Source: Dolomedes plantarius
Taxonomy: Eukaryota > Arthropoda > Arachnida > Araneae > Dolomedidae
Length of the DNA stretch: 64,000 nucleotides
NCBI GenBank assembly: GCA_907164885.2
Contig: OU015499.1
Coordinates: 147,748,118 to 147,812,117 of the forward strand
Reading direction: 5' to 3'
Under the pieces are notes generated by a model, which was given only the letters and a program-made list of their open reading frames with translations, made no database searches and was not told the origin of the DNA. Numbering within the stretch: position 1 is the first letter of the stretch; every line of letters starts with the position of its first letter. Of the stretch, positions 1-64,000 are shown one piece after another. Position numbers and translations under genes: made by a program.

Positions 1-655
1 GTTACCACGTGCTTGCAGTTTAGGTCAAAAATATCTGTAACTACCAAACTACAATCCAAATAAATATGCCTAAAAACACACCCATGAGCAAAATATACTT
101 TGTTATTTCCCGTAATAGTTTTATATATTTTATTAGATTTATGAACTTTTTAATCTAATGGTACAAAGCTTTATTCTCAGATGTCGATATTACACATTTC
201 TTGAAGCATAAAGCTTAATAATTATTAATGAAATAATTTTGAATTTTTGACAAGTAAAATGAATATAAAGGTAAGATAATAGTAATATTCTGTATACATT
301 ATTCTTCAGTGGCTATCTTTGGAGGGGAAAACGTATGAAATCTTTGCATCCTTCTGATCTACCATGACAAAAGAGTGGCTAAGGAATCTCAAGTCCAAAT
401 AGCAATAACTTTAAAAACTCAATAATTTAAATTATGCAAAACATAATTTATAACATTTTAGTTTATACATATCTCACTTTCTAGCACTGACAAACTTCTA
501 TAATTTGCTGTTAATTTAAAGTGAGAGATGCAAAGCGTAACCAAGGTTTTGGAAAACAATCTAGACATTATAAATTTAGACTTTTGAGTGTGATTCATAA
601 TATGATAGTATAATAATAGTACATCTCTCTAAATTTATTTCTTCTCTCTCTACAG
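1..655. other. AT-rich upstream or intronic DNA ending in a splice acceptor
   Basis: No coding signal is visible. The stretch ends in a pyrimidine-rich run and CAG at 651-655, a good 3' splice site immediately before the exon that carries the zinc-finger start codon. It is therefore probably the end of a 5' UTR intron of that gene. The same sequence recurs at 33756-34398. Confidence 0.5.
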
Positions 656-760
656 ATCATTGAGTGCAGAAATAAAATGTTTAAGGAATTGACGAATTAA
701 GAAGTTAAACGTATTACCGGCAGTTACAGAGTTTGGGTCATTGTGTAAAGAAACATCAGC

Positions 761-2278
761 ATGGCAGTGGAGCAAATGTCATATATTTTCAGTGTCGAAG
801 GACCTTCAGATGAAAGCCATTCCTGCAAGTCGAATCTAACTGAAGCTGAATATAAATGCACTCCATGCGGGAAAAAATTCTCTGTACAGACCACTTTAAA
901 AAAACATCTCCATTACCATACAGGAGACAAGCCTTTCGCCTGCACTGAATGCAAGAAATTTTTTTACAGAAAACAGCTTTTAAAAAATCATCTCCATTTG
1001 CATACAGGAGAGAAACCTTTTGCCTGCGATGTATGTGAGAAAAGGTTTTCTCAGGTGGGTAATTTAAATAGACATCTCCTTACAAATACAGGCGAGAAAT
1101 CTTTTACCTGCACTGTAAGTGAGAAAAGATTTTCCGACCTGCATAGTTTAAAAAATCATGTCGGTGTTCATACAGAACAGAAACCTTTTGCCTGCAATGA
1201 ATGTGGGAAAAAATTTTCTGGAAAGTCTAATTTATTAACTCATCTCCGTAGTCATACAGGAGAGAAACCTTTTGCCTGCACTGTATGTGAGAAAAGATTC
1301 TCTATCCTTGGTAATTTAAAAGTACATCTCCGTACCCATACAGGAGAGAAACCTTATAACTGCACTGTATGTGAGAAAAGATTTTCTCAGCTAGGTGATT
1401 TAGAAAGGCATATGCGTATCCGCCATACAGGAGAGAAATCTTTCGCTTGCAATGTATGTCAGAAAAGGTTTCCTGAGCTAAGGAATTTAAAAATTCATCT
1501 GCTTAACCATACAGGAGAGAAACCTTTTGCCTGCACTGTATGTGAGAAAAGTTTCTCTATCCTTGGTAATTTAAAAGTACATCTCCGTATCCATACAGGA
1601 GAGAAACCTTATCACTGCACTGTATGTGAGAAAAGATTTTCTCGGCTAGGTGATTTAGAAAAGCATATGCGTATCCATACAGGAGAGAAACCTTTTGCCT
1701 GCACTGTATGTGAGAAAAGATATTTTCATCAAAGTAATTTAAAAGTACATCTCCGTACCCATACAGGAGAGAAACCTTATGACTGCACTGTATGTGAGAA
1801 AAGATTTACTCAGCTGGGTCATTTAAATAGACATCTCCTTACCCATACAGGAGAGAAACCTTTTACCTGCTCTGTAAGTGAGAAAAGATTTTCTGACCTG
1901 CATAGTTTAAAAAATCATGTCGGTGTTCATACAGAACAGAAATCTTTTGCCTGCACTGAATGTCAGAAAAATTTTTCTAAAAAGGCTAATTTAAAAACTC
2001 ATCTCCTTAGGCATACAGGAGAGAAACCTTTTGCCTGCGATGTATGTGAGAAAAGGTTTTTTCAGCTAAGTAATTTAAAAACACATCTGCGTACCCATAC
2101 AGGAGAGAAACCTTTTGGCTGCTCTGTGTGTGTTAAAAGATTTTCTGATCAAAGTAATTTAGTTGCACATCTCCGCACACACACAGGAGAGAAACCTTTT
2201 GCCTGCGATGTATGTGAGAAAAGGTTTTATGATCGAAGGAATTTAAAAAATCATCTGCGTACCCATACAGGAGAGTAA
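761..2278 (+). CDS. C2H2 zinc-finger protein, 17 tandem fingers
   Basis: A 505-residue reading frame made almost entirely of C2H2 fingers in an 84-base repeat with TGEKP-type linkers. Such proteins are nuclear DNA-binding factors, usually transcriptional regulators; the target is not deducible here. After a short 30-residue leader come 17 fingers. Finger 3 ends in Asn instead of the last His, fingers 4 and 13 have Ser for the second Cys, and finger 7 has one extra residue before its last His. Fingers 4 and 13 share the same unusual stretch ([18 protein letters not shown]), and fingers 6 and 9 share their helix (ILGNLKVH), so the array grew by block duplication. No KRAB, BTB or ZAD domain is visible. 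The ATG follows an acceptor at 655 by 106 bases. The frame stops at TAA 2276-2278, a single change from the Lys codon of the linker. The second copy at 34505 carries many frameshifts. Confidence 0.85.
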
Positions 2279-2700
2279 CCTTTTGCCTGCGATGTATGTG
2301 AGAGAAGGTTTTCTGAGCTAAGGTATTTAAAACCACATCTGCGTACCCATATAGGAGAGAAAACTTTTGTCTGTGATGTATGTGAGGAAAGGTTTTCTGA
2401 GATAAGGATTTTAAAAAGACATCTGTGTCGCCATACAGGAGAGAAATATTTTGCCTGCGATGTATGTGAAAAAAGGTTTTCTGAGCTAAGGCATTTAAAA
2501 AGACATCTTTGTGCCCATACAGGAGAGAAACCTTTTGCCTGAACTGTCTGTGAGAAAAGATTCCCTATCCTTGGTAATTTAAAAGGACATCTCCATACCC
2601 ATACAGGAGAGAAACTTTTCCCCTGCATTGTCTGCAAGGAAAGATTTTCTGAGCTGGGGAATTAAAAGATGCACCTCTGTATCCATACAGCACACTCTTT
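2279..2700 (+). pseudogene. eroding zinc-finger tail behind the stop codon
   Basis: The zinc-finger frame continues in phase after TAA 2276 for five more finger units. The first three are structurally intact. The fourth has TGA in place of its first Cys, the fifth has TAA at its helix Leu, and a third TGA follows shortly after. All three changes are also in the second copy (36014-36450), so they are real mutations older than the duplication. The gene was once about 22 fingers long and its end is decaying as 3' UTR. Confidence 0.75.
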
Positions 2701-2776
2701 TCTCTGGGATTGAATGGGAGAAAAAATTTTCTCTGCAGAAATTCCACTTGTAAATAAGGATTAAATTCTATTTGTG

Positions 2777-2782
2777 AATAAA
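2777..2782 (+). terminator. polyadenylation signal AATAAA for the zinc-finger gene
   Basis: AATAAA lies about 500 bases after the stop codon, with a second AATAAA near 2806. Both are correctly placed to end this transcript. Confidence 0.5.
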
Positions 2783-3495
2783 GCAAATGAAGTGACAGCC
2801 TTTATAATAAATACACATTAATACAGCTTCAAGAATTATGCAAAAGTGGTTGATTTATTGAAAATGAAGGGAAAATTTGCTACTGAATATTCAAAGTGTG
2901 TTGAAAATACAAGTATTTAAACTTTTCTAAACTTGGACAATAAATCTAAGGAATAGAAATGTTACTCTTTAGCATATTAGTAATCTTTTGCATAGCAAAT
3001 GGTAAACTGACTGGGATCTATACAGGCCCGTAAATAAAAAATGTTTTTCCTTGTGATTTTCTTTAAAAATTTCACTTTGTTTTAAAATGAAATTATGGAA
3101 GATTATTTTAGTAAATAAAATATTAATATTTCTAGTAAAAGGTATTTACAACCTAACAAGATGAAGGTTTTACCAGTATATAATCTTATTAGTTTGTAAA
3201 TTAAATTTAACAGAAAAAACTGGGGAGTTTTTTTTCAACTTCTAAATCTATGTGTATATTGTTTTAAAATAAAACAATAATATAGTATAAATACTTGAAT
3301 ATTTTTATGTTCAAAGTTAACTTATATAGTGGTGTTTAAAGTTAAGAGAATTATCGAATTTTATTGAATTTCTGGATAATTAATGGACTGATTTCAATGA
3401 AAATTGGTATTGATACATAGTTCCATAAGGGAAAAAAAAATTATTCCATAAAACAGTCATGGTACGCTTTCATGATTGTCATTTAGGCTCATCTG
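2783..3495. other. intergenic AT-rich DNA, nothing recognised
   Basis: Only short frames without family resemblance. No tRNA, splice pair or terminal repeat was found. Confidence 0.5.
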
Positions 3496-3865
3496 CATTT
3501 GAATGTCCAAATTCTACCCTGCAAGATGGAACTCAAAGTGACTCAAATTTGGGGTGTGAACACCTATCGCAGTCATACAGCTCTCACCGCACATTGCTAT
3601 ACTGCAAATAGAGCAGACTGATAAATCCCTGTGGCAATTGGTTTCACTCATGGGGCAACGCAGTTTGGGCTCCTAGATGATTCTCGAAGGAGGATGGTGA
3701 GCTGTAATTGCCCTTCCAAGAGTGTCCTAGATATGCTCAATAGGGTTTAGGTCTGGATATCTGGCTGGCCTGTCTATCCGGCGAATATCCTCAATTTCAA
3801 GATAATCATCAATTAGGTTAGCCTTATGTAGACAACATTGTTGTCCACTAAAATTAATTGAGGTC
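3496..3865 (-). mobile_element. Tc1/mariner transposase C-terminal relic
   Basis: Read on the minus strand, one frame gives a block ending in RPARYPDLNPIEHI, then a stop, then DTLGRAI. This is the third catalytic motif region of Tc1-type DDE transposases, with the usual Trp codon changed to TAG. A second in-frame TAG lies about 19 codons downstream, and a frameshift lies at the upstream VDNN motif. Only the last third of a transposase remains and no terminal repeats were identified, so it is a dead fragment. It recurs at 37225-37585. Confidence 0.75.
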
Positions 3866-4092
3866 TAACTGCAGCACTGAAAAGTTGAATATAGGGCTGT
3901 AAGATCTAGTAAGCTAGGAATAAACTAACATGACAGATTCGAACATGAGCGAACTCATAAAAACTCAGCAAATGATCAATGAAGGGAGTTCGAAGTGACT
4001 CATCTAGTAGAAATCTATGTAGAAAATGAGCGAAATAGAAAAAAATATCAGATGATCTGCCGAGGAAAGGTTTCACAAAATCTGCCTTGCAG

Positions 4093-4294
4093 ATCAAAAG
4101 TAAAACCAAGGTGCTGAAGAGAGCGTATAAAAGTACAAAGGATAAATTAAAGAAGAGGGATGCTACATTTTGGCATAATTTTATATATCCTGAGGAATTA
4201 GTCAAAGTCCTAGTATTCCGAGACAGCACCACACCAATAATCCAATGTAACACTGGATTAGAGCATTTAGAAATGTCTAACAATCCTACTACTG
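4093..4294 (+). CDS. candidate internal exon of an unrecognised host gene (exon A)
   Basis: The segment lies between an acceptor (CTTGCAG, 4086-4092) and a donor (G|GTAAGT at 4294/4295) and is open throughout in one frame, including KDKLKKRDATFWHNFIYPEE and TGLEHLEMSNNPTTG. The frame remains open upstream to about 4045, so the acceptor may not be the true 5' edge; the start is uncertain. Joining to the next candidate exon at 4680 keeps the frame open. The protein family was not recognised. The second copy (37818-38018) has frameshifting indels. It could instead be a fragment of an unrecognised transposon. Confidence 0.4.
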
Positions 4295-4679
4295 GTAAGT
4301 GTCGTATTTATTACTTGTATAACATATAATTTAAATAAAAATATTTGTTTTAAAATTTTTTTGTCAATTGCTCAATCCCCATCCTCTAAGCACTTATTTT
4401 TTAGTATAGGACTGTTTAGATTACTGCACTTATTATTATTATTATAGCTATATTGGTTGATTTAGTTTTACATTCATGGTTTTGACACTGTCTAAATCCA
4501 TAGCAGACTGTAGTCTAAATTCCCACTATCTTATATATTTCAAATTTTGGAAATTTAATTCGTTCATTTCTTCACGTATAATTTTCAATAATGTAACTGA
4601 ATTATTAATTTCTTAGTATGTATTGCCCATTATGTATTAAAAAGTTTTAGGTTTAAAGCTTTAAATCAATTTTTTTTAG

Positions 4680-4775
4680 GAAGATGTAGCATTTACAAGC
4701 TGTTCAAAAGGTTGCAGTATAAAATTGTTATACCTCCCGAAAAAAATCCTTGCTATGCCCCTGTTATCAGAAACA
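4680..4775 (+). CDS. candidate exon B, in phase with exon A
   Basis: It follows a strong polypyrimidine acceptor (AG at 4678-4679). Exon A leaves one base over, and with that base this segment reads through GRCSIYKLFKRLQYKIVI and PPEKNPCYAPVIRN. The second copy shows a cleaner donor, CAG|GTAACC at 38496/38497; copy 1 appears to have lost a G there. A possible next acceptor near 5383 would bring an immediate stop, so the gene end is unclear. The function is unknown. Confidence 0.4.
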
Positions 4776-4776
4776 G

Positions 4777-5810
4777 TACCGTAATATTTAACATAAGATA
4801 AAATATGATTTTTTAAGGTCAGAAAATAAAACTAATGATGTTTTTTCCAATATAATTTAGTAAGTGATTTTTCCCCCTTTGTGCATCAAATTTTCCTTAA
4901 TATTTTGATATATATTTTTATATATATTAACAAAATATTAATTTTGTTTAAAGTTAAGACTATATCTGAATTTATATGCAACTATGTATGTATGCAATAA
5001 ACTTGTTTTGGTAGTTATGCATGTAAAATATGCAATGGAATAAGAAAATGAGTGTTAACACACTGAAGAAAATCCCCCCCCCCCCTCCCCTGAGAAAATT
5101 GTGAAATAATGTTCATGGATTTTGAAATGAATCGGTTGGTTTTGAATTTGGTCTGAATTGGAGGATATTGATTTTCATTAAATTCATGTAAAGTAAACTG
5201 AAGTGCCTAGGCCTGACACTAACTTTGGCCATACTGATTTGTTTTTCCTTTAACTATAATATTTTACACAACTTTTAAACTGTAAAACCGAAGCCCATTA
5301 TGTATTAACTGTGATATTTATTACAAATTATTTTGCCTGATCTCAGTCACATGTATAATTTTAAATCTGTGTATTTTTTTTCAGGTTGTGATGTGATTGT
5401 TTGCCTCAACGAGGAGTCTAGTAATCTTTAGAGCAATGCAACCCTCAGCTAAATGTGATGGAGAGTGGCAATATAACAGAGTCTGCAGTTGTCTGGCATG
5501 GGGTATGTTCATGAATAAGCAAAACTTAAGTTAAAAATATCAAGTTTATTCAGATTCAATAAACATTAAAAATATTAAAAACAATATCTGAGAACATTTG
5601 TATAACCAAAATAATCTCACAGAGAGACTTCCTGCACACGAATCTCTCTAGCTCGTGAGTCCAACTATGTGTGCTGCTAGGGGCACCTTTTCTCTAACTC
5701 GAGCGGTATTTATAGAAGCAAGTAAGATAACATTAACATATATTTGCATAAAATGCACTGGAAAGGAAAAATAATAAACCATGCGGAAAATAAATGAAAA
5801 ACCCCATTTC
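4777..5810. other. non-coding stretch with a poly-C run
   Basis: It contains a long C run near 5076-5090 and an acceptor-like site at about 5373-5383, but no supported gene. The last 150 bases adjoin the truncated end of the Tc1-like element and may belong to older repeat sequence. Confidence 0.4.
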
Positions 5811-6629
5811 TCAGATGTAGGACCAGGCGAGATGTTCAACTGCATCGTCATGCTCTTCAAACCATTCTTGAACACACCTAGCAGTGTGGATAGGGGCATT
5901 GTCGTCTTGAAAAAGCGGTCGCTCTCCAGGGAATACAGTCTGGACAAAAGGATGGACATGATCACGTAGAACGCTTAGATAGTGATTGGATTTGATCCTC
6001 CCATGCAGAATAACAAGTGGCCCAAGACCGCGCCAAGATATCGCACCCCATACCATGATGGAGCCACCCCCATGCTTCACAGTCGGCAAGAGGCATTCAG
6101 GATGAAACGCTTCTTTGGACGTTCCCCAGACATAAACGCGTCCGGTCGTCTGAAATAGGGTGAATGACGATTCATCTGACCATATTACCTGTTGCCACTG
6201 CTGTGGGGACCAGCCTTTGTGATCTGTGCACCATTGGCGTCGCTTGAAAGCATTAGTTGCTGTCACCAAGGGTTTACGAATTGCCACTCTGCCATAAATG
6301 TTCGCAGCATGAAGTTCCCTTTTGACAGTTTTTGTTGAAACGGGGTCCTGGAGATGACTGTTCGTTTCGGATGTTATCTCGGATAACGATTGCTTGTGCT
6401 TTCGGGCTACTATGCGCTTCAAGACCCGTCTATCCCTATCAGCAAGCTTGGACTTTCGGCCACTGTTGTGCTTTGAAGATGTCGTCTTACCCTCTTTCGT
6501 GTACGCTGTGATAACGGCTGATACCGTACTCCTTTCAAACCCCAAAAGGTTTGCTGTTTCCGTAACCGATGCTCCACTTAAACGCGCTCCAACTATCATT
6601 CCTCTTTGGAACTCTGACAGGTCTGACAT
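5811..6629 (-). pseudogene. Tc1-like transposase, C-terminally truncated
   Basis: A continuous 272-residue frame beginning MSDLSEFQRG. An N-terminal helix-turn-helix (about residues 1-60) is followed by the catalytic region with the first Asp in IWSDESSFTLF (about residue 150) and the second Asp in FQDDNAPIHTARC (about 240). The expected PDLNPIE-type block with the third acidic residue is absent. The frame leaves homology after EHLAW and ends in unrelated residues. Family members are usually near 340 residues, so this protein cannot have a complete DDE triad. The copy at 39530-40349 is further broken by indels. Confidence 0.8.
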
Positions 6630-6813
6630 TTTAACTTATCACAGACAGTTCGATAGAAGCATGCAACGTAGGTGACTGCTGTTGAGAGACTGATACCTTC
6701 CTCTTCACGCTCACTTGGTGGCAGACTTCTGTTACAGGTGGCGCGGCTGTACTTCAGGTGTGAAATACGTCATACTTTTTCACAGGTGTTCGTATTATTT
6801 TGTACTCCATCTG
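5811..6813 (-). mobile_element. truncated Tc1/mariner element, one terminus present
   Basis: The upstream end of the transposon is probably the stretch ending at 6813: on the minus strand it starts CAGATGGAGTACAAAATAAT next to TA, as expected for a Tc1 terminal repeat. No matching inverted repeat was found on the 5811 side, where the transposase is also cut off, so the downstream third was deleted. Confidence 0.5.
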
Positions 6814-7545
6814 TAGATGTGCGGTCTGCCACTAATTTAATGGCTGGACTTTTATTGCCATGCCAAACAGTCTTTAATATGTGTTTTATCAGGAGCCTAC
6901 TGCCGTCTTTATTTAACTTATTTTACATGCTGTTTTGGAGTAACCTGCTATGTTTTTAAGCTACGCAGCCATGTATGTTATTTTCAAGTGCTAAACAACT
7001 TTAGTAGTTCATTCACCATGCCTTCTTTAGATATGGATATATTCACCGGAGACTTATTTATCATCACTTAATTTTTTTTTACGCCTGTCAACAGTATGTT
7101 TTTCAGATACCGACAAGTTTATTTCTTCTATGTAATTATATATTGATACAAAGTGATACTATAATATGGATACGTGTGTATTTCATCTGTACTGGTAACG
7201 TACATCGTTTATATTCTGTACTTAAAAATTTATAATTGACATTTTTTGGTTTCTATTATGTTTATATTATGAATAAAGTGATTACTTGTTAAAACTTAAA
7301 CCTTCTGTTATTTTTTGTTGCAATACGTTTTAACTTAATACATGACATGCATTATTCCTAGCCTCCGTATATTTAATTTATTTTATGAAGTTAAAGAAAC
7401 GTAGCCATCTTGATTTACCATATCACGCTTCTTCTGCATAACAGTATATACTGCTATTAACTAATTTAATTGCTGGGCTTTGATATACGGCCAACTTGCC
7501 CTATGCCCAACATGAACGCGACAGTGTTATTTGAGACTAGCTAAA
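6814..7545. other. AT-rich spacer, no gene recognised
   Basis: Short frames only. Two loosely similar phrases (around 6833 and 7455, each with CTAATTTAAT followed by TGCTGG- or TGGCTGG-like bases) hint at an old duplicated repeat that I cannot classify. Confidence 0.35.
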
Positions 7546-7610
7546 TACCCGTGCTTCGCTACAGGGTACATTAAAATTAAATACAACAGACAATGTATAC
7601 AATTAATGTC

Positions 7611-7642
<32 letters not shown>

Positions 7643-8774
7643 ATGCCACGGACGCGGGCCGAAGAATGAAGGGCTGAGTGGCATAGTTTTGATTATGATT
7701 CTTCTTGCTTCATCTAATTGAGGGTAAAATGGATGATTTGTCGCCCGACCGTGCATCACAAATGTTTAAATCCATTCCCGCAACATCTTCCACCTCGGAC
7801 ACACAAAACACCACAACTTTTCTAAACTTCATTCTTATTTTCAAGATACACGGAAATACAACATCTCGGGGCAACATACAAATGAAAAAAGCATATCTCT
7901 ACGTGATACCAAACCTTAAAAAAACTTATCTCGTCATGTGATCGTAGTAGGGTTTAATTTTTTAAAAGTTAGGGAAAGGCGTGACTAATGCGCTAAGGCA
8001 TTTAATTTTCTACCTACGCTGCGCAAGGTTTAGTTTTCGAGTAATAGGCCGCCATTTAATATTTTCTCTCGAGGTTATTAGAACTTAGAATCAAAAGCGA
8101 AATTAGTTCGAACGCAACAGGGAATTTAGAATAAATTAGAATTTAAAAGAGTTATAGGATTTTTAATGTTATATATATATATACATAATAAATACAACGG
8201 TAATGTATGCGATTAATTTGTATGTTTAATATCCATAAAACTTACTAATTTGAATTGAATTCTTAAAAACGTCTATCTGAATTAGTCTAGTGGTTAAATT
8301 TTACCTTTTACCGTATTTCAATATTTTTTGTCAATTTATTTCGTTGTTATGCACGTGACGCAAAATTAATTTCAAGTATTGCAAAAAGAAAATAAACCAC
8401 GTGATTAGCGTTTAATAATTTAAATTCGAAAAATTAATTTTTAAAAATTCACCAAAAATCAGAAAATAGAGGTAAATATTCGAAAAAGATTTTAAGGGAG
8501 CTTTTATGATCTTTCTCGGGATATTAATTTTATAACCCTCCAATTATTATTATAAATGCAAATTTTAAAAACTTTATAAAAATGCTTAAAAATTTAATTT
8601 TAAAAAAATCTAAGAAGAATTTTTCAAAAATCTTTCGTAGTGCACTCCTACACTATAAAAAAGAACCACCATGCAAAATTTCAGCCCTTTAGGTCCAGCG
8701 GTTTGGTCTGTGCGGTATCTGTCAGTCAGTCAGTTACGAAACAGTTTTATATAATATCTATATATTATATAGAT
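7546..8774 (+). repeat. dispersed repeat beginning with ACCCGTGCTTCGCTAC, class uncertain
   Basis: The repeat opens with the phrase ACCCGTGCTTCGCTACAGG, runs into an (AT)n tract at 7613-7635, and ends with CAGCCCTTTAGGTCCAGCGG, then GTCAGTCAGTCAGTTACG and a palindromic ATATAATATCTATATATTAT hairpin. The opening phrase recurs at 13709 with Ttt-for-Ttc variation. These phrases are widespread in invertebrate repeats, but I cannot assign the class (a Penelope- or RTE-like non-LTR element or a non-autonomous relative are options). No reverse transcriptase frame was seen. It recurs at 41249-42482. Confidence 0.4.
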
Positions 8775-8852
8775 AAAAACGAAGCACAATCAGTAATTCT
8801 CAATCAATGACGAAGATATTTATAAAAATACGTTTCGTTAGCGGACAGTTAA

Positions 8853-9359
8853 TGTTGTTACCAAATAAACTGTGTCTAATTTTTTTATGTACCTTGAAAT
8901 TTTGCTCTCGGTAATTTTTGCGTACTTCTTTATAGATACTTTTACAATGTATTTAATGCTTCGAGATACTTGAATAAAACTGTTGAACTTTCTAGAAGGT
9001 TTTAGAACCTTGTACTTTACACTACAATAGGAATATTCCACCCGCGAGCTGTCGGTGTCGCCGGCACACGATCTGTAGTTTAGTTGAGTGGAGTGGCAAC
9101 GCCGATTTTTGGCTTCGAGAAAAACACAGTTGAGAGCCACAACGTGCAGACGTGTGCCTCGGTTCTAGATCTACGATCGCCCCACCTTCTGATCTGAGTA
9201 TATACATGTTTGTTTGTGATTCATGTGCGTCCGTCTACGTGTGTAATATAATGTATTAAAAGGATTACTAAGGACTCATCATTCGAAGCTCTCCCACGAA
9301 CTATTTTAGATATCGAAATTTGAGTAGATAGAACAGTCGATACCCCGCTGATCATAACA
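8853..9359 (-). repeat. possible solo LTR
   Basis: On the minus strand the segment runs from TGTTATGATCAGCGGGGTAT to GGTAACAACA, giving TG...CA ends and about 507 bases, typical for an LTR. No flanking target-site duplication was found and no internal retroelement adjoins it. A 100-residue minus-strand frame (8838-9140) overlaps it but has no recognisable domain. The second copy (42561-43067) is almost identical. Confidence 0.35.
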
Positions 9360-10774
9360 TTCATGGATTACTGAGCCAGATTTTTACCTTTCCATGGAAA
9401 GGGAAAGCTACAATTAAAAAAAAGTTTTGAAAAGTACTTATAACCCGTAGACCGAGAATTTTACGCCTGAAAACGACTGTCTCGAGTGACACTATTTCAT
9501 TTTTTCTCGTTTGACTTGCTACATCGTTTGTCTTATGACCGAGAAGTTTGAAGCATGTTGCTTTAAGGTTTTCCGTACCCTTCCCCGTAACGTAAATAAA
9601 TGTAACGTGTGTCTAGACAATTTATCGTTTTATGAATTAGTTGTTATTTCTGTAATTGAAAGTGAATAGAAGGAATCCATGCCTGAAGTTGATACTGAAT
9701 AAATAATGATTTTAAAGAGCATAAAATGAAAAGTCAAATTTTTTACAGAAACAAAAATATCGCAATATCATGGCAACAGCATGAACACTTTTGACAAAAA
9801 GTTTACTTGCTTAAATATAGTTGTAAACAGATATATTTAAAATCTGTATTTTTACATCTGTATTTTTCTGTGTCATAAAGTACAGAGTAATTACCAATAG
9901 AACATGCCTCTTGCAACTTATTCAACTGATATGGGGCCCGCATAATATCTTACAAATTTATTGATGGGGTCCGTGTAAGCACACGGATTTATTAATGTGG
10001 TCATCAGTTCAGAAAAGTTAAAGACCCGAAAACCTTCGAGTCCCTGAGAAAGCATTTTTGTAATATATTTTGTCCTCTTCCATAGTTGTTGATAATCACA
10101 AATACACTTTCTTTTCTGAAACTTTCTTGAAAAAAGAAGTATGAGTTCACCATAGAAAAAATTATTTTTTAAAATATCACTATCCGAGTAACGAAGTTTG
10201 GGTGAATATTTTCATATATGGGAGCAATGTTTTATACTTTTAGGCTTGGGTCATCAAATAAAATTCTTTCTGTCAAGGAAAAACAAAATTTCTAATTCTG
10301 GAACTGAAAGAGAAATGTTTCTACCTAGAAATGATATGGTCTTTTTTCGACATCTCACAAAAATGTCTACCTATGAATGCATGGGGATGAAAGCAAATTT
10401 CGGATCCAAATCGCTTTTTCAAGAGTTATGATTTAGATTCCGCTTTAGTCTCAAGTGTTATGCTTTAGTAATTATTATCCAGTGTTATGCTTACTGCCAA
10501 AATTAACTTTACGATGACTCCACTAAAATATCCCGGGCTTGCATTGTTACACCTTAAATCAAACTAGGTTTCATTGTTTCATTGTAATTAAAATTCCTAT
10601 TTTTAAGAGTTTTATCTTTAAAAAGTTTTATATTCAAAAGTTTATTGAATTGAGTATTTTCCATTATTTTAAGGTATCCTATACCATCCATTTATAACAC
10701 GTGTAAGAACGAGTGTATCTGCAAACTGCCATATTCCCGAATCATTTTAACACTATACTATCGTCATAGAAAAT
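9360..10774. other. AT-rich spacer, no gene recognised
   Basis: Nothing beyond short frames. Two short phrases (ATTTATTGATGGGGTCCG and ATTTATTAATGTGGTC, 9957-10002) are near-repeats. The same region at about 43070-44485 is practically identical. Confidence 0.45.
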
Positions 10775-10782
10775 GCAAGTAC

Positions 10783-11634
10783 TAGGGATGCGACATCGAT
10801 GTTTTGATAAAAAAATCGATGTTTCAACATCGATTTATTGAAGCCGGTGTTTTTTTAACATCGATATTTTGTGCTCGATGTTTTACGTTGTCTCGATTTT
10901 TTTTTTTTTTTAATGAAAAAGTACCGTAATAAAAAAAAATACCACGTAGCATAATTTTCACATTCAGTAAATGTAAGTCTGAATTCTGAAAAGGAATAAT
11001 ACAAAAGGGGGAATGATTCCTTAGCAAACAGACAAATGGCAATTAACAACCAATGAACCTATCAGAGCGCTTGGAATGTTCCTGAAACTCCAGAACTTTC
11101 CATGGGGTTTTATTTTACAAATAGTATATACACGAGTGCATCCATTTAAGTTTTTGTTTTGTTCTGGTTTTATATAAGTTGACGTTAATACGTATTATTA
11201 GTAAGATGCCTCCCAAAAGTACCGTTCGGAAATATTTTTACAAAACCACTGAAAAATTGGCGAAATGCAATATTTGCCTTAAGTCCCTCAAAACTTCTGG
11301 CAATACCACGAATTTATCTGGACATTTGAAGGAAAAACATGGCGGCATTTACAACGAGAATTTTGAGTCATCAATGTAGCCCAAAGCAATTAAGTTTTTG
11401 TCATTTATGCCTGCCCAATCAGAGAGTAAAATTAAATCACCCCTCGCCCCACGACTAACGGAAGTAACATTAATGTTAGAGATTACTAAACCAGTTTTTA
11501 AAAATGGATGTTCTAAAACATCGATGTTTAAAACATCGATGGTTTTTGGGCGATTTTTTATTAGCATCGATGTTTTAATATTGAAAATCGATGTTTCAAA
11601 ACATCGATGTTTTGTTATCGATGTCGCATCACTA
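10783..11634 (+). mobile_element. small hAT element with ATCGAT-rich subterminal repeats
   Basis: The termini are inverted: TAGGGATGCGACATCGAT on the left and TAGTGATGCGACATCGAT read inward from the right. They are flanked by an 8-base target duplication, GCAAGTAC (10775-10782) and GCAAGTTC (11635-11642), one mismatch. Both ends are packed with variants of ACATCGATGTTT, a palindromic-core repeat as found at transposase-binding subterminal regions. The 852-base interior codes only for a BED finger. An 8-base duplication plus BED finger supports hAT membership. The copy at 44494-45345 is nearly identical. Confidence 0.8.
11206..11379 (+). CDS. lone BED-type zinc finger, remnant of a hAT transposase
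   Basis: A 57-residue frame starting MPPKSTVRKYFYKTTEKLAK with the pattern CNIC (two Cys), then SGNTTNLSGHLKEKHGG (two His). This is a BED finger, the DNA-binding N-terminus of hAT transposases and ZBED proteins. I chose the ATG at 11206, about 30 bases after a TATATAA motif at 11171-11177. A TAG ends it just after the finger. A further 30 or so residues of likely transposase linker lie in another frame (11398 onward). The catalytic RNase-H-like and dimerisation domains are absent. If expressed it could only bind DNA, possibly the element's own ends; this last point is inference. Confidence 0.65.
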   Translation: MPPKSTVRKYFYKTTEKLAKCNICLKSLKTSGNTTNLSGHLKEKHGGIYNENFESSM

Positions 11635-11642
11635 GCAAGTTC

Positions 11643-13556
11643 ATGACTTCAAGAGTAAGTTTTTGTTAGTTTCTTACGTAACCAAATAAAAATTCCCGAC
11701 GAATGTCCTATATTTTTCGATCAGCTTTGCTGATTTTTGTCTGTGCGTTCCAAAAAAGACTATTCATCTTCACTAAATTTGACGCGGAGACAAGAGTTAT
11801 TCTTTTGTTAGGCGGCCATAATATTTCAGTTCAGTTTTTAAAAGAACTAACATAATATATTTCATATACTGTGTAAAGCCCACTCGCAACTTTTGAGATA
11901 TGAATTCATGAGCTAAACATGATCCATAAAAAATTGGGTCCAAGTCATAATTTTAATGCAAGAGACAACAAGAAAATTAACTTTACGATGACTTGTCTAT
12001 AACTAGAAACTATAAATTCAAGCACGCAGTGTTAGTTATTTTTCATTCGCATAGAAGATCGATTACAAAATTTAACTTCAATGATAATTCAGTGAAAAAT
12101 AATCTCTGTTAGCAAGAGAAACATTTGTAGATGTACAAAAATTGAAATTAAAAGCTGTTTGAACCTACTACTAAACGACTTTACTTATTTTTTTTCCATT
12201 TTCGCCACTTTTTTTATTCGTATTTTTTTTTTAAATTGTTTCGTTGTCCCTCTCCGATATATCTTTTTTCGTATTTAAATTGGCGACAGATTCTGACTCT
12301 AAATTTGTCCAGCTATAAATAATTTTTTCTACTTCTGTTACACCGCCTGTAAAAAAGGGTTTCTTGACGCCATTAAAACGTACTCACCAAGGAAAGCTTC
12401 TAAATTTTCTTAAAAGCGAAACCAGTGATAAAACTTGTCTTGCATTTGCATTACCTTCATTTGTTACGTGTATTCTCTTTTAAACACAGAAAATTTAGAA
12501 AAGAACTTAAGATTCGCTTTGAAAGGTTTTTTTTTTTGACATATTTACAGAGAACTTCATAAATATTTGAGTATGTCACAAGTTTGCTCATGTATGGATG
12601 TTCTAAATCAGTGATTCTAAACCTTTTTGTCTGCCAAAACTCTTAAATCTAACGTCAAAACAATAATATTTTCAAATGTAGATATTTCTGTTCTTTATGT
12701 ATGCTCAAGATGGGTCAAGTGCATAAATTTCTGGAAAAACACGTATTTCCCTTTTTCAGCTTAAAACATGCTAAATCTTTTAGAATCAAACAAAACGGAC
12801 AGATTGTCTCTAAGATGATTACTTTGCCAAACGCAGCGTTTATATTCAGTACTGTCTGTGAGTACACTACTATTTATGAGTACTTTTAAGTCCGCTTACC
12901 TCGGAATAGAATATTACGATTGACTTAAAAAACAGTTGATCTAAAGATAGTTGCAAAATATCTCTGAGAAATTTTGTAGAGCATATCTTTATTCCATTAA
13001 TCTTAAACAGTCTTCAGGGTTTATAATTTAGACTAAAATTTCTGAAAATAATTGAACTCGGAAAAAAAAAACCACCACGAAAAGATAATCCTTTATACTG
13101 TTTTAAAATTTTTATGTATAAGATATTTGAAATACCAGACAAATTATCTAGAAACTTTCCAGCGCAAAATGTGAAAGAAATATATGCAAATAAGGTTATT
13201 GGCTCTTCGAATCTATATAAAAAAATAAACATGAATTAAAATTTAAATTTATAAGTTTCAGTTTGTTAATTCGTGTAGGAGAAATTTTCTCTATGGTAAT
13301 AAGTCACTTTAAAAAATCCGTACAAATTGTAAGTAGACAAAAAAATTAAATTTCTTTGTTCTTAACTGCTCTTAAAGAAAACGGAAAATGCATATAAATT
13401 AAAAAAATATTTATAACCTGATTTAGGTGTTTCGATTTCTAATCCACCAGTTGTTCTCATTTTGACAAACAATTATAAATTCACAAGATCAGTTATAAAG
13501 AAAAAAAACTGGCCGTCCTCTTGGAGTAGTAATTATCAAACTTACTGTAATTGACT
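11643..13556. other. AT-rich spacer, no gene recognised
   Basis: Several T- and A-runs and short frames only (for example 12701-12889). They are preserved in the second copy simply because the two copies are almost identical here. Confidence 0.45.
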
Positions 13557-13596
13557 TACTGTACTGTTATGGCATGCTTGAATACTGTACTGTTAT

Positions 13597-13657
13597 GGCA
13601 TGCTTGAAACTTCATTTTATGAATGTACCATTCATAAAATAAAGTTTCAAGCATGCC
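13597..13657. repeat. 61-base near-perfect palindrome (hairpin), orientation differs from second copy
   Basis: The left arm GGCATGCTTGAAACTTCATT and its partner ending AGTTTCAAGCATGCC fold into a long stem with a few-base loop around 13625-13628. The left outer part is itself preceded by a direct duplicate of TACTGTACTGTTATGGCATG. At 47311-47371 the same palindrome reads as its reverse complement (see findings). Confidence 0.85.
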
Positions 13658-13700
13658 ATGCCGAGTATTCAATGTTATCTTTTCTGCATTTATATATTAC

Positions 13701-13774
13701 TTAGCTGAATACCCGTGCTTTGCTACGGAGTACATTCAAATTAAAGACAATGGTCAATGTATGCAATTAATACC

Positions 13775-13829
<55 letters not shown>

Positions 13830-14068
13830 GGTACAAAACCTGATAAATATAAATTTAAGAAGATGAGAAGAATAAAATATAATGATAAACAGAAGTTCTG
13901 CTATACGTCTACCGGCTATACGTAATGCACAATCACGCTGCATTTCTAATCATTTGCATATCTCCCCGACATGTACCTTCATTGCAAGTTTCGTTACGAT
14001 CCCGCAATTATTTCTTGGTGCGCTAATTTTTTTTGTCCATGAGTATAATATATATATATATATATATA
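13701..14068 (+). repeat. second ACCCGTGC repeat with two long (AT)n tracts
   Basis: It opens GAATACCCGTGCTTTGCTAC, followed by the same ATT-AAA-GACAATG-CAATGTATGCAATTAAT layout seen at 7551, then (AT)n at about 13781-13825. A mid part (13905-14040) leads to another TA tract at 14047-14068, into which the Tc1 element was inserted. It recurs at 47414-47782. Confidence 0.45.
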
Positions 14069-15491
14069 CACTGCTGGCCACCCAAATTGCAACACCAAGA
14101 AAGACAAGAGATATGACAACAAAAATTATTTTGTAGATAACATGTTGGCCAAGTATCAAATGATTAAATTTATAGACTCCTGTGAAGTGTGGTTCCTGCC
14201 AAAATCAGTAGCCAGAGTAGCCGCCATTGTTGGAGATCACCGCTGTCACACGCCTCGGCATTGATTCAAAGAGACTTTGGATGAGTTCTTGGGGTACAGC
14301 AGACCAAGCAGCTTCCACACGTTACCAAAGTTGATCTGCTGTGGAAGCTGGGGATGGAATCTGGGTCAATCGTAGAGCAACCATGGACCACATGTTTTCT
14401 ATCGGCGAAAGATCCGGAGAGAGAGGCGGCCAGGGAAGCAATTCAATCTGGCGATTGACGAAGAACCGTTGGACAATGCGTGCCACGTGTGGTCGCGCAT
14501 TATCCTGTTGAAATATGGCTGTGGGCAAGCCCTGAAGGTAAGGAAGGACAACTGGCTCCACACCTCGGAGATGTAGCGCTGGCTGTTTAAAGTACCCGCA
14601 ATGCTTACTAGAGGTGTGCCAGAGTGATATCCAATACCGCCCCATACCATAATACCCGGTGCAGGACCAGGTGTGGCGGTGCATAACGCAGCTGGTTCAG
14701 CATCCTCTCTTCACGGTGTCTCCAGACTCGAATGCGACCATCGTGGTGTTGCAGACAGAAGCGTCACTCGCCAGTAAAGACAATTCCATTCCAGTCTGAT
14801 TCTGGCCGTCCACATCATTCTGTCATCGGCACCATTGGCGGCGGAGACGTCTGTGGTTCTGCGTCAAGGGTAGACAAAGCAATGGACCGTCTTGCGGACA
14901 GACCACTCTGCTGTAAACGGCGTCGAATGGTACGCGCAGACACTGGATGATGCGTTACAGACTGCATGTGCTGTGCTATGGTTTCGTGAATGTGACTGAG
15001 CAGATCCGTCACTGCCATGCGCACAATTTGCCGGTCATCACGTGAAGTGGTGCGCTTAGGTGGATGCGATCGAACACGCCGGTCCGTCGTACCGGTCCTG
15101 CATCCAACGATCACATATCCGCATTGCAGTTGTTTGATTTCGTCCAACACGACTACCGATTTCCCTGAAAGATAATCCACAAATCTCGGGAGGCCACTAT
15201 CCTTCCTCTGTCGAACTCGGAACTTGATCAAAAGATGATCGCTGTTTCGACGAGGCCATAATTGATCGTTTTTTTGAAAAAACCACAAGAAAAACACAAT
15301 TGCCGAACTTGAAATCGTCGAAATCTCCAAGCCTTAAATAGCGCTTTGAAGTGGCGCCACAGGCGCGCGTGATGTGCGTCTGCGCTGAAATTCTAATCAT
15401 TTGCATATCTCACCTCCGCAAATGCATGTTGTAAATTTCATGTTATTTGCATGTTTCCTTCAGGGTGTTGCATTTACAGTGGCCAGCAGTG
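14069..15491 (-). mobile_element. full-length Tc1/mariner element inserted in a (TA)n tract
   Basis: Terminal inverted repeats are CACTGCTGGCCACCCAAATT on the left and CACTGCTGGCCACTGTAAAT read inward from the right, both bounded by TA inside runs of TATATA. The 1423-base length and single minus-strand transposase are typical of Tc1 elements. The second copy is at 47783-49190. Confidence 0.9.
14205..15259 (-). pseudogene. Tc1 transposase, inactivated
   Basis: The gene spans about 350 codons, the normal family length, from ATG at 15257-15259 to a stop at 14205-14207. Recognisable parts are an N-terminal helix-turn-helix (clean in the second copy: GLSFREIGSRVGRNQTTAMR), the second catalytic Asp in FQQDNARPHVAR, and the third motif SPDLSPIENMW. 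Lesions shared with the second copy: the first catalytic Asp is Gly (codon at 14770-14772), TGA follows two codons later at 14764-14766, and TAA sits at 14322-14324. Copy 1 has further frameshifts in the N-terminal half. Confidence 0.85.
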
Positions 15492-15493
15492 TA

Positions 15494-16076
15494 TATATAT
15501 ATATGAAAAAAAAAATAAGGCCTTGATATGCAACGAAAGAGCAATGAATAAAATGATTTTAAATTTGTGGAAACAGCAGTTACAAATATTTTCATAATTC
15601 TGTGTTCAGTTTATTTCAAATATTTATAATTCACTATGTTAAAGTACTAGAAGCTCTTTTTTCCCCTTTTAGCCAAAATAACCTATTTTAAAAGCAACTA
15701 GCAAAGATTAGAAATGGTTTCATGAAATTATTGGTTGAAATCTCACACATAACAAAATGTAGAATGAATATGTTTAAAAAAAGTTTTAACATAGGCTAAT
15801 ATTTCACTGTGATAATACATATATGAAAATACTTCGATTAAGGAGGATATGAAATAAAATAATTTTCAAACTTTAGCTAAATGTTAAAATATTAACATTG
15901 TTGTATTCCGTTATATGATCTTCTTAGATAAAGAGTTATTGATTGTAACATTAAAAAAAAAGTCTCTGATAAAATGAATACACTGAAGATGTGATATCCT
16001 TGATTCAGTTACATACCTTAACAAAAGCTGGTAGAAATAGCTTTGCTGTGAGGACCGCGCTGGGTTTACAAGAGTA
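15494..16076. other. AT-rich spacer, no gene recognised
   Basis: No open frame of interest. A frame at 15991-16203 runs into the adjoining MITE and is not a gene. Confidence 0.45.
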
Positions 16077-16078
16077 TA

Positions 16079-16411
16079 CAGTCAAACCCCGTTATAACGA
16101 ACTTCAAGGGACCAAAGGTTCTGTTCGCTTTATCCGGTGGTTCGCTATATCCGAACCGTTAAAGAAAAATGCTATAGAGTTCACAAAATGTATAACTCAT
16201 TAGTTGCAATGTGTATTCAATAATAATGCATTAAAAATTTATAAATCTATTAAAATGATCATTAATGAATTAAATCAACTAAAATCGATTACATTAAACT
16301 GACACAATACTAATTAAATTACTTAAAATAGGAAAACGGCGAAACCAAAATTTTCTTTCGTATATCCGTGAGTTCGTTATATACCGGGTTCGCTATAACG
16401 GGGTTCAACTG
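16079..16411. mobile_element. pogo/Tigger-type MITE
   Basis: A 333-base element flanked by TA, with inverted ends CAGTCAAACCCCGTTATAAC and CAGTTGAACCCCGTTATAGC (read inward). The CCCCGTTATAACGAAC phrase is typical of pogo/Tigger-related elements. There is no coding capacity; it was probably mobilised by a pogo transposase elsewhere. The second copy is at 49776-50109. Confidence 0.8.
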
Positions 16412-16431
16412 TATATATTTTTACAGGGTTA

Positions 16432-16567
16432 GGTCCTGTTCACATCGAATTCGTCAGCTCAGTGTAAAGATTCCGTTGGCGTTGATTGGTTAAATAGTTC
16501 AAAGATCGGTATATGATTGGTTAAAATATTTTACGCTGACACTGATGGATTCTATGTGAAGATGGCC
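16432..16567. mobile_element. PIF/Harbinger-type MITE, 136 bases
   Basis: It is flanked by TTA on both sides (16429-16431 and 16568-16570), the TWA-type target duplication of PIF/Harbinger elements. Imperfect inverted repeats occupy nearly the whole length: GGTCCTGTTCACATCGAATT against GGCCATCTTCACATAGAATC. The second copy is at 50130-50265. Confidence 0.7.
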
Positions 16568-17489
16568 TTATACAGGAGTATATTATAATCGTATTAGTTG
16601 GTACCAGTCAAAACATAACGGCTAGATAGTAAATAAATGTACTAACACACAAATTATGCTCAACACATCTTGCCAAATGCAGGGGCGTTCCAACCCGGGG
16701 GTGCCAGGGGTGCGGGGCACACGGGCGGCAAGTCGGCCGCCCGGTTGAAAAAATTTTAAAACAAATTTATTAGTAAAATAATTAATATAAAAATATCATT
16801 ATGCAAGGTAACTACTTAGAGGGTAAAAATGCATTTTACAAGTATAACTGGAAAGCACATTGGTTTTAAAAACGCTGCTCCACGTCGCAACCAGTTGGGA
16901 AATAAATTGTGCGTTTTTTATTTTAACGCGTTTTAAAACCCATCATCCCTCAAATCGTGCGCATCGCCGGCATCGCGTTGGTGCGGGCGGTTTTTGGTCA
17001 GGTTGTAGGAAAATACTCGTTTATGCCCTATCCTATAAAGTACAAGGACCGGGATAATTTGGCACTATATTAATTTGAACGTGTCCATCTCAACAACTGA
17101 AAAACAGCTTTATGTTTTCGAATTTATGTGCTCGATTTTGTGATTGCTGACCAATAAAAATATTTCAGAGGTAAGTAACTTGATATTCTTTCTTTTGCGC
17201 GGTTAGCGGTTCGAATTGAAAATAAATACATTTATGGTTTGATATTTATTTTGCAAAAAAAAATTTTAAAAAAAGCTAGGATTCATTACTTAATTCTATT
17301 ATAAAGGTTTTTTTTTTTTATTTTTGCAAATGTTAAACATATACTACAGGAACAAGTGTAAACTTGATTTTTGAACTGCATCACCTTATTTCTTTAACAG
17401 GTGCGTGAAATATGGCAAAATTTTTCAGAAATCGGGGAAATATGAGTTTTTTTATTAAAGTAAATGTAGGGGATATTGTATTTAAAATA

Positions 17490-18209
17490 TGAACAAAATT
17501 AAAATGAAATCGATTTGGAACGTTTCCTTTTGCAAAATTCAATCTTTATCGAGAAACAGCTTAACTTACATTGCGCCTATTTTATAAGTTCTTTATTTGA
17601 CTACGAATGTAAAGATGAGGCTCCAAAAAATCCAGAAGACCACTTCAAAATTAATTTTACTTTGAAATATTGGACACTGCATTATCAAAATAGGAGAAAG
17701 GTTCGAACATATAAAAGAACATCATACAGTTTTCATTTTCTCAACGACCTAATAATTTCCTTGAAACAGATAAATCAAATAGATCTACAAAATGTAAATC
17801 TGTGGAAAGTATGTTACATGATCCGTTTAAAAAATGAAAAAGATATTACAGCTGAAGATTTATGCGATGAAATTGACAACGTTGCAACCCTATATTTCAC
17901 CTGAAACGAAACGCGTTAAATGTGATTCAATACCTATTTACAAATAACCTCGTCTATATGTTTCCAAATTTAGTGACTTCCATACGAATTTTTTTAAACA
18001 TTACCTGTGACTGTGGATAGCGGGAAAAGAAGCTTTCCAAAACTTAAAATGATAAAAAATTATTTGAGATCAACAATGGAACAGAAAGGCTTTCAGACTT
18101 ATCTATTATTAGTATCGAAAATATAGATACAATATTAGATGTATCAGATATTATAACAGAATTTGCATTAAAAAAAGTAAGAAAAGCAAAGATTATTGAG
18201 GCTTTTTGA
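17490..18209 (+). pseudogene. C-terminal part of a hAT transposase (ZMYM1-like/DUF4371 type)
   Basis: Across frames broken by single-base indels, the segment reads KNPEDHFKINF..ILDTALSKIGERFEHIK, then the hAT dimerisation block with VTSIRIFL, RSFPKLKMIKNYLRSTM, LSDLSIISIEN and DIITEFALKKVRKAKII, ending at TGA 18207-18209. This C-terminal pattern is known from the hAT transposase group related to zinc finger MYM-type protein 1. The N-terminal zinc-finger and most of the catalytic domain are missing from the 0.8 kb between here and the left terminus, so this was already an internally deleted element. Copy 2 (51182-51903) has a longer intact opening frame. Confidence 0.75.
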
Positions 18210-18413
18210 CTGACTATTGAGCATATGTATTAATACAAGTAGATATATGTTGTATGTATTTAATAAAACGTATTCGTTTTGATTATTATATCAATACATT
18301 AATAACTATTATTATGTTGGGTTTTATAAAATTAAAAAATAAACTGAATTTATAATATTTTCTGTAATTTGTTCTATTTAAGGTAAAAAATTTCAGATAA
18401 ATTTCAAGTAATC

Positions 18414-18785
18414 TGTAGAAATCACGATGTGGTGATTGTCATACATAATACTCCAAAAAGAGTCATCTCAGAAGGTTTTTCTTTAAACTCAACAATTCGA
18501 TTTTATTTTTCTGTAGGTAAATAATTACAGAGAGGAAAATATTGTAGTGCGATTAATATTCACAAGCCGCGAGCCGCTATCTGACCAACAGGTGTCAGTG
18601 TCTAGTACGGACCAACTATCGCTTGAACTCGCGTGAACTACTGACCAGAGTCATCTTTACTTCGCTTCTTCGCGCGCATCTGCCCATGCGCAGTGTTTGC
18701 GGAGCAGACGCCAGCGCATGTATCCATACGCTGATGTTCGCTAGCGCTGACATCTAGCGGCGCTGAAAATAAAGAGTTCCCTACA
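18414..18785 (-). repeat. 3' LTR of the gypsy element
   Basis: 372 bases with TG...CA ends (TGTAGAAATCACGATG to GAGTTCCCTACA on the plus strand). It closely matches the other LTR except that it lacks the MITE. It contains an AATAAA-type motif near its transcribed end. Confidence 0.9.
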
Positions 18786-18801
18786 GTACTCCTCCCCCAA
18801 G
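18786..18801 (-). other. polypurine tract
   Basis: Directly next to the 3' LTR, the minus strand reads TTGGGGGAGGAGTAC, the purine-rich primer site for plus-strand DNA synthesis expected in this position. Copy 2: 52480-52495. Confidence 0.75.
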
Positions 18802-18819
18802 TACCGAAGGTACGAGGAG

Positions 18820-21800
18820 TTAAAGGTACGGTGGGTTAAAGCGGACATGCCTTCCAGAGCGTGTAACAGTAGTTGGTACACTCTGGAGATCCTGCTGGTC
18901 CCTAGAGGAGGTTGGCGGTAATGCATCAGGAGTAGGCCAAATCGTCGTGTTTGGGAGGAACCATGAGGAAGTCACGATATCTTTGTTTGCATCTGCCATG
19001 AAAAATGCTGGGTTCAAACGGTCGAGGTTGATGACAGATTGTGAACCGTTGACCGAGCAATGTAAATGCGTTTGTGTTCGAGCAACGATTTGTATGGGTC
19101 CCACTATAAGGAGGTTGGAGAGACTTCTTCACTCCATCGCGTCGGATGAAAGCATGAGATCAGGTCTCAAGTGCAGGATGCTGTGAAAATTCTGCTTTTA
19201 TTGTGTGCAGACGTTTGTGTAGGAGCCAATGCTGTGCATTAGCTGTCGCAAATGTGTACGAAAAATGGCTGGCTCCTCCACTGGAGCTGCTGAGGGAGAG
19301 ATAAGCTCACTGGTAGACTTAGAGTAGAGCCATAGACCAGTTCTTAGGTCGTACACTGTAGGTCATTTTTAATGCTGACCGAAGTCCTATCAGAACCAAC
19401 GGAAGTGTTTCTGTCCACTTGATGGTTCGGTAGCACATCAGGGCTTTGTTTCAACGATCGGTGGAAACGCTTCAACAAGTCAAGTGCTCTGGGGATGGTA
19501 CGGTGTCGTACGGATGCTCCGCGTGCCAAACAAAGACGTTCAATGATCGAACAACGACGATTAGAACTGGCGACCCTGATCCGTCGTGATCCACAGATGG
19601 TACGCCAAACCGGGCAATCCAGTGATTTAGGAAGGCACGGGCGACGGTCTCCGCTGTTATGTCACCAATAGGAATAGCTTCAGGCCATCTGGTGAATCTA
19701 TCGAAGCACGTCAACAGGTAGCAAAAACCATTCGAAGGTGGCAAGGGCCAACCAAATCCACATGCACATGATCGAACCTCTGATTCGGAATCGTGAATGC
19801 TTGGATGGGACAATGGTTATGCCTCGATACCTTTGATCGTTGGCAGTCAATGCAGGAACGGGCAGGGCCTTTTTATCGCATGGGCCAAATCGGGACTTTG
19901 CCCAGGGCCCCCTGATGCTAGGGGCCCCAAAACCCCCTTGTGGTATGCACCTCTATACTTCTAATAGTATGTATTTTTATAAGATGTCCGTAAGGGGGAG
20001 GGCCCCCAAATAGCATCTGCCCAGGGGCCCCCAGCGTTCATAATCGGGCCCTGGGAAGGGGTCAACTCGGCAACATCTTTGAAATTGCCGGCCAGATATA
20101 TGCGCTCCAAGACGAGTTTCTTAGTTGCACGAATTCCTGGATGCGACAGATTGTGCAAAGAACAAAATATTTTCTTACTGCAGGTTGGTAGGTACATATG
20201 GTCTGATTTTAGTGTTGCTCGTGTCACAACTTATAAAACAGTTTTGAGCCAACTTTAATGGACAGATGTTGTAGTGAGCACATTAGAGGTCTTTCAACAG
20301 ACGTTGTAACTCACTATCGTCTTTTTTGAGCTGCAGCGAGTGGAGCAAAATCACACTGGTACAGATGTTATCGATTGTTTCGATGCGTGTCAAGCATCGG
20401 CCACACATGTCATGACCCAGGAAATATCCTAATGTCCGTGCTAAACTGAGCTATAAATTCTTTTGCCTTAATTGTCTGGGGGAATCGGAATTTGAATTTT
20501 GGTGAAAGCGTATGGTAAGAGGTCGATGATCAGTGAAAATTGAGAAGGATGAGCCTTCGAGATCATCTCTAAAATTTTATAGCTGCGTATATGGCGAAAG
20601 CTCTCTGTCGTATGTACTATACTTCTGTTCCGAAGAGGGAAAGTTTTCGAGAGAAAAAAGCTAGCGGCTGAGGGCCATTAGTACTTTGAGCATGTAAAAC
20701 TCCTCCAATAGCGATGTCAGACGCATCAACCGTTAGAGAGAGTTTTGGTTAGGGGCACGGAAACATAATGTTGTCAGCATTCACGAGAAAAGATTTGCAT
20801 TTGGCAAGGCAGCACAGGTTTCGTCAGTCCACGGGACGGGACGATTATCGTTCTTTTTTGAGTCTTTAAGGAATTCGTGGAGAGGAGCTTGCGTGTTCTC
20901 TGCGCTTTTGGAAGGAAGCGACGGTAAAAATTAATCATAGCGAGGAAACGTCTCAGCTGAGAGATAGTATCAGGCATCGGAAAATCCGAGATAATTTGGG
21001 TTTTTTTTTGGGGAGAGGTTTTACTCCAGAAGGGGTGATTAAGCAACCCAAAAAGGACACAGATGATTTACCAAGTACACATTTGGAGGGGTTCAGTTTT
21101 AACCCATATTGCTTTAAGCGATCGAATACTTGCCGAAGGTGTTTCAAGTGATCGTTTTCATTGTCTGACGCAATAAGGATGTCATCAAAATACGGGACGC
21201 AAAAGGTCAAACCAGACAACACCTGATGAATAAACCTTTGAAATGTTTGCCCTGCGTTACGTAGACCAAAGGGGGTGGACAGGAATTCGAAGAGACCAAA
21301 TGGAGTCGTGACTGCGGTCTTGGGTATGTCTTCGGGATAAACCGAATTTGGTGGTAAGCGCGAGCCAAGTCCAAGGTTGAAAAATATGTTTTCCGAAGAA
21401 AATTTGAGTGCAATCCTGTATGTGAGGGACTGGGTATCGATCAGGAATTGTCACCGAATTTAGACGACGGTAGTCGCCACATGGACGCCAGTCGCCATTA
21501 GCCTTTTTAACCCATGTGCAGGGGACTTGCCCATGGGCTTTTGAGGGACGAATGATGCCTTGAGACAAAAGGAACTCAAATTCCTGACGTGCAGCCCGGA
21601 GAAGTTCCGGAGACAGACGCCGGGGCTTTGCAAATACGGGAGGTCCTTTAGTTTCAATATGATGGAAAATAGTTGATGGTTGTATGTTATTAGAATTTTG
21701 ACATTGGGTTAGCAAGTACTCTATTAGAAAATTGAGAGGGGTTAGTAAGTTCTGGGTACGTGCTTAGGATTTTTTCAAATTTAGAATCCCCTACAGAATG

Positions 21801-22219
21801 AAATATTCGTGCTAAGAGGGTTTATCATTAGGGGTTTTACCACCATAGGACAATTTGGTCTCGGCATCAATTAATCTATTGTTTTTTTACGTCAACTAAT
21901 AATTGAAATGTTTGAGGAAATCGGAGCCTATGATGGTTGGCTTACGTCGGCTATGACAACGACCACTGAAAAGTACGGCGTAAATGTAATCCAATGTCAG
22001 GAGTTTGGTACCAAAGGTAGATATTTCGGAACCATTGGCCGCGAAAAGGACTAAACTGTCACGAGCTTTTTGCCTGAGGAGTGATACGTCGAGGAATGAC
22101 TGAGATATCGGCGCCGTATCAATAAGAAATTCTAACATAGTAACGGATCAGCCAAAAGAATGCGATTAACGTGGCGAGTCGCGGGTATGGCCATCAGGCG
22201 ACCGCCGATCTAGTTTCCC
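18820..22219 (-). pseudogene. gypsy pol polyprotein, frameshifted copy
   Basis: Fragments in different frames, in order from the high coordinates: protease (partly garbled), reverse transcriptase with [12 protein letters not shown], RNase H remnants, integrase zinc-binding segment HNLSHPGIRATKKLVLE, integrase core, and C-terminal tail ending FNPPYL. Integrase is split by a MITE at 19863-20053. Nearly every break is a one-base indel absent from copy 2, so most look like sequence error; the MITE and the TAA in the CTT-stop-ELVYG segment are shared and real. See 52514-55900 for domain positions. Confidence 0.8.
19863..20053. mobile_element. hAT-type MITE inside integrase
   Basis: Ends CAGGGCC with flanking GGAACGGG (19855-19862) and GGAAGGGG (20054-20061), an 8-base duplication that is exact in copy 2. 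The interior is rich in GGGCCCC-type inverted segments. It interrupts the integrase frame after the H2C2 zinc-binding region. Confidence 0.8.
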
Positions 22220-23007
22220 GAATTACCGAACGTACATGGTGGATTGCACTTTCTTGCATTAGAACCGAAAATTAGTGTGATAAAACACTGGTTGTTTGAG
22301 GGTTCTTTATACTGCGATTTCTTCCGCGGGACTGACTACGCCTTCTGCGTGTTGCCCGTTCGTGCGCCTATCCTGGGAACGTCCACGCTCATGTACTAGG
22401 TGTAAAGTTCGCTGACCTTTAACTGAGCAATTTGTAGCTCCAGGTGGGAACTTTGTGGAAAAACAGCTGAATTTATACCAGGAGTATAAGCTAGGTCTGA
22501 TATCCTTGTCACTGTTACTTGCCAGTTTGGGGCAAATTCTCGTTTTAGCGCTGCAGGATACGCTGGTGTGAGTAGGGAGCCCGAAAGCCAAAGAGACTTT
22601 AAGAGAGGGTTCACCTACCGTCGTCGCCGGCGAGAGACCGCATACGGGTGAGCAACTGTGACGGGCGTTGATCGCCAAGTTCTATTCCTTGTAAGAGACG
22701 GCGAATTTTCGATTCTTGACTCTCGGAATGTAATTCAATCAAGCGATTCTTTAGGGTCCTATATCTCTCCTCTGCCGGAGGTTTCAAATAATATCACTAA
22801 CGGTGTTGAGGATCTCTGAATCAACAGCGAAAGCACATGATGATACATGGTTTTGGTCCGCTGTGATTCCGGCTATCTCAAACTGTGCCTCAAGCTGGCG
22901 CAAACCATATTGTTGGATTAACCTTCCAAAATGGCGGGGGTTTTACTGAAACGCGAGCGACCACTGGGATCTGCCAACGCATGCATCTTCTGGTATAGGT
23001 AAGACAT
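22210..23007 (-). pseudogene. gypsy gag, frameshifted copy
   Basis: This corresponds to the cleaner gag at 55891-56689. It is broken by one-base changes, but near 22400 it carries the reading that keeps the frame open ([12 protein letters not shown]), where copy 2 has one extra base. The GGGAAAC slip site is at 22213-22219 (minus strand). Confidence 0.75.
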
Positions 23008-23593
23008 ATTAAATGGAATGACACAGTAAAAATGCAAAGTATTTTAATTTCTATACAATAAGATAAGGGTAGTAACACTACATCATGCAATAAAGTTAAC
23101 ACAATAAATGCAACATAATATAAGGTAATTATGCAATAAAGTATAAGATAAAGCTGAGTTCAATATTTAAATAATCTACGCAAAACCCCAGTCAATGCCG
23201 TTAGATGGAGTCATTACCTACGCTTTTCAACAAAATTTCTGAACGTGCAGGAAATGGGAAAAAATATGGTAGAAAATGAGCTTACCTTGCGTGTTGATTA
23301 TGTCAGGTAATCCAAATGTAAACAAATCATAACTCACCAGCACGGAACATTAGAAATTCTGGAACCTGTGATGGAGAAATAAAAACCACGTGCATGAGTT
23401 CGACGGAAAAAAAATCACGTTTTTGGTTTTCGTGAAAATATGCACCACAATTAAAAAAATACAGGAAATAACTGGTGAGGAGAGGAACTAGGTCTTTCGT
23501 AAACACAAACAGACAGCACTTCACAATAAAAATACTGCGCGGGATGATGATGAACGTGGATATCATATCCGAGGAAGTTGGAAACACGTGTTT

Positions 23594-23610
23594 GCAGGGG
23601 CCGGTCACCA
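23594..23610 (-). other. primer-binding site
   Basis: Two bases after the 5' LTR the minus strand reads TGGTGACCGGCCCCTGC. It begins TGG, complementary to a tRNA CCA end, in the correct place. I could not assign the tRNA with confidence. Confidence 0.6.
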
Positions 23611-23612
23611 TT

Positions 23613-24171
23613 TGTAGAAATCACGATGTGGTGATTGCATACATAATACTCCAAAAAGAGTCATCTCAGAAGGTTTTTCTTTAAACTCAACAATTCGATT
23701 TTATTTTTCTGTACGGTAAATAATTACAGAGAGGAAAATATTGTAGCGCGATTAACATTCACAAGCCGTGAGCCGCTATCTGACCAACAAGTGTAAGGGC
23801 CTGTTTCACATAGGAGTCCGTTGCATTGCGTTAAAGAAAAGATGACGTTGAGACGAAATAAACCATCATAGCGTTAAAATTCCATTGCTAATCGTTTTGG
23901 AGGCATATCATTGGTTTATTTTCGTCTCAACATCATCTTTTCCTTAACGCAACGCAACGGACTCCTATGTGAACAGGCCCTAAGTGTCTAGTACGGACCA
24001 ACTATCGCTTGAACTCGCGTGAACTACTGACCAGAGTCCTCTTTCCTTCGCTTCTTCGCGCGCATCCGCCCATGCGCAGTGTTCGCGGAGCAGACGCCAG
24101 CGCATGTATCCATACGCTGATGTTCGCTAGCGCTGACATCTAGCGGCGCTGAAAATAAAGAGTTCCCCACA
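23613..24171 (-). repeat. 5' LTR of the gypsy element, enlarged by a MITE
   Basis: Same sequence as the LTR at 18414 plus a 184-base insertion and TAA duplication at 23794-23983, giving 559 bases. The promoter for the genomic transcript should lie in this LTR; I could not mark its start. Confidence 0.9.
23797..23980. mobile_element. PIF/Harbinger-type MITE inside the 5' LTR
   Basis: Fold-back element with inverted repeats of about 65 bases (GGGCCTGTTCACATAGGAGT at each end) and TAA on both sides (23794-23796, 23981-23983). The uninterrupted target is visible in the other LTR. Copy 2: 57473-57658. Confidence 0.88.
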
Positions 24172-24432
24172 AATCCATACGGTATGAGGGGGGGGGGCAA
24201 AATTATTCTCACACAAGGGCGGCAGCTACCCTAGGAACTGTCCTGGCCAAATGTTAAAATCGTAATATTAAGAATATACAAATACACTTTAAAAATTACT
24301 ATTGAATCCGATAAAAAGAAATGTGGTTACTGAACAGGGCGAAATAAATAATTTTCCGTTAGGTTTCATTTTATATCTCACAAACATAATTAAAAATAAA
24401 AATGGCAGAGAGAGAGAAAGAGAGAGAGACCC

Positions 24433-27400
24433 CCGAATTCAATGTAACGTTTTAGCTCTTTAGCTAGTTAGCTAGTTAGCCGATTCCGTATTCAAATGCC
24501 CAAAAAGAGCGAAATATCCGGTCGCCTGTTAGCTAACGCTTGCTAGGTGGTTTCTCTGGTGGTGTTTTTGTTTTGATTAAGGTTTCGACTAGTTTCTACT
24601 GTTTTGAAGTTAGTAATTAACTCTTTCTTGTATTTTTGAATATTCCAGATTATATTTATTTAGCAGTTACGTAAAATACGTTATAAATAAGCAAATTATC
24701 TTTTGTTAATTAGATTAATCTTCTGTTACGAGCACTTTAAAAAAATTTCATGTTTACCGTTATGTATAATGATTTGGAAATTTACAGTAGACATTATGGT
24801 ATTAGTGATTAGTATAATGATTTGAGAATTTCTGTCGCTTTAACCGCTTTCGCTTGTGTTGTAAAATGGACGAGTTATATACAGTTCGCACACACAAACG
24901 AAATATAGATTTTAACTATCAAACATTTGATCTCTTCTCAGTTTAGATATCCGTAGTGGAAGAGCACAGAAGAATTTTAGAAAATACGTTTAATTAATCA
25001 TTCTTCGTGCTAAAGAATGAGAATTGTATCAATCACCAGAAACTTGGTAATAACACTACAAAATATTTGTATCTAAGCTGGAAAGCATTTTAAAAATTTA
25101 TATTCCTCTTCCCAGACAAATTGCAAGCTTCAAGCCCAATACCTGTTCCCTGGAAATTAAATTTGATGTATATAAAATGGGTTGTTCTTCCTGGCTGTTG
25201 CTCTTTTTTAATAAAAACCATAGTGGATATTGATTTTTCCCATTTATTACTCTTTTACATAAAAGGAACAATTTTATCTAGTATGTCTGTGAAGAAACTG
25301 CTCTCCCATGTGTGCAATAATTGTTTTATTGTGTTAAATTTTGTCAGTGTGTAAATGAATGCTTACCTAGAAGAAACTTTTTTTTCAATCTAAAAAAAAG
25401 TACAGCTATAATATGTCTTTAAATATGATTTTCATGAGCACAACATTAATTTCTGTTTGTTTCAATTTTATAAAATGTGGTTAATTCCAGTTTCCAGGAC
25501 TTTACTTTTTTTCTTCTTTTTTAATATGTAAACAAAATTTAAGTGTTAGAAAAAGTCATGCCTTTTCAAAAGCAGTTACTAATGTTAAATTTTACAATGC
25601 ACAAGCTGATTCCTGACCTAATATAATGTTCTATTAAAAATTAATCAAACTATAACTAAAATCAAATTTGGCTTAGCCATGGGTCTTGAAATTTCAGCCA
25701 GGACTATGAAATTTGGTACAAACCATGTTTCTGTAACATACATTTATAATGTGATTCAATCAACTGCTTGTTGATTGTTCTCTGTGTGTTTCTTCAGAAA
25801 ATTCTAAAATATTTGTGAAATTGTATTTTTTTTTCTGCATAACTGCAAAATTTAAGGTAACTTGAAATTTTAAATTTTTATCGCCACAAATTGAATAAAA
25901 TATAGTAAATTAACTATGTAGTACTTCATTACTTTATCTTTTAAATATTGCTTATTTGCACCTAGTATAACGAATGAAATGAATACCTTAAAATTATATA
26001 TTTGTTGCATAGCTATGAACCAAAATTAATGATAGTCGACCAAAAAAAAATACTATCATTGTATTCCATTGTACTTAATTGTACTAATTGAATTGTGGAT
26101 TAAATTAACTGATTCCTCACATAGAAAAAAGATTAATGCAGAAATTAATTACATTTATTTTGTTTGACTGTTATATTTATAATGTGATTCAATCAACTGC
26201 TTCTTGACTGTTCTTGTGTGCTTCTTAAGAAAATTCTAAAATATTTCTGAAATGTATTTTTTTCTGCATAACTGCAAAATTTAGATAACTTGAAATTTGA
26301 ATTTTTATCGCCACAAATTGCAATAAAAATAGTAACTTAACTATGCATTACTTTCGTTACTTTATCTTTTAAACATTGCTTATTTGCAACCTAGTGTAAT
26401 GCATGAAATGAACTACCTTAAATTGTATCTTTGAATAGGTATGATTCAAACTCAGTGATAGTCGACAAAAACAAAGTACTATCAATTGTATTCCATTGTA
26501 ATTGATAGTACTTTGCAGATATGCCACTCTGTAAATTAAAATACTAAACTACAAAACTACAATGCAGCTGAGTATTTTACTGTACTGATGTATTTTACTG
26601 CTGCATTGTAGCTGTACTTTACAAAGTACTATCAATTGTATTCCATTGCAATTGATAGTACTTTACAGATATGTCACTCTGTAAGTTAAAATATTAAACT
26701 ACAAAACTACAATGCAGCTGAGTATTTTACTGTCCTATTCCTCATAAAGAAAAAGATTAATACAGAAATTAATTATATTTAATTTTGTTTGACTGTTATA
26801 TTTGTGAAACTGTGTTTTTTTCTGCATGACTACAACATTTACATAACTTGCATTTTTTTTTCGCCACAAATTGAAAAAAGATAGTAACTTAAGTATGCAG
26901 TACTTCAAATACTTTATCTTTTAAACATTGCTTATTTGCACCTAGTGTAAGGAATGAAATGAATATCTTAAAATTGTATATTTGCAATGAACCAAAATTA
27001 GTGATAGTCGAAAAAAAAAAGTACTATCAATTGTATTCCCTTGTACTTCAATTAAACTAGATTTGGCATTTTCTTCATTTACACATGGATATGTTTAAAA
27101 GAGAGTAAATCTATTGATTTCTTAAAAGGATATTGTATCAACATTTAAAAGATTGAGCTAAATGAATTCTTGTGCAGTGCTGTATTTATACTGAAGCAGT
27201 GTCTGTACTTGTAATTTTTTTGGCTACTATTAATTGTGATGCATAATTTGAATGTTATGAGTTCTAAATCTTAACTGAGAATAATCAGGTGAGTACATAT
27301 TAAATAATACTATTTAATTTAAAGTTTGTCTGTATAATATAATCTGTATATTTGAAAATTTTAAATACAATACTGTTAGTTTTAAATACCATGCTGTTAG

Positions 27401-28152
27401 TATAAACTTCAGAGATTTGAATGTGTTTTCTTTCAGATGGGAAACACATCAATGTGATAACTATTTTAAAAGCTTTTATTAAATGTATTTAATTGAAAGA
27501 AGGGCATCACATAAAGTTCTGTGTATCATTTTATCAGAAACTTTTTTTATGTCAAAATAAATAGCTTTTGGAAGGTTAGATTACTGAATACAAGGATATT
27601 TTAACATTTAGCTAAACTTTGTTTTAAATATATTTTACTTCATATCCTCCATATTCGTAATATTTTTCATCATCTGTATTCTCTACTAATAATTTTAAAA
27701 AATGTGGCATTTTGCTAAAAGAAAAGAAAAATAAAGCTTCCGGTAATTTAACATAGTGAATTATAAATATTTCAAATAAAGTGAACATAGAATAGAAAAT
27801 ATTTGTAAGTAGTCTATCCACAAATTTAAAATCAGTTGATTCATTTTTCTTTTGTTGCGTATCCAGCATTACTCGTTTTATTATATTTATTTTAATCAGT
27901 TCCGAAGTTTCCATGTTTGTTACATTTGATGTCGCGCTGGCGATGAATTTGGGCTGTCTGATTGGCTTACTGAGAGCATTCGCTTAAAAGCTTCCGAGGT
28001 TTGCCGAACATTCTCTCGTCGGAGAGTGGTGCTCGGATCGGAGAGCTAACTGGCCATTTGAATGCCGATGTGCTAACAGTTAGCAAAATTGAGGTTGCTA
28101 AAGAGCTAACTAACCAACTAGCTAAAGAGCTAAAACGTTACATTGAATTCGG
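24433..28152. mobile_element. 3.7-kb terminal-inverted-repeat element of unknown superfamily
   Basis: Both ends read inward as CCGAATTCAATGTAACGTTT followed by TAGCTCTTTAGCTAGTT. Similarity continues loosely for about 90 bases (both arms contain TATTCAAATGCC- or GCATTCAAATGGCC-like phrases). Subterminal regions are filled with GTTAGCTAA/TTAGCTCTTTAGC repeats. It lies between GA-rich tracts. The target duplication is unclear: CCC occurs on both sides, but that is weak. No transposase was recognised inside; the longest frames (25121-25354 plus, 27624-27914 minus) have no known domain. There is a donor-like GTGAGT at 27290 and an acceptor at 27437. Copy 2: 58111-61844. Confidence 0.7.
25739..27055. 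repeat. degenerate tandem module repeats with two identical hairpins
   Basis: The phrase series ATAATGTGATTCAATCAACT, TTTTTCTGCATAACTGCAAA, TATCGCCACAAATTG, TTATTTGCACCTAGT and GATAGTCGA appears in the same order three times, starting near 25747, 26178 and 26800 (the last lacking the first phrase). Between them are two copies of a perfect 15-base stem (AAAGTACTATCAATT and its complement, 12-base loop) at 26473-26514 and 26623-26664, inside a direct duplication of about 150 bases. Copy 2: about 59415-60730. Confidence 0.75.
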
Positions 28153-28445
28153 CCCAGAGTGAGTGAGAGAGATTCCTCGGATAAACAAATTAACGTGTTT
28201 AAGCGGCCACGTTGTTAGTAAGTATGAAAGCCAATTTAAACATGTCACTGAGTGTGCGCAGAAATCAAATTCTTAAAGTGTAAATATCGCTAATGAATAA
28301 CAATTGCGGTTGTAAAACTAAATTTGACACATTTATAGAATATAACCTTTCGTTCAAGATCAAAATGAAGTAAATTGATGCAGGAGTTTCTCTCGCGGAC
28401 TGCCCAAAGAATCGGCTATAAATTTTCAATTTAAAGATTGTCTAA

Positions 28446-30717
28446 GGCCCGTATGCAGAACAAACGCTGGAGCTTTGTGTCTCTCGCTTCGCAAACGGGG
28501 GTTGTTGCGAGAGTAGGGGGTGAGCACTCTTTTTAGCTATGCTGATCAAACAATTTGCGCTTCCGCAAATGATGACGTCAAGATGTGTAAGTAACCTTAT
28601 ATGGTCAGCCACGCCCTTTTTCTCCTCCCTTTTGCGTGGCTGGGGTCCCTCACGAACCCTAACCTGCGGGGGGGGATTCGACGGTCAATTTAGCGAAACC
28701 GTCCGACTGAACTGCTTCAAACACGGCATTTTAATTGCTTCCTTGCGTTGGGGTTCAAGAAAAAGTATACAGTATTGGAAAAAACCCGCGCTTTGACTTC
28801 GATCAATGTGGCTGTTTCTTTTACATTTGTAGATAAAATTGTCTCAAAGGACATCAAATTTTTCAGTAGAGGAGATCGAGAAAAAAGTGCAGTAAAGGCA
28901 TCACTGATGAGTCATTCTATTCATCTGCATTGGTAAGTAATTTCAGTTGTATTTGAAAAGAAAAAAATGTAATTTGACTTTAGCAATATCCTAATATTTT
29001 ATTATTATTTTTTACTTGTAGGCTGTTTTAAAACAGAAAAAAATGGATGGTAAGTAAACTATTAATTTTGTATTTAATTATCTGTTTATTAGAATTTCTT
29101 TTAATCATTTTCAATGCTATTTATAATATATCATATTTTTACATTGCAAGATATTATCATAAATAAATTTAATTAAAGCAAAATTTTAAAATGTCCTAAT
29201 GCTTATTTAAGGGACAATTAAGTACTAAAAGTGTTCTGTTAGACTTTCTGGCATTTGTGTACAAGAATATCATATTTCTATTTTGTTTATAAATCTTATT
29301 ATAAATTTTTAAAAATGCTGTTAGTTAATCATTAAACAAAGATCAAAATATTTTGTTGCAGGAGGCTTTGTTACCAGGTAAAGATCACCGCATTATTAAT
29401 ATTTGAGGGTGGGGATTGAGACCATGACATTGTACACTTAAATAGCAATATAAATTAATAATTGTGCTTCAAAAGATTACTGCCAATGCTCAGTCATATA
29501 TCAGAATTATGTTTAGCTTTATGATTGTTAAATGCAACTATGTATTTAATAATCATAAGCTAAGAAAAATCCCAGAGAAAAAAATAGCTATTGTAATTAA
29601 CAAAATGAATGTTGTTTCATAATGCTTTTGGAAAATTTGAATTTTTTAAATAATTTAAAGTAAAATTATTTGCTATTTATACTAATTAATTCCCCCCCCC
29701 CAGAAAGTTGTTGTTATTCCAAAGTGAATTACAATACATAAGATTGTAACTACCACTAAAACAGCAGAAACAAAGTCTTGGCATATTGCTCAATCATCAA
29801 GTAAGTTATTTGGATTTTGATAAATTTAAATCAAATTTTGTAACAAGTTTTAAAATATAAATTTCAGACTGAATTGTTGGAGATAATTAAAATTTTTTAG
29901 TACCATACTTTATAGAAATTAAACAATTGTATGTTTTACGTAACATACATAGGTTTTATGTAAATGCCTGCATAGAACTCTTCTTCATAATTATTTGCAG
30001 TTTTACTATATAATCTGTGACAATACTTCTATGAAATAACATATGTTGATTTTTATGTATGACATAATAGCTCTGTTCCATGTTGCTATCTCATTTACTA
30101 TGTATTTTTTATATTTTCTAGACAGTTCAACAGTACGTGGCAGGAAGCATCTAGCATTAAAAGAAAAAGAGAAGCAGCAAATTTGAGCTGAGGCTCTTCA
30201 AACCCAAAAAAATATGGTACAAGAAATCGAAACAACATCCCGCAAGGAATTCTGCTAAAATTAATCAAAATTAGAAACATTAATTAAAATAATGGAAGAC
30301 AAAAATAGTTGTTAGTCAGAATAAAAAGCTGTTTAGAGCTCATAAATGCTGAAGATGTTGTAGAAACAAATGGTAATAAAACACATAAATCATGTTTGCA
30401 CAGTCTAAATTTTTGAATAAAAATCTTCATCTTCCATCTCAAGTGGAATTATCCGTATCTTGTAATATCCATTCCCTGCTTAAAGAAAGGGATAACATCC
30501 TTCTCCTTCGCAAAGCGAATGACTATTCCGGCTTTGCGAGAGAAAAGACGAGTCTACGAGAGCTCCCTACTAGCCGCAAGTTTGATCACGTGACGTTCGT
30601 ATTTACGAGAGAAAAAGGTCTCGCTGTTTGATCTGCATCGCGATTGCGACCCCTCTGCGGAAGGGAGGGGCTTTGCGAGAGCTTTGCTCTCGTAAGTGTT
30701 TGATCGGCATACGGGCC
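28446..30717 (+). mobile_element. Harbinger-like element, 2.27 kb, with TAA target duplication
   Basis: Ends GGCCCGTATGCAGAACAAAC on the left and GGCCCGTATGCCGATCAAAC read inward from the right, flanked by TAA (28443-28445 and 30718-30720). Subterminal copies of GTTTGATC and of CGAGAG/TTTGCGAGAG occur at both ends. The TWA-type duplication and GG-starting ends fit PIF/Harbinger or ISL2EU-like elements. The interior holds several short exon-like segments. Copy 2 begins at 62144 and is cut by the window end. Confidence 0.72.
28833..30315 (+). pseudogene. candidate multi-exon gene of the Harbinger-like element
   Basis: Five segments are bracketed by consensus splice sites: 28833-28932, 29022-29049, 29362-29377 (16 bases), 29704-29800 and 30122-about 30315. 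In one frame the first reads QRTSNFSVEEIEKKVQ and then TAA, reminiscent of the Myb/SANT-like protein that accompanies Harbinger transposases. In copy 2 the last segment reads as a charged helix (KKEKRSSKFEAEALQTQKNM), a plausible C-terminal coiled coil. I could not join all segments in one open frame, and indels in copy 1 add breaks. No DDE transposase is present. The function assignment is tentative. Confidence 0.35.
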
Positions 30718-30720
30718 TAA

Positions 30721-33700
30721 TTCCCGACAGAAAATTTAACTCTTTCTTATATGCTCAAGGTGGCAACGGTATTTTATCAGTCCGTGTTTGTGTGCATTGT
30801 GTATTTAGTTGAATTCAATAGTCTATTATTTAAAGTAAAAATTCGGAGCCTTGGCGACAAAGTTTTGCAGCTTTTAAAATGAAATACGGATTGGAATAAC
30901 ATTAATCATGCTGCCAGGAAAAAAAGCGCTATTCATGTTTAATATACGGTATTTTTTTTTCTGTATTCAATGACATAGACCTTTCTTGACGTAAGTGCGA
31001 AACTGAGGTGAATCAACTGTTCAGCCTATTAAACCATTAAATTGAATAATGAAATTATTTATTAAAAGATTCCAATCCAAGAGCAACAAAATATAAACAA
31101 ATTTGTTGCTTGTAAAATATATTTACTAAATTTGAGACCAGCGTTAACGAACCATCATTTATGTGCAGTAAATTTTATAGAATCCAAATACCCTGCTAAT
31201 TTAGTAAGAAATTTAGAAATAAAAGTTAATAAATAACCATGTAAATTTTTTATAAACAGAGAAACAAAATTTTGTAGAACGTTACCACTTATAATCTTTA
31301 TACTGTTTGCAATGTGTTTTATCCATATTTCATGTTGATGCATAATGTTTCAAAGACTGTCTTACGATTATTCATATCATTTTAATTGGGACAACTTTCG
31401 AACGTTTGGTTTCATAGACTGTTGAAAATTTTTATGAGGATATCAGTGACTAGTAGCCAACATTTATTGTCTCAATATAAATCTACTCAGTGCAGGAAAT
31501 TTGATTGTATTTTCTGTCACTAACATTGCAAGTTATCTCATTGATGCATATTTGGTAAGTCAAGTCGTTATAGGTATTATCTTTATTATACCATCATTGT
31601 GATTACATGTCATAAAATACCTAAGATAACCACTTGGGACATTCCATGAGTAACAGAATGACATTTGGACAAACATTCACAACCTATATCGTAGATTTAC
31701 CAACTCAAATATTAAAAGAAAAAGAAAAAAAGGCAAACTATAAACATCTTAATGACTTAAAATGAAAAATACAGATAATTAAAATTATACATTATGACTT
31801 GATTCAGTACTTGATGGAAGACTTGATTCAGTACTAAAAGTTTGTCATTTTTCAACATGAAAATAATAATTAATATGTAAAATTAATTAGACTTAATGAA
31901 ATCATGGTAATGAAATGACAGTAAGAATGACAAAGTTCTATTACCTACAAATACTATCAGGAAAATTAACAATATTAAAGATACAAATTATATATTATTT
32001 TAGACTTAAAACATGCTTTAAAAACAAAAATTTAAGTTTAAATAAGTAAAATTTAAATAATTACCCAAGAAAGTTTGTTTTTTCGTAATGGAATGACACT
32101 CTCATATATAATTAATTACTTCCTCAAATAAAAAAATAAATAGCAAAGATTTTGATACTGCATTTATAAGAAAAAGGGTGAGAGATCATAAAATAATTGT
32201 TAGGCTTTTTAAACATAAAATAATCACCAAAATGAGTGCAAAAAAGTCTGTTTTTATATCAATAATATCAATGCAAAAAGAGTATTTTCTATGTATTTTA
32301 AGGCATGTTTCCTGTGAGAAAGGGTATTATTCTTATCAAATTTCAAAATTCAGTTATTTCTGAAAATGATATATAACACTTGCAGAAAAAAACATTTAAA
32401 ATTGTTTCATCTGATGTCCACTTATTCATGAAATGTCCCAATTGAAAAGGGCTGTCATCACATATCCTGATTATTTCTCCTGGATATTATCTTAAGTATT
32501 CAATGTTACTGAATCATTTAGAGTAGTTTTGACAAACTTTCAAAATTTACAGACTTTTTCTCCAAAAGAATCTCTATGGAGGAACTTTTATTTTCAGCTT
32601 CTGGTATTAAGTGCACAATGTGGCAACTTGTTACAGCAATGAGAATAACTTTTTAGTCTGATGAAAGTTTGTGTCTTAGTTTCCTTATTTCTTTTTACTC
32701 TGAATACAATAATTTATTAACCAAGTCTGTTGGTAAAGAATATAATTACAGAGGTATGAAATATAATGATTTTTCTACTGAGGGTTGTATATGTATTTTT
32801 TATTCTATGGCTGTGAAATTGTGTTTCTTTGCTATGATAGTATGATAAGTCAAATCAGTATGTCACTGGTTGACTCTCAAGTCATATCTGACATTCATTT
32901 GGAATGTTTTATTTAGACAGTCAAGAGAGTTTACGAAACCAATGCGGTAAAGGTGGCAAAATAAAAAGTCATGTGAAGTGGTGATTCGAAAATGGCAGTG
33001 AAAATATGTCGAGGCAGATCCATTAGAGTAGGATTCTTCAACAGTATTAAATTTTGTCATATAAGAAACCGAATAGAGTCTGTAGAGGCAATAATTTTGT
33101 AAGCAAGTCTGAATTAATAATTCTAAATATAAAAATTTGAATTATTTTCACAATTTTTAAGAATCATTGCATGATAGCTGTGTAAATTATTATGTCTGGA
33201 ATTTTTATTATGAGTATATAACCTCATAATATAACATTTAAAAGGTGTTGGTGTCGAATATACCTTATCAGCTATGTATTCTGACATATATCTCATGGAC
33301 TACAAGAGGTCCAAAGATAATTGTTGTGAAGTATTTGATTCAGATTATTTTGAAAATAAAATAAAAGCACTATTATATAGTAGAATAAAGGAAATAATTA
33401 TGACTTACTTATATCACTGATATCCTAATGAATTATATTTACAAAATTTAGATTAAAATATGAACATTGTGGTAAAAAATATCTTTTCTACTTTAGGGAA
33501 AGTCCAATCACCGTAATCCTCTCTGGGAAGCCCAGTAGAGCTTTATTAAAACTTGTGACTGAAAAGAACCTGGTAAAATGTGTTTGAAATCCATGAGTTC
33601 TCCAGGAGCACAAAGGGAGCAGTCAGGAGAAGATGCAATGCTTATGCAATGTAGGTGTCTATTTAAAAGCATAAAATGTCAATATTCTAAAATTTACAAT

Positions 33701-33755
33701 AGAAATGTGTTTTGGGAGGTCTTGAGGAATAGGGACAGATAGCAGTTCACTCCAA
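30721..33755. other. AT-rich DNA with no recognised gene, present once in the window
   Basis: The part of the unit for which no second copy is available. Short frames only, no transposon ends and no RNA gene. A weak exon candidate lies at 33497-33572. Confidence 0.5.
33497..33572 (+). CDS. weak candidate exon
   Basis: A 76-base segment between TTTCTACTTTAG and G|GTAAAATG, open in one frame (ESPITVILSGKPSRALLKLV and a few more). No family was recognised. It may be an exon upstream of the zinc-finger gene in the next unit, or chance. Confidence 0.2.
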
Positions 33756-34504
33756 GTTACCACGTGCTTGCAGTTTAGGTCAAAAATATCTGTAACTACC
33801 AAACTACAATCCAAATAAATATGCCTAAAAACACACCCATGAGCAAAATATACTTTGTTATTCCCGTAATAGTTTTATATATTTTATTAGATTTATGAAC
33901 TTTTTAATCTAATGGTACAAAGCTTTATTCTCAGATGTCGATATTACACATTTCTTGAAGCATAAAGCTTAATAATTATTAATGAAATAATTTGAATTTT
34001 TGACAAGTAAATGAATATAAAGGTAAGATAATAGTTATGATTTCTGTATACATTATTCTTCAGTGGCTATCTTGGGGGGGAAAACGTATGAAATCTTGCA
34101 TCCTTCTGATCTACCATGACAAAAGAGTGGCTAAGGAATCTCAAGTCCAAATAGCAATAACTTTAAAAATAAATAATTTAAATTATGCAAAACATAATTT
34201 ATAACATTTAGTTATACATATCTCACTTCTAGCACTGACAAACTTCTATAATTTGCTGTTAATTTAAAGTGAGAGATGCAAAGCGTAACCAAGGTTTTGG
34301 AAAAACAATCTAGACATTATAAATTTAGACTTTTGAGTGTGATTCAATATGATAGTATAATAATAGTACATCTCTCTAAATTTATTCTTCTCTCTACAGA
34401 TCATTGAGTGCAGAAATAAAATGTTTAAGGAATTGACGAATTAAGAACTTAAACGTATTACCGGCAGTTACAGAGTTTGGGTCATTGTGTAAAGAAACAT
34501 CAGC

Positions 34505-36016
34505 ATGGCAGTGGAGCAAATGTCATATATTTTCAGTGTCGAAGGACCTTCAGATGAAAGCCATTCCTGCAAGCGAATCTAACTGAAGCTGAATATAAAT
34601 GCACTCCATGCGGGAAAAAATTCTCTGTACAGACCACTTTAAAAAAACATCTCCATACCATACAGGAGACAAGCCTTTCGCCTGCACTGAATGCAAGAAA
34701 TTTTTTTACAGAAAACAGCTTTTAAAAATCATCTCCATTTGCATACAGGAGAGAAACCTTTTGCCTGCGATGTATGTGAGAAAGGTTTCTCAGGTGGGTA
34801 ATTTAAATAGACATCTCCTTACAAATACAGGCGAGAAATCTTTTACCTGCACTGTAAGTGAGAAAAGATTTTCCGACCTGCATAGTTTAAAAAATCAGTC
34901 GGTGTTCATACAGAACAGAAACCTTTTTGCCTGCAATGAATGTGGGAAAAAATTTTCTGGAAAGTCTAATTTATTAACTCATCTCCGTAGTCATACAGGA
35001 GAGAACCTTTTGCCTGCACTGTATGTGAGAAAAGATTCTCTATCCTTGGTAATTTAAAAGTACATCTCCGTACCCATACAGGAGAGAAACCTTATAACTG
35101 CACTGTATGTGAGAAAAGATTTTCTCAGCTAGGTGATTTAGAAAGGCATATGCGTATCCGCCATACAGGAGAGAAATCTTTCGCTTGCAATGTATGTCAG
35201 AAAGGTTCCTGAGCTAAGGAATTTAAAAATTCATACTGCTTAACCATACAGGAGAGAAACCTTTTGCCTTGCACTGTATGTGAGAAAAGTTTCTCTATCC
35301 TTGGTAATTTAAAAGTACATCTCCGTATCCATACAGGAGAGAAACCTTATCACGGCACTGTATGTGAGAAAAGATTTTCTCGGCTAGGTGATTTAGAAAA
35401 GCATATGCGTATCCATACAGGAGAGAAACCTTTTGGCCTGCACTGTATGTGAGAAAAGATATTTTCATCAAAGTAAATTTAAAAGTACATTCTCCGTACC
35501 ATACAGGAGAGAAACCTTATGACTGCACTGTATGTGAGAAAAGATTTACTCAGCTGGTCATTTAAATAGACATCTCCTTACCCATACAGGAGAGAAACCT
35601 TTTACCTGCTCTGTAAGTGAGAAAAGATTTTCTGACCTGCATAGTTTAAAAAAAATCATGTCGGTGTTCATACAGAACAGAAATCTTTTGCCTGCACTGA
35701 ATGTCAGAAAAATTTTTCTAAAAAGGCTAATTTAAAAACTCATCTCCTTAGCATACAGGAGAGAAACCTTTTTGCCTGCGATGTATGTGAGAAAAGGTTT
35801 TTTCAGCTAAGTAATTTAAAAACACATCTGCGTACCCATACAGGAGAGAACCTTTGGCTGCTCTGTGTGTGTTAAAAGATTTTCTGATCAAAGTAATTTA
35901 GTTGCACATCTCCGCACACACACAGGAGAGAAACCTTTTGCCTGCGATGTATGTGAGAAAGGTTTTATGATCGAAGGAATTTAAAAAATCATCTGCGTAC
36001 CCATACAGGAGAGTAA
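34505..36016 (+). pseudogene. second copy of the C2H2 gene, frameshifted throughout
   Basis: Same ATG context and finger order as 761-2278, ending at the shared TAA 36014-36016. One-base losses and gains occur about every hundred bases (the first near 34574, where CAAGTCGAATC has become CAAGCGAATC), so no frame longer than about 150 residues remains. Most changes are in short homopolymers, so sequencing or consensus error is as likely as true decay. Confidence 0.85.
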
Positions 36017-36450
36017 CCTTTTGCCTGCATGTATGTGAGAGAAGGTTTTCTGAGCTAAGGTATTTAAAACCACATCTGCGTACCCATATAGGAGAGAAAA
36101 CTTTTGTCTGTGATGTATGTGAGGAAAGGTTTTCTGAGATAAGGATTTTAAAAAGACATCTGTGTCGCCATACAGGAGAGAAATATTTGCCTGCGATGTA
36201 TGTGAAAAAAGGTTTTCTGAGCTAAGGCATTTAAAAGACATCTTTGTGCCCATACAGGAGAGAAACCTTTTGCCTGAACTGTCTGTGAGAAAAGATTCCC
36301 TATCCTTGGTAATTAAAAGGACATCTCCATACCCATACAGGAGAGAAACTTTTTCCCCTGCATTGTCTGCAAGGAAAGATTTTCTGAGCTGGGGAATTAA
36401 AAGATGCACCTCTGTATCCATACAGCACACTCTTTTCTCTGGATTGAATG
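36017..36450 (+). pseudogene. second copy of the eroding finger tail
   Basis: Carries the same TGA (Cys) and TAA (Leu) changes as 2279-2700, plus new one-base indels. Confidence 0.7.
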
Positions 36451-37224
36451 GAGAAAAAATTTTCTCTGCAGAAATTCCACTTGTAAATAAGGATTAAATT
36501 CTATTTGTGAATAAAGCAAATGAAGTGACAGCCTTTATAATAAATACACATTAATACAGCTTCAAGAATTATGCAAAAGTGGTTGATTTATTGAAAATGA
36601 AGGGAAAATTTGCTACTGAATATTCAAAGTGTGTTGAAAATACAAGTATTTAAACTTTTCTAAACTTGGACAATAAATCTAAGGAATAGAAATGTTACTC
36701 TTTAGCATATTAGTAATCTTTTGCATAGCAAATGGTAACTGACTGGGATCTATACAGGCCCGTAAATAAAAAATGTTTTTCCTTGTGATTTTCTTTAAAA
36801 TTTCACTTTGTTTTAAAATGAAATATGGAAGATTATTTAGTAAATAAAATATTAATATTTCTAGTAAAAGGTATTTACAACCTAACAAGATGAAGGTTTA
36901 CCAGTATATAATCTTATTAGTTTGTAAATTAAATTTAACAGAAAAAACTGGGGAGTTTTTTTTCAACTTCTAAATCTATGTGTATATTGTTTTAAAATAA
37001 AACAATAATATAGTATAAATACTTGAATATTTTTATGTTCAAAGTTAACTTATATAGTGGTGTTTAAAGTTAAGAGAATTATCGAATTTTATTGAATTTC
37101 TGGATAATTAATGGACTGATTTCAATGAAAATTGGTATTGATACATAGTTCCATAAGGGAAAAAAAATTATTCCATAAAACAGTCATGGTACGCTTTCAT
37201 GATTGTCATTTTGGCTCATCTGCA
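36451..37224. other. spacer after the second zinc-finger copy, nothing recognised
   Basis: Includes the AATAAA signal equivalent to 2777 near 36510; otherwise as at 2783-3495. Confidence 0.45.
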
Positions 37225-37585
37225 TTTGAATGTCCAAATTCTACCCTGCAAGATGGAACTCAAAGTGACTCAAATTTGGGGTGTGAACACCTATCGCAGT
37301 CATACAGCTCTCACCGCACATTGCTATACTGCAAATAGAGCAGACTGATAAATCCCTGTGGCCAATTGGTTTTCACTCATGGGGCAACGCAGTTTGGGCT
37401 CCTAGATGATTCTCGAAGGAGGATGGTGGAGCTGTAATTGCCCTTCCAAGAGTGTCCTAGATATGCTCAATAGGGTTTAGGTCTGGATATCTGGCTGGCC
37501 TGTCTATCCGGCGAATATCCTCAATTTCAAGATAATCATCAATTAGGTTAGCCTTATGTAGACAACATTGTTGTCCACTAAAATT
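37225..37585 (-). mobile_element. Tc1 C-terminal relic, second copy
   Basis: Same DLNPIEHI-stop-DTLGRAI block as at 3496-3865, with the shared TAG codon. Confidence 0.7.
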
Positions 37586-37817
37586 AATTGAGGTCTAACT
37601 GCAGCACTGAAAGTTGAATATAGGGCTGTAAGATCTAGTAAGCTAGGAATAAACTAACATGACAGATTCGAACATGAGCGAACTCATAACAACTCAGCAA
37701 ATGATCAATGAAGGGAGTTCGAAGTGACTCATCTAGTAGAAATCTATGTAGAAATGAGCGAATAGAAAAAAATATCAGATGATCTGCCGAGGAAAGTTTC
37801 ACAAAACTGCCTTGCAG

Positions 37818-38018
37818 ATCAAAAGTAAACCAAGGTGCTGAAGAGAGCGTATAAAAGTACAAATGGATAAATTAAAGAAGAGGGATGCTACATTTGGCAT
37901 AATTTATATATCCTGAGGAATTAGTTCAAAGTCCTAGTATTCCGAGACAGCACCACACCAATTAATCCAATGTAACACTGGTTAGAGCATTTAGAAATGT
38001 CTAACAATCCTACTACTG
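37818..38018 (+). CDS. candidate exon A, second copy (frameshifted)
   Basis: Acceptor CTTGCAG at 37811-37817 and donor GTAAGT at 38019 are conserved. One-base indels break the frame relative to 4093-4294. Confidence 0.3.
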
Positions 38019-38398
38019 GTAAGTGTCGTATTTATTACTTGTATACATATAATTTAAATAAAATATTTGTTTTAAAATTTTTTGTCATTGCTCAATCCCC
38101 ATCCTCTAAGCACTTATTTTTTAGTATAGACTGTGTTAGATTACTGCACTTATATATTATTATTAGCTTATTGGTTGATTTAGTTTTACATTCATGGTTT
38201 TGACACTGTCTAAATCCATAGCAGACTGTAGTCTAAAATTCCCTACTATCTATATATTTCAAATTTTGGAATTTAATTTCGTTCATTTCTTCACGTATAA
38301 TTTTCAATAATGTAACTGAATTATTAATTTCTTAGTATGTATTGCCCATTATGTATTAAAAAGTTTAGGTTTAAAGCGTTTAAATCAATTTTTTTTAG

Positions 38399-38496
38399 GA
38401 AGATGTAGCATTTACAAGCTGGTTCAAAAGGGTTGCGGTATAAAATTGTTATACCTCCGAAAAAAATCCTTGCTATGCCCCTGTTATCAGAAACAG
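38399..38496 (+). CDS. candidate exon B, second copy
   Basis: The donor CAG|GTAACC is intact here, supporting the exon boundary inferred at 4680-4775. The interior has small indels. Confidence 0.3.
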
Positions 38497-39529
38497 GTAA
38501 CCGTAATATTTAAACATAAGATAAAATATGATTTTTTTAAGGTCAGAAAATAAAACTAATGATGTTTTTTCCAATATAATTTAGTAAAGTGATTTTTCCC
38601 CCTTTGTGCATCAAATTTTCCTTAATATTTTGATATATATTTTGTATATATATTAACAAAATATTAATTTTGTTTAAAGTTAAGACTAATCTGAATTTAT
38701 ATGCAACTATGTATGTATGCAATAAACTTGTTTTGGTAGTTATGCATGTAAATATGCAATGGAATAAGAAAATGAGTGTTAAACACACTGAAGAGAAAAT
38801 CCCACCCCCCCCCTCCCCTGAGAAAAGTTGTGAAATAATGTTCATGGATTTTGAAATGAATCGGTTTGGTTTTGAATTTGGTCTGAATTGAGGAGATTGA
38901 TTTTCATTAAATTCATGTAACAGTAAACTGAAGTGCCTAGGCCTGACACTAACTTTGGCCATACTGATTTGTTTTTCCTTTAACTATAATATTTTACACA
39001 ACTTTTAAACTGTAAAACCGAAGCCCATTATGTATTAACTGTGATATTTATTACAAATTATTTTGCCTGATCTCAGGTCACATGTATAATTTTAATCTGT
39101 GTATTTTTTTTCAGGTTGTGATGTGATTGTTTGCCTCAAACGAGGAGTCTAGGTAATCTTAGAGGCAATGCAACCCTCAGCTAAATGTGATGGAGAGTGG
39201 CAATATAACAGAGTCTGCAGTTGTCTGGCATGGGGTATGTTCATGAATAAGCAAAACTTAAGTTAAAAATATCAAGTTTATTCAGATTCAATAAACATTA
39301 AAAATATGAAAACAATATCTGAGAACATTGTATAACCAAAATAATCTCACAGAGAGACTTCCTGCACCACGAATCTCTCTAGCTCGTGAGTCCAACTATG
39401 TGTGCTGCTAGGGGCACCTTTTCTCTAACTCGAGCGGTATTTATAGAAGCAAGTCAGATAAACATTAACATATATTTGCATAAAATGCACTGGAAAGGAA
39501 AATAATAAACCATGCGAAATAATGAAAAC
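38497..39529. other. non-coding stretch, as 4777-5810
   Basis: Contains the poly-C run near 38800 and the acceptor-like site at 39113-39114, followed 38 bases later by AG|GTAATC. No gene was established. Confidence 0.4.
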
Positions 39530-40531
39530 CCCATTTCTCAGATGTAGGACAGGCGAGATGTTCAACTGCATCGTCAGGCTCTCAAACCATTCTGGAACAC
39601 ACCTAGCAGTGTGGATAGGGGGCATTGTCGTCTGAAAAAGCGGTCGCTCTCCAGGGATACAGTCTGGACAAAAGGATGGACATGATCACGTAGAACGCTT
39701 AGATAGTGATTGGATTTGATCCTCCCATGCAGAATAACAAGTGGCCCAGACCGCGCCAAGATATCGCACCCCATACCATGATGGAGCCACCCCATGCTTC
39801 ACAGTCGGCAAGAGGCATTCAGGATGAAACGCTTCTTGGACGTTCCCCAGACATAAACGCGTCCGGTCGTCTGAAATAGGGTGAATGACGATTCATCTGA
39901 CCATATTACCTGTTGCCACTGCTGTGGGGGACCAGCCTTTGTGATCTGTGCACCATTGGCGTCGCTTGAAAGCATTAGTTCTGTCACCAAGGGTTTTACG
40001 AATTGCCACTCTTGCATAAATGTTCGCAGCATGAAGTTCCCTTTTGACAGTTTTTGTTGAAACGGGGTCCTGGGAGAGGACTGTTCGTTCGGATGTTTCT
40101 CGGATAACGATTGCTTGTGCTTTCGGGCTACTATGCGCTTCAAGACCCGTCTATCCCTATCAGCAAGCTTGGACTTTCGGCCACTGTTGTGCTTTGAAGA
40201 TGTCGTCTTACCCTCTTTCGTGTACGCTGTGATACGGCTGATACCGTACTCCTTTCAAACCCCAAAAGGTTGCTGTTTCCGTAACCGATGCTCCACTTAA
40301 ACGCGCTCCAACTATCCTTCCTCTTTGGAAACTCTGACAGGTCTGACATTTTAACTTATCACAGACAGTTCGATAGAAGCATGCAACGTAGGTGACTGCT
40401 GTTGAGAGACTGATACCTTCCTCTTCACGCTCACTTGGTGGCAGACTTCTGTTACAGGTGGCGCGGCTGTACTTCAGGTGTAAATACGTCATACTTTTCA
40501 CAGGTGTTCGTATTATTTTGTACTCCATCTG
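39530..40531 (-). mobile_element. truncated Tc1-like element, second copy
   Basis: Same content as 5811-6813. The transposase frame (start at 40349) is broken into pieces of 60-115 residues by one-base indels. Confidence 0.7.
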
Positions 40532-41248
40532 TAGATGTGCGGTCTGCCACTAATTAATGGCTGGACTTTTATTGCCATGCCAAACAGTCTTTAATATGTG
40601 TTTATCAGGAGCCTACTGCCGTCTTTATTAACTTATTTTTACATGCTGTTTTGGAGTAACCTGCGATGTTTTTAAGCTACGCAGCCATGTATGTTATTTT
40701 CAAGTGCTAAACAACTTTAGTAGTTCATCCACCATGCCTTCTTTAGATATGGATATATTCACCGGAGACTTATTTATCATCACTTAATTTTTTTTACGCC
40801 TGTCAACAGTATGTTTTTCAGATACCGACAAGTTTATTTCTTCTATGTAATTATATATTGATACAAAGTGATACTATAATATGGATACGTGTGTATTTCA
40901 TCTGTACTGGTAACGTACATCGTTATATTCTGTACTTAAAAATTTATAATTGACAATTTTTTTGGTTTCTATTATGTTTATATTATGATAAAGTGATTAC
41001 TGGTTAAACTTAAACCTTCGTTATATTTTGTTGCAATACGTTTTAACTAATACATGACATGCATTATTCCTAGCCTCCGTATATTTAATTTATTTATGAA
41101 GTTAAAGAAACGTAAGCCATCTTGATTTACCATATCACGCTTCTTCTGCATAACAGTATATACTTGCTATTAACTAATTTAATTGCTGGGCTTTGATATA
41201 CGGCCAACTTGCCCTATGCCCAACATGAACGCGACAGTGTTATTGAGA
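40532..41248. other. AT-rich spacer, as 6814-7545
   Basis: No gene recognised. Confidence 0.35.
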
Positions 41249-41321
41249 CTAGCTAAATACCCGTGCTTCGCTACAGGGTACATTAAAATTAAATACAACG
41301 ACAATGTATACAATTAATGTC

Positions 41322-41353
<32 letters not shown>

Positions 41354-42482
41354 ATGCCACGGACGCGGGCCGAAGAATGAAGGGCTGAGTGGCATAGTTT
41401 TGATTATGATTCTTCTTGCTTCATCTAATTGAGGGTAAAATGGATGATTTGTCGCCCGACCGTGCATCACAAATGTTTAATCCATTCCCGCAACATCTTC
41501 CACCTCGGACACACAAAACACCACAACTTTTCTAAACTTCATTCTTATTTCAAGATACACGGAAATACAACATCTCGGGGCAACATACAAATGAAAAAAG
41601 CATATCCTACGTGATACCAAACCTTAAAAAAACTTATCTCGTCATGTGATCGTAGTAGGGTTTAATTTTTTAAAGAGTTAGGGAAAGGCGTGACTAATGC
41701 GCTAAGGCATTAATTTCTACCTACGCTGCGCAAGGTTTAGTTTTCGAGTAATAGGCCGCCATTTAATATTTCTCTCGAGGTTATTAGAACTTAGAATCAA
41801 AAGCGAAATTAGTTCGAACGCAACAGGGAATTTAGAATAAATTAGAATTTAAACGAGTTATAGGATTTTTAATGTTATATATATATATACATAATAAATA
41901 CAACGGTAATGTATGCGATTAATTTGTATGTTTAATATCCATAAAACTTACTAATTTGAATTGAATTCTTAAAAACGTCTATCTGAATTAGTCTAGTGGT
42001 TAAATTTTACCCTTTTACCGTATTTCAATATTTTTTGTCAATTTATTTCGTTGTTATGCACGTGACGCAAAATTAATTTCAAGTATTGCAAAAAGAAAAA
42101 TAAACCACGTGATTAGCGTTAATAATTTAAATTCGAAAAATTAATTTTTAAAAATTCACCAAAAATCAGAAAATAGAGGTAAATATTCGAAAAAGATTTT
42201 AAGGGAGCTTTATGATCTTTCTCGGGATATTAATTTTATAACCCTCCAATTATTATTATAAATGCAAATTTTAAAAACTTTATAAAAATGCTTTAAAAAT
42301 TTAATTTTTAAAAAAATCTAAGAAGAATTTTTCAAAAATCTTTCGTAGTGCACTCCTACACTATAAAAAGAACCACCATGCAAAATTTCAGCCCTTTAGG
42401 TCCAGCGGTTTGGTCTGTGCGGTATCTGTCAGTCAGTCAGTTACGAAACAGTTTTTATATAATATCTATATATTATATAGAT
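41249..42482 (+). repeat. ACCCGTGCTTCGCTAC repeat, second copy
   Basis: Matches 7546-8774 including the (AT)n tract, the GTCAGTCAGTCAGTTACG phrase and the terminal hairpin. Confidence 0.4.
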
Positions 42483-42560
42483 AAAAACGAAGCACAATCA
42501 GTAATTCTCAATCAATGACGAAGATATTTATAAAAATACGTTTCGTTAGCGGACAGTTAA

Positions 42561-43067
42561 TGTTGTTACCAAATAAACTGTGTCTAATTTTTTTATGTAC
42601 CTTGAAATTTTGCTCTCGGTAATTTTTGCGTACTTCTTTATAGATACTTTTACAATGTATTTAATGCTTCGAGATACTTGAATAAAACTGTTGAACTTTC
42701 TAGAAGGTTTTAGAACCTTGTACTTTACACTACAATAGGAATATTCCACCCGCGAGCTGTCGGTGTCGCCGGCACACGATCTGTAGTTTAGTTGAGTGGA
42801 GTGGCAACGCCGATTTTTGGCTTCGAGAAAAACACAGTTGAGAGCCACAACGTGCAGACGTGTGCCTCGGTTCTAGATCTACGATCGCCCCACCTTCTGA
42901 TCTGAGTATATACATGTTTGTTTGTGATTCATGTGCGTCCGTCTACGTGTGTAATATAATGTATTAAAAGGATTACTAAGGACTCATCATTCGAAGCTCT
43001 CCCACGAACTATTTTAGATATCGAAATTTGAGTAGATAGAACAGTCGATACCCCGCTGATCATAACA
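42561..43067 (-). repeat. possible solo LTR, second copy
   Basis: Near-identical to 8853-9359, with the same TG...CA ends. Confidence 0.35.
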
Positions 43068-44485
43068 TTCATGGATTACTGAGCCAGATTTTTTACCTTT
43101 CCATGGAAAGGGAAAGCTACAATTAAAAAAAAGTTTTGAAAAGTACTTATAACCCGTAGACCGAGAATTTTACGCCTGAAAACGACTGTCTCGAGTGACA
43201 CTATTTCATTTTTTCTCGTTTGACTTGCTACATCGTTTGTCTTATGACCGAGAAGTTTGAAGCATGTTGCTTTAAGGTTTTCCGTACCCTTCCCCGTAAC
43301 GTAAATAAATGTAACGTGTGTCTAGACAATTTATCGTTTTATGAATTAGTTGTTATTTCTGTAATTGAAAGTGAATAGAAGGAATCCATGCCTGAAGTTG
43401 ATACTGAATAAATAATGATTTTAAAGAGCATAAAATGAAAAGTCAAATTTTTTACAGAAACAAAAATATCGCAATATCATGGCAACAGCATGAACACTTT
43501 TGACAAAAAGTTTACTTGCTTAAATATAGTTGTAAACAGATATATTTAAAAATCTGTATTTTTACATCTGTATTTTTCTGTGTCATAAAGTACAGAGTAA
43601 TTACCAATAGAACATGCCTCTTGCAACTTATTCAACTGATATGGGGCCCGCATAATATCTTACAAATTTATTGATGGGGTCCGTGTAAGCACACGGATTT
43701 ATTAATGTGGTCATCAGTTCAGAAAAGTTAAAGACCCGAAAACCTTCGAGTCCCTGAGAAAGCATTTTTGTAATATATTTTGTCCTCTTCCATAGTTGTT
43801 GATAATCACAAATACACTTTCTTTTCTGAAACTTTCTTGAAAAAAGAAGTATGAGTTCACCATAGAAAAAATTATTTTTTAAATATCACTATCCGAGTAA
43901 CGAAGTTTGGGTGAATATTTTCATATATGGGAGCAATGTTTTATACTTTTAGGCTTGGGTCATCAAATAAAATTCTTTCTGTCAAGGAAAAACAAAATTT
44001 CTAATTCTGGAACTGAAAGAGAAATGTTTCTACCTAGAAATGATATGGTCTTTTTTCGACATCTCACAAAAATGTCTACCTATGAATGCATGGGGATGAA
44101 AGCAAATTTCGGATCCAAATCGCTTTTTCAAGAGTTATGATTTAGATTCCGCTTTAGTCTCAAGGTGTTATGCTTTAGTAATTATTATCCAGTGTTATGC
44201 TTACTGCCAAAATTAACTTTACGATGAATCCACTAAAATATCCCGGGCTTGCATTGTTACACCTTAAATCAAACTAGGTTTTCATTGTTTCATTGTAATT
44301 AAAATTCCTATTTTTAAGAGTTTTATCTTTAAAAAGTTTTATATTCAAAAGTTTATTGAATTGAGTATTTTCCATTATTTTAAGGTATCCTATACCATCC
44401 ATTTATAACACGTGTAAGAACGAGTGTATCTGCAAACTGCCATATTCCCGAATCATTTTAACACTATACTATCGTCATAGAAAAT
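43068..44485. other. AT-rich spacer, as 9360-10774
   Basis: No gene recognised; almost no differences from copy 1. Confidence 0.45.
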
Positions 44486-44493
44486 GCAAGTAC

Positions 44494-45345
44494 TAGGGAT
44501 GCGACATCGATGTTTTGATAAAAAAATCGATGTTTCAACATCGATTTATTGAAGCCGGTGTTTTTTTAACATCGATATTTTGTGCTCGATGTTTTACGTT
44601 GTCTCGATTTTTTTTTTTTTTAATGAAAAAGTACCGTAATAAAAAAAAATACCACGTAGCATAATTTTCACATTCAGTAAATGTAAGTCTGAATTCTGAA
44701 AAGGAATAATACAAAAGGGGGAATGATTCCTTAGCAAACAGACAAATGGCAATTAACAACCAATGAACCTATCAGAGCGCTTGGAATGTTCCTGAAACTC
44801 CAGAACTTTCCATGGGGTTTTATTTTACAAATAGTATATACACGAGTGCATCCATTTAAGTTTTTGTTTTGTTCTGGTTTTATATAAGTTGACGTTAATA
44901 CGTATTATTAGTAAGATGCCTCCCAAAAGTACCGTTCGGAAATATTTTTACAAAACCACTGAAAAATTGGCGAAATGCAATATTTGCCTTAAGTCCCTCA
45001 AAACTTCTGGCAATACCACGAATTTATCTGGACATTTGAAGGAAAAACATGGCGGCATTTACAACGAGAATTTTGAGTCATCAATGTAGCCCAAAGCAAT
45101 TAAGTTTTTGTCATTTATGCCTGCCCAATCAGAGAGTAAAATTAAATCACCCCTCGCCCCACGACTAACGGAAGTAACATTAATGTTAGAGATTACTAAA
45201 CCAGTTTTTAAAAATGGATGTTCTAAAACATCGATGTTTAAAAACATCGATGGTTTTTGGGCGATTTTTTATTAGCATCGATGTTTTAATATTGAAAATC
45301 GATGTTTCAAAACATCGATGTTTTGTTATCGATGTCGCATCACTA
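44494..45345 (+). mobile_element. small hAT element with BED finger, second copy
   Basis: Same ends and the same GCAAGTAC/GCAAGTTC duplication (44486-44493 and 45346-45353). Confidence 0.8.
44916..45089 (+). CDS. lone BED-type zinc finger, second copy
   Basis: Identical in protein sequence to 11206-11379, with the TATATAA motif about 30 bases upstream. Confidence 0.6.
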   Translation: MPPKSTVRKYFYKTTEKLAKCNICLKSLKTSGNTTNLSGHLKEKHGGIYNENFESSM

Positions 45346-45353
45346 GCAAGTTC

Positions 45354-47266
45354 ATGACTTCAAGAGTAAGTTTTTGTTAGTTTCTTACGTAACCAAATAA
45401 AAATTCCCGACGAATGTCCTATATTTTTCGATCAGCTTTGCTGATTTTTGTCTGTGCGTTCCAAAAAAGACTATTCATCTTCACTAAATTTTGACGCGGA
45501 GACAAGAGTTATTCTTTTGTTAGGCGGCCATAATATTTCAGTTCAGTTTTTAAAAGAACTAACATAATATATTTCATATACTGTGTAAAGCCCACTCGCA
45601 ACTTTTGAGATATGAATTCATGAGCTAAACATGATCCATAAAAAATTGGGTCCAAGTCATAATTTTAATGCAAGAGACAACAAGAAAATTAACTTTACGA
45701 TGACTTGTCTATAACTAGAAACTATAAATTCAAGCACGCAGTGTTAGTTATTTTTCATTCGCATAGAAGATCGATTACAAAATTTAACTTCAATGATAAT
45801 TCAGTGAAAAATAATCTCTGTTAGCAAGAGAAACATTTGTAGATGTACAAAAATTGAAATTAAAAGCTGTTTGAACCTACTACTAAACGACTTTACTTAT
45901 TTTTTTTCCATTTTTCGCCACTTTTTTTATTCGTATTTTTTTTTTTAAATTGTTTCGTTGTCCCTCTCCGATATATCTTTTTTCGTATTTAAATTGGCGA
46001 CAGATTCTGACTCTAAATTTGTCCAGCTATAAATAATTTTTTCTACTTCTGTTACACCGCCTGTAAAAAAGGGTTTCTTGACGCCATTAAAACGTACTCA
46101 CCAAGGAAAGCTTCTAAATTTCTTAAAAGCGAAACCAGTGATAAAACTTGTCTTGCATTTGCATTACCTTCATTTGTTACGTGTATTCTCTTTTTAAACA
46201 CAGAAAATTCAGAAAAGAACTTAAGATTCGCTTTGAAAGGTTTTTTTTTTGACATATTTACAGAGAACTTCATAAATATTTGAGTATGTCACAAGTTTGC
46301 TCATGTATGGATGTTCTAAATCAGTGATTCTAAACCTTTTTGTCTGCCAAAACTCTTAATCTAACGTCAAAACAATAATATTTTCAAATGTAGATATTTC
46401 TGTTCTTTATGTATGCTCAAGATGGGTCAAGTGCATAAATTTCTGGAAAAACACGTATTTCCCTTTTTCAGCTTAAAACATGCTAAATCTTTTAGAATCA
46501 AACAAAACGGACAGATTGTCTCTAAGATGATTACTTTGCCAAACGCAGCGTTTATATTCAGTACTGTCTGTGAGTACACTACTATTTATGAGTACTTTTA
46601 AGTCCGCTTACCTCGGAATAGAATATTACGATTGACTTAAAAAACAGTTGATCTAAAGATAGTTGCAAAATATCTCTGAGAAATTTTGTAGAGCATATCT
46701 TTATTCCATTAATCTTAAACAGTCTTCAGGGTTTATAATTTAGACTAAAATTTCTGAAAATAATTGAACTCGGAAAAAAAAACCACCACGAAAAGATAAT
46801 CCTTTATACTGTTTTAAAATTTTTATGTATAAGATATTTTGAAATACCAGACAAATTATCTAGAAACTTTCCAGCGCAAAATGTGAAAGAAATATATGCA
46901 AATAAGGTTATTGGCTCTTCGAATCTATATAAAAAAATAAACATGAATTAAAATTTAAATTTATAAGTTTCAGTTTGTTAATTCGTGTAGGAGAAATTTT
47001 CTCTATGGTAATAAGTCACTTTAAAAAATCCGTACAAATTGTAAGTAGACAAAAAAATTAAATTTTCTTTGTTCTTAACTGCTCTTAAAGAAAACGGAAA
47101 ATGCATATAAATTAAAAAAATATTTTATAACCTGATTTAGGTGTTTCGATTTCTAATCCACCAGTTGTTCTCATTTTGACAAACAATTATAAATTCACAA
47201 GATCAGTTATAAAGAAAAAAAACTGGCCGTCCTCTTGGAGTAGTAATTATCAAACTTACTGTAATT
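45354..47266. other. AT-rich spacer, as 11643-13556
   Basis: No gene recognised. Confidence 0.45.
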
Positions 47267-47310
47267 GACTTACTGTACTGTTATGGCATGCTTGAATACT
47301 GTACTGTTAT

Positions 47311-47371
47311 GGCATGCTTGAAACTTTATTTTATGAATGGTACATTCATAAAATGAAGTTTCAAGTTTGCC
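47311..47371. repeat. 61-base palindrome in the opposite orientation to copy 1
   Basis: Matches the reverse complement of 13597-13657 at 59 of 61 positions. The two exceptions lie in the last arm (CAAGTTTGCC instead of CAAGCATGCC). Confidence 0.85.
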
Positions 47372-47413
47372 ATGCCGAGTATTCAATGTTATCTTTTCTG
47401 CATTTATATATTA

Positions 47414-47488
47414 CTTAGCTGAATACCCGTGCTTTGCTACGGAGTACATTCAAATTAAAGACAATGGTCAATGTATGCAATTAATACC

Positions 47489-47543
<55 letters not shown>

Positions 47544-47782
47544 GGTACAAAACCTGATAAATATAAATTTAAGAAGATGAGAAGAATAAAATATAATGAT
47601 AAACAGAAGTTCTTGCTATACGTCTACCGGCTATACGTAATGCACAATCACGCTGCATTTCTAATCATTTGCATATCTCCCCGACATGTACCTTCATTGC
47701 AAGTTTCGTTACGATCCCGCAATTATTTCTTGGTGCGCTAATTTTTTTGTCCATGAGTATAATATATATATATATATATATA
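47414..47782 (+). repeat. second ACCCGTGC repeat with (AT)n, copy 2
   Basis: As 13701-14068; the AT tract is at about 47494-47539. Confidence 0.45.
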
Positions 47783-49190
47783 CACTGCTGGCCACCCAAA
47801 TTGCAACACCAAGAAAGACAAGAGATATGACAACAAAAATTATTTTGTAGATAACATGTTGGCCAAGTATCAAATGATTAAATTTATAGACTCCTGTGAA
47901 GTGTGGTTCCTGCCAAAATCAGTAGCCAGAGTAGCCGCCATTGTTGGAGATCACCGCTGTCACACGCCTCGGCATTGATTCAAAGAGACTTTGGATGAGT
48001 TCTTGGGGTACAGCAGACCAAGCAGCTTCCACACGTTACCAAAGTTGATCTGCTGTGGAAGCTGGGGATGGAATCTGGGTCAATCGTAGAGCAACCATGG
48101 ACCACATGTTTTCTATCGGCGAAAGATCCGGAGAGAGAGGCGGCCAGGGAAGCAATTCAATCTGGCGATTGACGAAGAACCGTTGGACAATGCGTGCCAC
48201 GTGTGGTCGCGCATTATCCTGTTGAAATATGGCTGTGGGCAAGCCCTGAAGGTAAGGAAGGACAACTGGCTCCAACACCTCGGAGATGTAGCGCTGGCTG
48301 TTTAAAGTACCCGCAATGCGTACTAGAGGTGTGCCAGAGTGATATCCAATACCGCCCCATACCATAATACCCGGTGCAGGACCAGTGTGGCGGTGCATAA
48401 CGCAGCTGTTCAGCATCCTCTCTTCACGGTGTCTCCAGACTCGAATGCGACCATCGTGGTGTTGCAGACAGAAGCGTCACTCGCCAGTAAAGACAATTCC
48501 ATTCCATTCTGCCGTCCACATCATTCTGTCATCGCACCATTGGCGGCGGAGACGTCTGTGGTTCTGCGTCAAGGGTAGACAAAGCAATGGACGTCTTGCG
48601 GACAGACCACTCTGCTGTAAACGGCGTCGAATGGTACGCGCAGACACTGGATGATGCGTTACAGACTGCATGTGCTGTGCTATGGTTCGTGATGTGACTG
48701 AGCGATCCGTCACTGCCATGCGCACAATTTGCCTGTCATCACGTGAAGTGGTGCGCTTAGGTGGATGCGATCGAACACGCCGGTCCGTCGTACCGTCCTG
48801 CATCCAACGATCACATATCCGCATTGCAGTTGTTTGATTTCGTCCAACACGACTACCGATTTCCCTGAAAGATAATCCACAATCTCGGTAGGCCACTATC
48901 CTTCCTCTGTCGAACTCGGATACTTGATCAAAGATGATCGCTGTTTTCGACGAGGCATAATTGATCGTTTTTTTGAAAAAACCACAAGAAAAACACAATT
49001 GCCGAACTTGAAATCGTCGAAATCTCCAAGCCTTAAATAGCGCTTTGAAGTGGCGCCACAGGCGCGCGTGATGTGCGTCTGCGCTGAAATTCTAATCATT
49101 TGCATATCTCACCTCCGCAAATGCATGTTGTAAATTTCATGTTATTTGCATGTTTCCTTCAGGGTGTTGCATTTACAGTGGCCAGCAGTG
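47783..49190 (-). mobile_element. full-length Tc1/mariner element, second copy
   Basis: Same terminal repeats and TA-tract flanks as 14069-15491. Confidence 0.9.
47919..48958 (-). pseudogene. Tc1 transposase, inactivated, cleaner copy
   Basis: Starts at ATG 48956-48958. The helix-turn-helix pair is readable (GLSFREIGSRVGRNQTTAMR, then HHPVSARTIRRRLQQSGL). Gly replaces the first catalytic Asp (48483-48485), with TGA at 48477-48479; FQQDNARPH and SPDLSPIENMW remain, and TAA is at 48036-48038. It shares these three lesions with copy 1, so the element was dead before the two copies separated. Confidence 0.85.
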
Positions 49191-49192
49191 TA

Positions 49193-49773
49193 TATATATA
49201 TATGAAAAAAAAATAAGGCCTTGATATGCAACGAAAGAGCAATGAATAAAATGATTTTAAATTTGTGGAAACAGCAGTTACAAATATTTTCATAATTCTG
49301 TGTTCAGTTTTATTTCAAATATTTATAATTCACTATGTTAAAGTACTAGAAGCTCTTTTTTCCCTTTTAGCCAAAATAACCTATTTTAAAAAGCAACTAG
49401 CAAAGATTAGAAATGTTTCATGAAATTATTGGTTGAAATCTCACACATAACAAAATGTAGAATGAATATGTTTAAAAAAAGTTTTAACATAGGCTAATAT
49501 TTCACTGTGATAATACATATATGAAAATACTTCGATTAAGGAGGATATGAAATAAAATAATTTTCAAACTTTAGCTAAATGTTAAAATATTAACATTGTT
49601 GTATTCCGTTATATGATCTTCTTAGATAAGAGTTATTTATTGTAACATTAAAAAAAAAAGTCTCTGATAAAATGATACACTGAAGATGTGATATCCTTGA
49701 TTCAGTTACATACCTTAACAAAAGCTGGTAGAAATAGCTTTGCTGTGAGGACCGCGCTGGGTTTACAAGAGTA
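49193..49773. other. AT-rich spacer, as 15494-16076
   Basis: No gene recognised. Confidence 0.45.
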
Positions 49774-49775
49774 TA

Positions 49776-50109
49776 CAGTCAAACCCCGTTATAACGAACT
49801 TCAAGGGACCAAAGGTTCTGTTCGCTTTATCCGGTGGTTCGCTATATCCGAACCGTTAAGAAAAATGCTATAGAGTTCACAAAATGTATAACTCATTAGT
49901 TGCAATGTGTATTCAATAATAATGCATTAAAAATTATAAAATCTATTAAAATGATCATTAATGAATTAAATCAACTAAAATCGATTACATTAAACTGACA
50001 CAATACTAATTAAATTACTTAAAATAGGAAAAACGGCGAAACCAAAATTTTCTTTCGTTATATCCGTGAGTTCGTTATATACCGGGTTCGCTATAACGGG
50101 GTTCAACTG
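49776..50109. mobile_element. pogo/Tigger-type MITE, second copy
   Basis: Same TA flanks and ends as 16079-16411. Confidence 0.8.
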
Positions 50110-50129
50110 TATATATTTTTACAGGGTTA

Positions 50130-50265
50130 GGTCCTGTTCACATCGAATTCGTCAGCTCAGTGTAAAGATTCCGTTGGCGTTGATTGGTTAAATAGTTCAA
50201 AGATCGGTATATGATTGGTTAAAATATTTTACGCTGACACTGATGGATTCTATGTGAAGATGGCC
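50130..50265. mobile_element. PIF/Harbinger-type MITE (136 bases), second copy
   Basis: TTA on both sides; same inverted ends as 16432-16567. Confidence 0.7.
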
Positions 50266-51181
50266 TTATACAGGAGTATATTTATAATCGTATTAGTTGG
50301 TACCAGTCAAAACATAACGGCTAGATAGTAAATAAATGTACTAACACACAAATTATGCTCAACACATCATTGCCAAATGCAGGGGCGTTCCAACCCGGGG
50401 GTGCCAGGGGTGCGGGGCACACGGGCGGCAAGTCGGCCGCCCGGTTGAAAAAATTTAAAACAAATTTATTAGTAAAATAATTAATATAAAAATATCATTA
50501 TGCAAGGTAACTACTTAGAGGTAAAAATGCATTTTACAAGTATAACTGGAAAGCACATTGGTTTTAAAAACGCTGCTCCACGTCGCAACCAGTTGGGAAA
50601 TAAATTGTGCGTTTTTATTTTAACGCGTTTTAACCCATCATCCCATCAAATCGTGCCGCATCGCCGGCATCGCGTTGGTGCGGGCGGTTTTTGTCAGGTT
50701 GTAGGAAAATACTCGTTTATGCCCTGATCCTATAAATACAAGGACCGGGATAATTTGCACTATATTAATTTTGAACGTGTCCATCTCAACAACTGAAAAA
50801 CAGCTTTATGTTTCGAATTTATGTGCTCGATTTTGTGATTGCTGACCAATAAAAATATTTCAGAGGTAAGTAAACTTGATATTCTTTCTTTTGCGCGGTT
50901 AGCGGTTCGAAATTGAAATAATACATTTATGGTTTGATATTTATTTTGCAAAAAAAAATTTTAAAAAAAGCTAGGATTCATTACTTAATTCTATTATAAA
51001 GGTTTTTTTTTTTTATTTTGCAAATGTTAAACATATACTACAGGAACAAGTGTAAACTTGGATTTTTGAACTGCATCACCTTATTTCTTTAACAGGTGCG
51101 TGAAATATGGCAAATTTTTCAGAAATCGGGGAAATATGATTTTTTTATTAAAGTAAATGTAGGGGATATTGTATTTAAAAT

Positions 51182-51903
51182 ATGAACAAAATTAAAATGA
51201 AATCGATTTGGAACGTTTCTTTGCAAAATTCAATCTTTATCGAGAAACAGCTTAACTTACATTGCGCCTATTTTATAAGTTCTTTATTTGACTACGAATG
51301 TAAAGATGAGGCTCCAAAAAATCCAGAAGACCACTTCAAAATTAATTTTTACTTTGAAATATTGGACACTGCATTATCAAAAATAGGAGAAAGGTTCGAA
51401 CATATAAAATAACATCATACAGTTTTCAATTTTCTCAACGACCTAAATAATTTCCTTGAAACAGATAAATCAAATAGATCTACAAAATGTAAATCTGTGG
51501 AAAGTATGTTACATGATCCGTTTAAAAATGAAAAAGATATTACAGCTGAAGATTTATGCGATGAAATTGACAACGTTGCACCCTATATTTCACCTGAAAC
51601 GAACGCGTTAAATGTGATTCAATACCTATTTACAAATAACCTCGTCTATATGTTTCCAAATTTAGTGACTTCCATACGAATTTTTTTAAACATTACCTGT
51701 GACTGTGGATAGCGGGAAAAGAAGCTTTCCAAAACTTAAAATGATAAAAATTATTTGAGATCAACAATGGAACAAGAAAGGCTTTCAGACTTATCTATTA
51801 TTAGTATCGAAAATAATAGATACAAGATATAGATGTATCAGATATTATAACAGAATTTGCATTAAAAAAAGTAAGAAAAGCAAAGATTATTTGAGCTTTT
51901 TGA
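51182..51903 (+). pseudogene. hAT transposase C-terminal part, cleaner copy
   Basis: A 76-residue frame (51182-51412) holds KNPEDHFKINFYFEILDTAL and KIGERFEHIK. A second (51497-51712) holds DITAEDLCDEIDNVAPYISP and FPNLVTSIRIFL. The dimerisation block follows in a third frame to about 51903. Three small indels separate the parts. Family and missing domains as described at 17490. Confidence 0.75.
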
Positions 51904-52107
51904 CTGACTTATTGAGCATATGTATTAATACAAGTAGATATATGTTGTATGTATTTAATAAAACGTATTCGTTTGATTATTATATCAATACATTAATAAC
52001 TATTATTATGTTGGGTTTTATAAAATTAAAAAATAAACTGAATTTATAATATTTTCTGTAATTTGTTCTATTTAAGGTAAAAAATTTCAGATAAATTTCA
52101 ATTAATC

Positions 52108-52479
52108 TGTAGAAATCACGATGTGGTGATTGTCATACATAATACTCCAAAAAGAGTCATCTCAGAAGGTTTTTCTTTAAACTCAACAATTCGATTTTAT
52201 TTTTCTGTAGGTAAATAATTACAGAGAGGAAAATATTGTAGTGCGATTAATATTCACAAGCCGCGAGCCGCTATCTGACCAACAGGTGTCAGTGTCTAGT
52301 ACGGACCAACTATCGCTTGAACTCGCGTGAACTACTGACCAGAGTCATCTTTACTTCGCTTCTTCACGCGCATCTGCCCATGCGCAGTGTTCGCGGAGCA
52401 GACGCCAGCGCATGTATCCATACGCTGATGTTCGCTAGCGCTGACATCTAGCGGCGCTGAAAATAAAGAGTTCCCCACA
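52108..52479 (-). repeat. 3' LTR, second gypsy copy
   Basis: TGTAGAAATCACGATG to GAGTTCCCCACA on the plus strand; a polypurine tract follows at 52480-52495. Confidence 0.9.
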
Positions 52480-53550
52480 GTACTCCTCCCCCAAGTACCG
52501 AAGGTACGAGGAGTTAAAGGTACGGTGGGTTAAAGCGGACATGCCTTCCAGAGCGTGTAACAGTAGTTGGTACACTCTGGAGATCCTGCTGGTCCCTAGA
52601 GGAGGTTGGCGGTAATGCATCAGGAGTAGGCAAATCGTCGTGTTTGGAGGAACCATGAGGAGTCACGATATCTTTGTTGGCATCTGCCATGAAAAATGCT
52701 GGTTTCAAACGGTCGAGGTTGATGACAGATTGTGAACCGTTGACGAGCAATGTAAAATGCGTTTGTGTTCGAGCAACGATTTTGTATGGTCCACTATAAG
52801 GAGGTTGGAGAGACTTCTTCACTCCATCGCGTCGGATGAAAGCATGAGAGCAGGTCTCAAGTGCAGGATGCTTGAAAATTCTGCTTTTATTGTGTGCAGA
52901 CGTTTGTGTAGGAGCCAATGCTTGCATTATCTGTCGCAAATGTTGTACGAAAATGGCTGGCTCCTCCACTGGAGCTGCTGATGGAGAGATAAGCTCAACT
53001 GGTAGACTTAGAGTAGAGCCATAGACCAGTTCTTAGGTCGTACACTGTAGGTCATTTTTAAATGCTGACCGAAGTCCTATCAGAACCAACGGAAGTGTTT
53101 CTGTCCACTTGATGGTTCGGTAGCACATCAGGGCTTGTTTCAACGATCGGTGGAAACGCTCAACAAGTCAAGTGCTCTGGGGATGGTACGGTGTCGTACG
53201 GATGCTCCGCGTGCCAAACAAAGACGTCAATGATCGAAACAACGACGATTAGAACTGGCGACCCTGATCCGTCGTGATCACAGATGGTACGCCAAACCGG
53301 GCAATCCAGTGATTTAGGAAGGCACGGGCGACGGTCTCCGCTGTTATGTCACCAATAGGAATAGCTTCAGGCCATCTGGTGAATCTATCGAAGCACGTCA
53401 ACAGGTAGCAAAAACCATTCGAAGGTGGCAAGGGGCCAACCAAATCCACATGCACATGATCGAACCTCTGATTCGGAATCGTGAATGCTTGGATGGGACA
53501 ATGGTTATGCCTCGATACCTTTGATCGTTGGCAGTCAATGCAGGAACGGG

Positions 53551-53737
53551 CAGGGCCTTTTTATCGCATGGGCAAATCGGGACTTTGCCCAGGGCCCCCT
53601 GATGCTAGGGGGCCCCAAAACCCCCTTGGTGTATGCACCTAGTACTTCTAATAGTATGTATTTTTATAAATGTCCGTAAGGGGGGGCCCCCAAATAGCAT
53701 CTGCCCAGGGGCCCCCAGCGTTCATAATCGGGCCCTG
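53551..53737. mobile_element. hAT-type MITE inside integrase, exact target duplication
   Basis: GGAACGGG at 53543-53550 and 53738-53745. Ends CAGGGCCTTTTTATC and CAGGGCCCGATTATG (read inward). Length 187 bases, GC-rich, with inverted GGGCCCC segments. Confidence 0.88.
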
Positions 53738-55854
53738 GGAACGGGTCCACTCGGCAACATCTTTGGAAATTGCCGGCCAGATATATCGCTCCAAGACGAG
53801 TTTCTTAGTTGCACGAATTCCTGGATGCGACAGATTGTGCAAAGAACAAAATATTTTCTTACGCAGGTTGGTAGGTACATATGGTCTGATTTTATTGTTG
53901 CTCGTGTCACAAATTATAAACAGTTTTGAGCCAAACTTTAATGGACAGAGTTGTAGTGAGCAATTAGAGTCTTTCAACAGACGTTGTAACTCACTATCGT
54001 CTTTTTGAGCTGCAGCGAGTGTAGCAAAATCAACTGGTGAGTTATCGATTGTTTCGATGCGTGACAAAGCATCGGCCACCACATTGTCATGACCAGGAAT
54101 ATGCCTAATGTCCGTGCTAAACTGAGCTATAAAATTCTTTTGCCTTAATTGTCTGGGGGAATCGGAATTTGAATTTTTGGTGAAAGCGTAGGTAAGAGGT
54201 CGATGATCAGTGAAAATTGAGAAGGATGAGCCTTCGAGATCATCTCTAAAATATTTTATAGCTGCGTATATGGCGAGAAGCTCTCTGTCGTATGTACTAT
54301 ACTTCTGTTCCGAAGAGGAAAGTTTTCGAGAGAAAAAAGCTAGCGGCTGAGGGCCATTAGTACTTTGAGCATGTAAAACTCCTCCAATAGCGATGTCAGA
54401 CGCATCAACCGTTAGAGAGAGTTTTGGTTAGGGGCACGGAAACATAATGTTGCAGCATTCACGAGAAAAGATTTGCATTTGGCAAAGGCAGCACAGGTTT
54501 CGTCAGTCCACGGGACGGGACGATTATCGTTCTTTTTTGAGTCTTTAAGGAATTCGTGGAGAGGAGCTTGCGTTTCTGCGGCTTTTGGAAGGAAGCGACG
54601 GTAAAAATTAATCATAGCGAGGAAACGTCTCAGCTGAGAGATAGTATCAGGCATCGGAAAATCCGAGATAATTTGGGTTTTTTTTTGGGAGAGGTTTTAC
54701 TCCAGAAGGGGTGATTAAGCAACCCAAAAAGGACACAGATGATTTACCAAGTACACATTTGGAGGGGTTCAGTTTTAACCCATATTGCTTTAAGCGATCG
54801 AATACTTGCCGAAGGTGTTTCAAGTGATCGTTTTCATTGTCTGACGCAATAAGGATGTCATCAAAATACGGGACGCAAAAGGTCAAACCAGACAACACCT
54901 GATGAATAAACCTTTGAAATGTTTGCCCTGCGTTACGTAGACCAAAGGGGGTGGACAGGAATTCGAAGAGACCAAATGGAGTCGTGACTGCGGTCTTGGG
55001 TATGTCTTCGGGATAAACCGGAATTTGGTGGTAAGCGCGAGCCAAGTCCAAGGTTGAAAAAATATGTTTTCCGAAGAAAATTTGAGTGCAATCCTGTATG
55101 TGAGGGACTGGGTATCGATCAGGAATTGTCACCGAATTTAGACGACGGTAGTCGCCACATGGACGCCAGTCGCCATTAGCCTTTTTAACCATGTGCAGGG
55201 GACTTGCCCATGGGCTTTTTGAGGGACGAATGATGCCTTGAGACAAAAGGAACTCAAATTCCTGACGTGCAGCCCGGAGAAGTTCCGGAGACAGACGCCG
55301 GGGCTTTGCAAATACGGGAGGTCCTTTAGTTTCAATATGATGGAAAATAGTTGATGGTTGTATGTTATTAGAATTTTGACATGGGTTAGCAAGTACTCTA
55401 TTAGAAAATTGAGAGGGGTTAGTAAGTTCTGGGTACGTGCTTAGGATTTTTTCAAATTTAGAATCCCCTAACAGAATTGAAATATTCGTGCTAAGAGGGT
55501 TATCATTAGGGGTTTTACCACCATAGGACAATTTGGTCTCGGCATCAATTAATCTATTGTTTTTTACGTCAACTAATAAATTGAAATGTTTGAGGAAATC
55601 GGAGCCTATGATTGGTTGGCTTACGTCGGCTATGACAAACGACCACTGAAAAGTACGGCGTAAATGTAAATCCAATGTCAGGAGTTTGGTACCAAAGGTA
55701 GATATTTCGGAACCATTGGCCGCGAAAAGGACTAAACTGTCACGAGCTTTTGCCTGAGGAGTGATACGTCGAGGAATGACTGAGATATCGGCGCCGGTAT
55801 CAATAAGAAATTCTAACATAGTAGACGGATCAGCCAAAAGAATGCGATTAACGT

Positions 55855-55900
55855 GGCGATCGCGGGTATGGCCATCAGGCGACCGCCGATCTAGTTTCCC
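55855..55900 (-). promoter_or_regulatory. -1 ribosomal frameshift signal between gag and pol
   Basis: On the minus strand: slippery heptamer G GGA AAC (55894-55900) in the gag frame, immediately followed by TAG (55891-55893), then a stem whose arms GGCGGTCGC (55879-55887) and GCGATCGCC (55855-55863) pair over nine bases with one G-U pair and a 15-base loop. The spacer from heptamer to stem is six bases. The pol frame is exactly -1 and is open from the heptamer onward. This is the classical arrangement for gag-pol frameshifting in retroelements. Confidence 0.85.
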
Positions 55901-56689
55901 GAATTACCGAACGTACATGGTGGATTGCACTTTCTTGCATTAGAACCGAAATTAGTGTGATAAAAACACTGGTTGTTTGAGGGTTCTTTATACTGGCGAT
56001 TTCTTCCGCGGGACTGACTACGCCTTCTGCCGTGTTGCCCGTTCGGGCGCCTATCCTGGGAACGTCCACGCTCATGTACTAGCGTGTAAAGTTCGCTGAC
56101 CTGTTAACTGAGCAATTTGTAGCTCCAGGTGGGAACTTTGTGGAAAAACAGCTGAATTTATACCAGGAGTATAAGCTAGGTCTGATATCTTGTCAGCTGT
56201 TACTGCCAGTTGGGGCAAAGTCTCGTTTAGCGCTGCTAGGATACTCTGGGTGTGAGTAGGGAGCCTCGAAAGCCAAAGAGACTTTAAGAGAGGTTCACCT
56301 ACCGTCTCGCCGGCGAGAGACCGCATACGGGTGAGCAACTGTGACGGGCGTTGATCGCCAAGTTCTATTCCTTGTAAGAGACGGCGAATTTTCGATTCTT
56401 GACTCTCGGAATGTAATTCAATCAAGCGATTCTTTAGGGTCCTATATCTCTCCTCTGCCGGAGGTTTCAAAATAATATCACTAACGGTGTTGAGGATCTC
56501 TGAATCAACAGCGGAAAGCACATGATGATACATGGTTTTGTCCGCTGTGATTCCGGCTATCTCAAACTGTGCCTCAAGCTGCGCAAACCATATTGTTGGA
56601 TTAACCTTCCAAAATGGCGGGGGTTTTACTGAAACGCGAGCGACACTGGGATCTGCCAACGATGCATCTTCTGGTATAGGTAGAGACAT
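55891..56689 (-). CDS. gypsy gag (capsid and nucleocapsid)
   Basis: ATG at 56687-56689 ([20 protein letters not shown]) leads a capsid region typical of arthropod gypsy elements ([50 protein letters not shown]). An Arg-rich tract ([13 protein letters not shown]) precedes a Cys/His segment [18 protein letters not shown], which stands where other elements have a zinc knuckle. The frame ends at TAG 55891-55893. One extra base near 56083 stops the frame early (TGA at about 56074) in this copy; copy 1 lacks that base, so gag was probably about 265 residues. Confidence 0.85.
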
Positions 56690-57269
56690 ATTGAAATGGA
56701 ATGACACAGTAAAAATGCAAAACTATACAATAATATAAGGGTATAACACTAAATCATGCAATAAAGTTAACACAATAAAAATGCAACATAATATAAGGGT
56801 AATTATGCAATAAAGTATAAGATAAACTGAGTCAATATTTTAAATAATCTACGCAAACCCCAGTCAAATGCCGTTAGATGGAGTCATTACCTACGCTTTC
56901 AACAAAATTTCTGAACGTTCAGGAAATGGGAAAAAATAGGTAAGAAAATGAGCTTACCTTGCGTGTTGATTATGTCAGGTAATCCAAATGTAAAACAAAT
57001 CATAACTCACCAGCACGGAACATTAGAAATTCGTGGAACACTGTGATGGAGAAATAAAAACCACGTGCATGAGTTCGACGGAAAAAAAATCACGTTTTTG
57101 GTTTTCGTGAAAATATTGCACCACAATTAAAAAAAATACAGGAAATAACTGGTGAGGAGAGGAACTAGGTCTTTCGTAAACACAAAAGACAGCACTTCAC
57201 AATAAAAATACTTGCGCTGGATGATGATGAACGTGGATTATCATATCCGAGAAGTTGGAAACACGTGTT
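56690..57269 (-). other. gypsy 5' leader between primer-binding site and gag
   Basis: Untranslated leader of about 580 bases. No conserved motif was identified. Confidence 0.6.
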
Positions 57270-57286
57270 GCAGGGGCCGGTCACCA
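57270..57286 (-). other. primer-binding site, second copy
   Basis: TGGTGACCGGCCCCTGC on the minus strand, two bases from the 5' LTR. Confidence 0.6.
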
Positions 57287-57288
57287 TT

Positions 57289-57849
57289 TGTAGAAATCAC
57301 GATGTGGTGATTGTCATACATAATACTCCAAAAAGAGTCATCTCAGAAGGTTTTTCTTTAAACTCAACAATTCGATTTTATTTTTCTGTAGGTAAATAAT
57401 TACAGAGAGGAAAATATTGTAGCGCGATTAACATTCACAAGCCGTGAGCCGCTATCTGACCAACAAGTGTAAGGGCCTGTTCACATAGGAGTCCGTTGCA
57501 TTGCGTTAAAGAAAAGATGACGTTGAGACGAAAATAAACCAATCATAGGCGTTAAAAATTTCCTTGCTAATCGTTTGGAGGCATATCATTGGTTTATTTT
57601 CGTCTCAACATCATCTTTTCCTTAACGCAACGCAACGGACTCCTATGTGAACAGGCCCTAAGTGTCTAGTACGGACCAACTATCGCTTGAACTCGCGTGA
57701 ACTACTGACCAGAGTCCTCTTTCCTTCGCTTCTTCGCGCGCATCCGCCCATGCGCAGTGTTCGCGGAGCAGACGCCAGCGCATGTATCCATACGCTGATG
57801 TTCGCTAGCGCTGACATCTAGCGGCGCTGAAAATAAAGAGTTCCCCACA
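57289..57849 (-). repeat. 5' LTR with MITE, second copy
   Basis: 561 bases, the same as the 3' LTR apart from the MITE at 57473-57658 and its TAA duplication. Confidence 0.9.
57473..57658. mobile_element. PIF/Harbinger-type MITE in 5' LTR, second copy
   Basis: TAA at 57470-57472 and 57659-57661; long inverted repeats as in copy 1. Confidence 0.88.
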
Positions 57850-58110
57850 AATCCATACGGTATGAGGGGGGGGGCAAAATTATTCTCACACAAGGGCGGC
57901 AGCTACCCTAGGAACTGTCCTGGCCAAATGTTTAAAATCGTAATATTAAGAATATACAAATACACTTTAAAAATTACTATTGAATCCGATAAAAAGAAAT
58001 GTGGTTACTGAACAGGGCGAAATAAATAATTTTCCGTTAGGTTTCATTTTATATCTCACAAACATAATTAAAAATAAAAATGGCAGAGAGAGAGAAAGAG
58101 AGAGAGACCC

Positions 58111-61100
58111 CCGAATTCAATGTAACGTTTTAGCTCTTTAGCTAGTTAGCTAGTTAGCCGATTCCGTATTCAAATGCCCAAAAAGAGCGAAATATCCGGT
58201 CGCCTGTTAGCTAACGCTTGCTAGGTGGTTTCTCTGGTGGTGTTTTTGTTTTGATTAAGGTTTCGACTAGTTTCTACTGTTTTGAAGTTAGTAATTAACT
58301 CTTTCTTGTATTTTTGAATATTCCAAATTATATTTATTTAGCAGTTACGTAAAATACGTTATAAATAAGCAAATTATCTTTTGTTAATTAGATTAATCTT
58401 CTGTTACGAGCACTTTAAAAAAATTTCATGTTTACCGTTATGTATAATGATTTGGAAATTTACAGTAGACATTATGGTATTAGTGATTAGTATAATGATT
58501 TGAGAATTTCTGTCGCTTTAACCGCTTTCGCTTGTGTTGTAAAATGGACGAGTTATATACAGTTCGCACACACAAACGAAATATAGATTTTAACTATCAA
58601 ACATTTGATCTCTTCTCAGTTTAGATATCCGTAGTGGAAGAGCACAGAAGAATTTTAGAAAATACGTTTAATTAATCATTCTTCGTGCTAAAGAATGAGA
58701 ATTGTATCAATCACCAGAAACTTGGTAATAACACTACAAAATATTTGTATCTAAGCTGGAAAGCATTTTAAAAATTTATATTCCTCTTCCCAGACAAATT
58801 GCAAGCTTCAAGCCCAATACCTGTTCCCTGGAAATTAAATTTTGATGTATATAAAATGGGTTGTTCTTCCTGGCTGTTGCTCTTTTTTAATAAAAACCAT
58901 AGTGGATATTGATTTTTCCCATTTATTACTCTTTTACATAAAAGGAACAATTTTATCTAGTATGTCTGTGAAGAAACTGCTCTCCCATGTGTGCAATAAT
59001 TGTTTTATTGTGTTAAATTTTGTCAGTGTGTAAATGAATGCTTACCTAGAAGAAACTTTTTTTTCAATCTAAAAAAAAGTACAGCTATAATATGTCTTTA
59101 AATATGATTTTCATGAGCACAACATTAATTTCTGTTTGTTTCAATTTTATAAAATGTGGTTAATTCCAGTTTCCAGGACTTTACTTTTTTTCTTCTTTTT
59201 TAATATGTAAACAAAATTTAAGTGTTAGAAAAAGTCATGCCTTTTCAAAAGCAGTTACTAATGTTAAATTTTACAATGCACAAGCTGATTCCTGACCTAA
59301 TATAATGTTCTATTAAAAATTAATCAAACTATAACTAAAATCAAATTTGGCTTAGCCATGGGTCTTGAAATTTCAGCCAGGACTATGAAATTTGGTACAA
59401 ACCATGTTTCTGTAACATACATTTATAATGTGATTCAATCAACTGCTTGTTGATTGTTCTCTGTGTGTTTCTTCAGAAAATTCTAAAATATTTGTGAAAT
59501 TGTATTTTTTTTCTGCATAACTGCAAAATTTAAGGTAACTTGAAATTTTAAATTTTTATCGCCACAAATTGAATAAAATATAGTAAATTAACTATGTAGT
59601 ACTTCATTACTTTATCTTTTAAATATTGCTTATTTGCACCTAGTATAACGAATGAAATGAATACCTTAAAATTATATATTTGTTGCATAGCTATGAACCA
59701 AAATTAATGATAGTCGACCAAAAAAAAATACTATCAATTGTATTCCATTGTACTTAATTGTACTAATTGAATTGTGGATTAAATTACTGAATTCCTCACA
59801 TAGAAAAAAGATTAATGCAGAAATTAATTACATTTAATTTTGTTTGACTGTTATATTTATAATGTGATTCAATCAACTGCTTCTTGACTGTTCTCTGTGT
59901 GCTTCTTAAGAAAATTCTAAAATATTTCTGAAATTGTATTTTTTTCTGCATAACTGCAAAATTTAAGATAACTTGAAATTTTGAATTTTTATCGCCACAA
60001 ATTGAATAAAATATAGTAACTTAACTATGCATTACTTCGTTACTTTATCTTTTAAACATTGCTTATTTGAACCTAGTGTAATGCATGAAATGAATACCTT
60101 AAAATTGTATCTTTGAATAGGTATGATTCAAACTCAGTGATAGTCGACAAAAACAAAGTACTATCAATTGTATTCCATTGTAATTGATAGTACTTTGCAG
60201 ATATGCCACTCTGTAAATTAAAATACTAAACTACAAAACTACAATGCAGCTGAGTATTTTACTGTACTGATGTATTTTACTGCTGCATTGTAGCTGTACT
60301 TTACAAAGTACTATCAATTGTATTCCATTGCAATTGATAGTACTTTACAGATATGTCACTCTGTAAGTTAAAATATTAAACTACAAAACTACAATGCAGC
60401 TGAGTATTTTACTGTCCTATTCCTCATAAAGAAAAAGATTAATACAGAAATTAATTATATTTAATTTTGTTTGACTGTTATATTTGTGAAACTGTGTTTT
60501 TTTCTGCATGACTACAACATTTAACATAACTTGCATTTTTTTTTCGCCACAAATTGAAAAAAGATAGTAACTTAAGTATGCAGTACTTCAAATACTTTAT
60601 CTTTTAAACATTGCTTATTTGCACCTAGTGTAAGGAATGAAATGAATATCTTAAAATTGTATATTTGCAATGAACCAAAATTAGTGATAGTCGAAAAAAA
60701 AAAGTACTATCAATTGTATTCCCTTGTACTTCAATTAAACTAGATTTGGCATTTTCTTCATTTACACATGGATATGTTTAAAAGAGAGTAAATCTATTGA
60801 TTTTCTTAAAAGGATATTGTATCAACATTTAAAAGATTGAGCTAAATGAATTCTTGTGCAGTGCTGTATTTATACTGAAGCAGTGTCTGTACTTGTAATT
60901 TTTTTGGCTACTATTAATTGTGATGCATAATTTGAATGTTATGAGTTCTAAATCTTAACTGAGAATAATCAGGTGAGTACATATTAAATAATACTATTTA
61001 ATTTAAAGTTTGTCTGTATAATATAATCTGTATATTTGAAAATTTTAAATACAATACTGTTAGTTTTAAATACCATGCTGTTAGTATAAACTTCAGAGAT

Positions 61101-61844
61101 TTGAATGTGTTTTCTTTCAGATGGGAAACACATCAATGTGATAACTATTTTAAAAGCTTTTATTAAATGTATTTAATTGAAAGAAGGGCATCACATAAAG
61201 TTCTGTGTATCATTTTATCAGAAACTTCTTTTTATGTCAAAATAAATAGCTTTTGGAAGGTTAGATTACTGAATACAACGATATTTTAACATTTAGCTAA
61301 ACTTTGTTTTAAATATATTTTACTTCATATCCTCCATATTCGTAATATTTTTCATCATCTGTATTCTCTACTAATTAATTTTAAAAAATGTGGCATTTTG
61401 CTAAAAGAAAAGAAAAATAAAGCTTCCGGTAATTTAACATAGTGAATTATAAATATTTCAAATAAAGTTGAACATAGAATTATGAAAATATTTGTAAGTA
61501 TTCTATCCACAAATTTAAAATCATTTGATTCATTTTTCTTTTGTTGCGTATCCAGGCATTACTCGTTTTTATTATATTTATTTTATCAGTTCCGAAGTTT
61601 CCATGTTTGTTTACATTTGATGTCGCGCTGGCGATGAATTTGGGCTGTCTGATTGGCTTACTGAGAGCATTCGCTTAAAAGCTTCCGAGGTTTGCCGAAC
61701 ATTCCCTCGTCGGAGAGTGGTGCTCGGATCGGAGAGCTAACGGGCCATTTGAATGCCGATGTGCTAACAGTTAGCAAAATTGAGGTTTGCTAAAGAGCTA
61801 ACTAACCAACTAGCTAAAGAGCTAAAACGTTACATTGAATTCGG
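58111..61844. mobile_element. 3.7-kb unknown inverted-repeat element, second copy
   Basis: Same termini, GA-tract flanks and internal modules (hairpins at 60155-60196 and 60305-60346) as 24433-28152. It is a little longer because copy 1 lost scattered bases. Confidence 0.7.
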
Positions 61845-62143
61845 CCCAGAGTGAGTGAGAGAGATTCCTCGGAATAAACAAATTAACGTGTTTAAGCGGC
61901 CACGTTGTTAGTAAGTATGAAAGCCAAATTTAAACATGTCACTGAGTGTGCGCAGAAATCAAATTCTTAAAGTTGTAAAATATCGCTAATGAATAACAAT
62001 TGCGGTTGTAAAAACTAAATTTGACACATTTATAGAATATAACCTTTCGTTCAAGATCAAAATGAAGTAAATTGATGCAGGAGTTTTCTCTCACGGACTG
62101 CCCAAAGAATCGGCTATAAATTTTCAATTTAAAGATTGTCTAA

Positions 62144-64000
62144 GGCCCGTATGCAGAACAAACGCTGGAGCTTTGTGTCTCTCGCTTCGCAAACGGGGGG
62201 TTGTTGCGAGAGTAGGGGGTGAGCACTCTTTTTAGCTATGCTGATCAAACAATTTGCGCTTCCGCAAATGATGACGTCAAGATGTGTAAGTAAACCTTAT
62301 ATGGTCAAGCCACGCCCTTTTTCTCCTCCCTTTTGCGTGAGCTGGGGTCCCTCACGAACCTTAACCTGCGGGGGGGATTCGACGGTCAATTTAGCGAAAC
62401 CGTCCGACTGAACTGCTTCAAACACGGCATTTTAATTGCTTCCTTGCGTTGGGGTTCAAGAAAAAGTATACAGTATTGGAAAAAACCCGCGCTTTGACTT
62501 CGATCAATGTGGCTGTTTCTTTTACATTTTGTAGATAAAATTGTCTCAAAGGACATCAAATTTTTCAGTAGAGGAGATCGAGAAAAAAGTGCAGTAAAGG
62601 CATCACTGATGAGTCATTCTATTCATCTGCATTGGTAAGTAATTTCAGTTGTATTTGAAAAGAAAAAAATGTAATTTGACTTTAGCAATATCCTAATATT
62701 TTATTATTATTTTTTTACTTGTAGGCTGTTTTAAAACAGAAAAAAATGGATGGTAAGTAAACTATTAATTTTGTATTTAATTATCTGTTTATTAGAATTT
62801 CTTTTAATCATTTTCAATGCTATTTATAATATATCATATTTTTACATTGCAAGATATTTATCATAAATAAATTTAATTAAAGCAAAATTTTAAAATGTCC
62901 TAATGCTTATTTAAGGGACAATTAAGTACTAAAAGTGTTCTGTTAGACTTTTCTGGCATTTGTGTACAAGAATATCATATTTCTATTTTTGTTTATAAAT
63001 CTTATTATAAATTTTTAAAAATGCTGTTAGTTAATCATTAAACAAAGATCAAAATATTTTGTTGCAGGAGGCTTTGTTACCAGGTAAAGATCACCGCATT
63101 ATTAATATTTGAGGGTGGGGATTGAGACCATGACATTGTACACTTAAATAGCAAATATAAATTTAATAATTGTGCTTCAAAAGATTACTGCCAATGCTCA
63201 GTCATATATCAGAATTATGTTTAGCTTTATGATTGTTAAATGCAACTATGTATTTAATAATCATAAAGCTAAGAAAAATCCCAGAGAAAAAAATAGCTAT
63301 TGTAATTAACAAAATGAATGTTTGTTTCATAATGCTTTTGGAAAATTTGAATTTTTTAAATAAATTTAAAGTAAAATTATTTGCTATTTATACTAATTAA
63401 TTCCCCCCCCCCAGAAAGTTGTTGTTATTCAAAGTGAATTACAATACATAAGATTGCAACTACCACTAAAACAGCAGAAACAAAGTCTTGGCATATTGCT
63501 CAATCATCAAGTAAGTTATTTGGATTTTGATAAATTTAAATCAAATTTTTGTAACAAGTTTTAAAATATAAATTTCAGACTGAAATTGTTGGAGATAATT
63601 AAAATTTTTTTAGTACCATACTTTATAGAAATTAAACAATTGTATGTTTTACGTAACATACATAGTTTTATGTAAATGCCTGCATAGAACTCTTCTTCAT
63701 AATTATTTGCAGTTTTACTATATAATCTGTGACAATAACTTCTATGAAATAACATATGTTGATTTTTATGTATGACATAATAGCTCTGTTCCATGTGCTA
63801 TCTCATTTACTATGTATTTTTTATTATTTTCTAGACAGTTCAACAGTACGTGGCAGGAAGCATCTAGCATTAAAAAGGAAAAGAGAAGCAGCAAATTTGA
63901 AGCTGAGGCTCTTCAAACCCAAAAAAATATGGTACAAGAAATCGAAACAACATCCCGGCAAGGAATTCTGCTAAAAATTAATCAAAATTTAGAAACATTA
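62144..64000 (+). mobile_element. Harbinger-like element, second copy, cut by window end
   Basis: Left TAA at 62141-62143. The exon-like segments match copy 1. The last (from 63835) is open to the window end as QFNSTWQEASSIKKEKRSSK and onward, and is better preserved than in copy 1. Confidence 0.7.

Follow-up and report, generated by a model that had tools for sequence, protein, structure and literature searches.

A probable template switch behind a flipped palindrome in a tandem array of Dolomedes plantarius

One of four copies of a near-perfect palindrome in a tandem array of Dolomedes plantarius differs from the others by an inverted core. The flipped palindrome was probably produced by a single template switch during replication in vivo. 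Read in this way, the change would be a clean, fully resolved single copying slip resembling seven mutations.

Tandem array and its contents

The window, i.e., the whole analysed stretch of 64,000 nucleotides, corresponds to positions 147,748,118-147,812,117 of contig C9 in an assembly of 2.78 Gb and 390 contigs. The first-pass annotation had reckoned with two copies of the palindrome, and the assembly has four. A whole-genome DNA search, the counts of which are lower bounds, located the palindrome at at least four places ~33.3-33.8 kb apart, designated C0, C1 (at 13597), C2 (at 47311) and C3. These places belong to a tandem array of four copies, each unit measuring ~33.7 kb. The array is tandem over ~147,713,014-147,849,675 of the contig, and its ends are rearranged. 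Unit C1 occupies 1..33755 of the window and unit C2, which extends past the window, 33756..64000, both on the plus strand. A dispersed repeat was rejected as an identity for the palindrome, since the same search, with its counts as lower bounds, gave matches only at the four array places.

At the C3 end of the array, a 3-kb segment is followed by its own inverted copy (147,839,522-147,842,544 and 147,843,457-147,846,481 of the contig); the two are 98.9% identical and lie ~0.9 kb apart. A dispersed repeat (13702-13806 and 7538-7639, 85% identical) shows on its minus strand a short hairpin beside CTAG or CTAA, which may resemble the 3' end of a Helitron. An LTR-like repeat, found in one piece at 18411-18785, is matched at 96-97% by 23610-23794 together with 23983-24171. 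It is split there by a palindromic stretch of ~187 bases (23796-23981, and 57472-57659 in C2), as it would be by an inserted MITE.

Looking for a site-specific recombinase switch, which would involve a dedicated recombinase nearby and repeated flipping, covered the one flip among four array copies and a Pfam scan of 6 of the 22 ORFs. The scan returned a C2H2 zinc-finger array, DDE transposase remnants, a retroelement protease and RT, and DUF7041, with one ORF lacking a match. The retroelement gag had 264 matches; of the 120 listed, those named to species came from spiders and scorpions and from one fruit fly, which makes an arachnid source likely. Rfam gave no match at gathering score within the window. 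Viral relatives were considered on the basis of a 16-mer matching five IMG/VR stretches; the similarity ends at 16-21 bases and was taken as chance.

Comparison of the palindromes

The palindromes at 13597..13657 in C1 and 47311..47371 in C2, compared in direct orientation, differ at 7 of 61 positions (C1/C2): C/T at 17, TAC/GTA at 30-32, A/G at 45 and CA/TT at 56-57. The first-pass annotation had listed the C/T, loop and A/G differences, all of which are present, and had omitted the pair at 56-57. Its count of 59 of 61 positions agreeing between C2 and the reverse complement of C1 was reproduced on recounting, the mismatch being confined to 56-57. The flanks, which it had described as keeping their orientation, are indeed unchanged and identical over 100 bases on each side. 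Upon folding, the arms comprise 29 bp, or 31 if the outer AT is counted, and those of C1 contain one C.A mismatch (17/45). The loops had been given as GTACC versus GGTAC; they do differ, but the folded spacer is only 3 nt long, TAC in C1 and GTA in C2. The hairpin fold of the strand is stable in both copies (z -12.4 in C1 and -10.6 in C2).

The palindrome of C3 equals that of C2 letter for letter. C0, which is more diverged here, agrees with C2 and C3 in the GTA spacer, G45 and TT at 56-57, and differs from them in C17 and one additional left-arm base. With C3 and C0 as outgroup copies for the ancestral state, the C2 state is thus held by both at the spacer, 45 and 56-57, while at 17 C0 is identical to C1. 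TAC, A45 and CA are confined to C1 among the four copies. Since the states of the spacer, 45 and 56-57 are private to C1, this copy is evidently the derived one and the only one flipped. Among the differing positions, only 17 has the same base in C1 and C0. C2 and C3 have T17, the complement of which is A45, a base present in C1 alone. C17 of C1 could have been inherited from a C0-like state and owe nothing to the event; A45 would then be unexplained.

Other changes occur next to the palindrome. A 26-bp tandem duplication is common to C1-C3 and missing from C0; on the plus strand of C1 (13557..13608) the unit is present twice and its second copy ends 12 bases inside the left arm, and C2 has the same duplication (47271..47322, plus strand). 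C0 carries 12 private substitutions in the 400 bases around the palindrome (aligned to 13278-13677 of the window), far above most of the C0 unit, and these could mark either a conversion tract or clustered mutation next to the hairpin.

Single-switch reconstruction

An enumeration was performed in which an interval of 5-89 bases was replaced by the reverse complement of a nearby interval of equal length. Over 261 bases, 77 breakpoint choices turn copy 2 exactly into copy 1, whereas the same enumeration gave no single switch that leads back from copy 1 to copy 2. In palindrome numbering, the replaced segment begins at base 7-17 (13603-13613) and ends at base 57-63 (13653-13659), so that the widest interval which one template switch may have rewritten in C1 is 13603..13659. 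The source lies at least 2 bases leftward. The change of the spacer from GTA to TAC is an exact reverse complement, with 17 and 45 also exchanged, and the change from TT to CA at 56-57 is templated by TG at 5-6, one arm being overwritten by the other. The relation between the two sequences and the exact one-event fit, with C1 as the derived copy, are thereby apparent at the level of the sequences.

The proposal of one event instead of several point changes was borne out, in that the core is inverted and the flanks are not. Within the 61 bases, 9.5e11 seven-substitution sequences can be derived from copy 2, of which 4294 can arise by some single local template switch, i.e., a share of ~4.5e-9. 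Independent point changes would have to reach this share by chance, and C1 has just one further private substitution at 8.2-14.6 kb; even if C17, being common to C1 and C0, might be retained, such an origin is extremely improbable. A perfect GGTACC centre that underwent paired homopolymer losses was also considered and disfavoured, the GTA spacer being alike in C0, C2 and C3.

Plain reciprocal inversion of the core fits 59 of the 61 positions, a separate change being needed for CA/TT at 56-57. Microinversions with flanking inverted repeats are known (PMC8755829). Such an inversion would nevertheless require two events, the second of which coincidentally copied the opposite arm, and not one of the 77 exact solutions has a source identical to its target, as a plain inversion would. 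Furthermore, homologous recombination is described in PMC8755829 as requiring 50-250 bp of homology, and the arms in question measure 29 bp. The inversion plus a second change is accordingly very unlikely, and the plain inversion, leaving 2 of 61 positions, was rejected. Bases 56-57 are left over by inversion and explained, as is the core, by a switch; they thus appear to be the most informative bases, revealing the arm overwriting and fixing the direction. The simple inversion with which the first-pass annotation had covered every change therefore misses 56-57, and one non-reciprocal template switch covers all seven.

Proposed mechanism

In the template switch that we favour, the growing end, while copying the left arm, would leave its template and anneal to the complementary arm carried by the opposite parental strand. 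It would then copy backwards through the core and the outer left arm and rejoin its own template beyond position 57. The outcome would be an inverted core (17, 30-32 and 45) and a right arm overwritten by the left one (TT to CA at 56-57). Described by four points from left to right, the event departs at 6-16, lands at 45-55, departs a second time at -1 to 5 and returns at 58-64, and the mirror case is alike. The landing is ahead of the departure whichever the replication direction. According to PMC7954356, such a landing point cannot result from a switch onto the nascent strand and implies an inter-strand one. By this rule, the other parental strand or another array copy would have been used. 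The event presumably took place in vivo, in germline replication, and within one fork rather than onto another array copy; from these sequences, a strand of the same fork and another array copy cannot be told apart as templates.

The breakpoint of the 26-bp duplication, which is older, 12 bases inside the left arm, fits stalling at the hairpin, which is only suggestive. In a broader version, the palindrome would be a hotspot of replication stalling that is repeatedly flipped and perfected, both orientations would segregate among array copies and individuals, and the 26-bp duplication and the C0 cluster would be further scars. This extension is considered unlikely.

Other palindromes were compared for flips of the same kind. 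The comparison included ten palindromes, i.e., nine of the 14 listed for C1 and the long inverted repeat at 23796, and left out three TA runs and two palindromes overlapping 11514. Among these ten, 0 of 8 other asymmetric palindromes were flipped; the palindrome at 7612 is perfectly symmetric and hence uninformative on flipping. A 24-mer scan of the 12 ordered copy pairs, without low-complexity words, retrieved only the palindrome studied here and a slight case in the long inverted repeat of C3. The latter, which consists of one substitution (matching the partner arm) and a one-base gap, was not accepted as a template-switch event.

Consensus noise and reality of the flip

Indel events between C1 and C2 number 391, and 303 of these fall in homopolymer runs. 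A further 113 events are of the substitution type and include some misaligned indels. Most of their differences other than the flip look like consensus noise. Private differences were assigned from the four copies with the palindrome excluded, only C0, C1 and C2 being compared past 28.3 kb. C1 has 1.10 private events per kb before 14,550 and 15.2 per kb after it; for C2 the figures are 16.8 per kb before unit position 8,750 and 0.96 per kb after it. One contiguous 28-kb stretch of poor consensus at 14,550-42,505 stands out from a much cleaner array; its private events, largely homopolymer indels, amount to 15-17 per kb. Low coverage or a false duplication in the assembly would account for this stretch. 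The 29 isolated private substitutions found in it include 16 T>G versus 4 A>C (p 0.012), a lopsidedness which reads of a single strand would give. The earlier suggestion that at least some differences between the copies are real alleles rather than noise was too broad: the copies are places in an array, and the differences other than the flip are mostly indels (391 versus 113) concentrated at 14,550-42,505.

Both palindromes are outside the poor stretch, that of C1 by 0.9 kb. At 8.2-14.6 kb, C1 has seven private substitutions, of which the palindrome holds six. Given this position and this concentration, random consensus error does not appear to be the source of the flip, and the position outside the poor stretch favours a real flip. 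Around the palindrome C1 shows ~2 private events per kb versus 0.14 per kb further left, so its read support there may be thin.

The template switch could instead have been an in-vitro one, made by a strand-displacing polymerase while the library was prepared or sequenced, and have survived because this part of C1 rests on few reads. It would leave an identical trace, the flipped form is absent from every other copy, and the quality of C1 is intermediate here and very poor from 14,550. Against it, the palindrome is 0.9 kb outside the heavy noise, and the asymmetric palindromes within the noise (23796, 26472, 26557, 26623 and 29519 in C1 and 3144 in C2) are unflipped, which leaves the in-vitro origin rather improbable. 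Mirrored strand-specific read errors at the hairpin, with the copies called mainly from opposite strands, could be supposed from the failure of Nanopore reads at long inverted duplications (PMC7229812) and from the strand-lopsided substitutions of the noisy stretch. They are nonetheless highly improbable: C2 and C3 are alike in every base of the palindrome and C0 largely has the state of these two, CA/TT at 56-57 is unmirrored, and nearby, outside the palindrome, C1 has errors of one inserted or deleted base and a single substitution (12496). The preferred reading remains a template switch in replication.

Comparison with known systems

An event of this type would be misread in the dating of duplicates or in variant calling by substitution counts. 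The tandem array supplies its own outgroups, and the direction of the event can be read inside one genome.

In chloroplast DNA, small inversions are associated with hairpins; the loop between inverted repeats flips and the flanks stay, often recurrently in this organelle. The palindrome of C1 similarly has a flipped loop and kept flanks, with one flip among four copies.

The flip in C1 reads as a new case of a class documented in PMC8604942, namely spacer inversions in which template switching also homogenises the arms. That class has inverted-repeat arms of >9 bp around a short spacer, and the C1 palindrome has 29-bp arms around 3 nt; the spacer is an exact reverse complement, the arm is overwritten and the ancestral state comes from an outgroup. 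Among the ten spacer inversions that this source reports for S. cerevisiae, one, REG2, ascribed to intermolecular template switching, shows arm homogenisation and seven substitutions, and the other nine lack the homogenisation. Both REG2 and the C1 palindrome have a short inverted repeat, a short, exactly inverted spacer, an overwritten arm, unchanged flanks and seven substitutions. Unlike the yeast cases, which concern genes compared between strains and have arms of 10-16 bp in the table of PMC8604942, the present one is non-coding, has longer arms, lies between tandem paralogues and is a single case known from an assembly.

The template-switch mutations of great apes (PMC7954356) share with it the four-point description and the landing ahead of departure that denotes an inter-strand switch. 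They were obtained between species with a pair hidden Markov model, whereas one locus was treated here by exact enumeration. Human-chimpanzee microinversions of 17-33 nt with flanking inverted repeats (PMC8755829) likewise present a short inverted segment between inverted repeats, copied precisely. In a pure microinversion, as defined in that source, a segment is replaced by its own reverse complement and nothing else is changed; none of the 77 solutions is of this form. Those microinversions are mostly pure, whereas the event in C1 would also have overwritten an arm.
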